NCBI GenBank assembly: GCA_028753945.1
Contig: JAPNXP010000002.1
Span: 5,766,001-5,830,000, forward strand
Direction of reading: 5' to 3'
From: Hexactinellida sp. DTS-2022
Lineage: Eukaryota > Porifera > Hexactinellida
DNA: 64,000 nt
In this document: in pieces, positions 1 to 64,000 of the stretch
Layout of the letters: each line of letters begins with the position of its first letter
Numbering within the stretch: position 1 is the stretch's first letter
Notes under the pieces: model-generated
What the model was told of the DNA's origin: nothing
Databases searched by the model: none
Seen by the model: only the letters and a program-made list of their open reading frames with translations
Position numbers and translations under genes: made by a program

Positions 1-122
1 CTTGGAAGTTAGTTTCAATCAAAATTATAAATGCGGTTTCTTTCCCCCCATCATTTTATTACAATCCGGATTAAGGTCTTAACGCACAAACAAACACAAC
101 AAACGAGATTTAATAATATAGA
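1..122 (-). mobile_element. Helitron-like element (family E), 5' terminal part
   Basis: The minus strand starts at position 122 with a TCTATATTATTAAATCTCG terminus, followed by a GTTTGTTTG-rich stretch and a CCGGATTG motif. The same terminus recurs near 3575, 34383 and 38553. The other end lies outside the window. A leading TC and lack of TIRs suggest a Helitron or Helentron. The class is inferred; the repeat family is directly seen. Confidence 0.55.
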
Positions 123-132
123 TATCTAAGTA

Positions 133-203
133 GGTGGAATTCCTCCCCGAGGATGGCCAAATTCCTCCCCAGGGAGGAATTCCTCCCAGGTTGGGAACCA
201 CTG
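133..203. mobile_element. hAT element terminus, fragment
   Basis: The fragment ends in GGTTGGGAACCACTG, the inverted form of a CAGTGGTTCCCAACC hAT-type terminal repeat. It is preceded by an AATTCCTCCC-rich stretch repeated three times. No matching opposite end is in view, so it is a solo terminus. Confidence 0.45.
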
Positions 204-238
204 AACTATACGATAGAAAAAGATTCAATTTGATATCT
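204..238. repeat. Family F repeat fragment
   Basis: A short stretch (gaactatacgatagaaaaag and on) matches the inner arm of the repeat at 48120-48600 and 38990-39449. It directly abuts the hAT terminus at 203. Confidence 0.4.
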
Positions 239-246
239 GATAATTA

Positions 247-315
247 CGAGTCCTTCGATCTGGGTCGATTTGCTACGGATCGATGCTACGCACTCATGTT
301 AACGGCCGATGTGAC
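247..315 (-). repeat. Degraded family E hairpin terminus
   Basis: This is a decayed copy of the hairpin-rich terminus of family E, with ATCGATGCTACGCAC and AACGGCC recognisable. From here to 621 I see no gene. The two ORFs of about 70 codons there are composed of repeat sequence. Confidence 0.4.
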
Positions 316-621
316 TCTCAAGAGATTTCTAAGAGAAATTCCTAATAACTTTCCAGTTTGACTCACTTTAGTCACCTCATTCTAGGAAAAAAAAAATCAA
401 AAAGATTTTTTCAAAACCCTCTATCTCAAAACAAACAATTTCAGACTTGCGGGGGAGGTGATTTTGTCAATTTTGCTCGTGGAATCAAAAACTCAACGGT
501 TTCGGATAGATCTCGTAAAGATACAACTTATGACTGCAGCGATTTATTCTATTATGGATAGTTCATGTGTTTTCAGGATTTTAGATCAGTAAATATTCAT
601 TTGAAAGTCGACATCACATAA

Positions 622-2317
622 GGCCACACTATACTCAAGAATGAGATTGTGATTATGATCTTTTTGGACAGTACCCTATAAAATTAACCAGCATTGAAAA
701 TTTCAGCTGTTTCTGACTCATACTTTCGAAGTTGCGACCTTTTTAGAGCTTAGGAATGTATGCATCATCATCAATAGGTCAGTTTTCAAATGGACGATCA
801 TAACCTTTGGTCTAGATTTCACAGATTTGGTTCCATATGCTTGAAACCAAGTTTAAATGAATGAATACATATGTTCCTTAATAGAAATACGTTTTTTAAC
901 ACTTCCGACAAAACCTTTCAGAGTTACAGCACTTTGAAGTCAGATTTCTACCGCCAACCTATGTATAACATTTCGATGTTTGGCAGTCGAAGACTGACTT
1001 CAATGGGCTGTTACTCTCCTTTATTATACACAACCCCATAGTATGAGACTTTTTATTCTGTGGAACATTTGAATCTTCGCCAGAACCACACGGAAATAAA
1101 AGGAAAATACACCCTAATTAGATATTTTGTTATGCCTTTATCAGAATTGACCAAGATTATTAGAATTTGTACCGTTTAATCAGAATTTTTTATTGTCCGA
1201 GTACCAATTTTGAACATAATTTGTTGAGTTTGTCCCGATTAAGCGGAGTTTGTCCCGATTAACCGAAAATATTTAGTATTAGTTACTATGGAAAGGATTT
1301 GGTTCATGGGGAGTTGTCCCAATTAAGCGGTTGTCCCGATTAACCGGTGTCCCAATTAAGCGGAGTACACTGTAGTTCATAGATGTGAATACTAATTTAG
1401 TGCTAAGCTCTAGAGTTTATAGTTTTCGAGAAAAATATTGCTAAATCATCAAAAATGGGCACACTTTATGCCCTTATATGGCCATTTGGAAAAATTGTGC
1501 GAGTTAGGGTCTCAAAATGTATTATTGAGGGAGATTAAACCGGGTATTGGGAGCATTTTCCACTCAAAATTTTATTTATTGGTCTACGGGTTACTGAGAT
1601 TCAAAATATAAAAGTGAAAGGACCACCCAATGAGTTGAAAGGTCAGAATGTTTTAATTGCTTGAGCGTTCACAGTTTTTATCCTAATTGTTTGAAACCAA
1701 GTGTAAACTAATGAATATATATTCAATTTGGGAATGACCCTTGATCTAAACTCTACAATGCGAACTTTCAAAGTTCCAGCCCTTTGAAGTTTGACTTGGC
1801 ACATTGACAATCCAAATCTGACTTTAAATGACTATAACTCAGAATTTTTTGATTAGAATGTTGAAAATTTTGGTTTAGATCCTAAGTATATATGCAAGGA
1901 TACAATTGGATGAATAACAACGAATTTGATAGTAAATTATGGCAGTGCGAGCCTACAAACTTTTTAACCCATTTGAAAAAGTCACCCTCCATGATGTCCA
2001 TCACATTCCAGGATCTTATAAGGGTCGCTACAGCAAAACTATTGGTCAGATTCACCTGAAATTTGAAATGTAGGTATACTTTACAGGGTACTATCCAAAA
2101 ACAATCGAATCTCAATTTATCTGACGAGCATTGTGGGGCCGTAATTTAAACTTTCGTCCGAAATTGGCGATAGTATAACAGAGAATTCCTGGGTCACAGA
2201 GCCCTACTTTCTTCAAATCTTCTCAGAATTCTAAAAAAATTTGCCAGATTATCTACCAGTGTGAAACAAACAGGAAAACGAATTTAACTCATTTCCCATT
2301 TGCAGTAAAGTGTGGCC
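622..2317 (+). mobile_element. Family A TTAA-type non-autonomous element, rearranged copy
   Basis: The ends are GGCCACACTATACT and its near inverted form AGTGTGGCC, matching the copies at 44413 and 53479. The flanks are ATAA on both sides (618-621 and 2318-2321) instead of the TTAA seen at the other copies. No coding capacity is evident; the 77-codon minus ORF at 1882-2115 lies in the shared repeat body. Relative to the 53479 copy, about 230 bp internally are replaced by roughly 350 bp of pogo-like sequence. TIRs beginning GG with a TTAA target fit Kolobok better than piggyBac, but assignment to either is inference. Confidence 0.75.
1190..1372. mobile_element. pogo/Tigger-type terminus inside family A
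   Basis: Repeated GTCCCGATTAAGCGG and GTCCCAATTAAGCGG motifs end in GGAGTACACTGTA. This is the inverse of a CAGTGTACTCCGC terminal repeat next to a TA. The left end was not found; the inserted sequence may begin near 1017. Confidence 0.45.
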
Positions 2318-2654
2318 ATAAAAGTATTTGAAATCCCAAAAAACGAAGAGATTCGCAGTCCATAAACTCATAATGAATATTTCATCCAGCTTTACACATT
2401 TTATCACGAATAATCTTGGTCTTGTTTATCATTGCTGATGAATGTATTCCGCAAATATGCTAAAATTAGTAAAATATTTTTCTTCTCTTAGTTTATTTCC
2501 CAATATTATTGCATTTTTGGCATCCTGAAGATGAAGCAAACCCGCTGTAAAGAATTAGGGAAATTTTGTAAATATATTTGGGAGAAATGCTCTAGAGTAT
2601 ACCTGAACCTTAAGATAAATTAGTTCTGCTAACTTGGTATTTTAGAATAGAGTC

Positions 2655-2813
2655 ACCTCGGGACCATGGTAGTTTGACACGATTAAGCTGAGATATCTAT
2701 TAACCGAAATATTTCCAAGCCAAACTATTATTCCGTTCTATAAATCCTGTAAAATTTGACCCCATTAAGCGGATAAATCTGTTAACTGTGGCTCTATTAA
2801 GCGGAGAATACTG
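2655..2813. mobile_element. pogo/Tigger-type terminus
   Basis: The stretch carries ATTAAGC motifs and ends GCGGAGAATACTG next to TA, related to the terminus at 1372. The left boundary is uncertain. The stretch 2318-2654 holds nothing I recognise. Confidence 0.35.
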
Positions 2814-2882
2814 TATATCTATATACTTTGTTAAACTTAATCATAAACGATTACTGAGAAGTAATTGCCACTTAATTTCAAG

Positions 2883-2910
2883 TGAGACTAATTAGTGTTT
2901 TATTAATAAA
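2883..2910 (+). repeat. 28-bp direct repeat, left flank of family E element
   Basis: The 28 bases match 3576-3603 at 26 positions. The two copies flank the family E element like an unusually long target-site duplication. Confidence 0.6.
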
Positions 2911-3575
2911 CGAGCCCTTCGGTCTAGGTCGCTATTCGACAGATCGGTGCTACGCACCTCAAGTTATCAGCCGCTATGCGGCCTTACTCCTCACCCTTTC
3001 TGCTATGGAAAATGGTAGAAAGGGACGTCATGATTTTGAATTTTCATTAATTTATTAACCTATTTGTGTAAACAACAACAACAACAACAAATACTCATAT
3101 TAAAATTTTATAAATGCGAAATTCGTGTTCAGCATACTTATTTACCAATAATATCCGTTGAAAGCTAACTTCTAGGTTGATTTTGATTTTTCATTAATTT
3201 GTTTACCTATTTGTGTAAACAACTACAACAAATATTCATATTATAAATTTATAAACGCGAAATTCGTGTTCAGCATACTTGTTTACTTATAATACTCGTT
3301 GAAAGCTAACTTCTAGGTTGATTTTGAATTTTCATTAATTTGTTTACCTATTTGTGTAAACAACAACAACAAATATTCATATTAGAAAATTTTAAACGCG
3401 AAAATCGTGTTCAGCATACATGTTTACCTATTATAACATATGTTTACCCATTAGAACCTTTGGAAGTTAGTTCATATCTCATATATAAATGCGGTTTCTA
3501 TTCCCCATCACTTAAATACAATCCGGACAAACACACAGACAAACAAACACAACAATCGAGATTTTATAATATAGA
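2911..3575 (-). mobile_element. Helitron-like family E element, near full-length
   Basis: On the minus strand it starts TCTATATTATAAAATCTCG (3575) and ends in a hairpin-rich segment (2911-2990) with GGTGC-GTA-GCACC and GCCGC-ATA-GCGGC stems, then CCGAAGGGCTCG. The body has three tandem units of about 140 bp from about 3030 to 3460, each with GTTTACCTATTTGTGTAAAC and AACAACAACAA. There is no coding capacity; the 82-codon ORF at 3340 is repeat. A TC start with terminal hairpins suggests a non-autonomous Helitron or Helentron, but the final CTRRT signature is not exact. Confidence 0.6.
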
Positions 3576-3665
3576 TGAGAGTAATTAGTGATTTATTAAT
3601 AAATAAAGTACAATAACATAAGCAAACAATTAATTAATTGTACTATAACACATACAAACAATTAA
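3576..3665. repeat. 28-bp flank plus 32-bp minisatellite remnant
   Basis: The right 28-bp flanking repeat (3576-3603) is followed by about two units of an AATTAATTAATTG-type 32-bp repeat. The same arrangement, inverted, is found at 38340-38552, so the two loci are paralogous. Confidence 0.6.
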
Positions 3666-3702
3666 AAGTAGTCTAAAAATAACAATTGTTATAATATGCA
3701 AC

Positions 3703-3790
3703 CAGAGATGGGCAAAATCTCTAGGGAATTAGATTTTTTAAAGATTTTAAGATTAATCCCGGTCCATTCAGAATCGGATGGGGAATTAAT
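3703..3790 (+). mobile_element. hAT-type terminus CAGAGATGGGCAAA, solo
   Basis: CAGAGATGGGCAAAATC resembles common hAT terminal repeats. No matching right end was found. The following stretch to 4840 is AT-rich with no recognisable gene; CTATAAAAAGG at about 4286 is TATA-like but leads to no ORF. Confidence 0.3.
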
Positions 3791-4840
3791 CAGAATATCT
3801 CAAACTCAAGGTCAGTGTGTGAGAATTAAGGAGCTTCTAATTGATATTATTTCCAAACTGCTCTGAATTGGTGAATGACAAATAGGACATGTAATCCAAG
3901 TTCTTTAAATTTAATACGGCAATCTACACCAATTTGCATGTCTACAGGGTCTGAAAAGTAATTTCGTTTCTCGTACCTTCAAACATACATACAAATGTGT
4001 ATTGTAATTTGTAATCATATTAATATAATTAATATTAATTAATTATTTAGAAGCTTCATTATAAAAAAAACAATCGGTAGAAACTAGCCAGGTTTTTTAA
4101 CAACAAACACCGATGATCGCTGTATAAGTAAATTCATATTATATTTAGACTGGTGCGAAGTCAGCCCTAACTATAGTAGGTGTCAAGTGCGTAGGAGTAA
4201 GTAGAGCCAGCGACCCTAATGTGCTCAGCAGAAAACCTCTTACACACTAAGAGGCCTTGTTAAATGTTGATTCGGGAGCACTCTCTATAAAAAGGTGCTA
4301 TTTAACGACTGAAAGAAAATAGCACAGTAACACATATTGACTGTGAAAACTAACTAATATGATTATATTCCTGACTGAGCTTAGCTGTGGACGTAATTGC
4401 ATCTCTTACGAAAAAGAGCTCAAGCCTTAGTATATTGATTATCTTACTTTCGGATACAAACAACTTGTGACCTTCAGATGTTCTATATTTTTAACAGCGA
4501 TTTTATTTAAATTGAGTCAAATTAAAATCCATGTTAATTTAAATATCAATTACTAAATAGCATAAATATATTTATTAATACGTATTCTATTATTAGCCAA
4601 TATATCATCATGTTTAAATAAAATACAATATCTGAAAAGTAGATATACTATCAACAAATATTGTGTTTAGTGAAAACATAAATAAATTACAACTGTTATG
4701 AATACTCACATTACGATAATTACTTAACAGTCGGAGATATGCCAGCATAAAACATAGAGACAAAGAAGTCGGAAAATTCTAAACATTTAATATTTGGAAT
4801 TTTGGACAAAAGCCGACATACGGAGTCGGACAAATGCAGG

Positions 4841-4957
4841 CCCCTAGTTAGTTTTATCTCAAAGAGAGATGCGTTTTTTTATCTCCGAATTACTTTCATT
4901 TAATCCGGACAAACACGCACACACTCACAAAGAACTATTGTGCTTTAAATATATAGA
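4841..4957 (-). mobile_element. Family E 5' end fragment, diverged
   Basis: The pattern TTATCTC, then AATCCGGACAAACACGCACAC, then AAATATATAGAT matches the family E 5' end, diverged. The ORF immediately downstream at 4961 shows no protein-family signal. 4958-5890 holds no feature I can support. Confidence 0.45.
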
Positions 4958-5891
4958 TTATTGTTGAGCTTAAGCACTGCCGGATTTTGTAGCCCGCGAG
5001 ACCATAGGCGGGCTAACAATAGTGCAATCTTAAGGATAAGGTTATCCACCAGTTGTATTTCTGGTAGTTCAATAATTGTTTTGCTATCTCGTAACCTATC
5101 TTATTCAAGAGGTTTTGATCCGGGGTCCCGGCTGTCTATTAACGGCCACCCCAAATAATATTATGAGGGGCGATTCCGGGCGAAATGATGCCTATTTTAA
5201 TTTGAACATACAGACTAGACTCAATTCACAGGTCTAGACTAAATTCGGTCATCCGGGTGACCGCTTAACCGCTGCTAATATTGGTTAACTGTTACAGATT
5301 TAATTGAGCAGTTAACCGGTCTGTTAATCTAGTTAAATAATATCAATGTAATTGCATACAGTATATAAAACACTAAATTATAAATTTTTGGGTAGAATAT
5401 GGTAATCTTAAATTTATGCATATTCATACTGAGGCTACAGTTATGATTCGTTTTGTTTATAAAAGGTTGAGGTACTCAAAGAAGGAATAGACAATAATTC
5501 AACAGTTTGAAGCGTAAAGGGACAACTGGTGGTTGATGTAAATAATAATAATGGCAGAATCAGAGGTAGCGTAATGATCATCTTTCAAAAGCTGCAATTT
5601 TTAGTTGAATAGTTACTAGCATTATTTATAGATGTTGCTTCAGAGTCAAAGCCTCACCTTTTAATTAATTAAGACACTCCAAATATACAAAATCGATTTT
5701 AAGTGTCTAAAACATATGTGATACCTATCAAAGCAATACAGTTTAGTTGAATTTACGTTATTCGATTCATTCATAGGTAATCATTATTAATTCATAGTGG
5801 GAGATAGATATTTTGTTTACATTTCTGAGCTTCAATCGAAAATCTATATATCAATTGAAACCGAACTCGAAATTACACCAATAGGTTGGTC

Positions 5892-5957
5892 TGATTGCAA
5901 GTACACTAGTGTGCTTGCAATCACACTAAGCAATTGGTGTGATTGCAATCACACCAA
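5892..5957. repeat. Two adjacent palindromes
   Basis: A 32-bp palindrome with one mismatched pair (5892-5923, centre ACACTAGTGT) is followed ten bases later by a perfect 24-bp palindrome (5934-5957, TTGGTGTGATTG and its complement). Both contain GATTGCAA. They lie within a 65-codon ORF that I do not regard as a gene. Confidence 0.7.
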
Positions 5958-6054
5958 ACTCGCTTTTACACTGCAACATATACCTGACCCTTAAAACATA
6001 GTGCGTTAAAACTTAAATGCTTAAAATATAAAGATCTTAAATTATGTTGTAGTC

Positions 6055-7543
6055 CAGTGCTTCTCAAACTTTTTCATGTCGCGGACCAATAATTTCGTCA
6101 TCACAATTACACGGACCTCGCGTATTTTCGCGCAGTCTCGAAGTTAGTAAAATTTGATTATTGTAATGTTTAACATTTATGATGCGAATACGTGGAAATT
6201 ATCAATTGTGGATAATCGACAGTAAATTATAAAGCGTTTCTAATTAATGTCAATCTAATATACACACCCATACCAAAAGTATTCAACAACCCAAAATTTC
6301 CATTGGAAATAGTATTTTAACCCTCGGCTGGCTTGGGGTAAGAGGTATAAATAGAAAAACCCCACTTTCACTTTCACTTTCAATTGAAAGTCAATTAACT
6401 TTCAGTATCAATTTTACATTCCTAGCCAGACGAGGGATATAGTCTAATATTCAAATTATATGAGATGTGGTCATTTTGATTGTAGAATCGTGTTCAACGC
6501 ATCCAATTAACCTATGTAGAGCTTTCAAATAAATATCATATTGATTATTTTGAAAATTAACATCCGGTGGCACCATGTACATTTATTCCAATTGCCAACA
6601 TGGTATAAGGCGGGAATAAGTGGTACATAGTGGCAATGGATGGTAATTTTCAACCTAATCAGTAACTAACAGAGGTGAAGGCTCCTGCAATGATTATTTC
6701 AAAAATGCGTAGAAAAGAATCTGACATAATTTTTCAAAGTCCATTTATTACGAATACAATGTAAAATTTTCTAGAAACACTGTACAGTCGAACCTTCCCT
6801 ATCCGGGCAGCCTCGTCCGGAGGGTGCCCGGATCTCGGAAATAACCATAAAATTTATTCCATAATCAACTAGAGTTTATGGCCTGATATCTCCAAAACTA
6901 TTGTCGACGGGGACTCTAGCCAGTTGCTCATCCTCCGTTCATCGAAACTTGGTATAACTATACCCAAGCAGTTCATTAATTTCGAAAATGAATTTTTTAT
7001 AAAGTAGCGAAATTTCCATATTGCCAAATCCAAACCAATATTTACTGCCCAGATAAGGGTGGTTTACTTTTAGTACCATGTTTGACATTCAAATTTGCAA
7101 AGATAAACTAAATTTGGGGCTAATAACCAAAAAAAGGCGACTTAATTTTAACTTATACAAAAATGTTCCCCGGTTGAAGGAGGTGTCTGGATCTTGGAGG
7201 TTTGACTGTATTGCTATTTTCTATGGAAATTAATACTTTTGGTAGGGGAGTGTATTGTGGAAGATAAATTATGTTTGAATTTCACGTTACTGTTTTATGT
7301 TTGCAGGATTGTTGAAATTATAGCAGCATTCTAGGAAGTAGATCATGTGATCATCATCTGAGAATTTTTGAAGAGTGAGGGAGATTTCGATATTATACCA
7401 AAAATTGTACAATGACAACAAATAATTGGAAATTGAAATCCATTAAATAAAATATTGAACAACTTTCATGATCTTTCTGCGGCCCAGTAACAATTTCCTC
7501 GCGACCCACTAATGGGTCGCGGACCACAGTTTGAGTACCACTG
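6055..7543 (+). mobile_element. hAT non-autonomous element with 8-bp TSD
   Basis: The terminal repeats are CAGTGCTTCTCAAAC and, inverted at the right end, CAGTGGTACTCAAAC, followed by GTCGCGGACC-like subterminal sequence at both ends. An exact 8-bp duplication TTGTAGTC flanks it (6047-6054, 7544-7551), diagnostic of hAT. There is no transposase ORF. A pogo-type element is nested inside. The repeated block, from 20665, begins within that nested element. Confidence 0.9.
6785..7208 (+). mobile_element. pogo/Tigger-type MITE nested in hAT
   Basis: The 424-bp element has ends CAGTCGAACCTTCCC and, inverted, CAGTCAAACCTCCAAGATCC, flanked by TA on both sides (6783-6784, 7209-7210). The TA duplication and CAGT terminus fit the Tc1/mariner-pogo group. 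It has no ORF, and it inserted after the hAT host element. Confidence 0.85.
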
Positions 7544-7720
7544 TTGTAGTCCACTTAATTATGTTTTAGATATGATAGCATCAAAACTATACCAGGGACA
7601 CGTAATTACCATCAATAGACTCCAATAAGTGCAAAGTTTATAGGAAGAAAGCGAATTCGTGACCAATTAGAATATACAATAACATATGTATTTAAATGAA
7701 ATCGTGTAATAAACTTCAAA

Positions 7721-7965
7721 TACCGTATTTACTCCAATAGTAGCCTAGGCGATTATTGTTTTTACTCCATTTTTCCACAAATAATTTTGAGCAATTTTCT
7801 AGAATATCACATTTTATTACAATTTAATTATGATAATCGGTTGATAATCGTATTGTGAGTTATATTAGATATAAATGTTTACTCCGGGTAGCAGTAATAC
7901 ATTTTTATTTGCTACTTTAGGGGGCGATTATTAGAATAGAGGCTACTATTCGAATAAATACGGTA
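7721..7965. mobile_element. 245-bp MITE, TIR TACCGTATTTA
   Basis: The terminal inverted repeats are about 25 bp with two mismatches: TACCGTATTTACTCCAATAG at the left, and TACCGTATTTATTCGAATAG read inward from the right. There is no ORF. The superfamily is not determined from sequence alone. Confidence 0.8.
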
Positions 7966-8059
7966 TTCCACACAGCTGCCCCACTTAACTATAGGTAATT
8001 ATGTCGCATGTATGTATGACAAAGATTGGTGTATTAGTGTGATTAAATAAGTCTGTGAG

Positions 8060-8167
8060 GAAGAAGGTGATATAAAAGTCAGCTTTATGAATCCAAATGG
8101 ACCAGGGCGTCCTGAAAATAGTTTATATTGGCCCTCAATTGAAGACTTTTATTATATCCTTAAATGA
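8060..8167 (+). pseudogene. Short coding remnant, FMxPNGP motif
   Basis: A 35-codon open stretch reads ...IKVSFMNPNGPG... then LYWPSIEDFYY and stops. A related motif (KFMHPNGPSKYF...DLCWIP) occurs at 59342-59512. I associate F-M-H-P-x-G-P followed by a W-P / E-D block with the C-terminal part of uncharacterised, transposon-associated invertebrate ORFs, but I cannot name the family. An in-frame stop lies just upstream, so this is a remnant. Confidence 0.45.
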
Positions 8168-8302
8168 TGTAATAGGCTATATGTCCACTCCCAAAACTTC
8201 TTCAAAACGTGTTAGCAATTCAAAAAAGCTAATTAATGATATTCAAATGTAGCAAGAGATTAAATTGTAAATCTAGAAACGTACGTATTCCATTTGGAAA
8301 TA

Positions 8303-8599
8303 CAGTACACCCTCGCTACTCCGAACAGGGAATCCAAAAAAAATTCGTATTTAAGAGGGTAAAATCATAAATATTTGTACGTATACTATATAATACATTG
8401 AATTTATACAAAAATAAGTATCAGATAAATATTAGGTAATATACTATATCATTTGTTGGATTAATTAAATAGAGTTGGTCGGATTATTGGGGTATCATTT
8501 TATAAATGCTATATAAAATGTATTACAATACTAGCCCGAACGAATTTACTAATCGGAAGAGATTTTAGTTGATTCGGAACTCTTCTGTTAGGATTACTG
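8303..8599 (+). mobile_element. pogo/Tigger-type MITE, 297 bp
   Basis: It begins CAGTACACCCTCGCTACTCC and ends ATTACTG, with flanking TA at 8301-8302 and 8600-8601. It has internal GGAAGAGATTTT and GTTCCGAA-type motifs. There is no ORF. A related left end is at 63101. From 8602 to 9145 I see only AT-rich sequence. Confidence 0.7.
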
Positions 8600-9145
8600 T
8601 ATATATGAATATTACATCAAATACAATAATCAAATCATGAATTATAAGCAATCTTAATTATTTGAATAATAATGTGAATAACAAATACATTGGTATTAAA
8701 GTAGGCCTAAATAACAGTGTGACAACGACTATTAGTATACGTGAGTTAGTTCACAGCACATTTGTTTAATCTATTGCATTCTTATTGAACATAGCAACAA
8801 TACTAATGGATTTAATTTAAATGTGTAGTTTATCGGAGGTCAAAGATACCACAAACTACAAATTTCTGATACAAATATCAATTGTATAATGGTGTTGGAA
8901 TGAGTGATAAACTGAAAATAATTATTTAAATATGAAATATTTATCAATATGATAGAAATAGAGTAAGGTTCTATCCAGTATTCTTTTTTTATATAGAACA
9001 TTAATTGGCAAAGGGATCTATTTTTGGGGGGGAGGTTTGTGTGTTTGTTTTGTTTTTTTCTAAGTATTTATGATAATCTAATAACCTATAGTGTAAGAGC
9101 GTTTTAGCCTACGGGTTACTAGTTAAACCTTTATTTTATTTTCAA

Positions 9146-9960
9146 AAACAGATTCGCAATATTATGTACTAATACCACAATAGTGGGATGATTTTGAAGT
9201 TTATAATAACAATCACACAGATTCGAAATACTATGTACTAATATCACAAAATGGGAATGAATTCGAAGGTTTAGAATAACAAACCAGTACAGATTCGCAA
9301 AATTATGTACTAACACCACTGAAGAGGAATGAATTCGGTAGTTTATAATAACAATCAGAACAGATTCGCAATATTATGTACTAATATACTACTAAAGGGA
9401 AAGAATTCGCATGTTTAATATATCAATCCGGCACCGATTCGCATTATTATCTACTAATACCCCAATAGTGGATTGAATTTGAAGTTTATAATAACAATCA
9501 GCACAGAATCGCATTATTATGTTCTAATATCACAAAAGGGGAATGAATTCGAAGGTTTAGAATAACAAACCAGTACAGATTCGCAATATTATTTACTAAT
9601 TCTACAATGGTAGAATGAATTTGAAGTTTATAATAACAATCATCACAAATTCGCTATATTTTGTAGGTATACAACAAAATGGAAATGAATTTGAAATTTA
9701 TAATAACTTCCAGCACAGACTCGCAATATTATGCACTAATACCGCAAAAGGGAAATGAATTCGAAAGTTTGGGATTTCAATCCTGTACAGATTCGAAATA
9801 TTCTGTATTAATACCACAAAAGGGGAATGAATTCGAAGGTTATAATAACAATCAGCACAGATTCGTATTATTATGTAGTAATTCCACAATAGTGGATAGA
9901 ATTTGAAGTTTTTAATAACAATCAGCACAGATTCGTAATGTTATGTAGTAACAGGCTGAA
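9146..9960 (+). repeat. Minisatellite, units of about 60-70 bp
   Basis: About a dozen degenerate tandem units carry CAGATTCGCAATATTATGTA, then AATACCACAA, GAATGAATTCGAAG and TATAATAACAATCA. The small ORFs here on both strands (for example 9679-9906) are products of the repeat. The array stops just before the Transib-like element. Confidence 0.85.
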
Positions 9961-9965
9961 AACAG

Positions 9966-10786
9966 CACAGTGGGCAAACAAGTGGAAATAGAGCATTTTT
10001 CGAGCGCCTCAGATTAACTCGATATTAGTGACATCGTTTTCAGCATACATGAAAACCTAAAAATCCAATTTATTGTGCTGAGAAACATTCGAGATCAAGA
10101 GTTATGTGTAATGAGATCATCATGTTACAACAATTCTAAAAAAAGCAACTTTTGTGGTTTCAGAATTGCAGTATCAAAGTCGTACAAAATTCAACAAATT
10201 ATATTATGTAGATGAAATATTCAAGTTAGCTTTATCATTTGGCATTGGCATTGTATGAAATAAATGTACATTAATGCATTTTAACTTCTTATATAGTCTA
10301 AAATTATAATACATTCCGACCAGAATTTTATGATTCGGACGCATTTGCTAATTTCCAATATTGTTCAAGAACTTTTGAGAGCAATCATGAGCAATTGGTT
10401 TTTACCTTTTAAATGAAAGATTATGATGATACCTTCAAATTAAAAAGTATTCTAGATGCGCGAAAGGGCGCGACAGGGGTCATCTAATGACTTTGAAACA
10501 TAATATATTAGGATTTTAACTAATTTTTAAAAATTATATCAAGTTCAAGAATTATAATCAATAATCATGGGTGAACAATAAATTTTTGTTAACGAACCTA
10601 AATATAATTTATGACTGATTTATCATTAATCGTCTAGAACTGCGCTTAGGAGACTACATATATTATTTTTGATATTGCCATTCGGTTTGCAGCTACCGAT
10701 AACCTATATGTCAATAATACTTCATTAGATTCTATCTAGCATAGTTTTTCCTATTTCCACTTACATCCCTGAATATGCCCACTGTG
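9966..10786 (+). mobile_element. Transib/RAG-like non-autonomous element with RSS-like ends
   Basis: Both ends begin with CACAGTGGGCA read inward, which contains the exact V(D)J heptamer CACAGTG. A 5-bp duplication AACAG flanks it (9961-9965, 10787-10791), as expected of Transib and ProtoRAG. A second 12-bp block, AAGTGGAAATAG, occurs at both ends but at different distances: AAATAG starts after 13 bp from the left heptamer (9973-9985) and 23 bp from the right heptamer (10757-10779). The 821 bp have no ORF, so a transposase would be needed in trans. The superfamily call is inference from the ends and the TSD. Confidence 0.65.
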
Positions 10787-11255
10787 AACAGGTCGATAAA
10801 ATAATTCAAATTTCAAGAAAATTCGGATTTAGACATTGTTTTGTACTGTCCGGAGTAGAATTTAAAATTTTATTAAGTTTTATTGAGCAATAATTTTTTT
10901 AGTGCAAAATATATACAATTTTTCTACAAAATTAGTAAAAATAAAATATATTTAATTTAAATTAAAAACCAAAATTTCTTAACCGGACAGACAACGTTAA
11001 ATAGAGTAAGGAACATTTCATAATTGAGGTTACTATTCAAAATCATAATTCAAGATAGTGAATTGTCGATAATTGGCTAGTATGGATCAGTATGGATCAG
11101 GATAGTAAAGAAATTCGAATAAGCTATAACCGTGGATATATGAATTCGCAACTTCCAATATTATGGATAGTTACTAGATAGTTATAGAGCAAATTAATGG
11201 CTATTTCAAATTTTTCAAATTCAATGTTTGATAATTCATTAGCGGTTTCCCTTAC

Positions 11256-11960
11256 GGTTAAATTACGGCAGATTCATGCAAAAAAACACATAAATTTCGT
11301 TTTGAAGTTAGGTATTTGATTTTCACATATATGATAGAAGACACTATAGCTATATCGAAACTGAAAACAAAATCTGATTATCTTTTATAAATTTTATTTT
11401 ATGGGGCATGCAGTTTAATTGTAATACAAAAGTCCCATAGGGGGATTTCTTCAGACTCAACCAGATAAGTGTGTGGTTTTCAAGATCATTATTATCCAAA
11501 GACATATTTTGTGTGATCTAACAGAGAGATCATCGTTATGGGCGGTTGGTGGGCGGTTTAGAATTTTGATAAAATGTACATTAAAAATATTGCGACGTTT
11601 TGGAACCAAAAAATGGATAAAAAGGTCATCTTTTTATGCGAAATTTGATTAAATGCTTGATAAAGAAAATTCCAAGTCATAATTCAAAAATGTAAACCGT
11701 ATACCAACTCCTTACGCTTATAATCTTTAAATATTGATTCTGATAACAAACATTGATGGCCGCATTGCCAAATTACCGCATAATATCGACCAACACTTTT
11801 GGAAATCGCCCTATGGGAGATTTGTATTAGCAAAATTTTGAAACCGACAAAAAATAAAAAGTATAATAGATAGGGACATTTTCTTTTTGGTTTATTGCTT
11901 TGTATCGTATAGGTATCTATTTCTCTCAATTACAATTTTCATTCACGTGCGGTAATTTAA
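11256..11960 (+). mobile_element. Family B TTAA-type MITE, about 0.7 kb
   Basis: It begins GGTTAAATTACGGCAGATTC and ends CACGTGCGGTAATTTAA. It contains the family core GATCATCGTTATGGGCGG at about 11530. Copies lie at 42338, 48695 and 56891. The 81-codon minus ORF at 11684-11929 is family body, not a gene. The flanking TTAA is not preserved here; it is clear at 42338 and 48695. Confidence 0.75.
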
Positions 11961-12393
11961 TACAAAAAATTAATTATTTGTGAAAATTTTGGTTGCAGTA
12001 ATTTTCTATATTGTTCATAAGATATCGCTATAATATATCAACAATCAAATTGAAAGCATTAACTTACAATCCTTAGAAGTTTCTATTCTGATGATACTAC
12101 ACTCAAAATAGGAATGTTATTTTTGTGTAATCATTATATGAATTCCATATTCTTATTGTAGTAACTAAGTTCTAATGTTCTCTGACGTTTGTTAATTGAT
12201 CTTTTGTAAGAAGTTATAATTATATCATTTTTGTAATAAGAACCAATTGACGTACTATTTTGTAATGCTACACCATATGACGTTGTATTATTTTTGCACA
12301 ATAAATATAATTTTAGTAACAAACAGATCAATTTCTTTATAAAAAGAATTCTAAATATATCTGTAAGATACTAATTATAGTTTTTTTGTTAGC

Positions 12394-12400
12394 TATAAAT
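12394..12400 (+). promoter_or_regulatory. TATA box candidate for the Mutator-like transposase
   Basis: TATAAAT lies about 175 bp upstream of the ATG at 12575, with no other obvious user. The spacing would allow a short 5' leader containing the 38-bp repeats. Confidence 0.35.
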
Positions 12401-12444
12401 AAAGTTTTAATCAAGAAGAATTATCTTCGACTCTTCGCTCAATT

Positions 12445-12569
12445 GAATATCAATTCAATTTCTTCTCTTCATCGCATTTATTGAATATCATTTCAATTTC
12501 AACTCTTCATCGATTTTATTGAATATCAATTCAATTTCAACTCTTCATCGCTTTTATTGAATATCATTA
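12445..12569 (+). repeat. 38-bp tandem repeat just upstream of the transposase ATG
   Basis: About 3.3 units of 38 bp (GAATATCAATTCAATTTC, then TCTTCATCG, then TTTTATT) end six bases before the ATG. The array would lie in the 5' leader of the transposase transcript. Confidence 0.8.
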
Positions 12570-12574
12570 CAATA

Positions 12575-15090
12575 ATGGACGATTCCTATGAATTTGCGTA
12601 TTCTCCCAGCATTCACTCAGATAGTGAGCACAACCAGGAACTGGACAAATCATTCATGTCCACTCGCTCCTGTTCCCAAATGAGCATCTCCTCACAGGGG
12701 TCCGCTAAGGATGAATCGGAAGGGACTCGAAAGCATAGGGAAAGACGTGGAAGTATGAGTAAGCGATTTCAACTCTCAACAGCACGCAAATCAACCAAGC
12801 CCGCCTCCAATAAAATAGCCTCGACAACTAAATTACCAATCCAATTTGATGCAACTCCTGTGCCGGACACAAACATCCTCATGAATTTGGTAACGATGCA
12901 ATCGTTTCTCAACTTAATGGCCCGCTGTACTTTTTGTGAGAAAGGCCTCTTGAATATTCTCGTGACAGGACGCTCATATGGTACAGCATCCTTCATTTCA
13001 ATTACTTGTAACAATTGCGACTCAACGAAAGGTTTTTGGAGTTCAGGCAGCCGCACCCGGTGTACAATGACTGTTGGGGATAATGCGAAAAAGACAAGGA
13101 GCCAACTAATCTACGCCTCTGTTTTATCTGGACGAATTATGGGGGTTGGATGGGGAAAGCATCACCTATATCATTCCTTTTTGAACGTGTCCGGGCCAAT
13201 TAACATAGGAAACTTCAATTTGGTTCAAGCAGATCTTCTCCTGGTGGCTAAAGCGGTTGCTGAAGACAGCATCTTGATGGCTGTCAATCAGTTGCGACCC
13301 ATCCACTCTGTCGATTCGACTTCCAAGTACGTGAAAGTAATAGTCACATTTGATGGAGCCAGGGCCAGATTAAGGCGGGGGCTGATGGGGCACCAGCCCC
13401 AGGCCCATCTTGAAAATAGGCCCACAGCCCCAGGCCCATCTTGAAAATAGGCCCAATATTTGTATCAATTTCTCAATTTATCAGAACTCCAATTTCGTGG
13501 AGGGGACTTCTCACGATACTGCCTCTCATCGGAAATCTCTGCTGAAACAGGAAAGGTCCTCTCCTATGGCGTAGCCTGCAACAGCTGTGCATACAGCAGC
13601 AAGATGGACAACCAACAGCGCGACTCTAAAATCTCTCCCGAAGAACACGAATCGAGGATGGCAATCCACAAGCCGGTTTGCAGTGCGGAGTATGCGGACT
13701 TTTCCTCTGTACAACTTGAATCAGCGATAGCCCCTAAAGTTATTGGAGACGCTTTGAAACGTGGGGTAATCTTTTCAGCAATCGTGTCGGATGGGGACAA
13801 TAAGACCCATGAAGTTCTCGCAAAGGCTGGCCTCTATTACGATATTAGCGGTGCTCCAACTATCGAACGCTTCGAGTGTATAGCTGACGTGGCCAAACGG
13901 ATGAAAACGAATCTCCATAAGCGACAAGATAAGGCCCTGAAGACTGCACGCGCTGATAAGGCTGCTCTTGTCCGCTATTTTTCAAGGCAGGGCCTCAGCA
14001 AGAAGCAAATCAGCAAGAAAGTCGACCCTCGGTTCTAGTGGATGATTCAGCGAACAAGCAAAGGGAGGGACTCCTGGGAAAGCAAGCCTGCGGAGGAGAT
14101 TCGGCACCTTTCTCTAGCTCTTTGTGGACAAATTGCTTCATACTACCGATTGGCTGTGCAGCGAAACGCAGGAGATGTGCCTTCCATACTCGCGGCAATC
14201 AAAGCTATACCACTACATCTCTCTGCGACGGACGAAAATGCTGACCAGAATCATTAGTATTGTCCCTTCTCTTCAGACTCATGGTGTAGATATCAACAGG
14301 CCATGTTCTTCTCCAAAAGCCTCCCCTCTCATCCTAACTACCTTGGAGCTGCCGCCACTTCTCTCATTCAAGATTTATTTCATGAATTTGGTTATGACTC
14401 CGAAGAATTCGTCACGAAGATTTCTCAGGGCCTTCTTCTAACCACAATGAGGCCATCCACTCGCTGTTATTTAATATGGTCCATAAGACGGATGCGGTTG
14501 GAATGGATGTTATGGAGCTCGGCTCTGCGCTGGTTGTGATACGTTACAACGATGGCTTCGCCGGGATCGCGAAACTTTGCAATAAAGTCGGCATTGACGT
14601 CACCACTCGTTTGGAGAATGCTTTTCTAACTCTTGATAACTTGAGGGCTACTCAAACCCTGATTATAATTAGGGAACAGCGTAAGAGGTATCAGAAGAAG
14701 CAACGGAGGGGAAGGAAGACATCAAAGCAGCTCGCGAAAGGTACCGCTCCCTATTGTTCAGGCGAATATTCGGGGGCCAGATCGAAATTTGGTTGCGACT
14801 ATTCATCGGGCGAAGAAATGGAGCCGGGTTCCCCTCCAGACTCCCCAACTGCCACTCGACCCGCCACTCCAGTCGCGACTTCTTCAACCGACTCTTCTAT
14901 GGAGCCATGCAATATCTGTGGGAGAACAAAAGTTAACGGCATAGTTGGTATGGCAATTGGGCTCCAGATTATCGACACCGAAGCCTTTTGGGTCCAGTGC
15001 AACTCTTGCGATCTTTGGTTCCACTACCTCTGCCTCAACATTGACGATGCGGAAGACTTAGGGGATGAATACTATTGTCCGTCTTGCTAA
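12575..15090 (+). pseudogene. Mutator-like transposase with C-terminal PHD finger, broken
   Basis: This is a DDE transposase of the invertebrate Mutator-like family, here disabled. The start is the ATG at 12575 (MDDSYEFAY). There is a serine-rich basic N-terminus, then a C-x2-C / C-x2-C zinc motif (residues 118-121 and 145-148). The catalytic core has a first Asp in VTFDGA (13352), a second in VSDGDNKT (13790), and the Glu in SNHNEAIHS (14449). A C4HC3 PHD finger ends the protein (CNIC, CNSC, WFHYLC, YYCPSC). Lesions: a short insertion with stops after the first Asp (13360 to about 13495), in-frame UAG at 14036 and 14255, and a frameshift near 14430. The remaining reading frame is well kept, so the damage is recent. 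No terminal inverted repeats were found. Confidence 0.85.
13360..13495 (+). mobile_element. Short hAT-like insertion in the transposase core
   Basis: The insert starts CAGGGCCAGATTAAGGCGGG, similar to the CAGTGCCGGATTACCGCA end of the hAT element at 58425. It includes a 31-bp direct duplication (AGCCCCAGGCCCATCTTG and on) and brings a UGA and a UAG into frame. The right boundary is approximate and no clean TSD was identified. Confidence 0.5.
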
Positions 15091-15146
15091 TTTAGATTAT
15101 TGTGTTAGTATTAGAGTATTCTGTTAGCTTGTTTCCTTGAATACAC

Positions 15147-15152
15147 AATAAA
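15147..15152 (+). terminator. Polyadenylation signal AATAAA
   Basis: AATAAA lies 57 bp after the transposase stop codon at 15090, a normal distance for a metazoan 3' UTR. Confidence 0.5.
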
Positions 15153-15478
15153 TATGCTTGAGAAACTGTTTCGGACTCTTGGGGTTCAAATTGTATTTTC
15201 GTGCAGCTCCCACATCAATTGTGGAGGGCGCATGCTGTTTACCCTTTGAAATTGGGATTGGTTTCTTTAGTCCTAAGTTAGTTTAGGGTATCATTAGTAA
15301 GTAATACCCACTTGCAATACTTTGCACTTCGCTTGGGGGACATTGGATTGGATTTATTGATTAATTTAAGAAAAATCGCCGATTTTACTGAAGCTGGACC
15401 GACAGACTTTCACTTCCTGGAAAATTATTGAATAGAACATCATTGTTTTAGTGCTTTAATACATACTAGTATACTCAA

Positions 15479-15651
15479 GGTTGGGGGCGTCAGAGAGCTT
15501 TTAGCGCTATTGTTCATTGAACTCCTATGGTATGCTTGATTAATAGTGATTCACCATAAAATTGCTGACTTTCATGAAAATTCCAGCATGTCATCATTGC
15601 AGTATAGAAAGTTAACACTATATTACTAACCGAAGTATGACGCCCCCAACC
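15479..15651. mobile_element. 173-bp MITE with TIR GGTTGGGGGCGTCA
   Basis: Perfect 14-bp inverted repeats are at 15479-15492 and 15638-15651. The palindrome TACTAGTA is present outside both ends (15464-15471 and 15652-15659), possibly an 8-bp target duplication with seven extra bases on the left. It has no ORF. Confidence 0.7.
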
Positions 15652-16090
15652 TACTAGTAGGTAGAAGCTTTATAGGTATTCATGGTGCTTTGATAACAAC
15701 CCATTTCTTCCATGTAACTTCGAATATAGCGAAATTTCCATTACAATTGTATTATCATTACCAAAAAGTTAGTTCCATATTCACATACTTGGCTATAATA
15801 AGAAAAGTATAAGAGCTAGAGTGTCAAACTTAGATTCAAATGATAGCTAAGATTAAGGGTTAAGATATGCAATAGTAATATAGCATATTCATTTTTAAAT
15901 TTCCAGAAGGAACTTAGCCACATACATATACATATTGTATAACAGGGTTGTAATGCAAAATCAGTGTAAATTTACTACAAAAACACGCTTTATTTTTGAT
16001 GCAATTTACAAAAACTATATTCAAATTAATGGCTAGAGGGAAGAATTATTAGTTAGCATGTAAATATACAGACACAGTTTAGAGAGGATA

Positions 16091-16330
16091 CATGCAATAC
16101 AAAAGCTATCTAACCAGTACCGCTATTACCTAGCTGATAATACTCTAGCTTGTCGTGAATTCCAGATAGCAGGTACTCATATTGCGTAACTATTGTAAAT
16201 ACAAGATTAAACTATATAAACCAAACACATACAATACAATAGCTATACCATACCAGTACAGCTATAACCTAGCTGATAATACTCTCCTAATCCTAAGCTG
16301 GTGGTGAATTCCAGTTAGCAGATACTCGCA
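16091..16330 (+). repeat. Direct duplication of about 95 bp
   Basis: 16091-16180 and 16228-16330 are imperfect direct copies sharing ACCTAGCTGATAATACTCT and GTGAATTCCAG. The 77-codon minus ORF at 16262 is not convincing. From 16331 to 18160 I see no gene I can support, only AT-rich sequence and a GC-rich patch at 17158-17232 (GCGGGCC motifs). Confidence 0.6.
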
Positions 16331-18167
16331 ACCTTTTGAAACTCGAGGCAAATTTTCTATAACGCACACCTGTGCCGGCCATAATAGAGAATGGCAAAAA
16401 TACCATAGTGTATCACTTATTTGGTGGTTTATGTTGTCAAAAAGGTGGATAACCTCAAAGTAACAAATTAGGTACAATATAATGATAGTTTTCAAATTAA
16501 ACGTAAACGCCCAAATTAGTAGACTAGGCTATGAATAGAGATGGAATATTTCATAGAAATTCGATTGCTTGTTTCGGAAACTTTGCTCCCGAGGAAATTC
16601 GTAGCGTGGGAGCAAAATATTCATGGAAATTTGGTCCTTCTATGGAAGATTGGTCGAACTGAGTTATTTTTCTTTAGTTAAGCAATAATTAATATTGTAG
16701 AATCAACTTGATGGAAAATGAAAATTGTGAGACTCAAGATGATTGAGAACTCTATATTTTGAAAACTCGATTGTTGTGTATTTATTTGTTTGTCCTGATT
16801 GTATTAATTTATGTAGTAATCGCATCTGTTTGGGTGGAGACAAACTTCCAAATGTTATAGTTAATTGGCAAGAATTTTCGGACGCTGAAGACGAATTCCG
16901 CGTATATACTAAAGCACTAATTCCTAGTTCTAATTAAGTTAATTGTATAGAAAATAAGTTAACAGATTAATTTTAATTCCAAATGAACGTAGGCTAGCTT
17001 TCAAAGGGTTTAAATATTCGATGGGTAATATTTGTTATCCGTTTTAACTGTATTTTTTCAGAAACTCTGTTTCATACAATGAGTTCCTAATTATCTTCTT
17101 GACCTGAAATTTATACAAAACATATTGGAATTATATATATACAGTTTATAATACAAGTTGCGGGCCTCTTGCAGACCAAAGATATTCATGCGGGATTTTT
17201 GCGGGCCGAATATTACAGCACCGGGCGGGTTTAATTATTATTGCCACTTCCCAAATTCTTCTTTATTGCATATTTCATTTTCGCCCTCACTTTTCACCTC
17301 AAAACATGTGATTGGTACTGTCTCATAAGGTTATTCGCTTTGGATGGATGGGGACTAGTTAAAGATCCATATCATTTTTTTGCAAATTTTTGACTCCAAA
17401 ATGTCTGCCCTTTGTTCGTTATGTATCGACTCATCATTTATTTCTGGTTAATTTATTTCATTGCCTACACATGTTGGTTATTTTCCTTGAGAATCGGTTG
17501 CGGTTGCCAATAGCATGTTTAGAATAATTCCTATCTCACTTGCAATGAATTTTTAATTTAGTCCTTCTAAACTTATGGATTAGATTTTGTGGGCTCCCCA
17601 CAAGTGCTGACAGACTCTTCTGATAATGTTTGTTAGCCATTATTTGGTGAAATTCCTGCATTTGAATTTTGTATTTAGTTATAATATTTGTTGAATATAA
17701 TATACTAGCAGAAACCAATTTTTGCAGCCTACGGTAGGTTGGCAACTATTTTACATCTCTCTCATATCGAAAAACTCTTCACTCCTGAAATACTGCACAT
17801 TACTTGGGTGTGATGAGTTATACGGGACTATTTATACAAATAGGTCCCAACAACAATCTCGAACTGCTTTGAATAACTCTATTCTCATTCTAGACAAGTC
17901 GTAGTAATGGTACATCCATCTGAAAGTGAAGATATACTTCAGTCCCACATTCCGAAGTCAACTAGGCATATCAAGGAGCATCTGCCAGCAATGCTGTGAA
18001 AGAAAAGGTGTGAACATAACCTGTTTGAGAAGGTGTGAACATAACCTGTTAGAAATTCAATCAATTCAGTTTTTCGAACTTGAGATAAAGGAAAACTTCC
18101 CTCTTTTTCAGTATCACCTGGAGCCGAGTCTATTATTAAATAGAAAAGTGATTTTAAGGTAACTTAC

Positions 18168-18356
18168 TTCAATAATATCCTTCATTAATTGGACTTTCTT
18201 AAATTGCAATGCAATTTCAGCATTGCGCCCTCTTTTCCGCTTCCTGGAAAGCTCATGGGTGGATTGTTCTACTTCAACGATTTCTGTCATATCAGGGACA
18301 GGTAATTCATCCTCAGGGACTATGCAATTAAATCTAAGGTTTTCCATCTTGTCCAT
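18168..18356 (-). CDS. Candidate first coding exon, lysine/arginine-rich protein
   Basis: The minus strand has an ATG with a favourable context (A at -3, G at +4), then 63 codons without a stop, ending at a consensus splice donor GAA|GTAAGT (donor at 18162-18167). The predicted segment is acidic (PEDELPVPDMTEIVEVEQ) and then carries SRKRKRGR, a likely monopartite nuclear localisation signal, ending QLMKDIIE. I do not recognise the family. A pyrimidine-rich acceptor lies about 170 bp downstream, but in phase 0 the next exon would soon hit a stop, so gene structure is unresolved. The promoter side runs into a family E hairpin terminus at 18401. It could be a functional host gene start or a captured fragment. 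Confidence 0.45.
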
Positions 18357-18400
18357 AGTATTTTACATTATTGGTTTAAAACTTGCTTTAATATATTTAT

Positions 18401-18484
18401 ACGATCCCTTCAGTCTCGGTCGCTTTGCGACAAATCGATGCTACGCACCTCAAATTAACGGCCGCTATACGGCCTTACTCCACT
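18401..18484 (-). mobile_element. Family E hairpin terminus
   Basis: GTCGC-TTT-GCGAC is a perfect small hairpin. It is followed by GATGC-TAC-GCACC and GGCCGCTATACGGCC, both with slightly damaged stems. The same module is at 19901-19980, on the other side of the GC-rich minisatellite, in the same orientation. Confidence 0.6.
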
Positions 18485-18599
18485 CTAAACAATTGATGAT
18501 AGTGTTATAAAACATCCTTTCCTACCAGTACCATACTTTTAACTTGTTTACCTATAAATACCAATACATGCCGTACTCTGGGTGACCTAGATCAATATA

Positions 18600-18800
18600 G
18601 TTCTAGAAATTATTATGTTGTTGATGGGAAATGGATTCATGATTATGATATTCTAACAAAATTCAGATAATTATAATATTTTTTACAATAAATTCCCAAT
18701 AAAACTGTTGATGTCGAGCAGCCGCAAACTGGTTTTTGAAATCTGTAACCGTTAACAAGATACTATTAGCAACGGTTACCCGATTTCAGACTTAAGTTTA
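18600..18800 (+). repeat. Remnant of the centre of the foldback element
   Basis: The segment (GGGAAATGGATTCATGATTA, then TTCCCAATAAAACT, then GTAACCGTTAAC and CAACGGTTACC) is homologous to the loop region of the foldback element at 60430-60600. The long arms are absent here. Confidence 0.5.
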
Positions 18801-18885
18801 AAATGTAGAATATGACAGAATTATAAAATTTCTATTAAATATATTTTAGGCACTCTTCATACGCAATGCAGGTTTAAAAGAAAAG

Positions 18886-19500
18886 AGCGAGCGGTTGGGC
18901 ACCGGGAGAGGGCCCTTCCCCCGCGACCGGTTGGGCTACCGGGAGAGGAGCCCCCCCGCGACCGGTTGGGCTACCGGGAGAGGAGCCCCCCCGCGACTGG
19001 TTGGGCTGCCTCGAGAGGGCCACCTCCCGCGACCGGTTGGGCTGCCTGGAGAGAGCCATCCCCCGCGACCGGTTGGGCTACCGGGAGAGGGCCCCCCCCG
19101 CGACCGGTTGGGCTACCGGGAGAGCCTCCCCGCGACCGGTTGGGCTGCTGGAAGAGGCCCCCCCGCGACCGGTTGGGTTACCGGGAGAGGCCCTCCCCGC
19201 GACCGGTTGGGTTACCGGGAGAGCCCCCCCGCGACCGGTTGGGCTGCCGGGAGAGGCCCTCCCGCGACCGGTTAGGCTACCGGGAGAGGAGCCCCCCCCG
19301 CGACCGATTGGGCTACAGGGAGAGGGGCCCCCCCGCGAGTGGTTGGGCTACCGGGAGAGGATCCCCCCGCGACCGGTTGGACTACCGGGAGAGGAGCCCC
19401 CCGCGACAGGTTGGGCTACCGGGACAGGCTACCCCCCGCGACCGGTTGGACTACCGGGAGAGGGCCCCCCCGCGAGCGGTTGGGCTACCGGAAGAGGAGA
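18886..19500 (+). repeat. GC-rich minisatellite, 18 units of about 34 bp
   Basis: Eighteen units of GCGACCGGTTGGGCTACCGG followed by GAGAGG and a C-run vary from about 31 to 42 bp, mostly by C-run length. It is extremely GC- and CpG-rich in an AT-rich setting. Long overlapping ORFs (330 and 253 codons from 18966 and 19001) arise because stops are rare in this composition. Unit lengths are not multiples of three, so the reading frame changes from unit to unit. I do not call a protein. Confidence 0.9.
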
Positions 19501-19898
19501 CCCCCGACCCCGGGTATCCCCACATCGACCAATCCCTGCGCGACCGAGTGCCCCCCTCGCGACCAGATGCCCCCCGGCGATGGGCTGCGAGCCATATAAT
19601 AACGCACCGCCTACGATCGCCGCTATGCGAACCCACGCCGCCCCGCGAGGACATATTGTCCACTGCCATCCCCTATCGTCCATTATTATCGGGGCTAATC
19701 ACACCAGCATTAGTAAACGCTCCACCCTGGCTGCTAGTCGCCGCCCCCCCACCTCAATATAGAAACCCCGCCTTTCTTGACCCGCTCCTCAGTATCATTC
19801 ACACTATGGATGGCACCGTCCCCCCCAAACCCGCCCCCTCTAGTATAGCTAGTATAGTTAGAATAGCTTGTATACTAATAGCTAGCAACTATATTATA
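19501..19898. other. C-rich unique segment after the minisatellite
   Basis: The segment is strongly C-over-G skewed on the plus strand, with CCCCCC runs, and decays toward AT-rich TAGTATAGCTAGTATAG at its end. No protein or RNA family was recognised. It sits between the minisatellite and a family E terminus, so it may be element cargo. Confidence 0.5.
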
Positions 19899-19900
19899 AT

Positions 19901-20248
19901 ACGAACCCTTCGGTCTCGGTCGTTTTGCAACAGATCGGTGCTACGCACCTCAAGTTAACGGCCGCTGTGCGGCTTTACTCCTCAAAGCGTGATTTTGAAT
20001 TTTCATTAATTTGTTTACCTATTTTGTGTAAACAACAACAGCAAATATTCATATTAGATAATTTTAAACGCGAAAATCGTGTTCGGCATACTTGTTTACC
20101 TATAATACCCGTTGAAAGCAAACTTCTAGGTCGTTTTTGAATTTTCAATAATTAGTTTACCTATTTTGTGTAAACAATAACAATAAATATTAATATTATA
20201 AATTTATAAATGCGAAATTCGTGTTCAGCATACTTGTTAACCTATAAT
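19901..20248 (-). mobile_element. Family E element, cut by contig end
   Basis: The hairpin terminus at 19901-19980 (GGTGC-TAC-GCACC and a GGCCGC stem with one wobble) is followed by two body units of about 140 bp. The match with 33755-34102 stops at 20248 in the second unit. The equivalent region after the gap continues to a normal end at 34383. Confidence 0.65.
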
Positions 20249-20296
20249 TTTCCTTTTACAATTAATCTCCCAAACGCCTTCGTGAGTTGGGTGATA

Positions 20297-20564
20297 TGGC
20301 TAACTTCTTGGAGGAAACAGTACAGAGATTTGGGAGCATTCATGAATGGCTAGTTTTCTACTAGCCATCATGCGTTGGATGGCTAGTAGAAAACATGCTC
20401 TCACTGTCACAATTAATAACTGGCGAGCTGTGGTTTCTCATTTGGAAAATGCTCCTTAGAAAGTTGTAAGGGACGAACCAGCAAATGCAAAAAGTCTCCT
20501 TAAAGTAATTACCTCCTATAAGTGGGTATCTTACCTGCATTTCTTGGCTGACTTCATGGGGGAA
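20297..20564 (+). pseudogene. hAT transposase fragment (ZNF862/KIAA1586-like)
   Basis: The coding signal reads ...FLEETVQRFGSIHEW... then RWMASRKHALTVTINNW, then AVVSHLEN, an in-frame UAG, and SLLKVITSYKWVSYLHFL. This resembles the middle of the hAT-derived family that includes ZNF862 and KIAA1586 (RW...AL..., followed by an F/Y-x-F/V-x-x-x-H/L-H-F-L-x-D block). A 17-bp inverted repeat (GTTTTCTACTAGCCATC and complement) interrupts it near 20352-20393 and shifts the frame. It ends at the N gap. This 316-bp tail, starting at 20249, is absent from the second copy. Confidence 0.5.
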
Positions 20565-20664
20565 NNNNNNNNNNNNNNNNNNNNNNNNNNNNNNNNNNNN
20601 NNNNNNNNNNNNNNNNNNNNNNNNNNNNNNNNNNNNNNNNNNNNNNNNNNNNNNNNNNNNNNNN
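20565..20664. other. Assembly gap, exactly 100 N
   Basis: The fixed 100-base run is a conventional scaffold gap of unknown size, not an estimated length. Apparent ORFs across it are meaningless. Confidence 0.98.
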
Positions 20665-21397
20665 CCTCGTCCGGAGGGTGCCCGGATCTCGGAAATAACC
20701 ATAAAATTTATTCCATAATCAACTAGAGTTTATGGCCTGATATCTCCAAAACTATTGTCGACGGGGACTCTAGCCAGTTGCTCATCCTCCGTTCATCGAA
20801 ACTTGGTATAACTATACCCAAGCAGTTCATTAATTTCGAAAATGAATTTTTTATAAAGTAGCGAAATTTCCATATTGCCAAATCCAAACCAATATTTACT
20901 GCCCAGATAAGGGTGGTTTACTTTTAGTACCATGTTTGACATTCAAATTTGCAAAGATAAACTAAATTTGGGGCTAATAACCAAAAAAAGGCGACTTAAT
21001 TTTAACTTATACAAAAATGTTCCCCGGTTGAAGGAGGTGTCTGGATCTTGGAGGTTTGACTGTATTGCTATTTTCTATGGAAATTAATACTTTTGGTAGG
21101 GGAGTGTATTGTGGAAGATAAATTATGTTTGAATTTCACGTTACTGTTTTATGTTTGCAGGATTGTTGAAATTATAGCAGCATTCTAGGAAGTAGATCAT
21201 GTGATCATCATCTGAGAATTTTTGAAGAGTGAGGGAGATTTCGATATTATACCAAAAATTGTACAATGACAACAAATAATTGGAAATTGAAATCCATTAA
21301 ATAAAATATTGAACAACTTTCATGATCTTTCTGCGGCCCAGTAACAATTTCCTCGCGACCCACTAATGGGTCGCGGACCACAGTTTGAGTACCACTG
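20665..21397 (+). mobile_element. hAT element with nested pogo MITE, truncated by gap
   Basis: This is the duplicate of 6811-7543. The nested pogo element ends at 21062 and the hAT right end is at 21397, followed by its TTGTAGTC duplication copy. Confidence 0.9.
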
Positions 21398-21574
21398 TTG
21401 TAGTCCACTTAATTATGTTTTAGATATGATAGCATCAAAACTATACCAGGGACACGTAATTACCATCAATAGACTCCAATAAGTGCAAAGTTTATAGGAA
21501 GAAAGCGAATTCGTGACCAATTAGAATATACAATAACATATGTATTTAAATGAAATCGTGTAATAAACTTCAAA

Positions 21575-21819
21575 TACCGTATTTACTCCAATAGTAGCCT
21601 AGGCGATTATTGTTTTTACTCCATTTTTCCACAAATAATTTTGAGCAATTTTCTAGAATATCACATTTTATTACAATTTAATTATGATAATCGGTTGATA
21701 ATCGTATTGTGAGTTATATTAGATATAAATGTTTACTCCGGGTAGCAGTAATACATTTTTATTTGCTACTTTAGGGGGCGATTATTAGAATAGAGGCTAC
21801 TATTCGAATAAATACGGTA
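21575..21819. mobile_element. 245-bp MITE, second copy
   Basis: Duplicate of 7721-7965 with the same TACCGTATTTA terminal repeats. Confidence 0.8.
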
Positions 21820-21913
21820 TTCCACACAGCTGCCCCACTTAACTATAGGTAATTATGTCGCATGTATGTATGACAAAGATTGGTGTATTAGTGTGATTAA
21901 ATAAGTCTGTGAG

Positions 21914-22021
21914 GAAGAAGGTGATATAAAAGTCAGCTTTATGAATCCAAATGGACCAGGGCGTCCTGAAAATAGTTTATATTGGCCCTCAATTGAAGAC
22001 TTTTATTATATCCTTAAATGA
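21914..22021 (+). pseudogene. FMxPNGP coding remnant, second copy
   Basis: Duplicate of 8060-8167. Confidence 0.45.
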
Positions 22022-22156
22022 TGTAATAGGCTATATGTCCACTCCCAAAACTTCTTCAAAACGTGTTAGCAATTCAAAAAAGCTAATTAATGATATTCAA
22101 ATGTAGCAAGAGATTAAATTGTAAATCTAGAAACGTACGTATTCCATTTGGAAATA

Positions 22157-22453
22157 CAGTACACCCTCGCTACTCCGAACAGGGAATCCAAAAAAAATTC
22201 GTATTTAAGAGGGTAAAATCATAAATATTTGTACGTATACTATATAATACATTGAATTTATACAAAAATAAGTATCAGATAAATATTAGGTAATATACTA
22301 TATCATTTGTTGGATTAATTAAATAGAGTTGGTCGGATTATTGGGGTATCATTTTATAAATGCTATATAAAATGTATTACAATACTAGCCCGAACGAATT
22401 TACTAATCGGAAGAGATTTTAGTTGATTCGGAACTCTTCTGTTAGGATTACTG
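22157..22453 (+). mobile_element. pogo/Tigger-type MITE, second copy
   Basis: Duplicate of 8303-8599. Confidence 0.7.
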
Positions 22454-22999
22454 TATATATGAATATTACATCAAATACAATAATCAAATCATGAATTATA
22501 AGCAATCTTAATTATTTGAATAATAATGTGAATAACAAATACATTGGTATTAAAGTAGGCCTAAATAACAGTGTGACAACGACTATTAGTATACGTGAGT
22601 TAGTTCACAGCACATTTGTTTAATCTATTGCATTCTTATTGAACATAGCAACAATACTAATGGATTTAATTTAAATGTGTAGTTTATCGGAGGTCAAAGA
22701 TACCACAAACTACAAATTTCTGATACAAATATCAATTGTATAATGGTGTTGGAATGAGTGATAAACTGAAAATAATTATTTAAATATGAAATATTTATCA
22801 ATATGATAGAAATAGAGTAAGGTTCTATCCAGTATTCTTTTTTTATATAGAACATTAATTGGCAAAGGGATCTATTTTTGGGGGGGAGGTTTGTGTGTTT
22901 GTTTTGTTTTTTTCTAAGTATTTATGATAATCTAATAACCTATAGTGTAAGAGCGTTTTAGCCTACGGGTTACTAGTTAAACCTTTATTTTATTTTCAA

Positions 23000-23814
23000 A
23001 AACAGATTCGCAATATTATGTACTAATACCACAATAGTGGGATGATTTTGAAGTTTATAATAACAATCACACAGATTCGAAATACTATGTACTAATATCA
23101 CAAAATGGGAATGAATTCGAAGGTTTAGAATAACAAACCAGTACAGATTCGCAAAATTATGTACTAACACCACTGAAGAGGAATGAATTCGGTAGTTTAT
23201 AATAACAATCAGAACAGATTCGCAATATTATGTACTAATATACTACTAAAGGGAAAGAATTCGCATGTTTAATATATCAATCCGGCACCGATTCGCATTA
23301 TTATCTACTAATACCCCAATAGTGGATTGAATTTGAAGTTTATAATAACAATCAGCACAGAATCGCATTATTATGTTCTAATATCACAAAAGGGGAATGA
23401 ATTCGAAGGTTTAGAATAACAAACCAGTACAGATTCGCAATATTATTTACTAATTCTACAATGGTAGAATGAATTTGAAGTTTATAATAACAATCATCAC
23501 AAATTCGCTATATTTTGTAGGTATACAACAAAATGGAAATGAATTTGAAATTTATAATAACTTCCAGCACAGACTCGCAATATTATGCACTAATACCGCA
23601 AAAGGGAAATGAATTCGAAAGTTTGGGATTTCAATCCTGTACAGATTCGAAATATTCTGTATTAATACCACAAAAGGGGAATGAATTCGAAGGTTATAAT
23701 AACAATCAGCACAGATTCGTATTATTATGTAGTAATTCCACAATAGTGGATAGAATTTGAAGTTTTTAATAACAATCAGCACAGATTCGTAATGTTATGT
23801 AGTAACAGGCTGAA
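23000..23814 (+). repeat. Minisatellite, second copy
   Basis: Duplicate of 9146-9960 with the same unit order. Confidence 0.85.
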
Positions 23815-23819
23815 AACAG

Positions 23820-24640
23820 CACAGTGGGCAAACAAGTGGAAATAGAGCATTTTTCGAGCGCCTCAGATTAACTCGATATTAGTGACATCGTTTTCAGCAT
23901 ACATGAAAACCTAAAAATCCAATTTATTGTGCTGAGAAACATTCGAGATCAAGAGTTATGTGTAATGAGATCATCATGTTACAACAATTCTAAAAAAAGC
24001 AACTTTTGTGGTTTCAGAATTGCAGTATCAAAGTCGTACAAAATTCAACAAATTATATTATGTAGATGAAATATTCAAGTTAGCTTTATCATTTGGCATT
24101 GGCATTGTATGAAATAAATGTACATTAATGCATTTTAACTTCTTATATAGTCTAAAATTATAATACATTCCGACCAGAATTTTATGATTCGGACGCATTT
24201 GCTAATTTCCAATATTGTTCAAGAACTTTTGAGAGCAATCATGAGCAATTGGTTTTTACCTTTTAAATGAAAGATTATGATGATACCTTCAAATTAAAAA
24301 GTATTCTAGATGCGCGAAAGGGCGCGACAGGGGTCATCTAATGACTTTGAAACATAATATATTAGGATTTTAACTAATTTTTAAAAATTATATCAAGTTC
24401 AAGAATTATAATCAATAATCATGGGTGAACAATAAATTTTTGTTAACGAACCTAAATATAATTTATGACTGATTTATCATTAATCGTCTAGAACTGCGCT
24501 TAGGAGACTACATATATTATTTTTGATATTGCCATTCGGTTTGCAGCTACCGATAACCTATATGTCAATAATACTTCATTAGATTCTATCTAGCATAGTT
24601 TTTCCTATTTCCACTTACATCCCTGAATATGCCCACTGTG
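23820..24640 (+). mobile_element. Transib/RAG-like element, second copy
   Basis: Duplicate of 9966-10786, including the CACAGTG ends, the 13/23 spacing and the AACAG flanks. Confidence 0.65.
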
Positions 24641-25109
24641 AACAGGTCGATAAAATAATTCAAATTTCAAGAAAATTCGGATTTAGACATTGTTTTGTAC
24701 TGTCCGGAGTAGAATTTAAAATTTTATTAAGTTTTATTGAGCAATAATTTTTTTAGTGCAAAATATATACAATTTTTCTACAAAATTAGTAAAAATAAAA
24801 TATATTTAATTTAAATTAAAAACCAAAATTTCTTAACCGGACAGACAACGTTAAATAGAGTAAGGAACATTTCATAATTGAGGTTACTATTCAAAATCAT
24901 AATTCAAGATAGTGAATTGTCGATAATTGGCTAGTATGGATCAGTATGGATCAGGATAGTAAAGAAATTCGAATAAGCTATAACCGTGGATATATGAATT
25001 CGCAACTTCCAATATTATGGATAGTTACTAGATAGTTATAGAGCAAATTAATGGCTATTTCAAATTTTTCAAATTCAATGTTTGATAATTCATTAGCGGT
25101 TTCCCTTAC

Positions 25110-25814
25110 GGTTAAATTACGGCAGATTCATGCAAAAAAACACATAAATTTCGTTTTGAAGTTAGGTATTTGATTTTCACATATATGATAGAAGACACTA
25201 TAGCTATATCGAAACTGAAAACAAAATCTGATTATCTTTTATAAATTTTATTTTATGGGGCATGCAGTTTAATTGTAATACAAAAGTCCCATAGGGGGAT
25301 TTCTTCAGACTCAACCAGATAAGTGTGTGGTTTTCAAGATCATTATTATCCAAAGACATATTTTGTGTGATCTAACAGAGAGATCATCGTTATGGGCGGT
25401 TGGTGGGCGGTTTAGAATTTTGATAAAATGTACATTAAAAATATTGCGACGTTTTGGAACCAAAAAATGGATAAAAAGGTCATCTTTTTATGCGAAATTT
25501 GATTAAATGCTTGATAAAGAAAATTCCAAGTCATAATTCAAAAATGTAAACCGTATACCAACTCCTTACGCTTATAATCTTTAAATATTGATTCTGATAA
25601 CAAACATTGATGGCCGCATTGCCAAATTACCGCATAATATCGACCAACACTTTTGGAAATCGCCCTATGGGAGATTTGTATTAGCAAAATTTTGAAACCG
25701 ACAAAAAATAAAAAGTATAATAGATAGGGACATTTTCTTTTTGGTTTATTGCTTTGTATCGTATAGGTATCTATTTCTCTCAATTACAATTTTCATTCAC
25801 GTGCGGTAATTTAA
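25110..25814 (+). mobile_element. Family B MITE, second copy
   Basis: Duplicate of 11256-11960. Confidence 0.75.
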
Positions 25815-26428
25815 TACAAAAAATTAATTATTTGTGAAAATTTTGGTTGCAGTAATTTTCTATATTGTTCATAAGATATCGCTATAATATATCAACAATC
25901 AAATTGAAAGCATTAACTTACAATCCTTAGAAGTTTCTATTCTGATGATACTACACTCAAAATAGGAATGTTATTTTTGTGTAATCATTATATGAATTCC
26001 ATATTCTTATTGTAGTAACTAAGTTCTAATGTTCTCTGACGTTTGTTAATTGATCTTTTGTAAGAAGTTATAATTATATCATTTTTGTAATAAGAACCAA
26101 TTGACGTACTATTTTGTAATGCTACACCATATGACGTTGTATTATTTTTGCACAATAAATATAATTTTAGTAACAAACAGATCAATTTCTTTATAAAAAG
26201 AATTCTAAATATATCTGTAAGATACTAATTATAGTTTTTTTGTTAGCTATAAATAAAGTTTTAATCAAGAAGAATTATCTTCGACTCTTCGCTCAATTGA
26301 ATATCAATTCAATTTCTTCTCTTCATCGCATTTATTGAATATCATTTCAATTTCAACTCTTCATCGATTTTATTGAATATCAATTCAATTTCAACTCTTC
26401 ATCGCTTTTATTGAATATCATTACAATA

Positions 26429-28944
26429 ATGGACGATTCCTATGAATTTGCGTATTCTCCCAGCATTCACTCAGATAGTGAGCACAACCAGGAACTGGAC
26501 AAATCATTCATGTCCACTCGCTCCTGTTCCCAAATGAGCATCTCCTCACAGGGGTCCGCTAAGGATGAATCGGAAGGGACTCGAAAGCATAGGGAAAGAC
26601 GTGGAAGTATGAGTAAGCGATTTCAACTCTCAACAGCACGCAAATCAACCAAGCCCGCCTCCAATAAAATAGCCTCGACAACTAAATTACCAATCCAATT
26701 TGATGCAACTCCTGTGCCGGACACAAACATCCTCATGAATTTGGTAACGATGCAATCGTTTCTCAACTTAATGGCCCGCTGTACTTTTTGTGAGAAAGGC
26801 CTCTTGAATATTCTCGTGACAGGACGCTCATATGGTACAGCATCCTTCATTTCAATTACTTGTAACAATTGCGACTCAACGAAAGGTTTTTGGAGTTCAG
26901 GCAGCCGCACCCGGTGTACAATGACTGTTGGGGATAATGCGAAAAAGACAAGGAGCCAACTAATCTACGCCTCTGTTTTATCTGGACGAATTATGGGGGT
27001 TGGATGGGGAAAGCATCACCTATATCATTCCTTTTTGAACGTGTCCGGGCCAATTAACATAGGAAACTTCAATTTGGTTCAAGCAGATCTTCTCCTGGTG
27101 GCTAAAGCGGTTGCTGAAGACAGCATCTTGATGGCTGTCAATCAGTTGCGACCCATCCACTCTGTCGATTCGACTTCCAAGTACGTGAAAGTAATAGTCA
27201 CATTTGATGGAGCCAGGGCCAGATTAAGGCGGGGGCTGATGGGGCACCAGCCCCAGGCCCATCTTGAAAATAGGCCCACAGCCCCAGGCCCATCTTGAAA
27301 ATAGGCCCAATATTTGTATCAATTTCTCAATTTATCAGAACTCCAATTTCGTGGAGGGGACTTCTCACGATACTGCCTCTCATCGGAAATCTCTGCTGAA
27401 ACAGGAAAGGTCCTCTCCTATGGCGTAGCCTGCAACAGCTGTGCATACAGCAGCAAGATGGACAACCAACAGCGCGACTCTAAAATCTCTCCCGAAGAAC
27501 ACGAATCGAGGATGGCAATCCACAAGCCGGTTTGCAGTGCGGAGTATGCGGACTTTTCCTCTGTACAACTTGAATCAGCGATAGCCCCTAAAGTTATTGG
27601 AGACGCTTTGAAACGTGGGGTAATCTTTTCAGCAATCGTGTCGGATGGGGACAATAAGACCCATGAAGTTCTCGCAAAGGCTGGCCTCTATTACGATATT
27701 AGCGGTGCTCCAACTATCGAACGCTTCGAGTGTATAGCTGACGTGGCCAAACGGATGAAAACGAATCTCCATAAGCGACAAGATAAGGCCCTGAAGACTG
27801 CACGCGCTGATAAGGCTGCTCTTGTCCGCTATTTTTCAAGGCAGGGCCTCAGCAAGAAGCAAATCAGCAAGAAAGTCGACCCTCGGTTCTAGTGGATGAT
27901 TCAGCGAACAAGCAAAGGGAGGGACTCCTGGGAAAGCAAGCCTGCGGAGGAGATTCGGCACCTTTCTCTAGCTCTTTGTGGACAAATTGCTTCATACTAC
28001 CGATTGGCTGTGCAGCGAAACGCAGGAGATGTGCCTTCCATACTCGCGGCAATCAAAGCTATACCACTACATCTCTCTGCGACGGACGAAAATGCTGACC
28101 AGAATCATTAGTATTGTCCCTTCTCTTCAGACTCATGGTGTAGATATCAACAGGCCATGTTCTTCTCCAAAAGCCTCCCCTCTCATCCTAACTACCTTGG
28201 AGCTGCCGCCACTTCTCTCATTCAAGATTTATTTCATGAATTTGGTTATGACTCCGAAGAATTCGTCACGAAGATTTCTCAGGGCCTTCTTCTAACCACA
28301 ATGAGGCCATCCACTCGCTGTTATTTAATATGGTCCATAAGACGGATGCGGTTGGAATGGATGTTATGGAGCTCGGCTCTGCGCTGGTTGTGATACGTTA
28401 CAACGATGGCTTCGCCGGGATCGCGAAACTTTGCAATAAAGTCGGCATTGACGTCACCACTCGTTTGGAGAATGCTTTTCTAACTCTTGATAACTTGAGG
28501 GCTACTCAAACCCTGATTATAATTAGGGAACAGCGTAAGAGGTATCAGAAGAAGCAACGGAGGGGAAGGAAGACATCAAAGCAGCTCGCGAAAGGTACCG
28601 CTCCCTATTGTTCAGGCGAATATTCGGGGGCCAGATCGAAATTTGGTTGCGACTATTCATCGGGCGAAGAAATGGAGCCGGGTTCCCCTCCAGACTCCCC
28701 AACTGCCACTCGACCCGCCACTCCAGTCGCGACTTCTTCAACCGACTCTTCTATGGAGCCATGCAATATCTGTGGGAGAACAAAAGTTAACGGCATAGTT
28801 GGTATGGCAATTGGGCTCCAGATTATCGACACCGAAGCCTTTTGGGTCCAGTGCAACTCTTGCGATCTTTGGTTCCACTACCTCTGCCTCAACATTGACG
28901 ATGCGGAAGACTTAGGGGATGAATACTATTGTCCGTCTTGCTAA
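26429..28944 (+). pseudogene. Mutator-like transposase with PHD finger, second copy
   Basis: Duplicate of 12575-15090 with exactly the same lesions: the insertion at about 27214-27349, the UAG codons at 27890 and 28109, and the same frameshift. Shared lesions at every position are what one locus assembled twice would show. The AATAAA is at 29001-29006. Confidence 0.85.
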
Positions 28945-29332
28945 TTTAGATTATTGTGTTAGTATTAGAGTATTCTGTTAGCTTGTTTCCTTGAATACAC
29001 AATAAATATGCTTGAGAAACTGTTTCGGACTCTTGGGGTTCAAATTGTATTTTCGTGCAGCTCCCACATCAATTGTGGAGGGCGCATGCTGTTTACCCTT
29101 TGAAATTGGGATTGGTTTCTTTAGTCCTAAGTTAGTTTAGGGTATCATTAGTAAGTAATACCCACTTGCAATACTTTGCACTTCGCTTGGGGGACATTGG
29201 ATTGGATTTATTGATTAATTTAAGAAAAATCGCCGATTTTACTGAAGCTGGACCGACAGACTTTCACTTCCTGGAAAATTATTGAATAGAACATCATTGT
29301 TTTAGTGCTTTAATACATACTAGTATACTCAA

Positions 29333-29505
29333 GGTTGGGGGCGTCAGAGAGCTTTTAGCGCTATTGTTCATTGAACTCCTATGGTATGCTTGATTAATAG
29401 TGATTCACCATAAAATTGCTGACTTTCATGAAAATTCCAGCATGTCATCATTGCAGTATAGAAAGTTAACACTATATTACTAACCGAAGTATGACGCCCC
29501 CAACC
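29333..29505. mobile_element. 173-bp MITE, second copy
   Basis: Duplicate of 15479-15651. Confidence 0.7.
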
Positions 29506-29944
29506 TACTAGTAGGTAGAAGCTTTATAGGTATTCATGGTGCTTTGATAACAACCCATTTCTTCCATGTAACTTCGAATATAGCGAAATTTCCATTACAA
29601 TTGTATTATCATTACCAAAAAGTTAGTTCCATATTCACATACTTGGCTATAATAAGAAAAGTATAAGAGCTAGAGTGTCAAACTTAGATTCAAATGATAG
29701 CTAAGATTAAGGGTTAAGATATGCAATAGTAATATAGCATATTCATTTTTAAATTTCCAGAAGGAACTTAGCCACATACATATACATATTGTATAACAGG
29801 GTTGTAATGCAAAATCAGTGTAAATTTACTACAAAAACACGCTTTATTTTTGATGCAATTTACAAAAACTATATTCAAATTAATGGCTAGAGGGAAGAAT
29901 TATTAGTTAGCATGTAAATATACAGACACAGTTTAGAGAGGATA

Positions 29945-30184
29945 CATGCAATACAAAAGCTATCTAACCAGTACCGCTATTACCTAGCTGATAATACTCT
30001 AGCTTGTCGTGAATTCCAGATAGCAGGTACTCATATTGCGTAACTATTGTAAATACAAGATTAAACTATATAAACCAAACACATACAATACAATAGCTAT
30101 ACCATACCAGTACAGCTATAACCTAGCTGATAATACTCTCCTAATCCTAAGCTGGTGGTGAATTCCAGTTAGCAGATACTCGCA
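29945..30184 (+). repeat. Direct duplication, second copy
   Basis: Duplicate of 16091-16330. Confidence 0.6.
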
Positions 30185-32021
30185 ACCTTTTGAAACTCGA
30201 GGCAAATTTTCTATAACGCACACCTGTGCCGGCCATAATAGAGAATGGCAAAAATACCATAGTGTATCACTTATTTGGTGGTTTATGTTGTCAAAAAGGT
30301 GGATAACCTCAAAGTAACAAATTAGGTACAATATAATGATAGTTTTCAAATTAAACGTAAACGCCCAAATTAGTAGACTAGGCTATGAATAGAGATGGAA
30401 TATTTCATAGAAATTCGATTGCTTGTTTCGGAAACTTTGCTCCCGAGGAAATTCGTAGCGTGGGAGCAAAATATTCATGGAAATTTGGTCCTTCTATGGA
30501 AGATTGGTCGAACTGAGTTATTTTTCTTTAGTTAAGCAATAATTAATATTGTAGAATCAACTTGATGGAAAATGAAAATTGTGAGACTCAAGATGATTGA
30601 GAACTCTATATTTTGAAAACTCGATTGTTGTGTATTTATTTGTTTGTCCTGATTGTATTAATTTATGTAGTAATCGCATCTGTTTGGGTGGAGACAAACT
30701 TCCAAATGTTATAGTTAATTGGCAAGAATTTTCGGACGCTGAAGACGAATTCCGCGTATATACTAAAGCACTAATTCCTAGTTCTAATTAAGTTAATTGT
30801 ATAGAAAATAAGTTAACAGATTAATTTTAATTCCAAATGAACGTAGGCTAGCTTTCAAAGGGTTTAAATATTCGATGGGTAATATTTGTTATCCGTTTTA
30901 ACTGTATTTTTTCAGAAACTCTGTTTCATACAATGAGTTCCTAATTATCTTCTTGACCTGAAATTTATACAAAACATATTGGAATTATATATATACAGTT
31001 TATAATACAAGTTGCGGGCCTCTTGCAGACCAAAGATATTCATGCGGGATTTTTGCGGGCCGAATATTACAGCACCGGGCGGGTTTAATTATTATTGCCA
31101 CTTCCCAAATTCTTCTTTATTGCATATTTCATTTTCGCCCTCACTTTTCACCTCAAAACATGTGATTGGTACTGTCTCATAAGGTTATTCGCTTTGGATG
31201 GATGGGGACTAGTTAAAGATCCATATCATTTTTTTGCAAATTTTTGACTCCAAAATGTCTGCCCTTTGTTCGTTATGTATCGACTCATCATTTATTTCTG
31301 GTTAATTTATTTCATTGCCTACACATGTTGGTTATTTTCCTTGAGAATCGGTTGCGGTTGCCAATAGCATGTTTAGAATAATTCCTATCTCACTTGCAAT
31401 GAATTTTTAATTTAGTCCTTCTAAACTTATGGATTAGATTTTGTGGGCTCCCCACAAGTGCTGACAGACTCTTCTGATAATGTTTGTTAGCCATTATTTG
31501 GTGAAATTCCTGCATTTGAATTTTGTATTTAGTTATAATATTTGTTGAATATAATATACTAGCAGAAACCAATTTTTGCAGCCTACGGTAGGTTGGCAAC
31601 TATTTTACATCTCTCTCATATCGAAAAACTCTTCACTCCTGAAATACTGCACATTACTTGGGTGTGATGAGTTATACGGGACTATTTATACAAATAGGTC
31701 CCAACAACAATCTCGAACTGCTTTGAATAACTCTATTCTCATTCTAGACAAGTCGTAGTAATGGTACATCCATCTGAAAGTGAAGATATACTTCAGTCCC
31801 ACATTCCGAAGTCAACTAGGCATATCAAGGAGCATCTGCCAGCAATGCTGTGAAAGAAAAGGTGTGAACATAACCTGTTTGAGAAGGTGTGAACATAACC
31901 TGTTAGAAATTCAATCAATTCAGTTTTTCGAACTTGAGATAAAGGAAAACTTCCCTCTTTTTCAGTATCACCTGGAGCCGAGTCTATTATTAAATAGAAA
32001 AGTGATTTTAAGGTAACTTAC

Positions 32022-32210
32022 TTCAATAATATCCTTCATTAATTGGACTTTCTTAAATTGCAATGCAATTTCAGCATTGCGCCCTCTTTTCCGCTTCCTG
32101 GAAAGCTCATGGGTGGATTGTTCTACTTCAACGATTTCTGTCATATCAGGGACAGGTAATTCATCCTCAGGGACTATGCAATTAAATCTAAGGTTTTCCA
32201 TCTTGTCCAT
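32022..32210 (-). CDS. Candidate first exon, second copy
   Basis: Duplicate of 18168-18356, with the same Kozak context and GTAAGT donor. Confidence 0.45.
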
Positions 32211-32254
32211 AGTATTTTACATTATTGGTTTAAAACTTGCTTTAATATATTTAT

Positions 32255-32338
32255 ACGATCCCTTCAGTCTCGGTCGCTTTGCGACAAATCGATGCTACGC
32301 ACCTCAAATTAACGGCCGCTATACGGCCTTACTCCACT
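32255..32338 (-). mobile_element. Family E hairpin terminus, second copy
   Basis: Duplicate of 18401-18484. Confidence 0.6.
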
Positions 32339-32739
32339 CTAAACAATTGATGATAGTGTTATAAAACATCCTTTCCTACCAGTACCATACTTTTAACTTG
32401 TTTACCTATAAATACCAATACATGCCGTACTCTGGGTGACCTAGATCAATATAGTTCTAGAAATTATTATGTTGTTGATGGGAAATGGATTCATGATTAT
32501 GATATTCTAACAAAATTCAGATAATTATAATATTTTTTACAATAAATTCCCAATAAAACTGTTGATGTCGAGCAGCCGCAAACTGGTTTTTGAAATCTGT
32601 AACCGTTAACAAGATACTATTAGCAACGGTTACCCGATTTCAGACTTAAGTTTAAAATGTAGAATATGACAGAATTATAAAATTTCTATTAAATATATTT
32701 TAGGCACTCTTCATACGCAATGCAGGTTTAAAAGAAAAG

Positions 32740-33354
32740 AGCGAGCGGTTGGGCACCGGGAGAGGGCCCTTCCCCCGCGACCGGTTGGGCTACCGGGAGA
32801 GGAGCCCCCCCGCGACCGGTTGGGCTACCGGGAGAGGAGCCCCCCCGCGACTGGTTGGGCTGCCTCGAGAGGGCCACCTCCCGCGACCGGTTGGGCTGCC
32901 TGGAGAGAGCCATCCCCCGCGACCGGTTGGGCTACCGGGAGAGGGCCCCCCCCGCGACCGGTTGGGCTACCGGGAGAGCCTCCCCGCGACCGGTTGGGCT
33001 GCTGGAAGAGGCCCCCCCGCGACCGGTTGGGTTACCGGGAGAGGCCCTCCCCGCGACCGGTTGGGTTACCGGGAGAGCCCCCCCGCGACCGGTTGGGCTG
33101 CCGGGAGAGGCCCTCCCGCGACCGGTTAGGCTACCGGGAGAGGAGCCCCCCCCGCGACCGATTGGGCTACAGGGAGAGGGGCCCCCCCGCGAGTGGTTGG
33201 GCTACCGGGAGAGGATCCCCCCGCGACCGGTTGGACTACCGGGAGAGGAGCCCCCCGCGACAGGTTGGGCTACCGGGACAGGCTACCCCCCGCGACCGGT
33301 TGGACTACCGGGAGAGGGCCCCCCCGCGAGCGGTTGGGCTACCGGAAGAGGAGA
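32740..33354 (+). repeat. GC-rich minisatellite, second copy
   Basis: Duplicate of 18886-19500 with the same 18 units and the same C-run lengths where compared. Exact identity of such a mutable array argues for an assembly duplicate. Confidence 0.9.
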
Positions 33355-33754
33355 CCCCCGACCCCGGGTATCCCCACATCGACCAATCCCTGCGCGACCG
33401 AGTGCCCCCCTCGCGACCAGATGCCCCCCGGCGATGGGCTGCGAGCCATATAATAACGCACCGCCTACGATCGCCGCTATGCGAACCCACGCCGCCCCGC
33501 GAGGACATATTGTCCACTGCCATCCCCTATCGTCCATTATTATCGGGGCTAATCACACCAGCATTAGTAAACGCTCCACCCTGGCTGCTAGTCGCCGCCC
33601 CCCCACCTCAATATAGAAACCCCGCCTTTCTTGACCCGCTCCTCAGTATCATTCACACTATGGATGGCACCGTCCCCCCCAAACCCGCCCCCTCTAGTAT
33701 AGCTAGTATAGTTAGAATAGCTTGTATACTAATAGCTAGCAACTATATTATAAT

Positions 33755-34383
33755 ACGAACCCTTCGGTCTCGGTCGTTTTGCAACAGATCGGTGCTACGC
33801 ACCTCAAGTTAACGGCCGCTGTGCGGCTTTACTCCTCAAAGCGTGATTTTGAATTTTCATTAATTTGTTTACCTATTTTGTGTAAACAACAACAGCAAAT
33901 ATTCATATTAGATAATTTTAAACGCGAAAATCGTGTTCGGCATACTTGTTTACCTATAATACCCGTTGAAAGCAAACTTCTAGGTCGTTTTTGAATTTTC
34001 AATAATTAGTTTACCTATTTTGTGTAAACAATAACAATAAATATTAATATTATAAATTTATAAATGCGAAATTCGTGTTCAGCATACTTGTTAACCTATA
34101 ATACCCGTTGAAAGCTAACTTCTGGTTTGATTTTGAATTTCATTAATTTGTTTACCTATTTTGTGTAAACAACAACAATAAATATTCATATTATAAATTT
34201 ATAAATGCTAAATTCGTGTTCAGCATACTTGTTTACCTATTATAATATTTGGAAGTTAGTTTATATCTCATATATAAATGCGGTTTCTATTCCCCCATCA
34301 CTTTAATACAATCCGGACAAACAAACACACACACACACAAACAAACAAACAAACACACAACAATCGAGATTTAATAATATAGA
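33755..34383 (-). mobile_element. Helitron-like family E element, complete at this copy
   Basis: It matches 19901-20248 until 34102, then continues with a further body unit, a (CA)n and (CAAA)n stretch and the ATTTAATAATATAGA end at 34383. This gives the intact right part that the first contig lacks. Confidence 0.65.
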
Positions 34384-34539
34384 TATAGTATTTCGGCAAT
34401 GTGCTTTAATAGTATAGCATCAACAAAGGGAAAATTCCAAAAATACTCAATTTTTTTTAAAATTTCCAAATACACCCAAGTTTTTCAGTTTTTTAAAAGA
34501 ACACAATGTTGGAAAATTCGGTTGTCATATTCCCTATAT

Positions 34540-34623
34540 AATTTATGTTTGTTATAAGAACATGGCGGTTATAACAACATTAAGTGCAGTTCTCGACGAT
34601 GTGCTTATAACAGGAATCCACTG
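34540..34623. mobile_element. Tc1/pogo-like terminus
   Basis: Repeated GGTTATAACA and CTTATAACAGG motifs end AATCCACTG next to TA, the inverse of a CAGTGGATTCCTG terminus. No left end was found. 34384-34539 is unremarkable AT-rich sequence. Confidence 0.35.
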
Positions 34624-34657
34624 TAATCTAGATTTCAATTCACATGTTGGATTAGGG

Positions 34658-34800
34658 CAGTGTTCCCTCTAAGATTTTTTCGGAAACTCCATAAAAAATT
34701 AGCATTTTTTCCCCTAGACCCCCCTATGAAAGTCGTGATTTATCAAGGTCCCCGAAAATTAGTGGGCATTAAAGTGATGTGGGAAGAGAAAAAGCATTTA
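34658..34800 (+). mobile_element. hAT-type terminus CAGTGTTCCCTCTAAG, solo
   Basis: CAGTGTTCCCTCTAAGATT is a common hAT-like left terminus. No right end was located. Family E body sequence follows at 34815. Confidence 0.4.
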
Positions 34801-34814
34801 CGTGTATTGTTGAG

Positions 34815-34990
34815 ATAAAAACTAACTTCCATAATGTTATAATAGGTAAACAAGTATACTGATTTCGAATCTCCCATTTATTATTTTACAATATTAATAT
34901 TTGTGTTGTTTACACAAATAGGTAAACAAATTGATAAAAATTCGAAATCAACCTAGAAGCTAGCTTTCAACGGCTATTTTAGGTAAACAA
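34815..34990 (+). mobile_element. Family E body fragment
   Basis: This is the inverse of the 140-bp body unit of family E (GTTTACACAAATAGGTAAAC, AACCTAGAAG). It is followed by a partly palindromic CCATGGTGG...CCATGGAG segment to about 35080. From 35090 to 35980 I see no gene or recognisable repeat. Confidence 0.5.
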
Positions 34991-35984
34991 GTCAAAACTA
35001 TGGAAATTGGTAGAAAGGGATGTATATAACATCCTCCATGGTGGCTTTCTCCCATTTACCATGGAGAAAGAGCGCTAACACCGGTAACTTAAGGATGCTG
35101 AACGCGAGTTAACATTAGCTGTAATGGGCAGTTTCCATAGTTTTGTCCAAACAATGGTAAATCACTATAAACATAAGATCCTTTATCCTAACTAAGATAT
35201 TTAGCACTTGAGATCATTTTTTGGAATTATATTTTTGTCAGGGGGGGTGAAAATATTTTTTTTGGCTTCTCATACCCGTAATACTATAGAATCAAAACTT
35301 CTCGGCATTATCCAGAGTGTTATATTGTGGCGCAAGTTCTGAAACTTTTGTACATATTCCCCACAACTAGGAATGAAAAAATGACTAGCTTTGGTAGTGT
35401 AGAGTTCCTACTTTCTATCCTGTGGGTGCTTGACCCTTGATATCTCAAAAATCGGTCAAAATTTGACAATTTTACACCAAATTGGTTCAAAGAACACTTA
35501 GTTCTTGTACAATCGCTCCCAAGCTAGTCATTTTTATTGACAATAGTGTATACAAGTATATCTGAGTTTTTTTAGTCATTCCGCAAAATATTTTTTCTCA
35601 ACTAATGCCGAGAAGGTCGAAAAAATGAGTTTTGAGATACAAGCGTTCAAAGTTCACCAGGTTATTTCCACTAATAATAGATACATTTCAATTGGTGTTT
35701 CATCCCGGTATGGAAGGAGTATGTAAGCTTCTATTCGTACGATAAGCTTTACATGTATTCAGTCATTGTTCGTAACTAAATGACTTGATATTTATCCATT
35801 TATGCAAGTCCACTTTATTTTGGGACACCAGCTGGAAAATGAATTTGATGTAATTGGTTGTGAGAATTGTTCGAAATTCAACAGAAAGTTCATTCCAGCA
35901 ATGTTTTGAACTACTATGTACATGCACCATGTATATTTGTGGAACCTTTCAATATAATTGCTTTATATCCCAGAATAATTAAAA

Positions 35985-36065
35985 AGATAGTCACCATAGA
36001 GATTCGAACCCATAACCTCAAGTATACATTCTCCATATGCTTTCCACCGTGCAGTTGATACATAT
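35985..36065 (-). repeat. tRNA-like B-box segment, SINE-like
   Basis: The minus strand reads GCACGGTGGAAAGC... then GAGGTTATGGGTTCGAATCT, resembling a tRNA A-box/B-box layout (GGTTCGAATC). A tRNA fold was not established and no 3' tail was identified. It is probably a decayed tRNA-derived SINE rather than a tRNA gene. 36066-36955 has no supported feature. Confidence 0.3.
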
Positions 36066-36955
36066 TGGTTATATATGAACTGATATTAGTATCAAAATGC
36101 ACATAAATAACCATCAATGGTGATAAATGTGAGGAATGTTCACATAATCACCGATGTCATCAAAAATGACGTCACTAATTATGCACTTTTGAGCAAAAAT
36201 ATTCTAGATTTTTGAAAATTTGCACTTCCAACAGAATTCCAGGTTATTTTTGCATGTTATTTCACAATAATCGACCCTTCAATTTTTGAAGTTAAATACC
36301 GGATAATTTGGCGTCAAGCATCCTTAACCTTAAGTTAGATGGTATAGTTATAAAATACTACTTCGTTAATTTAAACGTGTTGGGATTCTTCACTGCATTT
36401 TTCTCAAAATGATATAAATGCCGGTGTTAGGGAGATATTGCCACAGATTTTGACGAAATTAAGATCGGTTAGGAGCTCAAAATTTTTATACAATTTCTAT
36501 GTCACTAATATGTATTTTCGCATTAATTCGATAAGCCAAAAACACCAAACTTCAATAAATATAATATAAAGTGTCTTATAAATAAAATAAATATTCACAA
36601 ATCCGCAATACTGACACTGTCCCTTGATATTCGGCACATGGAAGTCTAAAATCAAACTTCTCTGTCACTGAATCGTTAGATTATGCATTTATATAGCTGA
36701 ATACAACTAGAGAACATTCTAGAACAATTATAAACTAAGTAAATCCATGGCAGTATCTATGTTATATTGAATAGGCGCTCATAACTGCATTCCAAAAGAA
36801 TCCATACCTAGACAAAACAATTCAATAAGCACTTGAATGAATAAATTCCTAGTAATATCACTTCTGGCATAACTCTGTGGTTACTATGAAGTAATCAGAG
36901 AATCTATAGACATGTTCAGTAGTGAATTATCAATTCGCTATATAGAATTCCGTTA

Positions 36956-37429
36956 ATGGTTTCAAAATCATTATTTGCTAGAGACATACACTGTGAAGTA
37001 TATAACATAGATCATCGTTATGGGCGGTTGGTGGGCGGTTTAGAATTATGATTTGACATAAATAATAAAATTTGCGACCTTATGAAAGAAAAAATGAATA
37101 AAAAGGTCAACTTTTTAAGTGAATTCTGAGTCATAATTCAAAAATGTAAACCAACTACCAACTCTGTACGCTTATAATCAATAAATATTGATTCTAATAA
37201 CAAGCATAGTTGGCAACATTGCCAAAATTTGGCATGTTAACGACCTCCACTTTTAGAAATCCGCCTATGGGAGATATATATTAGCCATATTTTGAAACAC
37301 ACAAAAAATAAAAAGTATAATAGATAGAGACATTTTCTTTTTGGTTAATTGCTTTGTATCGTGTAGGGATCTATTTCTTACAATTACAGATTTATACAAG
37401 AAATAAAAATTATGTGGGGTAATTTAACC
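36956..37429 (+). mobile_element. Family B MITE, 5'-truncated
   Basis: The GATCATCGTTATGGGCGG core, the TTTTCTTTTTGGTT stretch and the GTGGGGTAATTTAACC end are present, followed by TTAA (37430-37433). The left third is missing. Confidence 0.7.
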
Positions 37430-37435
37430 TTAAAT

Positions 37436-37640
37436 TTCAAAGTGGTTTCAAATATCATTGTTGTATAGTGGTTTCTTAGTTCAAATTGCGATAGGTTTTA
37501 AATATCATTGTTATATAGTGGTTTCTTAGTTCAAATTGAAAAGTGGTTTCAAATATCATTGTTGATAGTGGTTGCTTAGTTCAAATTTCTAAATTGGTTT
37601 CAAGTATCTTTATAGTTTAGTGGTTCCATTATGGACAATC
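37436..37640 (+). repeat. Tandem repeat, about 58-bp units
   Basis: Roughly 3.5 units carry GTGGTTTCAAATATCATTG, then TAGTGGTTTCTTAGTTCAAA. The array lies between the family B copy and the candidate exons at 37926. Confidence 0.7.
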
Positions 37641-37925
37641 ATAATTATAAATTAAATCTAATACAAAGTGATGCCAGATGAATTGTATTTTAGAGATTTT
37701 CGAAGTATCTTCGATCACCCGATTCTAATAGCATATTTCATATATTGTCACTAGTGAATTAGAGAATACTTATCTGAAAAGCTCCATGAAATTTGAGAGC
37801 AACATAAATATTCATATCTCAAGTGATGTGTTACATTATATTCCTTCACAGATAATTACAACGATAAAGCTTCCATCTAACTTTGCATCGTTTTAGTATA
37901 CATCTTTTCAACTATTAATTATTAG

Positions 37926-38264
37926 CTAATGAAAATGTTAATCGGACAGCGAACAAGGACCTCCCAACCAAAGTCCGAGGACTAGAAGGTAAGTGAGATG
38001 AAGAGAGTATTTAGTTTTGTTTGACTGAAACGATTTGAACTCAATATTTTATTTACAAATCCTGTAGCCGAAAACTGGGATATGAAGGCCACCTTGAAAG
38101 GGGTAGTCTACCTGCATTTAGGGTTCTTATTGGGAGGAATATTCCTCCGAATAAGAGGTCGCCGAAAGTACCCCCATTCAATGAATATGAGGACGGAGGT
38201 GGTGGTGGAGGGCCTAAAGGAGGATGGAGAAGGAGGAAGTGGCAAAAAAGAAGAAGGACTTTAG
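37926..38264 (+). CDS. Candidate host gene 3' end: two exons, leucine zipper plus hydrophobic segment
   Basis: Exon 37926-37988 ends at a perfect donor AAG|GTAAGT. A 79-bp intron (37989-38067) ends TTTACAAATCCTGTAG, and exon 38068-38264 continues in phase to a UAG. The joined reading frame gives NKDLPTKVRGLEAENWDMKA followed by TLKGVVYLHLGFLLGGIFL, then basic RIRGRRK and a Glu/Gly/Lys-rich tail. The Leu-x6-Leu-x6-Met pattern is a heptad zipper; the hydrophobic run could be a membrane segment. I do not recognise the family. A membrane-linked bZIP would have this order, but the basic region is not visible. The first exon needs an upstream exon (acceptor ATTATTAG at 37918-37925). It could be a decayed copy. 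Confidence 0.5.
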
Positions 38265-38334
38265 TAGGTAATTGCTATGTTATAAATGAAATTGCGACTA
38301 TTTATTAGAAAATTAGATATTCGAATGATTTTAT

Positions 38335-38524
38335 TTAATTAATTGTTTGTGTATGTTATTGTACTATTAATTAATTGTTTGTATGTGTTATTGTACAATT
38401 AATTAATTGTTTGTATGTGTTATTGTACAATTAATTAATTATTTGTATGTGTTATTGTACAATTAATTAATTGTTTGTATGTGTTATTGTACAATTAATT
38501 AATTGTTTGTTTATGTTATTGTAC
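38335..38524 (+). repeat. 32-bp minisatellite, about six units
   Basis: The unit AATTAATTAATTGTTTGTAT then GTGTTATTGTAC repeats at exactly 32 bp (GTAC at 38361, 38393, 38425). It is an inverted paralogue of the remnant at 3604-3665. Confidence 0.9.
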
Positions 38525-38740
38525 TTTATTTATTAATAAATCACTAATTACTCTCATCTATATTATATAATCTCGATTGTTGTGTGTTTGTCCGGATATT
38601 ATTTAAGTGATGGGGGAATAGAAACCGCATTTATATATGAGATATGAACTAACTTCCAAAGGTTCTAATGGGTAACATATGTTATAATAGGTAAACAAGT
38701 ATGCTGAACACGAATTTCGCGTTTATAAATTTCTCAAATT
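38525..38740 (+). mobile_element. 28-bp flank and family E 5' end
   Basis: The 28-bp sequence seen beside the 2911 element (38525-38552 here) is followed by TCTATATTATATAATCTCG and about 190 bp of family E. It then breaks off inside the body unit. 38741-38989 has no recognised feature. Confidence 0.6.
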
Positions 38741-38989
38741 AACCGTAGACTGCAGGATTGATTTTCAGGAAAATAGCATACTCTGTATTTATTTAAATTT
38801 AATATACAGAACCTATTAATTTGAAATCCAACAATTGCACAATAATATATCAACATGCTAGAATTTTTGAACAAATTTACTAGAGGATTTCGACAAAAAG
38901 TGATGACACATACTTTCTCTTTAATTCGATATAACGCCGGTAACAGTATTCAGTTTAGGCTAATTAATATCAGCCAAAAAATTTAGTTT

Positions 38990-39449
38990 GTAGATATCCA
39001 TCTTTTCACTATAGAACACTTATACATATACTGTAGAATGATAACACCATCTCTTAAATTTCGATTTTCTAAATATCTTTTAGAATTAGATTTTTAAAAC
39101 TTTCTAATGTTAAATTTCTCTACCCTAGAAACCAAAAGTGAGTTTGCGCCAACGTTTCCCCAGAATGTAACTTATCAGATATCAAGTTGAATATTTTTCA
39201 ATCGTTTAGTTCATTAATAGATCTGTGATTTGTCGGGCTGTATAAGCTTATTCAATTTTTATATATATATTTTTATTTCAAAAGCTTTTTCCGGACAGAA
39301 ACCCTGTTTTCTTGGATTTTCCCGGAATTCCGTCACGATTAGGTCATTAAATGTGAAAAATGCATCGAAAAGCTTATACAGCCCGACAAATCACAGATCT
39401 ACTCATAAACTATGCGAGAGAAAAGGATTTAACTTGATATCCAGTATTT
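38990..39449 (+). mobile_element. Family F inverted-repeat element
   Basis: A terminal-repeat-like GTGAGTTTGCGCCAACG is at 39140. Inverted arms ATCTGTGATTTGTCGGGCTG (39220) and its complement (about 39380-39400) enclose a short centre. Homology to 48120-48600 in the opposite orientation extends beyond the GCGCCAAC motif, so either the element is longer than the motif suggests or both copies sit in a common repeat. The ORF 39230-39451 is repeat. Confidence 0.6.
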
Positions 39450-42333
39450 AGGAGATCTTTGTTTGTAGTTGTATTAATTCATCTTTTGCTGCGTTTGATA
39501 TGTATGAAACATCTGCTGGTCTTGCTAGAAATGGATCAATAACCCATGCTAATGAGCTGGCGTATTTAATCTCATCAAATCGTTGCGAAATTTCAGCTTC
39601 CAAATTATGCATATGAGCAAGGATAGTTTTAAGACAATCTGGTGGTGGTGATGGATCAGAATCTGTAACAATTTCGCTAAGTAGAGGAAACATGGAAAAA
39701 TCATTTTTCTCAACCTTGCTAATCCAGTGGACCAAGCAAGCCCTGAGTGCGTTCATTGGGTTAACTGTTTCAATTATTGTTATATTTTCTCCCTGGAGAC
39801 TCAGACTATATGTATTATATATGGCAAAAATATCTGCTAGATAAGCAAGATAAAAGATAAAATTACTATCACAGCTTTCAAAATACTGCAAATAATTTTT
39901 AGCATCATGGTCTTTGAAGAATTCTATTACCGGTTTGTGTAGTTCAAATAATCTCCCTAATACGCGAACTCGCGATAGCCAACGTACTTCTGTTTGAAGC
40001 AAGAGTGTTTTGTGTTCTTCATCAATACACAATACGCTAAATAACCTAATATTCAATGGCCTTGACTTATTAAATTTAACGAGTTTTATTCAGACTGATA
40101 GCACATCATTTAGTATCGGGGAAAGCTTCTTTGCTGCCAGTGCTTGTCGGTGCAAAAAAACAATGTATAAATTTGCAATTTGGGGCAATTGGTTTCATCC
40201 TGGCTACAAATCATTTGTGAACACCCATCATGGAATGTGCACCATCGGAACAGCAACCGACGAGTTTTTGAAAATCCAATTCATGAAGATTAAAGAAATC
40301 CAAAATTTGACTATGGATATCTTCTCCTCGCGTTGTTGTTGATAAATTAACAGAATGCAATAGATCTGAAATTAAACTATTATCATTAGCGTTTAAGGCC
40401 CGTCTTTACTCAAGATGGAAATCGACATTAGAGTGTTTTTGGATAGTATCCAGTATCGTCTAGCTGCACTGAAAATTTCAGGTGAATCTGACCTCTACTT
40501 TTTCAGTATAGACTATTTTAAAGCATAGAAATGTGTACATCATCACCCAAAGGTCACTTTTCAAATGAAATAAAAATTCCGGGAGCGCGCCCGGACACAG
40601 TTTTGATCCAAATTTGTTGAAACCAAATTTAAACTAAAGAATACATATGGTCTGAGGTAAGGAACCTTGATATATTCTTTACAATCTAAACTTTCAAAGT
40701 TATTGACCTTTGAAATTCGACTTTGACTGCCATTTTTCATAATTTTGACGAATTTTGAAGAATTTATTGGCTTGGCAGTTAAAGTCTGACTTCAAAAGGC
40801 TGGGATTTTGAAAGTTTGAATTGTAGAGAATAAATCAAGGTTCCTTACCTCAGAACATATGGATTCTTCAGTTTAGACTTGGTTTCAACCAATTTGGACC
40901 AAAATTGTGACCGGGCGCGCTCCCGGAATCTTTTTTTAAATTTACTTTTCGCACTATTTGAACATGATCAGAATGAATTTAATTTGTTGCAATCATTAGG
41001 ATAATGGTTCAATTTGTTCTTCCAGTGTGTTTGCAATACTATATGGGTGATATTAGAAATTTAATGCTAAAATCTAGAGTTTATTTATCAGGAGTTGTAG
41101 ATTTGCTAAATCATCAAAAATTGGCACATTTCTATGCCCATATATGGTCATTTTGAACCCGGAGTTAGTTAGGCTCACAATATGTATTATGGACGGATAG
41201 GAAGTCGGGTAGTGCAAGCATTTTGCACACAAAATTGTAATTGTATGTCCACGGGTTTGTGAGAAACCATAATATAAAATCACACGGACCACCCAATGAG
41301 ATGAACATTTTGAAAAGATTATTTGTTGCAAGGGTCACAGATTTGGTCAAAATTTAATGAAATCAAGTGTGAACTATTAAATACACTTCTATTTAGGGAA
41401 TGATCCTAACTCTAAGCTTCAAAATGCAAATTTTCAAAGTTATAGCCATTTGAAGTTAGATTTGTCAACTTGGCAGTCGAAATCTAAGTTCAATTGGCTA
41501 TAACTCTGAAAATTTGAATTTGAATGGTATAAATTTTGGTATACACCCAAATTACATATGCAATTATGCTAATGTATGAATAACAACGTGAATGATTGAA
41601 AATTGAGACTGTGCGAGCCTACAAAACTCCAAACATTTGAAAAAACACCTTTCATGATGACCTGCACATTCCAGGCACATATAATGGTCACTACAGCAAA
41701 ACGAGATATCAGATTCACCTGAAATTTGAAATGTAGCTATACTTTATAGGGTGTTATCCAAAAACAATCAAATCTCAATTTCTCTGAAGAGCATTGTAGG
41801 GCTGGAAATTGCTAACACTGAATTTGGCAAGATAACAGAGATTTTTCCCTTTCACATTGCCATAACGTGTTAAAAACTTCTCAGAATTTAAAAAAAAAAT
41901 TCAAGCTGATCTTCCCGATAATACTACATATAATAATGAAATAAGCTCAAAAATAGTTATTTTGAAATCTTGAGTAAATATCGGCCTTAAGTAACGAACA
42001 AACACGAGTAGCAAAGCCTCACTTGCAACAGTAGTACTTTCATCCAGCTGGATAGCATAATACGGAGAATTACGGACTTCCTGAATAAGTTGATTCTCGC
42101 AGTACACAGCCATTACATCAATTCTTCTCTTCACTGTATCGTTCGAAAGAGGAATTGATTTAATCTTTTGTGCAGAGCTTTCACTTAACATTGTTGCAAC
42201 AATATCAATGCAACATGGCTTTATTAATTATTCTGCTATAGTATGAGGTTTCTTGGCCTTCGCAATAGCCAGGCTTACATTGAATGATGCAATAACTGCA
42301 TTATCCACGTCTCGTGCTTTCTTTGTGAAGAGA
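39448..42333 (-). pseudogene. hAT transposase, ZBED5/SCAND3-like, broken and split
   Basis: On the minus strand the N-terminal part (42333 to about 41900) includes SFNVSLAIAKAKKPHT, a stop, then IPLSNDTVKRRIDVMA and SPYYAIQLDESTTVASEA, LLLVFVRYL. The part after the insertion (40390-39448) has TRGEDIHSQILDFF, CCSDGAHSMMGVHK, a stop, RQALAAKKLSP, LLLQTEVRWLSRVRVLGRLF and LAYLADIFAIYNTYSLSLQG. These are hallmarks of the ZBED5/FAM200/SCAND3 type of hAT transposase (LDEST, CSDGAHSM, TEVRWLSR, NLSLQG). The BED finger and the C-terminal dimerisation region are missing. Family A (from 40397) interrupts it and family B abuts its 5' side at 42338. Confidence 0.85.
40397..41890 (+). mobile_element. Family A element, old diverged copy
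   Basis: It starts GGCCCGTCTTTACTCAAGA after TTAA (40393-40396) and contains family A modules (TTGAAACCAA, CTTTCAAAGTTAT, ATCCAAAAACAATC). The right terminus is eroded, so the end is approximate. It splits the hAT pseudogene and contains an internal palindrome (about 40560-40930) with GGGAGCGCGCCCGG and its complement. Confidence 0.65.
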
Positions 42334-42337
42334 TTAA

Positions 42338-43057
42338 GGATAAATTACCCCACGTGAATGAAAGTTCTTGTATTAATCTGTATTTGTGAGAAATAGATAC
42401 CTATACGATACAAAGCAATAAACCAAAAAGAAAATGTCCCTAGTTATTATAGTTTTTATTTTTTGTCGGTTTCAAAATTTGGCTAATACAAATCTCCCAT
42501 AGTGCGATTTCGAAAAGTAGTGGTAGATATTATGCGGTAATTTGGCAATGCGGCCATCAATGTTTGTTATCAGAATCAATATTGAAAGATTATAAGCGTA
42601 TGGAGTTGGTAGACGGTTTACATTTTTGAATTAAGAAATGAAATTTGTTTTTTCAAACATTTTATCAAATTTCGCATAAAAAGATAACATTTTTATTGAT
42701 TTTTTGGTTTCAAAAGGTCGCAATATTTTATATTTAGATCTTATCAGAATTCTAAACCGCCCACCAACCGCCCATAACGATGATCTATCTGATAGAACAC
42801 ACTGTATAGGTATTTAGCAAATAATGATCTTGAAATCCACACACATATCAGGTGGAGTATGAAGAAATCCCCCTATGGGGCTTTTGTGTTAGCATAAAAC
42901 TTCACGCCCAATAAAATCGTGGTTATAGAAAATAATAAGATTTCGTTCTCAGTTTGAATTTAGCTATAATGTCTTCTATCATATATCTGAAATTCAAACT
43001 CCCACCTTCAAAACTAAATTCATGTGTTTTTTTGGGTGAATCTGCCGTAATTTAACC
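42338..43057 (-). mobile_element. Family B MITE with TTAA duplication
   Basis: The 720-bp copy is in inverse orientation: its left end GGATAAATTACCCCACGTG and right end CCGTAATTTAACC are flanked by TTAA on both sides (42334-42337, 43058-43061). It carries the inverted CCGCCCATAACGATGATC core. It lies at the 5' edge of the hAT pseudogene. Confidence 0.85.
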
Positions 43058-43310
43058 TTAATTATTCATTACTTATACTAGTTTTAATTAAACCGACAAC
43101 ACTTACTTAGTCAATTTTAATGCATTTTATGTATCTGAAATTTCAATTCAATGTTTATATCAAATATGTGCATGTATTAAACATATTGTTACTATTGTAG
43201 ATTGTTTTCTCAATTCGCGGACGGTTTCAGAGCCGAAATATATCAAAAATGTAGAAAAACGGATTAAAAAAGACCAAAACAAACAAAATAAGGATTTACA
43301 CACGTTTAAG

Positions 43311-43484
43311 GTTAATATACGGCAGATTCAGCCAAAAAAACACAAAACATTCCTTTTGAAATTAGGTTTTTGATTTTGATATTTTTGAAATTTTTGAAGA
43401 CATTATTGCTAGTTCAAAACGTAAAGCGAAATAAAGTTATCTTCTATAAACTCGATTTTATCACATTTGGAATTTATGTGGAAA
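43311..43484 (+). mobile_element. Family B fragment, left end only
   Basis: GGTTAATATACGGCAGATTC is followed by family B sequence until the pogo-type element at 43487 breaks it off. Confidence 0.6.
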
Positions 43485-43486
43485 TA

Positions 43487-44232
43487 CAGTAATACCTCGT
43501 TTTACGCGGTTTTTTTTACGCGTTTTCGTTTTACGCGGAACAATTTTTTGTGACCAAAACTTTTTTTACGCGATCCTCAACTCGTTTTACGCGGTTTATC
43601 TATAATTTTCATACAATTAATTCTCTTTTTTATGGATTTTTTCGATAATTTTTAAGATTTAGTGGTAACAAAGCGGTTCTACATTTCCAAAAAAACAAAA
43701 ATGATGATTTAGAGATAGTAGATAGTTAGGGATATGTATTTGTCGTATAGGTAGTTCATCCAAATATATTATTGGTCAAATGAATACATATTTGGTTCAC
43801 TATTCACACTAGAGATACCCGGTTGTAGGAGGTACCCGGAGGTGTAGGGTTGCAGTGTGAAGGGAATTTTAATTCCCTTCACACACAATTCCCTTTCTGT
43901 GGGAATTCCCAAGTATTCTCACAAGTTGGTTTCCATCAGGATTCCCATAGGTTAAAATAATTTCCATTTAAAACGATATTGGAAATCCTATGGGAATTCC
44001 CATGGGATTAACATACACACGGAAACCTTGGCTATCTGAGAGTTCCGGATGTTGGATTTTTTTTTGTTTAAACACTAGGTATTTAAAATTTTATTCGATG
44101 TTTATAATATTGGGACACGCATCTATTGTTTTAATATGTGTTACTATGAGAATGAACCGTTTTTTTTACCCGATTTCGTTTTACGCGGGCTTTTCAAGGA
44201 ACGCATCTACCGCGTAAAAAGAGGGATACCTG
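43487..44232 (+). mobile_element. pogo/Tigger-type MITE, TIR CAGTAATACCTCG
   Basis: The ends are CAGTAATACCTCGTTTTACG and, inverted at the right, CAGGTATCCCTCTTTTTACG, flanked by TA (43485-43486, 44233-44234). TTTTACGCG is repeated several times near the left end and again near the right end. A 30-bp hairpin (43855-43884, arms GTGTGAAGGGAATT) and several GGGAATTCCC-like palindromes lie inside. It has no transposase. Confidence 0.8.
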
Positions 44233-44412
44233 TATAATAATATTATCATTCTCTTTAAACTTGAATTCGTGCTTACCACTGAATTCAGAATATCAAATAA
44301 CCTAGTTATGCATAATTTCATTCTGATCTAAGAAATATTTTGGTTGTTATGACTATTCAAAGTAAATACTTTTGACTATTGGAATTGCTATTTTGCGGTT
44401 ATAGAAAGTTAA

Positions 44413-45974
44413 GGCCAAACTATACTGCAAATGGGAAAATGAGTTTAATTCGTTTTCCTGTTTGTTTCACACTGGTAAATAATCTGGCAATTTTTTTTTG
44501 AATTCTGAGTAGATTTGAAGTCAGTAGGGCTCTGTGACCCAGGAATTCCCTGTTATATAGCCAATTTCGGACGAAAATTTAAATTACGGCCCCACAATGC
44601 TCGTCAGATAAATTGAGATTCGATTGTTTTTGGATAGTACCCTGTAAAGTATACCTACATTTCAAATTTCAGGTGAATCTGACCCTTAGTTTTGCTGTAG
44701 CGACCTTTATAAGATCCTGGAATGTGATGGACATCATGGAGGGTGACTTTTTCAAATGGGTTAAAATGTTTGTAGGCTCGCACTGCCATAATTTACTATC
44801 AATTTCGTTGTTATTCATCCAATAGTATCTTTGCATATATACTTAGGATCTAAACCAAAATTTTCAACATTCTAATCGAAAAATTCTGATTTATAGTCAT
44901 TTAAAGTCAGATTTGGATTGTCAATGTGCCAAGTCAGACTTCAAAGGGCTGGAACTCTGAAAGTTCGCATTGTAGAGTTTAGATCAAGGGTCATTCCCAA
45001 ATTGAATATATATTCATTAGTTTACACTTGGTTTCAAACAATTAGGATAAAAACTGTGAACGCTCAAGTAATTGAAACTTTCTGACCTTTCAACTCATTG
45101 GGTGGTCCTTTCACTTTTCTATTTTGAATCTCAGTAACCCGTAGACCAATAAATAAAATTTTGAGTGCAAAATGATCCCAATACCCGGTTTACTATCCCT
45201 CAATAATACATTTTGAGACCCTAACTCGCACAATTTTTCCAAATGACCATATATGGGCATAAAGTGTGCCCATTTTTGATGATTTTCAAATATTTTTCTC
45301 GAAAACTATAAACTCTAGAACTTAGCACTAACTTTGTATTCACATCTATGTACTATTACCAACTCATATGAAAAACGGATGAAAGCATTTGCAAAATAGT
45401 TATAAACATATAAATTCACCTGATTTGAGTCAAAATAGTGGTGTATGTAAAAACCTACAATTATAACTTTTGGTCTAGATTCCACAAATTTGCTTCAATA
45501 TGTTCGAAACCAAGTTTGAATGAATGAATACATATGTTCCATTATAGAAATACGTTTTTTAACACTTCCGACAAAAACTTTCAAAGTAACAGCCCATTGA
45601 AGTCAGTCTTTGACTGCCAAACATCGAAATGTTATAGGTTGGCGGTAGAAATCTGACTTCAAAGTGCTGTAACTCTGAAAGTTTTTTTCGGAAGTGTTAA
45701 AAAACGTATTTCTATAAAGGAACATATGTATTCATTCATTTAAACTTGGTTTCAAGCATATTGAACCAAATCTGTGAAATCTAGACCAAAAGTTATGATC
45801 GTCCATTTGAAAACTGAGCTTTTGATGATGATGCATACATTCCTAAGCTCTAAAAAGGACGCAACTTCGAAAGTATGAGTCAGAAACAGCTGAAATTTTA
45901 AATGCTGGTTTATTTTATAGGGTACTATCCAAAAAGATCATAATCTCAATATCATTCTTGAGTATAGTTTGGCC
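44413..45974 (-). mobile_element. Family A element, intact ends and TTAA duplication
   Basis: The 1562-bp copy has GGCCAAACTATACTGC at left and AGTATAGTTTGGCC at right, with TTAA on both sides (44409-44412, 45975-45978). It is in inverse orientation to the 53479 copy and, by my coordinates, the same length. There is no coding capacity; the 70-codon ORF at 44613 recurs in other copies as repeat body. Confidence 0.9.
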
Positions 45975-46292
45975 TTAATAATGCTTCATAGCAGATTTTG
46001 AGAACATTATTCTTGAGAATTACTTCTCTTTTGAATATTATGATATACATGGAATAATTATATATATTAGATATACCATAATAACATCTCAGTATAAATT
46101 GATTATGGGATGTGGCTAACGAAAGATTTACAATTCGGAAAAATATTCTTGCTTAGTCCCACTCCTTCAAGATAATTGGAAATATCGTTTCCAGGCTCAT
46201 TGGGGTTTTATAGTGTTTTTAATATAAGGTAGACATATTAATCAACTCGGAACATGCGAACATATATCTACACAACTTTTTATGTGTTAACA

Positions 46293-46644
46293 CAGTATAT
46301 CTCGCCTAATTGGCACACGTTTGTTTCAGACATGTTCTCTTATTACGAGGTGTCCCCAATTTACCGAAAGTTTTTAGATGTCAGCGGTCTACTAGTGATT
46401 TGCAATAATTTCAATTGTAAATCTGTTGTAACAGACGGCCTACGGACCCTTGAGGCTACTCAAACTTTTAGTACGATATTATTATTTTCTGGTCAGTTTT
46501 GAACATTGTGAGAAGTACTATTTAAAATCTCTTCAAAATTGAGATTTCCAGAAATAATTTAGACAATAAACCCTTATCATGGCCCACTATAATACGGTTC
46601 AGCTGTTGTCCCGATTAAATTTGACCCAATTAAGCTGAGTTTAC
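46293..46644. mobile_element. pogo/Tigger-like element, decayed
   Basis: The left CAGTATATCTCGCCTAATTG and, near the right, GTCCCGATTAAATTTGACCC then AATTAAGCTGAG resemble the pogo-type ends at 1372 and 2813. The right boundary is approximate. The 82-codon ORF at 46254 overlaps it and is not a gene. 46645-48119 is AT-rich with nothing I can support. Confidence 0.4.
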
Positions 46645-48119
46645 ATTAGTGGCATAACATCATTTTGTTGGTATCGCTTTCAACTAATGCACCACATTAA
46701 CCTAGATGAGCTCCAAATTATTGTATGTTTTTTTCTTACAGTTAAATTATTAAAGTATACTATCTTTAAACTTTGTCAAGTTATACAAATGCTTGCCAAT
46801 AATGAGTGATGAGTGTTGACACGCAATTTCGAGTGCAGAAAATACTACTTTCCTCATTTCTCGATACTCTGAAATGTTCTAACGGTTTTTTTTCGGGTTG
46901 GTGTGGGTTAGTTGCAAGAGAAATATTTTAGAGGAATTTGGATTCCTGAATTTGAATCAAGTATATTTCTGTTTTAATTGAGCACCATCTAGGTTTCGAA
47001 TTATAATTATACCCAACGTGATCCATCATAAGTTAATAATATAGTTTGAACCGCTATCTCATACGCAAATAGCGACTTTCAGTAATTACCATTTCCTTCC
47101 AATGTGTGATGCACTCCATAAATATTCTAGACAAATACCTCCAAAGAATATTAACACACGGTGACATTAATTTGATTGTTTACATAGAACCATATGTTGT
47201 GAGTACAGGACAGATTTTATCAAATTGGTAGCATCTACTGTTGATCAAGATAAAATAGAGATCTAAATTTCAACGTGGTAGATGAAACTAATGAAATATT
47301 ATGTAGGGTATGTCTTCCCAAGAAGTTGAAACTCTCATTATGCTATGTCAGCATGCACAAACTAGCAAAGTTTGCACTGAAATCATTACTATTTCGGATG
47401 AGCTGAAAAGTGCCCTGTCTATATAGGAACAATTCGAAATTTATTTCATATGTTACTATGAAATGAAAATTACAGGGTTAATATATTTTTGCCAAATTAC
47501 GGATTGACGATTTGGCCTTATTCCAGTCTCATCTTTGGCTTAATTCCATTCCTTATTTAGTCAACTCAATATATTATCTATAATAGTCCACCACTGCCGT
47601 ATGGTTTCCAGCTGGACTTTGGTATTATAACGAAGCTATGGAAAATAACCAATAAATGAGCTTGATATAAAATATTAATAGAAAATCAATTACCTACGAA
47701 ATATTATTTTCATTATTCATTAGTGTGTGAATCTGCAAGAGAATCCTGATGGCTCATGTATTCTGATTTTTCTCTTTGAGTGTCTCTTTTTTCCAGCAAC
47801 ATGGTATAATTTCCTGATGGAGCACACTAAGAGATCATTCTTACGAATCCATCTTTGATGATGTCCTAAAAGCTGTATTTTCGTGATACCATCTTACGAT
47901 ATCTTTTCATCAGTTATTACATACTTTGAACGGAAAATCCTTCTTTATGCTAAATCCTCCTAACCAATCACTTCATTTTAAACACTACATCTATATATGT
48001 AGTATATAGATCCAGAAAAAAAAAATACTAAAATCGGTCTAGAACTAATTTTTTTGGTGTTTTTGCTTTTTTTATTAATATTAACCCCTATTATGACGAA
48101 ATCTTTCAAAAAATCAATA

Positions 48120-48600
48120 AAACGGACAAAGTGAGTTTGCGCCAACATTCACCCAGAAGTTTGTATAACAGATATCAAGTTAAATTCTTTTCTCTCGTAT
48201 AGTTTATTAGTAGATCTGTGATTTGTCGGGTTGTATAAGCTTTTCGATGCATTCTTCACATTTTATGACCTAATCGGACGAAATTCCATGAAAATCCAAG
48301 AAAAGGGGGTGTTTTTGTCCTAAATCTTTTTTTAACATAAAAAAATACTTATAAATTTGATAGAGATTATACAATAATAAAATTACAGATCTATTCATGA
48401 ACTACACGATAGATAAAGATTCAAATTGATATCTTGTAAATACACTCCTTGGGGAATGTTGGCGCAAACCCACTAGGGTATAGGAATTTAACATTAGCGA
48501 AATTTAAAAAATCAAAAATCAAAGAAAATATTGTAAAATCTAAATTTAAAAGACGATGTTATCATTCACTATGTATAAGTGTTCTAGAGTAAAACAATGG
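48120..48600 (-). mobile_element. Family F inverted-repeat element, second copy
   Basis: GTGAGTTTGCGCCAACATTC at left and its inverted form (GAATGTTGGCGCAAACCCAC) at about 48455-48474 are terminal repeats. The inner arms contain ATCTGTGATTTGTCGGG and ACAGATCTATTC. Homology with 38990-39140 continues to about 48600. Confidence 0.65.
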
Positions 48601-48612
48601 GTAAGCTGAGAC

Positions 48613-50985
48613 CAGGGGTTTATCTATGTGCCGGACAGGCACCTATAGGTGCCATTCCAGCATCGGCCGCGGACCCAGGGTGCCTGCATTTTAAGGTTAA
48701 ATTAGGGCAGAATCAGGCAAAAAAACACATAAATTTCGTTTTGAAGTTAGGTTTTTGATTATCACATATATGATGGAAGACATTATAGGTAGTTCCAAAC
48801 TGAAAACGAAATCCAATTATCTTCTATAAATTCGATTTTTGGGGCCTGCAGTATTATGGTTAAACAAAAGTCCCATAGGGGGATTTTTTCAGACTCAACC
48901 TGATAAGTGTGTGGTTTGCAAGATCATTATTTGCTAAAGACATATCCTGTGCGATATATCACATAGATCATCGTTATGGGCGGTTGGTGGGCGGTTTACA
49001 CTTTTGATAAGATCTAAATAAAAAATATTGCGACCTTTTGAAACCAAAAAATGTATAAAAAGGTCATCTTTTTATGCGAAATTTGATAAAATGTTTGAAA
49101 AAAAGAATTCCAAGTCATAATTCAAAAATGTAAACCGTCTACCAACTCCGCACGCTTATGATCTTCAAATATTGATTCTGATAACAAACATTGATGGCCG
49201 CATTGCCAAATTACCGCATAATATCGACCACCACCTTTGGAAATCGCCCTATGGGAGATTTGTATTAGCCAAATTTTGAAACCGACAAAAAATAAAAAGT
49301 ATAAAAGATAGGGACATTTTCTTTTTGGTTTATTGCTTTGTATCGTATAGCTATCTATTTCTCACAATTACAGATTAATACAAGAACTTTCTATCACGTG
49401 GGGTAATTTACCTTAATTCGATTTAGGTGCCATGTCGGAAATAAATTTAGGTGCCGGGTTGGCACTTAAGGATGCTTCGGGTGAGAATTTTGGTCTTTTA
49501 GTGACCAAATTGAAAAGCGAGTTTATTCTGTGAAATGAAGCTAATATATCATTAAATTATGTGAGAAGTGAATTTTTTGGAAAAAATATTCTTCAAAGTC
49601 TTCAAAATGTCTATTTGGTGACGTCATTGTTGATGATGTAGCTTTTTTATTATCTTAATTGACATTCCTTGGTTTTATATGTACCTTATCTTGCACTTAT
49701 ATACTTTATGTATATAAACTAACATTAATTAGCACAAATATCTCAGTGAATAGCATATATTTCCAAAACCAGTTGATAATGGGCTAGAAAGTCTGATCTG
49801 CATATTTTTGTAATTTTTATATGCATCATCAACAGATTAATTGACTATATTATATAATTCAACTCAATTGTCATATATATTAGTATATTCATACTGTATC
49901 CCAACTAGTGTATACATATTATACATATTAGAGCATTAATCACTACGTAAGCCATGATTTAATTCTGATAATGATGTCCCAAAAGAAAGCGGACTCCATT
50001 AATACAACATAAACTTGCATATAATTCGATTTAATCAAGTAGTTTGTCTACTATGATGTTTCAATACATATTTAGTATATAGTATGAAACTTATCTAGTA
50101 TATTTAAACTAAATCCGGTTGTAATACGGACAAATTTAATAGACATATGTATTTCACATTCGAAAAACTTCAGCCTTCAATTACTCAATTGTAGTTTTTT
50201 TGACATATCCAGAATTTTATCTAATAGAGTTCATAAGGGATTGCTTTCAAAAATTCAGATATAGTTCTTAATAGTATAATGATCATTTTGCAAGCTCATT
50301 GAAGCAAACTAACTATTACTGTCTGAGTAGAGACCATGCAAGGAGAAAAATATCACTTTCTGGCCTCTTTTTTGACGAATTTTAGGATTCGTTGGTTAAG
50401 AATTGGTTAAACTTGGGATAGGCGTCTGGTGAGCAAAGGAAATGTAGTGCTAATAGTATTGATCAATCATGCAAACTTTTGGAGCTATATCGATTATACT
50501 TTACAAGAATTAATTCAGTGAAATCTAATAAAACAGTATTACCCCTATGGGGAGGCATTTCCTAAAGAATTTAATGCTACTCGAAAAATAGTTTGGACTT
50601 AGATATGCTGTATACATTTTAAGCTTAGTTGTGCAATTACAGAGCAGATTGGAGAATTACACTTCAATATCTACAAAGACGCTAAAACCACCCATACCGC
50701 TAATACATTTTTCACCCTAAGCACCCTTAATTCGATGCTGGGAGTCTGGCCAGAAATTCTGCATAAACAAATTTACCTCCTTCAAATATTGCCGCATCAT
50801 TGAATTATACCGATCATGTATTATGGCTAATACCTTTTGTGTGTCTAAAAAAAATTACCTCTAAAATAAAGTGCCTGTCAAGTAATTTCTAGATAAACTC
50901 CTGCATGAACAGTTAATTTTGGGTGCCGGCCGGATTTTGTATGCTTCAAAAAGTGCCAGTCCAAAAATAGCTGTGTAAACCCCTG
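48613..50985 (+). mobile_element. hAT element with nested family B
   Basis: It has CAGGGGTTTATCTATGTGCC at left and, inverted, CAGGGGTTTACACAGC at right, with related GTGCCGG/CCGGC sequence near both ends. The 8-bp flanks are GCTGAGAC (48605-48612) and GCTGAAAC (50986-50993), one mismatch. There is no transposase ORF. The mismatch is explained by a later insertion into the right duplication (see findings). Confidence 0.8.
48695..49412 (+). mobile_element. Family B MITE nested in hAT, TTAA duplication
   Basis: The 718-bp copy starts GGTTAAATTAGGGCAGAATC and ends CACGTGGGGTAATTTACC, flanked by TTAA (48691-48694, 49413-49416). It has the conserved GATCATCGTTATGGGCGG core near 48965. Confidence 0.9.
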
Positions 50986-50993
50986 GCTGAAAC

Positions 50994-51778
50994 ATGGCTT
51001 ACTATATAGTATACGGCTGTGTATGGTCCCGACTTAGCATTCAAACATTACGACCCGTTTTAAATTTCATTCAAAGCTAAACAAAGCCTTCTATTGTGGT
51101 TATTTAGGTTGTATGTGGGGTAATCAACCATTGTGAATCCATTGAAACCACTTTTGAGAATCTCAGATTTGTGGTTAAACTATTTAGGCGCCATTTAATG
51201 ATGATGGTAACAATTTTTGGGAAAATGTATTTTTGTAAATTTCATAAATTTCAGTTACTTCCTACTTTCTAATAATTTTATAATAGGAATACTAAAATAG
51301 GAATATATTTCCTACCCCAAGGTCTACTAAATTACAAAATGGCGACATTCTAATTTTTTTGTAATTATAAAGCAACCACATGCTAAAATACAAGTATTAT
51401 CCGAATTACAACTTACTATTTTCGTCCATAAAACGTATATAATTGCTGGTTTATATATATCCATTCTCATTACATATTCGGAAAATGTATTCTATGTATA
51501 TTAGCAAATTATTTTCATTTTCTTGTAGTTCTTTAGACTCGAATTGTATATTTTTTGTATATTTGTGGTGTCATCATTAAATGGCGCCTAAATAGCTTAA
51601 CCACAGATCAGAGATTCTCAAAAGTGGTTCCAATGGATTCACAATGGTTGATTACCCCATATACAATCCAATAAACAACAATAGAAGGCATGTTTTAAAT
51701 TTGAATGAAATTTAAAACTGGCCATCTTGTTTGAAGGCCAAGTCGGGAACATACACAGCCGTATATATAGTTAGCCAT
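50994..51778. mobile_element. Mutator-type foldback element, 9-bp TSD
   Basis: Inverted arms of over 200 bp begin ATGGCTTACTATATAG and, from the right, ATGGCTAACTATATATACGG. The flanks GGCTGAAAC (50985-50993) and GGCTGAGAC (51779-51787) make a 9-bp duplication with one difference. Long terminal inverted repeats and a 9-bp TSD are typical of Mutator-like elements. There is no ORF. A second copy starts at 63541. Confidence 0.8.
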
Positions 51779-52014
51779 GGCTGAGACTATAATTCTTTGC
51801 TGATATTGATTAGCCTTAGCTTATAAGAATTTTATTTTATTGACCCTGAGAAGCTGGTGTTTATTTAGAACATTGTATTATATATCTAGTAGTACTTGCT
51901 TTACTTTTGGGAAGTTTATTATTCTTTTTTCAACAATTATTACTTTAGTTGTTTTTTTCAAAAAGTTTCCAATTTTTCAGCCGATAGTATTCCCTCTGGT
52001 CCTCTATTAATATA

Positions 52015-55000
52015 TAGATTAGAGTCAAACCAAAGTGGACTAGGACAAACAATATACTAAGTGCAGAGTCTCTCTCTCTCCCTGTCTGTAAGGGCTAGAT
52101 AAATTGTGGTGTTATATTAGAGAAATGTTCATAATTTGAGACAAACCAAAGTGCACTGCGGTAGCAATATACCAACTGTCCAGTATCCCCCTCCTACGGG
52201 CCGGAAGTGCATGTTGAAGTGTGGTTCTATATTACATAAATACACCTAATTCTAGTCAAACCAAAGTGAACTAGGAAAAGCAATATACTAAGTGGACAGT
52301 CTCCCAATCTCCTTGGCCGTAAGATAGATAAATTGTGGTTATATATTAGACAAATATGTAGTATTAGATTCAAAACAAAGCCGACTAGGACAGGCAATAT
52401 ACTAAGTGGACAATCTCCCTCTCTCCCTCTTCGTCTTGCAAGTTAAATTGTGGGTTTATATTAGAAAAAATAATTATAATTTGAGACAAACCAAAGTGGA
52501 CTTGGACAGGCAATATACTAAGTGGACAGTCTCCTTCTCTCCCTGTCCGTAATGGCTAGATAAATTGTGTGTATATATTAGACAAATATGCAGTATTAGG
52601 TTCAAACCAAAGTGGGACACGATAACCAATATACTAAGTGGACAGTCTCCATCTCTCACTGGCCGTAGGCTAGTTAAATTTTGGGTTTATATTAGACAAA
52701 TATGCAGTATTAGGTTCAAACCAAAGTGGTACACGATAACCAATATACTAAGTAGACAGTCTCCATCTCTCACTGGCCGTAGGCTAGTTAAATTTTGGGT
52801 TTATATTAGACAAATCTGCAGTATTAGGTTCAAACCAAAGTGGTACACGATAACCAATATACTAAGTAGACAGTCTCCATCTCTCACTGGCCGTAGGCTA
52901 GTTAAATTTTGGGTTTATATTAGATAAATAATCATAATTAGAGTAAAACCAAAGTGGACTAGGACAGGCAATAGACTAAGTGGACAGTCTCCCTCTCTCC
53001 CACTTCGTAAATACTAGAGAAATCGTGTGTTTATATTCGACAAATAGGCAGTATTAGATTCAAAACAAAGTGGACTAGGACAGGCAATATACTAAGTGGA
53101 CAGTCCCTCTCTCCCTATTCGTCGAGCTAGTTAAATTGTGGGTATATATTAGATAAATAATCATAATTTGAGACAAACCAAAGTGGACTTGGACAGGCAA
53201 TATACTAAGTGGACAGTCTCCTTCTCTCCCTGTCCGTAATGGCTAGATAAATTGTGTGTATATATTAGACAAATATGCAGTATTAGGTTCAAACCAAAGT
53301 GGGACACGATAACCAATATACTAAGTGGACAGTCTCCATCTCTCACTGGCCGTAGGCTAGTTAAATTTTGGGTTTATATTAGACAAATATGCAGTATTAG
53401 GTTCAAACCAAAGTGGTACACGATAACCAATATACTAAGTAGACAGTCTCCATCTCTCACTGGCCGTAGGCTAGTTAAGGCCAAACTATACTCAAGAATG
53501 ATATTGAGATTATGATCTTTTTGGATAGTACCCTATAAAATAAACCAGCATTTAAAATTTCAGCAGTTTCTGACTCATACTTTCGAAGTTGCGACCTTTT
53601 TAGAGCTTAGGAATGTATGCATCATCATCAAAAGCTCAGTTTTCAAATGGACGATCATAACTTTTGGTCTAGATTTCACAGATTTGGTTCAATATGCTTG
53701 AAACCAAGTTTAAATGAATGAATACATATGTTCCTTTATAGAAATACGTTTTTTAACACTACCGACAAAACCTTTCAGAGTTACAGCACTTTGAAGTCAG
53801 ATTTCTACCGCCAACCTATAACATTTCGATGTTTGGCAGTCATCGACTGACTTCAATGGGCTGTTACTCTGAAAGTTTTTGTCGGAAGTGTTAAAAAACG
53901 TATTTCTATAATGGAACATATGTATTCATTCATTCAAACTTGGTTTCGAACATATTGAACCAAATTTGTGGAATCTAGACCAAAAGTTATAATGGTAGGT
54001 TTTTACATACACCACTATTTTGACTCAAATCTTGTGAATTTATATGTTTATAACTATTTTGCAATTGCTTTCATCCGTTTTTCATATGAGTTGGTAATAG
54101 TACATAGATGTGGAAACAAAGTTAGTGCTAAGCTCTAGAGTTTATAGTTTTCGAGAAAAATATTTGAAAATCATCAAAAATGGGCACACTTTATGCCCAT
54201 ATATGGTCATTTGGAAAAATTGTGCGAGTTAGGGTCTCAAAATGTATTATTGAGGGATAGTAAACCGGATATAGGGATCATTTTGCACTCAAAATTTTAT
54301 TTATTGGTCTACGGGTTACTGAGATTCAAAATTGAAAAGTGAAAGGACCACCCAATGAGTTGAAAGGTCAGAAAGTTTTAATTGCTTGAGCGTTCACAGT
54401 TTTTATCCTAATTGTTTGAAACCAAGTGTAAACTAATGAATATAAATTCAATTTGGGAATGACCCTTGATCTAAACTCTACAATGCGAACTTTCAGAGTT
54501 CCAGCCCTTTGAAGTCTGACTTGGCACATTGACAATCCAAATCTGACTTTAAATGACTATAAATCAGAATTTTTCGATTAGAATGTTGAAAATTTTGGTT
54601 TAGATCCTAAGTATATACGCAAAGATACTATTGGATGAATAACAACGAAATTGATGGTAAATTATGGCGGTGCGAGCCTACAAACTTTTTAACCCATTTG
54701 AAAAAGTCACCCTCCATGATGTCCATCACATTCCAGGATCTTATAAAGGTCGCTACAGCAAAACTATGGGTCAGATTCTCCTGAAATTTGAAATGTAGGT
54801 ATACTTTACAGGGTACTATCCAAAAACAATCGAATCTCGATTTATCTGACGAGCATTGTGGGGCCGTAATTTAAATTTTCGTCCGAAATTGGCTATATAA
54901 CAGGGAATTCCTGGGTCACAGAGCCCTACTGACTTCAAATCTACTCAGAATTCAAAAAAAATTTGCCAGTTTGTTTACCAGTGTGAAACAAACAGGAAAA

Positions 55001-56889
55001 CGAATTAAACTCATTTTCCCATTTGCAGTATAGTTTGGCCTTAAATTTTGGGTTTATATTAGACAAATCTGCAGTATTAGGTTCAAACCAAAGTGGTACA
55101 CGATAACCAATATACTAAGTAGACAGTCTCCATCTCTCACTGGCCGTAGGCTAGTTAAATTTTGGGTTTATATTAGATAAATAATCATAATTAGAGTAAA
55201 ACCAAAGTGGACTAGGACAGGCAATAGACTAAGTGGACAGTCTCCCTCTCTCCCACTTCGTAAATACTAGAGAAATCGTGTGTTTATATTCGACAAATAG
55301 GCAGTATTAGATTCAAAACAAAGTGGACTAGGACAGGCAATATACTAAGTGGACAGTCCCTCTCTCCCTATTCGTCGAGCTAGTTAAATTGTGGGTATAT
55401 ATTAGATAAATAATCATAATTTGAGACAAACCAAAGTGGACTTGGACAGGCAATATACTAAGTGGACAGTCTCCTTCTCTCCCTGTCCGTAATGGCTAGA
55501 TAAATTGTGTGTATATATTAGACAAATATGCAGTATTAGGTTCAAACCAAAGTGGGACACGATAACCAGTATACTAAGTGGACAGTCTCCATCTCTCACT
55601 GGCCGTAGGCTAGTTAAATTTTGGGTTTATATTAGACAAATATGCAGTATTAGGTTCAAACCAAAGTGGTACACGATAACCAATATACTAAGTAGACAGT
55701 CTCCATCTCTCACTGGCCGTAGGCTAGTTAAATTTTGGGTTTATATTAGACAAATCTGCAGTATTAGGTTCAAACCAAAGTGGTACACGATAACCAATAT
55801 ACTAAGTAGACAGTCTCCATCTCTCACTGGCCGTAGGCTAGTTAAATTTTGGGTTTATATTAGATAAATAATCATAATTAGAGTAAAACCAAAGTGGACT
55901 AGGACAGGCAATAGACTAAGTGGACAGTCTCCCTCTCTCCCACTTCGTAAATACTAGAGAAATCGTGTGTTTATATTCGACAAATAGGCAGTATTAGATT
56001 CAAAACAAAGTGGACTAGGACAGGCAATATACTAAGTGGACAGTCCCTCTCTCCCTATTCGTCGAGCTAGTTAAATTGTGGGTATATATTAGATAAATAA
56101 TCATAATTTGAGACAAACCAAAGTGGACTTGGACAGGCAATATACTAAGTGGACAGTCTCCTTCTCTCCCTGTCCGTAATGGCTAGATAAATTGTGTGTA
56201 TATATTAGACAAATATGCAGTATTAGGTTCAAACCAAAGTGGGACACGATAACCAGTATACTAAGTGGACAGTCTCCATCTCTCACTGGCCGTAGGCTAG
56301 TTAAATTTTGGGTTTATATTAGACAAATATGCAGTATTAGGTTCAAACCAAAGTGGTACACGATAACCAATATACTAAGTAGACAGTCTCCATCTCTCAC
56401 TGGCCGTAGGCTAGTTAAATTTTGGGTTTATATTAGACAAATCTGCAGTATTAGGTTCAAACCAAAGTGGTACACGATAACCAATATACTAAGTAGACAG
56501 TCTCCATCTCTCACTGGCCGTAGGCTAGTTAAATTTTGGGTTTATATTAGATAAATAATCATAATTAGAGTAAAACCAAAGTGGACTAGGACAGGCAATA
56601 GACTAAGTGGACAGTCTCCCTCTCTCCCACTTCGTAAATACTAGAGAAATCGTGTGTTTATATTCGACAAATAGGCAGTATTAGATTCAAAACAAAGTGG
56701 ACTAGGACAGGCAGTATACTAAGTGGACAGTCCCTCTCTCCCTATTCGTCGTGCTAGTTAAATTGTGGGTATATATTAGATAAATAATCATAATTTGAGA
56801 CAAACCAAAGTGGACTAGGACAGCCAATATCCTAAGTGGACAGTCTCCTTCTCTCCCTGTCTGTAATGGCTAGATAAATTGTGTGTTTA
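52015..56889 (+). repeat. 115-bp satellite in 687-bp higher-order repeats
   Basis: About 29 units carry CAAACCAAAGTGGACTAGGA, then CAATATACTAAGTGGACAGT, then a CTCCCTCTCTCC stretch and CTAG. Six-unit blocks of exactly 687 bp recur: equivalent points lie at 52474, 53161, 55414 and 56101, and the 2253-bp middle step equals 687 plus 1566 bp of insertion. Repeated ORFs of 61 and 120 codons are satellite translations, not genes. The array is broken by family A at 53479 and ends at a family B copy. Confidence 0.95.
53479..55040 (+). mobile_element. Family A element inserted in the satellite, TTAA duplication
   Basis: The left end GGCCAAACTATACTCAAG and right end CAGTATAGTTTGGCC are flanked by TTAA on both sides (53475-53478, 55041-55044). 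The array unit reads CTAGTTAAATTTTGGG, so the empty site is visible and the TTAA is a true duplication. The 1562-bp element has no ORF of note. This copy serves as reference for the family. Confidence 0.95.
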
Positions 56890-56890
56890 T

Positions 56891-57600
56891 GGTTAAATTA
56901 CGGCAGATTCACCCAAAAAAACACATGAATTTAGTTTTGAAGGTGGGTGTTTGAATTTCACATATATGATGGAAGACATTATAGCTATATCGAAACTGAA
57001 AACGAAATCTAATTATCTTCTATAAATTCGAAATTATTGGCCTTGCAGTATTATGCTAATACAAAAGTCCCATAGGGGGATTCTTTCAGACTCCACCTGA
57101 TAAGTGTGTGGTTTGCAAGATCATTATTTGCTAAAGACCTGTACTGTGTGATCTATCAGATAGATCATCGTTATGGGCGGTTGGTGGGCGGTTTAGAATT
57201 TTGTTATGATCTAAATAAAAAATATTGCGACCATTTGAAAACAAAAAATGAATAAAAAGCTCATCTTTTTATGCGAAATTTGATTAAATGCTTGATAAAA
57301 AAAATGCCAAGTCATAATTCAAAAATGTAAACTGTCTACCAACTACTTACGCTTATAATCTTTAAATATTGATTCTGATAACAAACATTGATGGCCGCAT
57401 TGCCAAATTACCGCATAATATCTACCACCACTTTTGGAAATCGCCCTATGGGAGATTTGTATTAGCCAAATTTTGAAACCTACAAAAAATAAAAAGTATA
57501 ATAGATAGGGACATTTTCTTTTTGGTTTATTGATTTGTATCGTATAGGTATATATTTCTCACAATTACAGATTAATACAAGAACTTTCATTCACGTGGGG
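56891..57600 (+). mobile_element. Family B MITE, left arm of a palindrome
   Basis: The copy runs from GGTTAAATTACGGCAGATTC to TCACGTGGGG and loses its last bases. It starts directly in a satellite unit (after GTGTGTTTAT). Confidence 0.85.
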
Positions 57601-57975
57601 GGTATAAGCGTAAGGAGTTGGTAGACGGTTTACATTTTTGAATTATGACTTGGAATTTTTTTTATCAAGCATTTAATCAAATTTAGCATAAAAAGATGAC
57701 CTTTTTATTCATTTTTTGGTTTCAAAGGTCGCAATATTTTTTATTTAGATCTAATCAAAATTCTAAACCGCCCACCAACCGCCCATAACGATGATCTATC
57801 TGATAGATCACACAGTACAGGTCTTTAGCAAATAATGATCTTGCAAACCACACACTTATCAGGTGGAGTCTGAAAAAATCCCCCTATGGGACTTTTGTAT
57901 TAGCATAATACTGCAAGCCCAATAATTTCGAATTTATAGAAGATATTTAGATTTCGTTTTCAGTTTCGATATATA
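57601..57975 (-). mobile_element. Inverted partial family B copy
   Basis: This segment is the reverse complement of about 56985-57357. It starts GTATAAGCGTAAGGAG and includes the inverted core CCGCCCATAACGATGATC. With the preceding copy it forms a palindrome with arms of about 370 bp and a loop of about 245 bp. 57976-58416 has no recognised gene. Confidence 0.85.
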
Positions 57976-58424
57976 ATTTATTATTTCATGAATTTTTCAG
58001 CGTTTATATCTCACAGTATTTAGCATTTATAGCTGTATCCTATCAATGATCAATACCCTCGGAAATCAATGATGTTCCCGGTTATTATTTGAAGAAAATA
58101 CAGTGCATAATTTTAGTCTTAGCATCGATTATGCCTTGTTGTTATTAAAACTTCTATAAAGTTTTATTAAAGGTTTCCAGCCCCCCCTCAGTTTTTGACT
58201 TTTTTAAAAGTTCGGCGTCCCTGCAAATGAACACAAAATTATTTACTCATTACTATCTCCAAGGGACTGTAGTCCTGGAAGATTTGTGAGATGTTCCTAT
58301 GATGACGATTGGTGGATTGGTATCAAAAGTTAGAGTTTCAAGATATCTTAGTTAAATCATACCTGCCAACCGTACAGGGATTCCCCTGTACAGTACAGGA
58401 ATTTTGACCATTTTCACTTGACCC

Positions 58425-59048
58425 CAGTGCCGGATTACCGCACGTGCAGACTGTGCGATCGCACAGGGCCCGGAATGTTTGGGTGGCCCGGTGACCCCTC
58501 TTACAGTCTATATTTGGTCAGCCCGTGACCGGGGGCATGGACTACTATGGGATTCATTCTTAATTGGTGTGGTTGTCACTTCGTCTACGAACTGGTTTAT
58601 TAATGGATTAAGTCGAATTGTGAAGATACATAAGAATTGTTTATTCATAACAATTAAACTCAATTTCCAAATAGTATATCTAACTTCCCTACATTACATA
58701 TATACGATAATCAATAAGACGATTTAGTATAGTACTGTATTTGTAATTTTAGGTTAAATTACGGCAGAGAAACATATTTCTTGTATTAATCACTATTTGT
58801 AAGAGATAGATCCCTATAAGATAGAAAGCAATAAACCAAAAAGAAAATGTCTCTATCGATTATACTTTTTATTTTTTGTGGAGTTTCAATATTTGGCTAA
58901 TACAAATCTCCCATAGGGGTCAAAGTTAGAGTGTAACTTAAATTATAGTATAGGGATGATTTTAGTATGGGATCATTGAAGTCGCACCAAGTTAGGGCCC
59001 GACCAGTAGCTAACGCACAGGGCCCGAAGTGTGCTCAACCCGGCCCTG
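58425..59048 (+). mobile_element. hAT element with exact 8-bp TSD
   Basis: It has CAGTGCCGGATTACCGCACG at left and, inverted, CAGGGCCGGGTTGAGC at right. CTTGACCC flanks both sides (58417-58424, 59049-59056). GCACAGGGCCCG occurs near both ends. It sits inside another repeat made of CTGTACAGTACAGGAATT and GTACAGGGATTTT motifs (58366-58424 and 59057-59320). The 82-codon ORF at 58479 is not a gene. Confidence 0.9.
58752..58925. mobile_element. Family B fragments inside hAT
   Basis: GGTTAAATTACGGCAGA is joined directly to the inverted right-hand part of family B (TTCTTGTATTAATC to CAAATCTCCCATAGGGG). It is an internally deleted, rearranged copy. Confidence 0.6.
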
Positions 59049-59341
59049 CTTGACCCTACAGGGATTTTTTAAATTTGTACAGGGATTTTTACCTAGGGAA
59101 AAATTATTTATTGTGTGTCTATTAATACCTAAACATATCTACACCATCTAAAATATTGCATTTTGTTTTGTGTAAATAATCTGTTCCTATTCGAGCATAG
59201 GGATTATCTGTACAGTCTATATAAACTTAAGTTTTCAACTTTACAATAAAGATTTTTTTGGGGTGTACAGGGATTTTGGCCAATGTACAGGGGGAAACAG
59301 GAGCCTCGTACAGGGTCCAGGGATCCGTCTCGAATAGTTTG

Positions 59342-59512
59342 GTAGTTATGGTTAAATTTATGCACCCCAATGGACCATCAAAATACTTCAATTGCTCCCA
59401 AAGTGAAGATTTGTGCTGGATCCCTGTTGAAGATATTCATGGAATTATTCAGCCAACGCAGATTTGCAAAAATGGAAGGGGCATATCAGCTATCATAATT
59501 AATATATATTAA
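59342..59512 (+). pseudogene. Coding remnant with FMHPNGP motif
   Basis: The open segment reads VVMVKFMHPNGPSKYFNCSQ, then SEDLCWIPVEDIHGIIQPT, before a stop. It is clearly related to 8060-8167. The upstream part of the same ORF is repeat sequence, so no start is assigned. The family is not identified. The KFMHP-x-GP...(S/R)-E-D-x-C-W-(I/V)-P pattern is one I associate with transposon-linked invertebrate ORFs, from memory and unverified. Confidence 0.45.
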
Positions 59513-59742
59513 TATTATTGCAAATAAATATTGACAAATAACTGCTTTATCAAATTAAATTAAACTATCCAACTTCTATTACGGATAATTTTAAGTAAGA
59601 TTAAATTCCTTACAAGAGAATAGCACATAACGCTTACAATTTTCAAATTTATCACGTGTTTGAGTGTTATTATAAAATGCCAAAGGGGGGAAAAAATATA
59701 AACAAATGAAAGTAATTACAAAATGGCTTATATAACATACGA

Positions 59743-61245
59743 CAGGGACTTCTTTAATATAGGGACTGTAAACTTCGTTTTACGGTAAAATTAGCGTAGG
59801 CCTAAAACAGTATTGTTACTTATTGATATCCCGTAATCCGCTAATGCTAGACACAGGAAATGTATTATTGTCGTATAGGAAGTCATATTTTGGGAGTCCA
59901 ACGGTGATATTGGTTTATCGAAAATATTTGTGGAATGTAAGTTATGCGATTTTCACACCCTTCCATATATGGTAATATTGTTAAAATCTCGAGATTACTT
60001 AACTTTATACATATGAAATGTATCATTTTCGTACAGGAAATCATATTTTGGGAGTCCAACGGTCATATTGGTTTATCGAAAATATTTGTGGAATGTAAGT
60101 TATGCGATTTTCACACCTTTCCATATATGGTAATATTGTTAAAATCTCGAGATTAGTTAGTTTTATACATATGAAATTTATTATTGGCGAATGGGAAATG
60201 GAAATTCATATTTAGGGACTCAGTAGATCACATTGATTTACCTAAGGCGTTCCCCTTAGCCTATATTATTATTTTGGCACTCTCCACAGGAGGATTGCCC
60301 CGACCCTGTTTTGTAGTTTAGCTAATTCCCACCTATCAGATATCTGTCATTATGTTGTTTATTAAAAAATCTTGATAAGTTTCTTTCAAATCTATATTTA
60401 AATCAATGTTGACCAATAAAATGTATTAAGTGGTGATGAGAAATGGATTTAGGACTACATATTCTGATAAAATTCAAAAAGTTTAATACTTTATACATTA
60501 ATTTCCCAATAACTCTACTGTTATTCAACAGACCGGCTAACTGGTTAATAAAATCTCTAACCGTTAACCGATGTCAGCAACGGTAACCGGTTAACCGTAT
60601 CCAGCCTTATTGTTTTTTAATAAACAACATAATGACAGAATGAGATATCTGATAGGTAAGAATTAGCTAAACTATAAAACAGGGTCGGGGCAATCCTCCT
60701 GTGGAGAGTACCAAAATAATAATATAGGCTAAGGGGAACGCCTTAGGTAAATCAATGTGATCTACTGAGTCCCTAAATATGAATTCCGATTTCCCATTCG
60801 CCATAAATATATTTCATATGTATAAAACTAACTAATCTCGAGATTTTAACAATATAACCATATATGGAAAGGTGTGAAAATCGCATAACTTACATTCCAC
60901 AAATATTTTCGATAAACCAATATGACCGTTGGACTCCCAAAATATGATTTCCTGTACGAAAATGATACATTTCATATGTATAAAGTTAAGTAATCTCGAG
61001 ATTTTAACAATATTACCATATATGGAAGGGTGTGAAAATCGCATAACTTACATTCCACAAATATTTTCGATAAACCAATATTACCGTTGGACTCAGAAAA
61101 TATGACTTCCTATACGACAATAATACATTTCCTGTGTCTAGCATTAGCGGATTACGGGATATCAATAAGTAACAATACTGTTTTAGGCCTACGCTAATTT
61201 TACCATAAAACGAAGTTTACAGTCCCTATATTAAAGAAGTCCCTG
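59743..61245. mobile_element. Foldback element with 620-bp arms, hAT-type
   Basis: Arms 59743 to about 60368 and about 60611 to 61245 are near-perfect inverted repeats starting CAGGGACTTCTTTAATAT. The loop of about 240 bp contains ACCGTTAACC motifs. CATACGA flanks both ends (59736-59742, 61246-61252); an eighth position differs. A CAGGG start and a 7-8-bp duplication fit hAT. Each arm holds two direct copies of a roughly 120-170-bp unit (GGGAGTCCAACGG). The identical 70-codon ORFs at 59944 (plus) and 60832 (minus) are mirror products of the arms. Confidence 0.85.
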
Positions 61246-61252
61246 CATACGA

Positions 61253-62620
61253 TAACCGCGAAGCTGTCGTTGCTGGCTCCACATAACAGTCCATGTCTCA
61301 TAGTACAAATGAGGCCAAAGAAACATGCAATTTGACCAATTTTCAATTTTTGTACAATAGCTATGACGTCATATTAAAACATGTCTAATTGCACCTGACT
61401 ACCCAATATAATAATAGCTCATATTTTGATTTAGGCAATTATAAGGTGTAAATAATCACTTAGTGAAACCATTCTTAATAGGTGATCAGGTCCAATTATA
61501 ATTTACCTGGGTTAATTGAGACGTACGCGTACAATTGAGTTTGCTTAATTAATTAATTAATAAGTTTTGTTAATTGGAAGTTACTTTCAGTTCCACAATA
61601 GTTTAATTTAATTCCATTCATCAATAGCAAATTCGCTATTAGCAAGGAAATATTGATCAAAATGCGAATTGATATTACGCGACCCCCTGACTGAATACTC
61701 ATTAATTTTAACTGTGCCGATTACGCTTTGGTATATTCTAATTTAATACCTTGTTTAGCTAGTTAATTACTACGTCCACTATATTTTTACCAAAATGACA
61801 TGCACAAAAAAATAAAATTGCAGTGTGCAGACTAAGTGATACTAAATCTATATTATGGAGGCAGGATAATTTTGCTGCATAAATAACGAAACATGGTCGG
61901 AAGAGTGGTAATTTTAGTTGTTTTAAAAGGAACAAACCGTCACTTCAATTATAATCAGAGTCGCTCATTATGAACACTCGTGTATTTTGAACTAACCCTC
62001 TGGTCCCAATGGGATAGTCCACTTCCTTATTGGGAAGTCTTTGAAATATAAACACAATATTTTCGGTCACCTGAGAGTAAAATAACTAATCCTGACTATA
62101 GTAATATTTGTGAGCGTAATAGATAAAATAAGAACAAGTATCGGTAGTTTGCTAACATTCTTATCTTGCCACCCTTTCGAGGCGCTGCAGGAATACTAAA
62201 TGGATAGCTCCTCTTGATCAACAAATGAAAAAATTGAAAAGTTTATCAAAAAATATAACTCACATCGGCCCTCTGAGAGGTGTCAACCAAGAGTATAATC
62301 AAAGTTTAGAATAATACTCAAAATAATCGATATTGAAAATCGTGTTTCAATAATACCCAATAATAATAATATAATTTCATTGAAATAATTAAATCATTCA
62401 CTCCTTCTATGCATTTCAGAAGTTTGATTAAGGAAGACGAACTCCTATGTTCGTTTGTGAAAATTTCTTGCAGAAATCAGAAAGCCCCCAAAAAAGAGCA
62501 ATCTAATAATGAACTATGGTAACTAGCGCGCTACGCTTGCTATGTTACTTGGGGGCAACGTATGAGGCGCATACAACACACATAATAATTGTTTTAATAG
62601 TATAAATATTCACCTGTTAC
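61253..62620. other. AT-rich stretch without recognised features
   Basis: No ORF, repeat boundary or RNA gene could be supported here. An (AATT)n-like patch lies at about 61545-61560. Confidence 0.5.
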
Positions 62621-62679
62621 ATGGGATGGTGGCCGTTGGGCGTTGGGGGCCCCGATCCCGGGTTACGTTACCCCAAACC

Positions 62680-62889
62680 TCAGGACCCGAAGCCCAGAAT
62701 AATTCGCACCAGCTGCCCCTGGTCAGTGACATGGTCACTCATGGTGTAAAAGAATTTTGAGTGACCTGTCGTGGTGATGACACCAGGCACAGCTGGTGAG
62801 GTGGTGAATAGAGGAAGAGGCTCGAACAGAGGCTCGTATATGGGAGCGGCGGTGGGAGCGGCGAACGCCGAAAGATTTCTAGTTGCCAT
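62680..62889 (-). CDS. Candidate exon in a GC-rich island
   Basis: The minus-strand ATG at 62889 opens 69 codons: MATRNLSAFAAPTAAPIYEP, then a Pro/Leu/Phe-rich stretch, then SKFFYTMSDHVTDQGQLVRI and a stop. Composition rises sharply to GC-rich from 62620 to 62890 compared with both sides, as might occur at a promoter or first exon. The start context is weak (T at -3) and no good splice donor is in frame. No family is recognised. It could equally be a transposon leader or chance. Confidence 0.3.
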   Translation of the reverse strand: MATRNLSAFAAPTAAPIYEPLFEPLPLFTTSPAVPGVITTTGHSKFFYTMSDHVTDQGQLVRIILGFGS

Positions 62890-63100
62890 CTAACATAACA
62901 ACAATTTGAAGTAGTGATATTGAGCTCAGTAATAGGATCATGTAAAAGAATATACATTACGAACTTTAAAGTTTCCAGGAGTCGACAACCCACGGCAAGC
63001 GGGCCTGATCTGGCCCGAAGGCGAAATTATCCAGCCCGCTGCTCTCTATACACAAGCTCATCTTCATCTCCGATTCGGCCATTAAAATGAAATCCAAATA

Positions 63101-63300
63101 TAGTACACCCTCGCTTATCGGAACAGAGGAGTTCCGATTCAAAAAAAATCTGTTCTGATTTGTGAATTCGTACGATTTAGTGAAGTAATACGATTATATA
63201 GGCCTCTATAAAATGAGATCCCGATAATCCGAACAAAACAAGTCCAAACCTTTTAAATCAAAACTAAAATCTCACGAAACAGTATACTACCTAAATACTT
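63101..63300 (+). mobile_element. pogo-like element, left end
   Basis: AGTACACCCTCGCTTATCGG matches the left terminus of the MITE at 8303. The right end was not found before the Helitron terminus at 63321. Confidence 0.4.
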
Positions 63301-63320
63301 CTCTAAGACATTTATTCATA

Positions 63321-63540
63321 ACTAGCCGAGTACCCGCGCTTCGCCGCGGTATTCAAATTACGGGATGTCATAATGAGTAAATTATCATATTTACATATGT
63401 CATTGATTGTATTACTAATAGCCGAAGCGCCGCCCTCCGCCACAAAAAGGCTTCTTGGTAGTTCCTGCAAAATATCATTATGTTCCAACGAACTTGTTAT
63501 ATCTGTACCTCTTTAGTGGTATTACCACATGGGAAGTACC
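63321..63540 (-). mobile_element. Helitron 3' terminus
   Basis: The minus strand ends CCGCG-GCGAAG-CGCGG (hairpin), eight bases, then CTAGT at 63321 followed by host T. A terminal hairpin just before CTAGT and insertion next to T are diagnostic of Helitrons. The element body extends to higher coordinates, where it meets the foldback copy at 63541. The 5' end was not seen. Confidence 0.75.
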
Positions 63541-64000
63541 ATGGCCTACTTAATATACGGCCGTGTATGTCACCGAGAAGGCCATAAAAATAGAAAGCCA
63601 GTTTATAAATTTAATTATAGGATAAACTATGTCTCCTATTGTTATTATATGGGTTGTATATGGGGTAATCAACCATTGCGAGTCAAATGGAACCACTTTT
63701 GAGAATCTGAGATTTGTGGTTAAGCTGTTTAGGCGCCATTTCATGGTGACGTTAACAATTTATGGTAAAATGAAAAAAATTCAAATATCTTAAATTTCAT
63801 TTTCTTCCTACTTTCTAGTAATTTAATGATAGGAATACTAAATCGGGATTTATTTCATATTCCAAAGGCTACTAAATCACAAAATGGCGACATTCTAAAT
63901 TTTTTTAAAAATTATTAACTAACCACATGCTAAATTACAAGTAGTATCCGAGTTACACCTTACTATTTTCGTCCATAAAACGTATATAATTGCTGGTTTA
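63541..64000. mobile_element. Mutator-type foldback element, second copy, runs off the window
   Basis: It starts ATGGCCTACTTAATATACGG and follows the 50994 copy through its left arm (GGTTAAGCTGTTTAGGCGCC) and centre (AAAATGGCGACATTCTAA). It breaks at the window end in GTATATAATTGCTGGTTTA. The left 9-bp flank would be GGAAGTACC (63532-63540). The 64-codon minus ORF at 63550 is arm sequence. Confidence 0.8.

What the first reader, a model, noticed from the sequence alone, without database searches (positions are those of the whole stretch)
9966..10786. Non-autonomous element with V(D)J-like ends: CACAGTG heptamers and 13/23 spacing
Seen: both ends start CACAGTGGGCA, an exact 5-bp duplication AACAG flanks the element, and a common block ending AAATAG sits after a 13-bp spacer at the left end and a 23-bp spacer at the right end. 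Known: RAG recombination signals are CACAGTG plus a 12- or 23-bp spacer plus a nonamer; Transib and ProtoRAG elements start CACWRTG and make 5-bp duplications. Inference: this is a Transib/RAG-family passenger whose two ends differ by about one helical turn, an arrangement resembling the 12/23 rule. The second block is not a good match to the RSS nonamer.
Basis: partly seen in the sequence, partly recalled or inferred. Interest (0 to 1): 0.85.

Follow-up and report, generated by a model that had tools for sequence, protein, structure and literature searches.

The report
Small cut-and-paste transposon, probably Transib-type
This is a short, gene-less jumping-DNA insertion whose ends resemble those of the Transib transposons related to our antibody-gene recombinase; the match is real but fits an already described kind of element, and one copy cannot prove the family or a 12/23-style rule.

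Summary
Window 9966-10786 is an 821-bp, gene-less insertion with perfect 11-bp inverted ends (CACAGTGGGCA), a second perfect 12-bp inverted block (AAGTGGAAATAG) and an exact 5-bp target duplication AACAG. About 2 in 10,000 simulated windows would show this combination. The "13/23" figure is post hoc: the conserved block starts 7 and 17 bp after the heptamer, so only a 10-bp offset is measured, and the RSS nonamer match there is at chance level. The second window copy (23820-24640) lies in a 13.4-kb, 100% identical duplication starting at a 100-N gap, probably an assembly artefact, so there is one independent copy. No host genome is held; no relative was found. Best reading: a non-autonomous cut-and-paste element moved in trans by a Transib-type transposase (0.55). 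Main rival: a hAT5-type element, since a hAT group with 5-bp duplications exists and the AAGT in the second block resembles a hAT BED-domain site. Transib families with 12/23-like asymmetric ends are already published (PMC8355894): a new member of a known kind.

The parts
9961..9965 (+). left target-site duplication AACAG
   Evidence: exact match to 10787-10791; no match at 2-4 or 6-10 bp
9966..10786 (+). non-autonomous DNA transposon, 821 bp, 30.6% GC, longest stop-free stretch 65 aa
9966..9976 (+). left terminal inverted repeat CACAGTGGGCA (heptamer CACAGTG at 9966-9972)
   Evidence: 11 of 11 identical to the right end
9977..9979 (+). left spacer AAC between the two conserved blocks (3 bp)
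   Evidence: best single 10-bp deletion of the right spacer matches it at 1 of 3 bases
9980..9991 (+). second conserved end block AAGTGGAAATAG, left end
   Evidence: 12 of 12 identical to 10751-10762 inverted
10751..10762 (-). second conserved end block AAGTGGAAATAG, right end
10763..10775 (-). right spacer TATTCAGGGATGT (13 bp)
10776..10786 (-). right terminal inverted repeat CACAGTGGGCA (heptamer at 10780-10786)
10787..10791 (+). right target-site duplication AACAG
23820..24640 (+). identical second copy of the element, inside a 13,438-bp 100% identical duplication next to a gap; probably an assembly artefact

Best explanation
A non-autonomous cut-and-paste DNA transposon (MITE-like) of the Transib type. 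Shown: inverted ends made of a terminal block CACAGTGGGCA and a subterminal block AAGTGGAAATAG, an exact 5-bp target duplication, and no coding capacity. Inferred: a Transib transposase encoded elsewhere in the genome binds the two blocks at each end, cuts beside CAC (Hztransib leaves hairpins on the flanking DNA), and inserts the element with 5-bp staggered cuts. The two blocks are perfectly kept while the sequence between and beyond them differs, as expected if both are transposase contacts; their spacing differs by 10 bp, about one helical turn, so the second block would face the same side of the helix at both ends.
For: CAC...GTG ends, a CACAGTG heptamer and an exact 5-bp duplication. CMCT elements share CA..TG ends in most cases and 2-5 bp duplications (PMC12730594, passages). 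Hopper and transib2 have a modal 5-bp duplication (PMC3276498, passages) and Hztransib a 5-bp GCTCG duplication (PMC1852546, passages). Transib families with 12/23-like asymmetric ends are reported, including N1-N3 of Anopheles gambiae (PMC8355894, legend and passages). 23 of 23 bases of the two blocks are identical; the 3-bp left spacer is matched at 1 of 3 bases by the best single 10-bp deletion of the right spacer, and the next 50 bp agree at 20 of 50, with no control run for that figure.
Against: Only one independent copy; no transposase, genome or relatives available. Pfam on 59 of 73 window ORFs gave no RAG1/Transib hit at E 0.01. The duplication AACAG is not GC-rich (2 of 5), unlike the reported GC bias of Transib, ProtoRAG and RAG. 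Most Transib families are said to have symmetric ends. hAT5 elements also make 5-bp duplications. The AAA at positions 8-10 of protostome RAG-like ends is absent: the left end has AAA at 11-13 and the right end none there.
Confidence: 0.55

Rival explanations
1. A non-autonomous hAT5-type element. A hAT transposase with BED zinc fingers would bind the subterminal AAGTGG block and cut at the short terminal repeats; the hAT5 group makes 5-bp instead of 8-bp duplications.
For: hAT5 is described as a hAT group with 5-bp duplications inside a lineage holding Blackjack and other animal hATs (PMC12730594, passages). The Hermes BED domain binds 5'-AAGT followed by AT-rich DNA, in a bound stretch plotted from A15 to T23 of the left end (PMC10368747, passages); the left end here has AAGT at position 15 and the right at 25. 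Subterminal repeats arranged differently at the two ends are reported for Hermes. That GTGGGCAAAC resembles many hAT ends, and that the Hermes left end reads AACAAGTGG in this register, is recalled; searches for these letters in print gave nothing of use.
Against: No 8-bp duplication. The ends begin CAC rather than the CAG usual for hATs (recalled). Hermes has five AAG(T/C) motifs in the first 55 bp of both ends and Tol2 five AAGT in the first 50 bp; here there is 1 per 55-bp end, against a background of 0.47 (AAGT) or 0.74 (AAG(T/C)). The AAGT sits at 15 and 25, so the register fits one end only.
Confidence: 0.25
2. A member of another or undescribed CMC-like lineage (EnSpm, Chapaev, Mirage or a new one) or another superfamily that happens to make a 5-bp duplication here.
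For: CMCT members share CA..TG ends with 2-5 bp duplications; one copy cannot fix the modal duplication length.
Against: EnSpm with CAC..GTG ends makes 3 bp; Chapaev 4 bp and Mirage 2 bp are recalled; the duplication here is exactly 5.
Confidence: 0.17
3. Not a transposon: a chance pairing of short inverted and direct repeats.
For: An 11-bp inverted pair with a 5-bp duplication alone arises 0.265 times per simulated window, and the real window without the second copy has 3. With duplications of 5-8 bp, 100-4000 bp apart, the real window has 34 such pairs (33 without the second copy; simulated 0-2), most of them inside two regions of long inverted arms.
Against: The additional 12-bp inverted block within the next 49 bp of both ends has probability 0.0006; this element is not part of longer inverted arms.
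Confidence: 0.03

Closest known systems
Transib families with asymmetric ends (Transib2, N1, N2, N3 of Anopheles gambiae; Transib5 of Drosophila melanogaster)
   Same: Heptamer-like CAC ends and unequal spacing of two blocks at the two ends; read from the Fig. 2 legend and passages of PMC8355894. That N marks non-autonomous families is recalled.
   Different: Those are reported with nonamer-like blocks at 12 or 23 +/- 1 bp, some identical to canonical RSS elements; here the second block is not a nonamer and its start lies 7/17 bp from the heptamer.
Hztransib
   Same: 5-bp duplication, inverted ends (PMC1852546); similarity of its ends to the RSS heptamer.
   Different: 3518 bp and coding (489 aa), GC-rich duplication GCTCG; ends described as symmetric with little or no nonamer similarity.
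ProtoRAG of amphioxus
   Same: CAC heptamer, two conserved blocks per end, unequal 27/31 spacing, 5-bp duplication (PMC8289069).
   Different: Encodes RAG1L/RAG2L; second block GCCATCTTG; longer spacers.
hAT5 / Hermes-type hAT ends
   Same: hAT5: 5-bp duplication. Hermes: subterminal AAGT sites, unequal ends.
   Different: Hermes makes 8-bp duplications and has five AAG(T/C) motifs in the first 55 bp of each end; this element has one per end.

Membership tests
Transib | ends begin 5'-CAC with a CACWRTG-like heptamer | tested here: met
Transib | 5-bp target-site duplication | tested here: met
   AACAG exact, only length 5 of 2-10 matches; one insertion only
Transib | GC-rich target preference | tested here: inconclusive
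   AACAG is 2 of 5 GC; one site; bias reported
Transib | matching ends on a Transib transposase gene | not testable with these tools
   no genome held; none seen in the window by Pfam on 59 of 73 ORFs of at least 70 aa
Transib | multiple copies with the same ends | not testable with these tools
   one independent copy; the second is in a duplication at a gap
V(D)J recombination signal (12/23 RSS) | nonamer ACAAAAACC-like block at 12 and 23 bp | tested here: not met
   5/9 (spacers 11-13, left) and 3/9 (spacers 22-24, right) at best, reached by 17% and 72% of random sites; 6/9 only at spacers 27-28 of the right end
V(D)J recombination signal (12/23 RSS) | spacer lengths 12 and 23 | tested here: inconclusive
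   conserved block starts at 7 and 17; 13/23 only if measured to AAATAG; difference 10, not 11
hAT (typical) | 8-bp target-site duplication | tested here: not met
hAT5 | 5-bp target-site duplication | tested here: met
   group described
hAT (incl. hAT5) | sets of subterminal repeats near the ends | tested here: inconclusive
   1 AAGT per 55-bp end, background 0.47: not met for the Hermes motif; the hAT5 motif is unknown to me
hAT5 | matching ends on a hAT transposase gene | not testable with these tools
   no genome held
EnSpm/CACTA | 3-bp duplication with CAC..GTG ends | tested here: not met
   ends fit, duplication is 5 bp (definition)

The most novel reading that the evidence does not exclude
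A Transib passenger whose two ends obey a conserved, functional one-helical-turn asymmetry built on a non-RSS second block: a 12/23-like pairing rule in a transposon, reached with a different second-site sequence.
Probability: 0.08. Interest if true: 0.65.

Novelty: new member of a known kind. Interest (0 to 1): 0.25.

Why it matters
If the 10-bp offset were conserved across copies and required for pairing of the ends, it would help ask whether the 12/23 rule predates RAG2. As it stands it adds one probable non-autonomous Transib-type insertion to a kind already described with asymmetric ends.

Tried and rejected
More copies: the own genome is not held. End patterns in viral contigs gave 0 stretches in both scans. 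Distant blastn against phages gave no match; the plasmid and E. coli collections were not searched. One scan of genome contigs gave 4 stretches in 4 bacterial MAGs, against 6.5 expected by chance; blastn of the whole element against these 4 loci gave only short matches, best E 0.006 over 22 bp, so they are rejected as relatives.

Transposase in the window: Pfam on 7 ORFs and on 59 of the 73 stop-free stretches of at least 70 aa without N that do not lie wholly in the second duplicated copy. The 14 left out lie in the GC-rich 35-bp (7) and the about 114-bp (7) tandem repeats; one of them was scanned. Found at E 0.01: Mutator-like transposase (2 of 59), PHD finger (1), a weak NPB13-like repeat (1, E 0.0003) and a weak DUF7792 (1, E 0.0075); no RAG1/Transib and no hAT. 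That Pfam holds a RAG1 model is recalled, and I did not check whether it would find a Transib. ORF 39448-40089(-) looks hAT-like to me from memory, but Pfam (only an E 0.27 match to another family), solved structures and viral contigs do not support that. Host identity: the Mutator ORF and a repeat-end pattern found nothing in viral contigs; no tRNA, no Rfam family. The host stays unknown.

Other end pairs of this type in the window: of all CACNRTG...CAYNGTG pairs 150-5000 bp apart with an exact 5-bp duplication, only this element and its duplicate were found. Folding the strand as DNA gave z = -2.0 (0 of 20 shuffles folded as well), in keeping with the inverted ends; not pursued.

Literature: 10 searches. 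Searches returned 0 papers. The listings, which looked for end letters, showed unrelated papers (20 of 44 and 15 of 101 listed), and the 20 of 430 papers listed hold CACAGTGG 0 times. No listing showed this element in print, but Repbase is not searchable here. Fifteen papers were opened, each by passages only; PMC5753468, PMC4411706, PMC3212995, PMC12230796, PMC12220107 and PMC3143072 gave nothing that the argument rests on. The 2005 paper that compares RSSs with Transib ends (PMC1131882) is not held.

Full report
What is there. Window 9966-10786 is an 821-bp, AT-rich (30.6% GC) stretch with no coding capacity (longest stop-free stretch 65 aa). Its ends read CACAGTGGGCA-AAC-AAGTGGAAATAG (left) and, on the other strand, CACAGTGGGCA-TATTCAGGGATGT-AAGTGGAAATAG (right). 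The terminal 11 bp and the internal 12 bp are identical between ends, and AACAG is repeated exactly on both sides (9961-9965, 10787-10791). No other duplication length from 2 to 10 matches.

Is it more than chance? In sequence simulated with the window's dinucleotide frequencies, an exact 11-bp inverted pair 150-5000 bp apart with an exact 5-bp flanking duplication appeared 0.265 times per window (200 simulations; the window itself, second copy left out, has 3 such pairs). Real DNA is richer in such pairs than simulated DNA: with duplications of 5-8 bp the window has 33 (second copy left out) against 0-2 in 20 simulations, most of them inside long inverted arms elsewhere. This element is not part of such arms. 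Two random 49-bp stretches share a 12-mer with frequency 0.0006 (400,000 draws). The product is about 1.6e-4 per window, so this is very probably a transposon insertion. A search for heptamer-like pairs with a 5-bp duplication found only this element and its duplicate; 1.7% of 300 simulated windows have any.

One copy, not two. The window holds an identical second copy at 23820-24640, but it lies inside a 13,438-bp stretch (20665-34102) 100% identical to 6811-20248, starting at the first base after a 100-N gap. Perfect identity including its tandem arrays suggests, by inference, that two overlapping contigs were not merged; the second copy says nothing about transposition.

The 12/23 reading. 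The block identical between the ends is longer and starts 7 and 17 bp after the heptamer. The only measurement that does not depend on that choice is the 10-bp difference. The RSS nonamer (ACAAAAACC, PMC8289069) is not present at those distances: the best matches near spacers 12 and 23 (11-13 left, 22-24 right) are 5/9 and 3/9, which 17% and 72% of random sites reach. The best match in the first 60 bp of either end is 6/9, at spacers 27 and 28 of the right end. A single 10-bp deletion does not turn the right spacer into the left one (1 of 3 bases at best). So two perfectly kept blocks are separated by unrelated spacers. That fits two sites contacted by a transposase, but one pair of ends cannot show that the offset itself matters, and most Transib families are said to have symmetric ends.

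Which family? For Transib: CAC ends, a CACAGTG heptamer and a 5-bp duplication. The CMCT group shares CA..TG ends in most cases with 2-5 bp duplications (PMC12730594, passages). Drosophila hopper and transib2 show 5-bp duplications at 532 of 533 and 7 of 7 sites (PMC3276498, passages), and Hztransib has one too (PMC1852546, passages). Against: the duplication is not GC-rich (2 of 5), while Transib and RAG prefer GC, and no transposase is at hand. For hAT5: a hAT group with 5-bp duplications exists. The left-end AAGT at position 15 matches the motif, and by inference and recall the register, of the Hermes BED-binding site (AAGT followed by AT-rich DNA; bound stretch plotted from A15 to T23; PMC10368747, passages). 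Against: one AAGT per end, where Hermes has five AAG(T/C) and Tol2 five AAGT motifs in 50-55 bp, the right-end AAGT at 25, and CAC rather than CAG ends (recalled). I put Transib at 0.55, hAT5 at 0.25, another lineage at 0.17 and chance at 0.03.

How it most likely works. Shown: anatomy, duplication, no genes. Inferred: mobilised in trans by a transposase encoded elsewhere, which binds both blocks at each end, cuts beside CAC and inserts with a 5-bp stagger. Hztransib is reported to leave hairpins on the flanking DNA (PMC6941560, passages), as Hermes does (PMC4763223, passages), so hairpin chemistry would not separate the two readings. The 10-bp offset keeps the second block on about the same face of the helix; whether it has a function is open.

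Novelty. PMC8355894 (legend and passages read) lists Transib members with 12/23 asymmetric ends, naming Transib5 of D. melanogaster and Transib2, N1, N2 and N3 of A. gambiae. A Transib with unequal block spacing is therefore a known kind. What could be new, if other copies confirm it, is an offset built on a second block that is not nonamer-like.

Limits. The host is unknown and its genome is not held. Pattern scans of viral contigs gave 0 stretches, and the scan of genome contigs gave 4, against 6.5 expected by chance. Pfam was run on 59 of 73 ORFs together. Papers were read by passages only.

Noticed in passing
6811-20248 and 20665-34102; gap 20565-20664: 13,438 bp repeated at 100% identity, the second copy starting right after a 100-N gap: probable false duplication from unmerged contigs.
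   Followed up: partly
12485-15090 (duplicate 26339-28944): Broken Mutator-like transposase (PF20700) in two ORFs followed by an ORF with a PHD finger.
   Followed up: partly
59743-61245: 1503-bp fold-back element with CAGGGACTTC ends, arms of about 633 bp 96.8% alike and a 7-bp flanking duplication CATACGA.
   Followed up: partly
51010-51765: 756-bp inverted-end element beginning TATACGGCTGTGTATG with a short flanking direct repeat TATAG.
   Followed up: no
613-2322, 40393-41898, 44405-45978, 53475-55048: Dispersed family in both orientations, best pair 97.9% identical; 4 of the 8 ends shown carry TTAAGGCCAAACTATACT and 3 more a variant. Tandem repeats of about 114 bp (self-alignment offset) at 52009-53478 and 55041-56890 abut the two ends of the copy at 53475-55048.
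   Followed up: no
9148-9951: 70-bp tandem array (11.4 copies, 75% matches) ending 14 bp left of the element.
   Followed up: no
18887-19505: GC-rich 35-bp tandem repeat (18 copies) giving long open frames with repetitive peptides.
   Followed up: no
39448-40089 (-): 213-aa ORF that looks hAT-transposase-like from memory; no Pfam, PDB or viral contigs support.
   Followed up: partly
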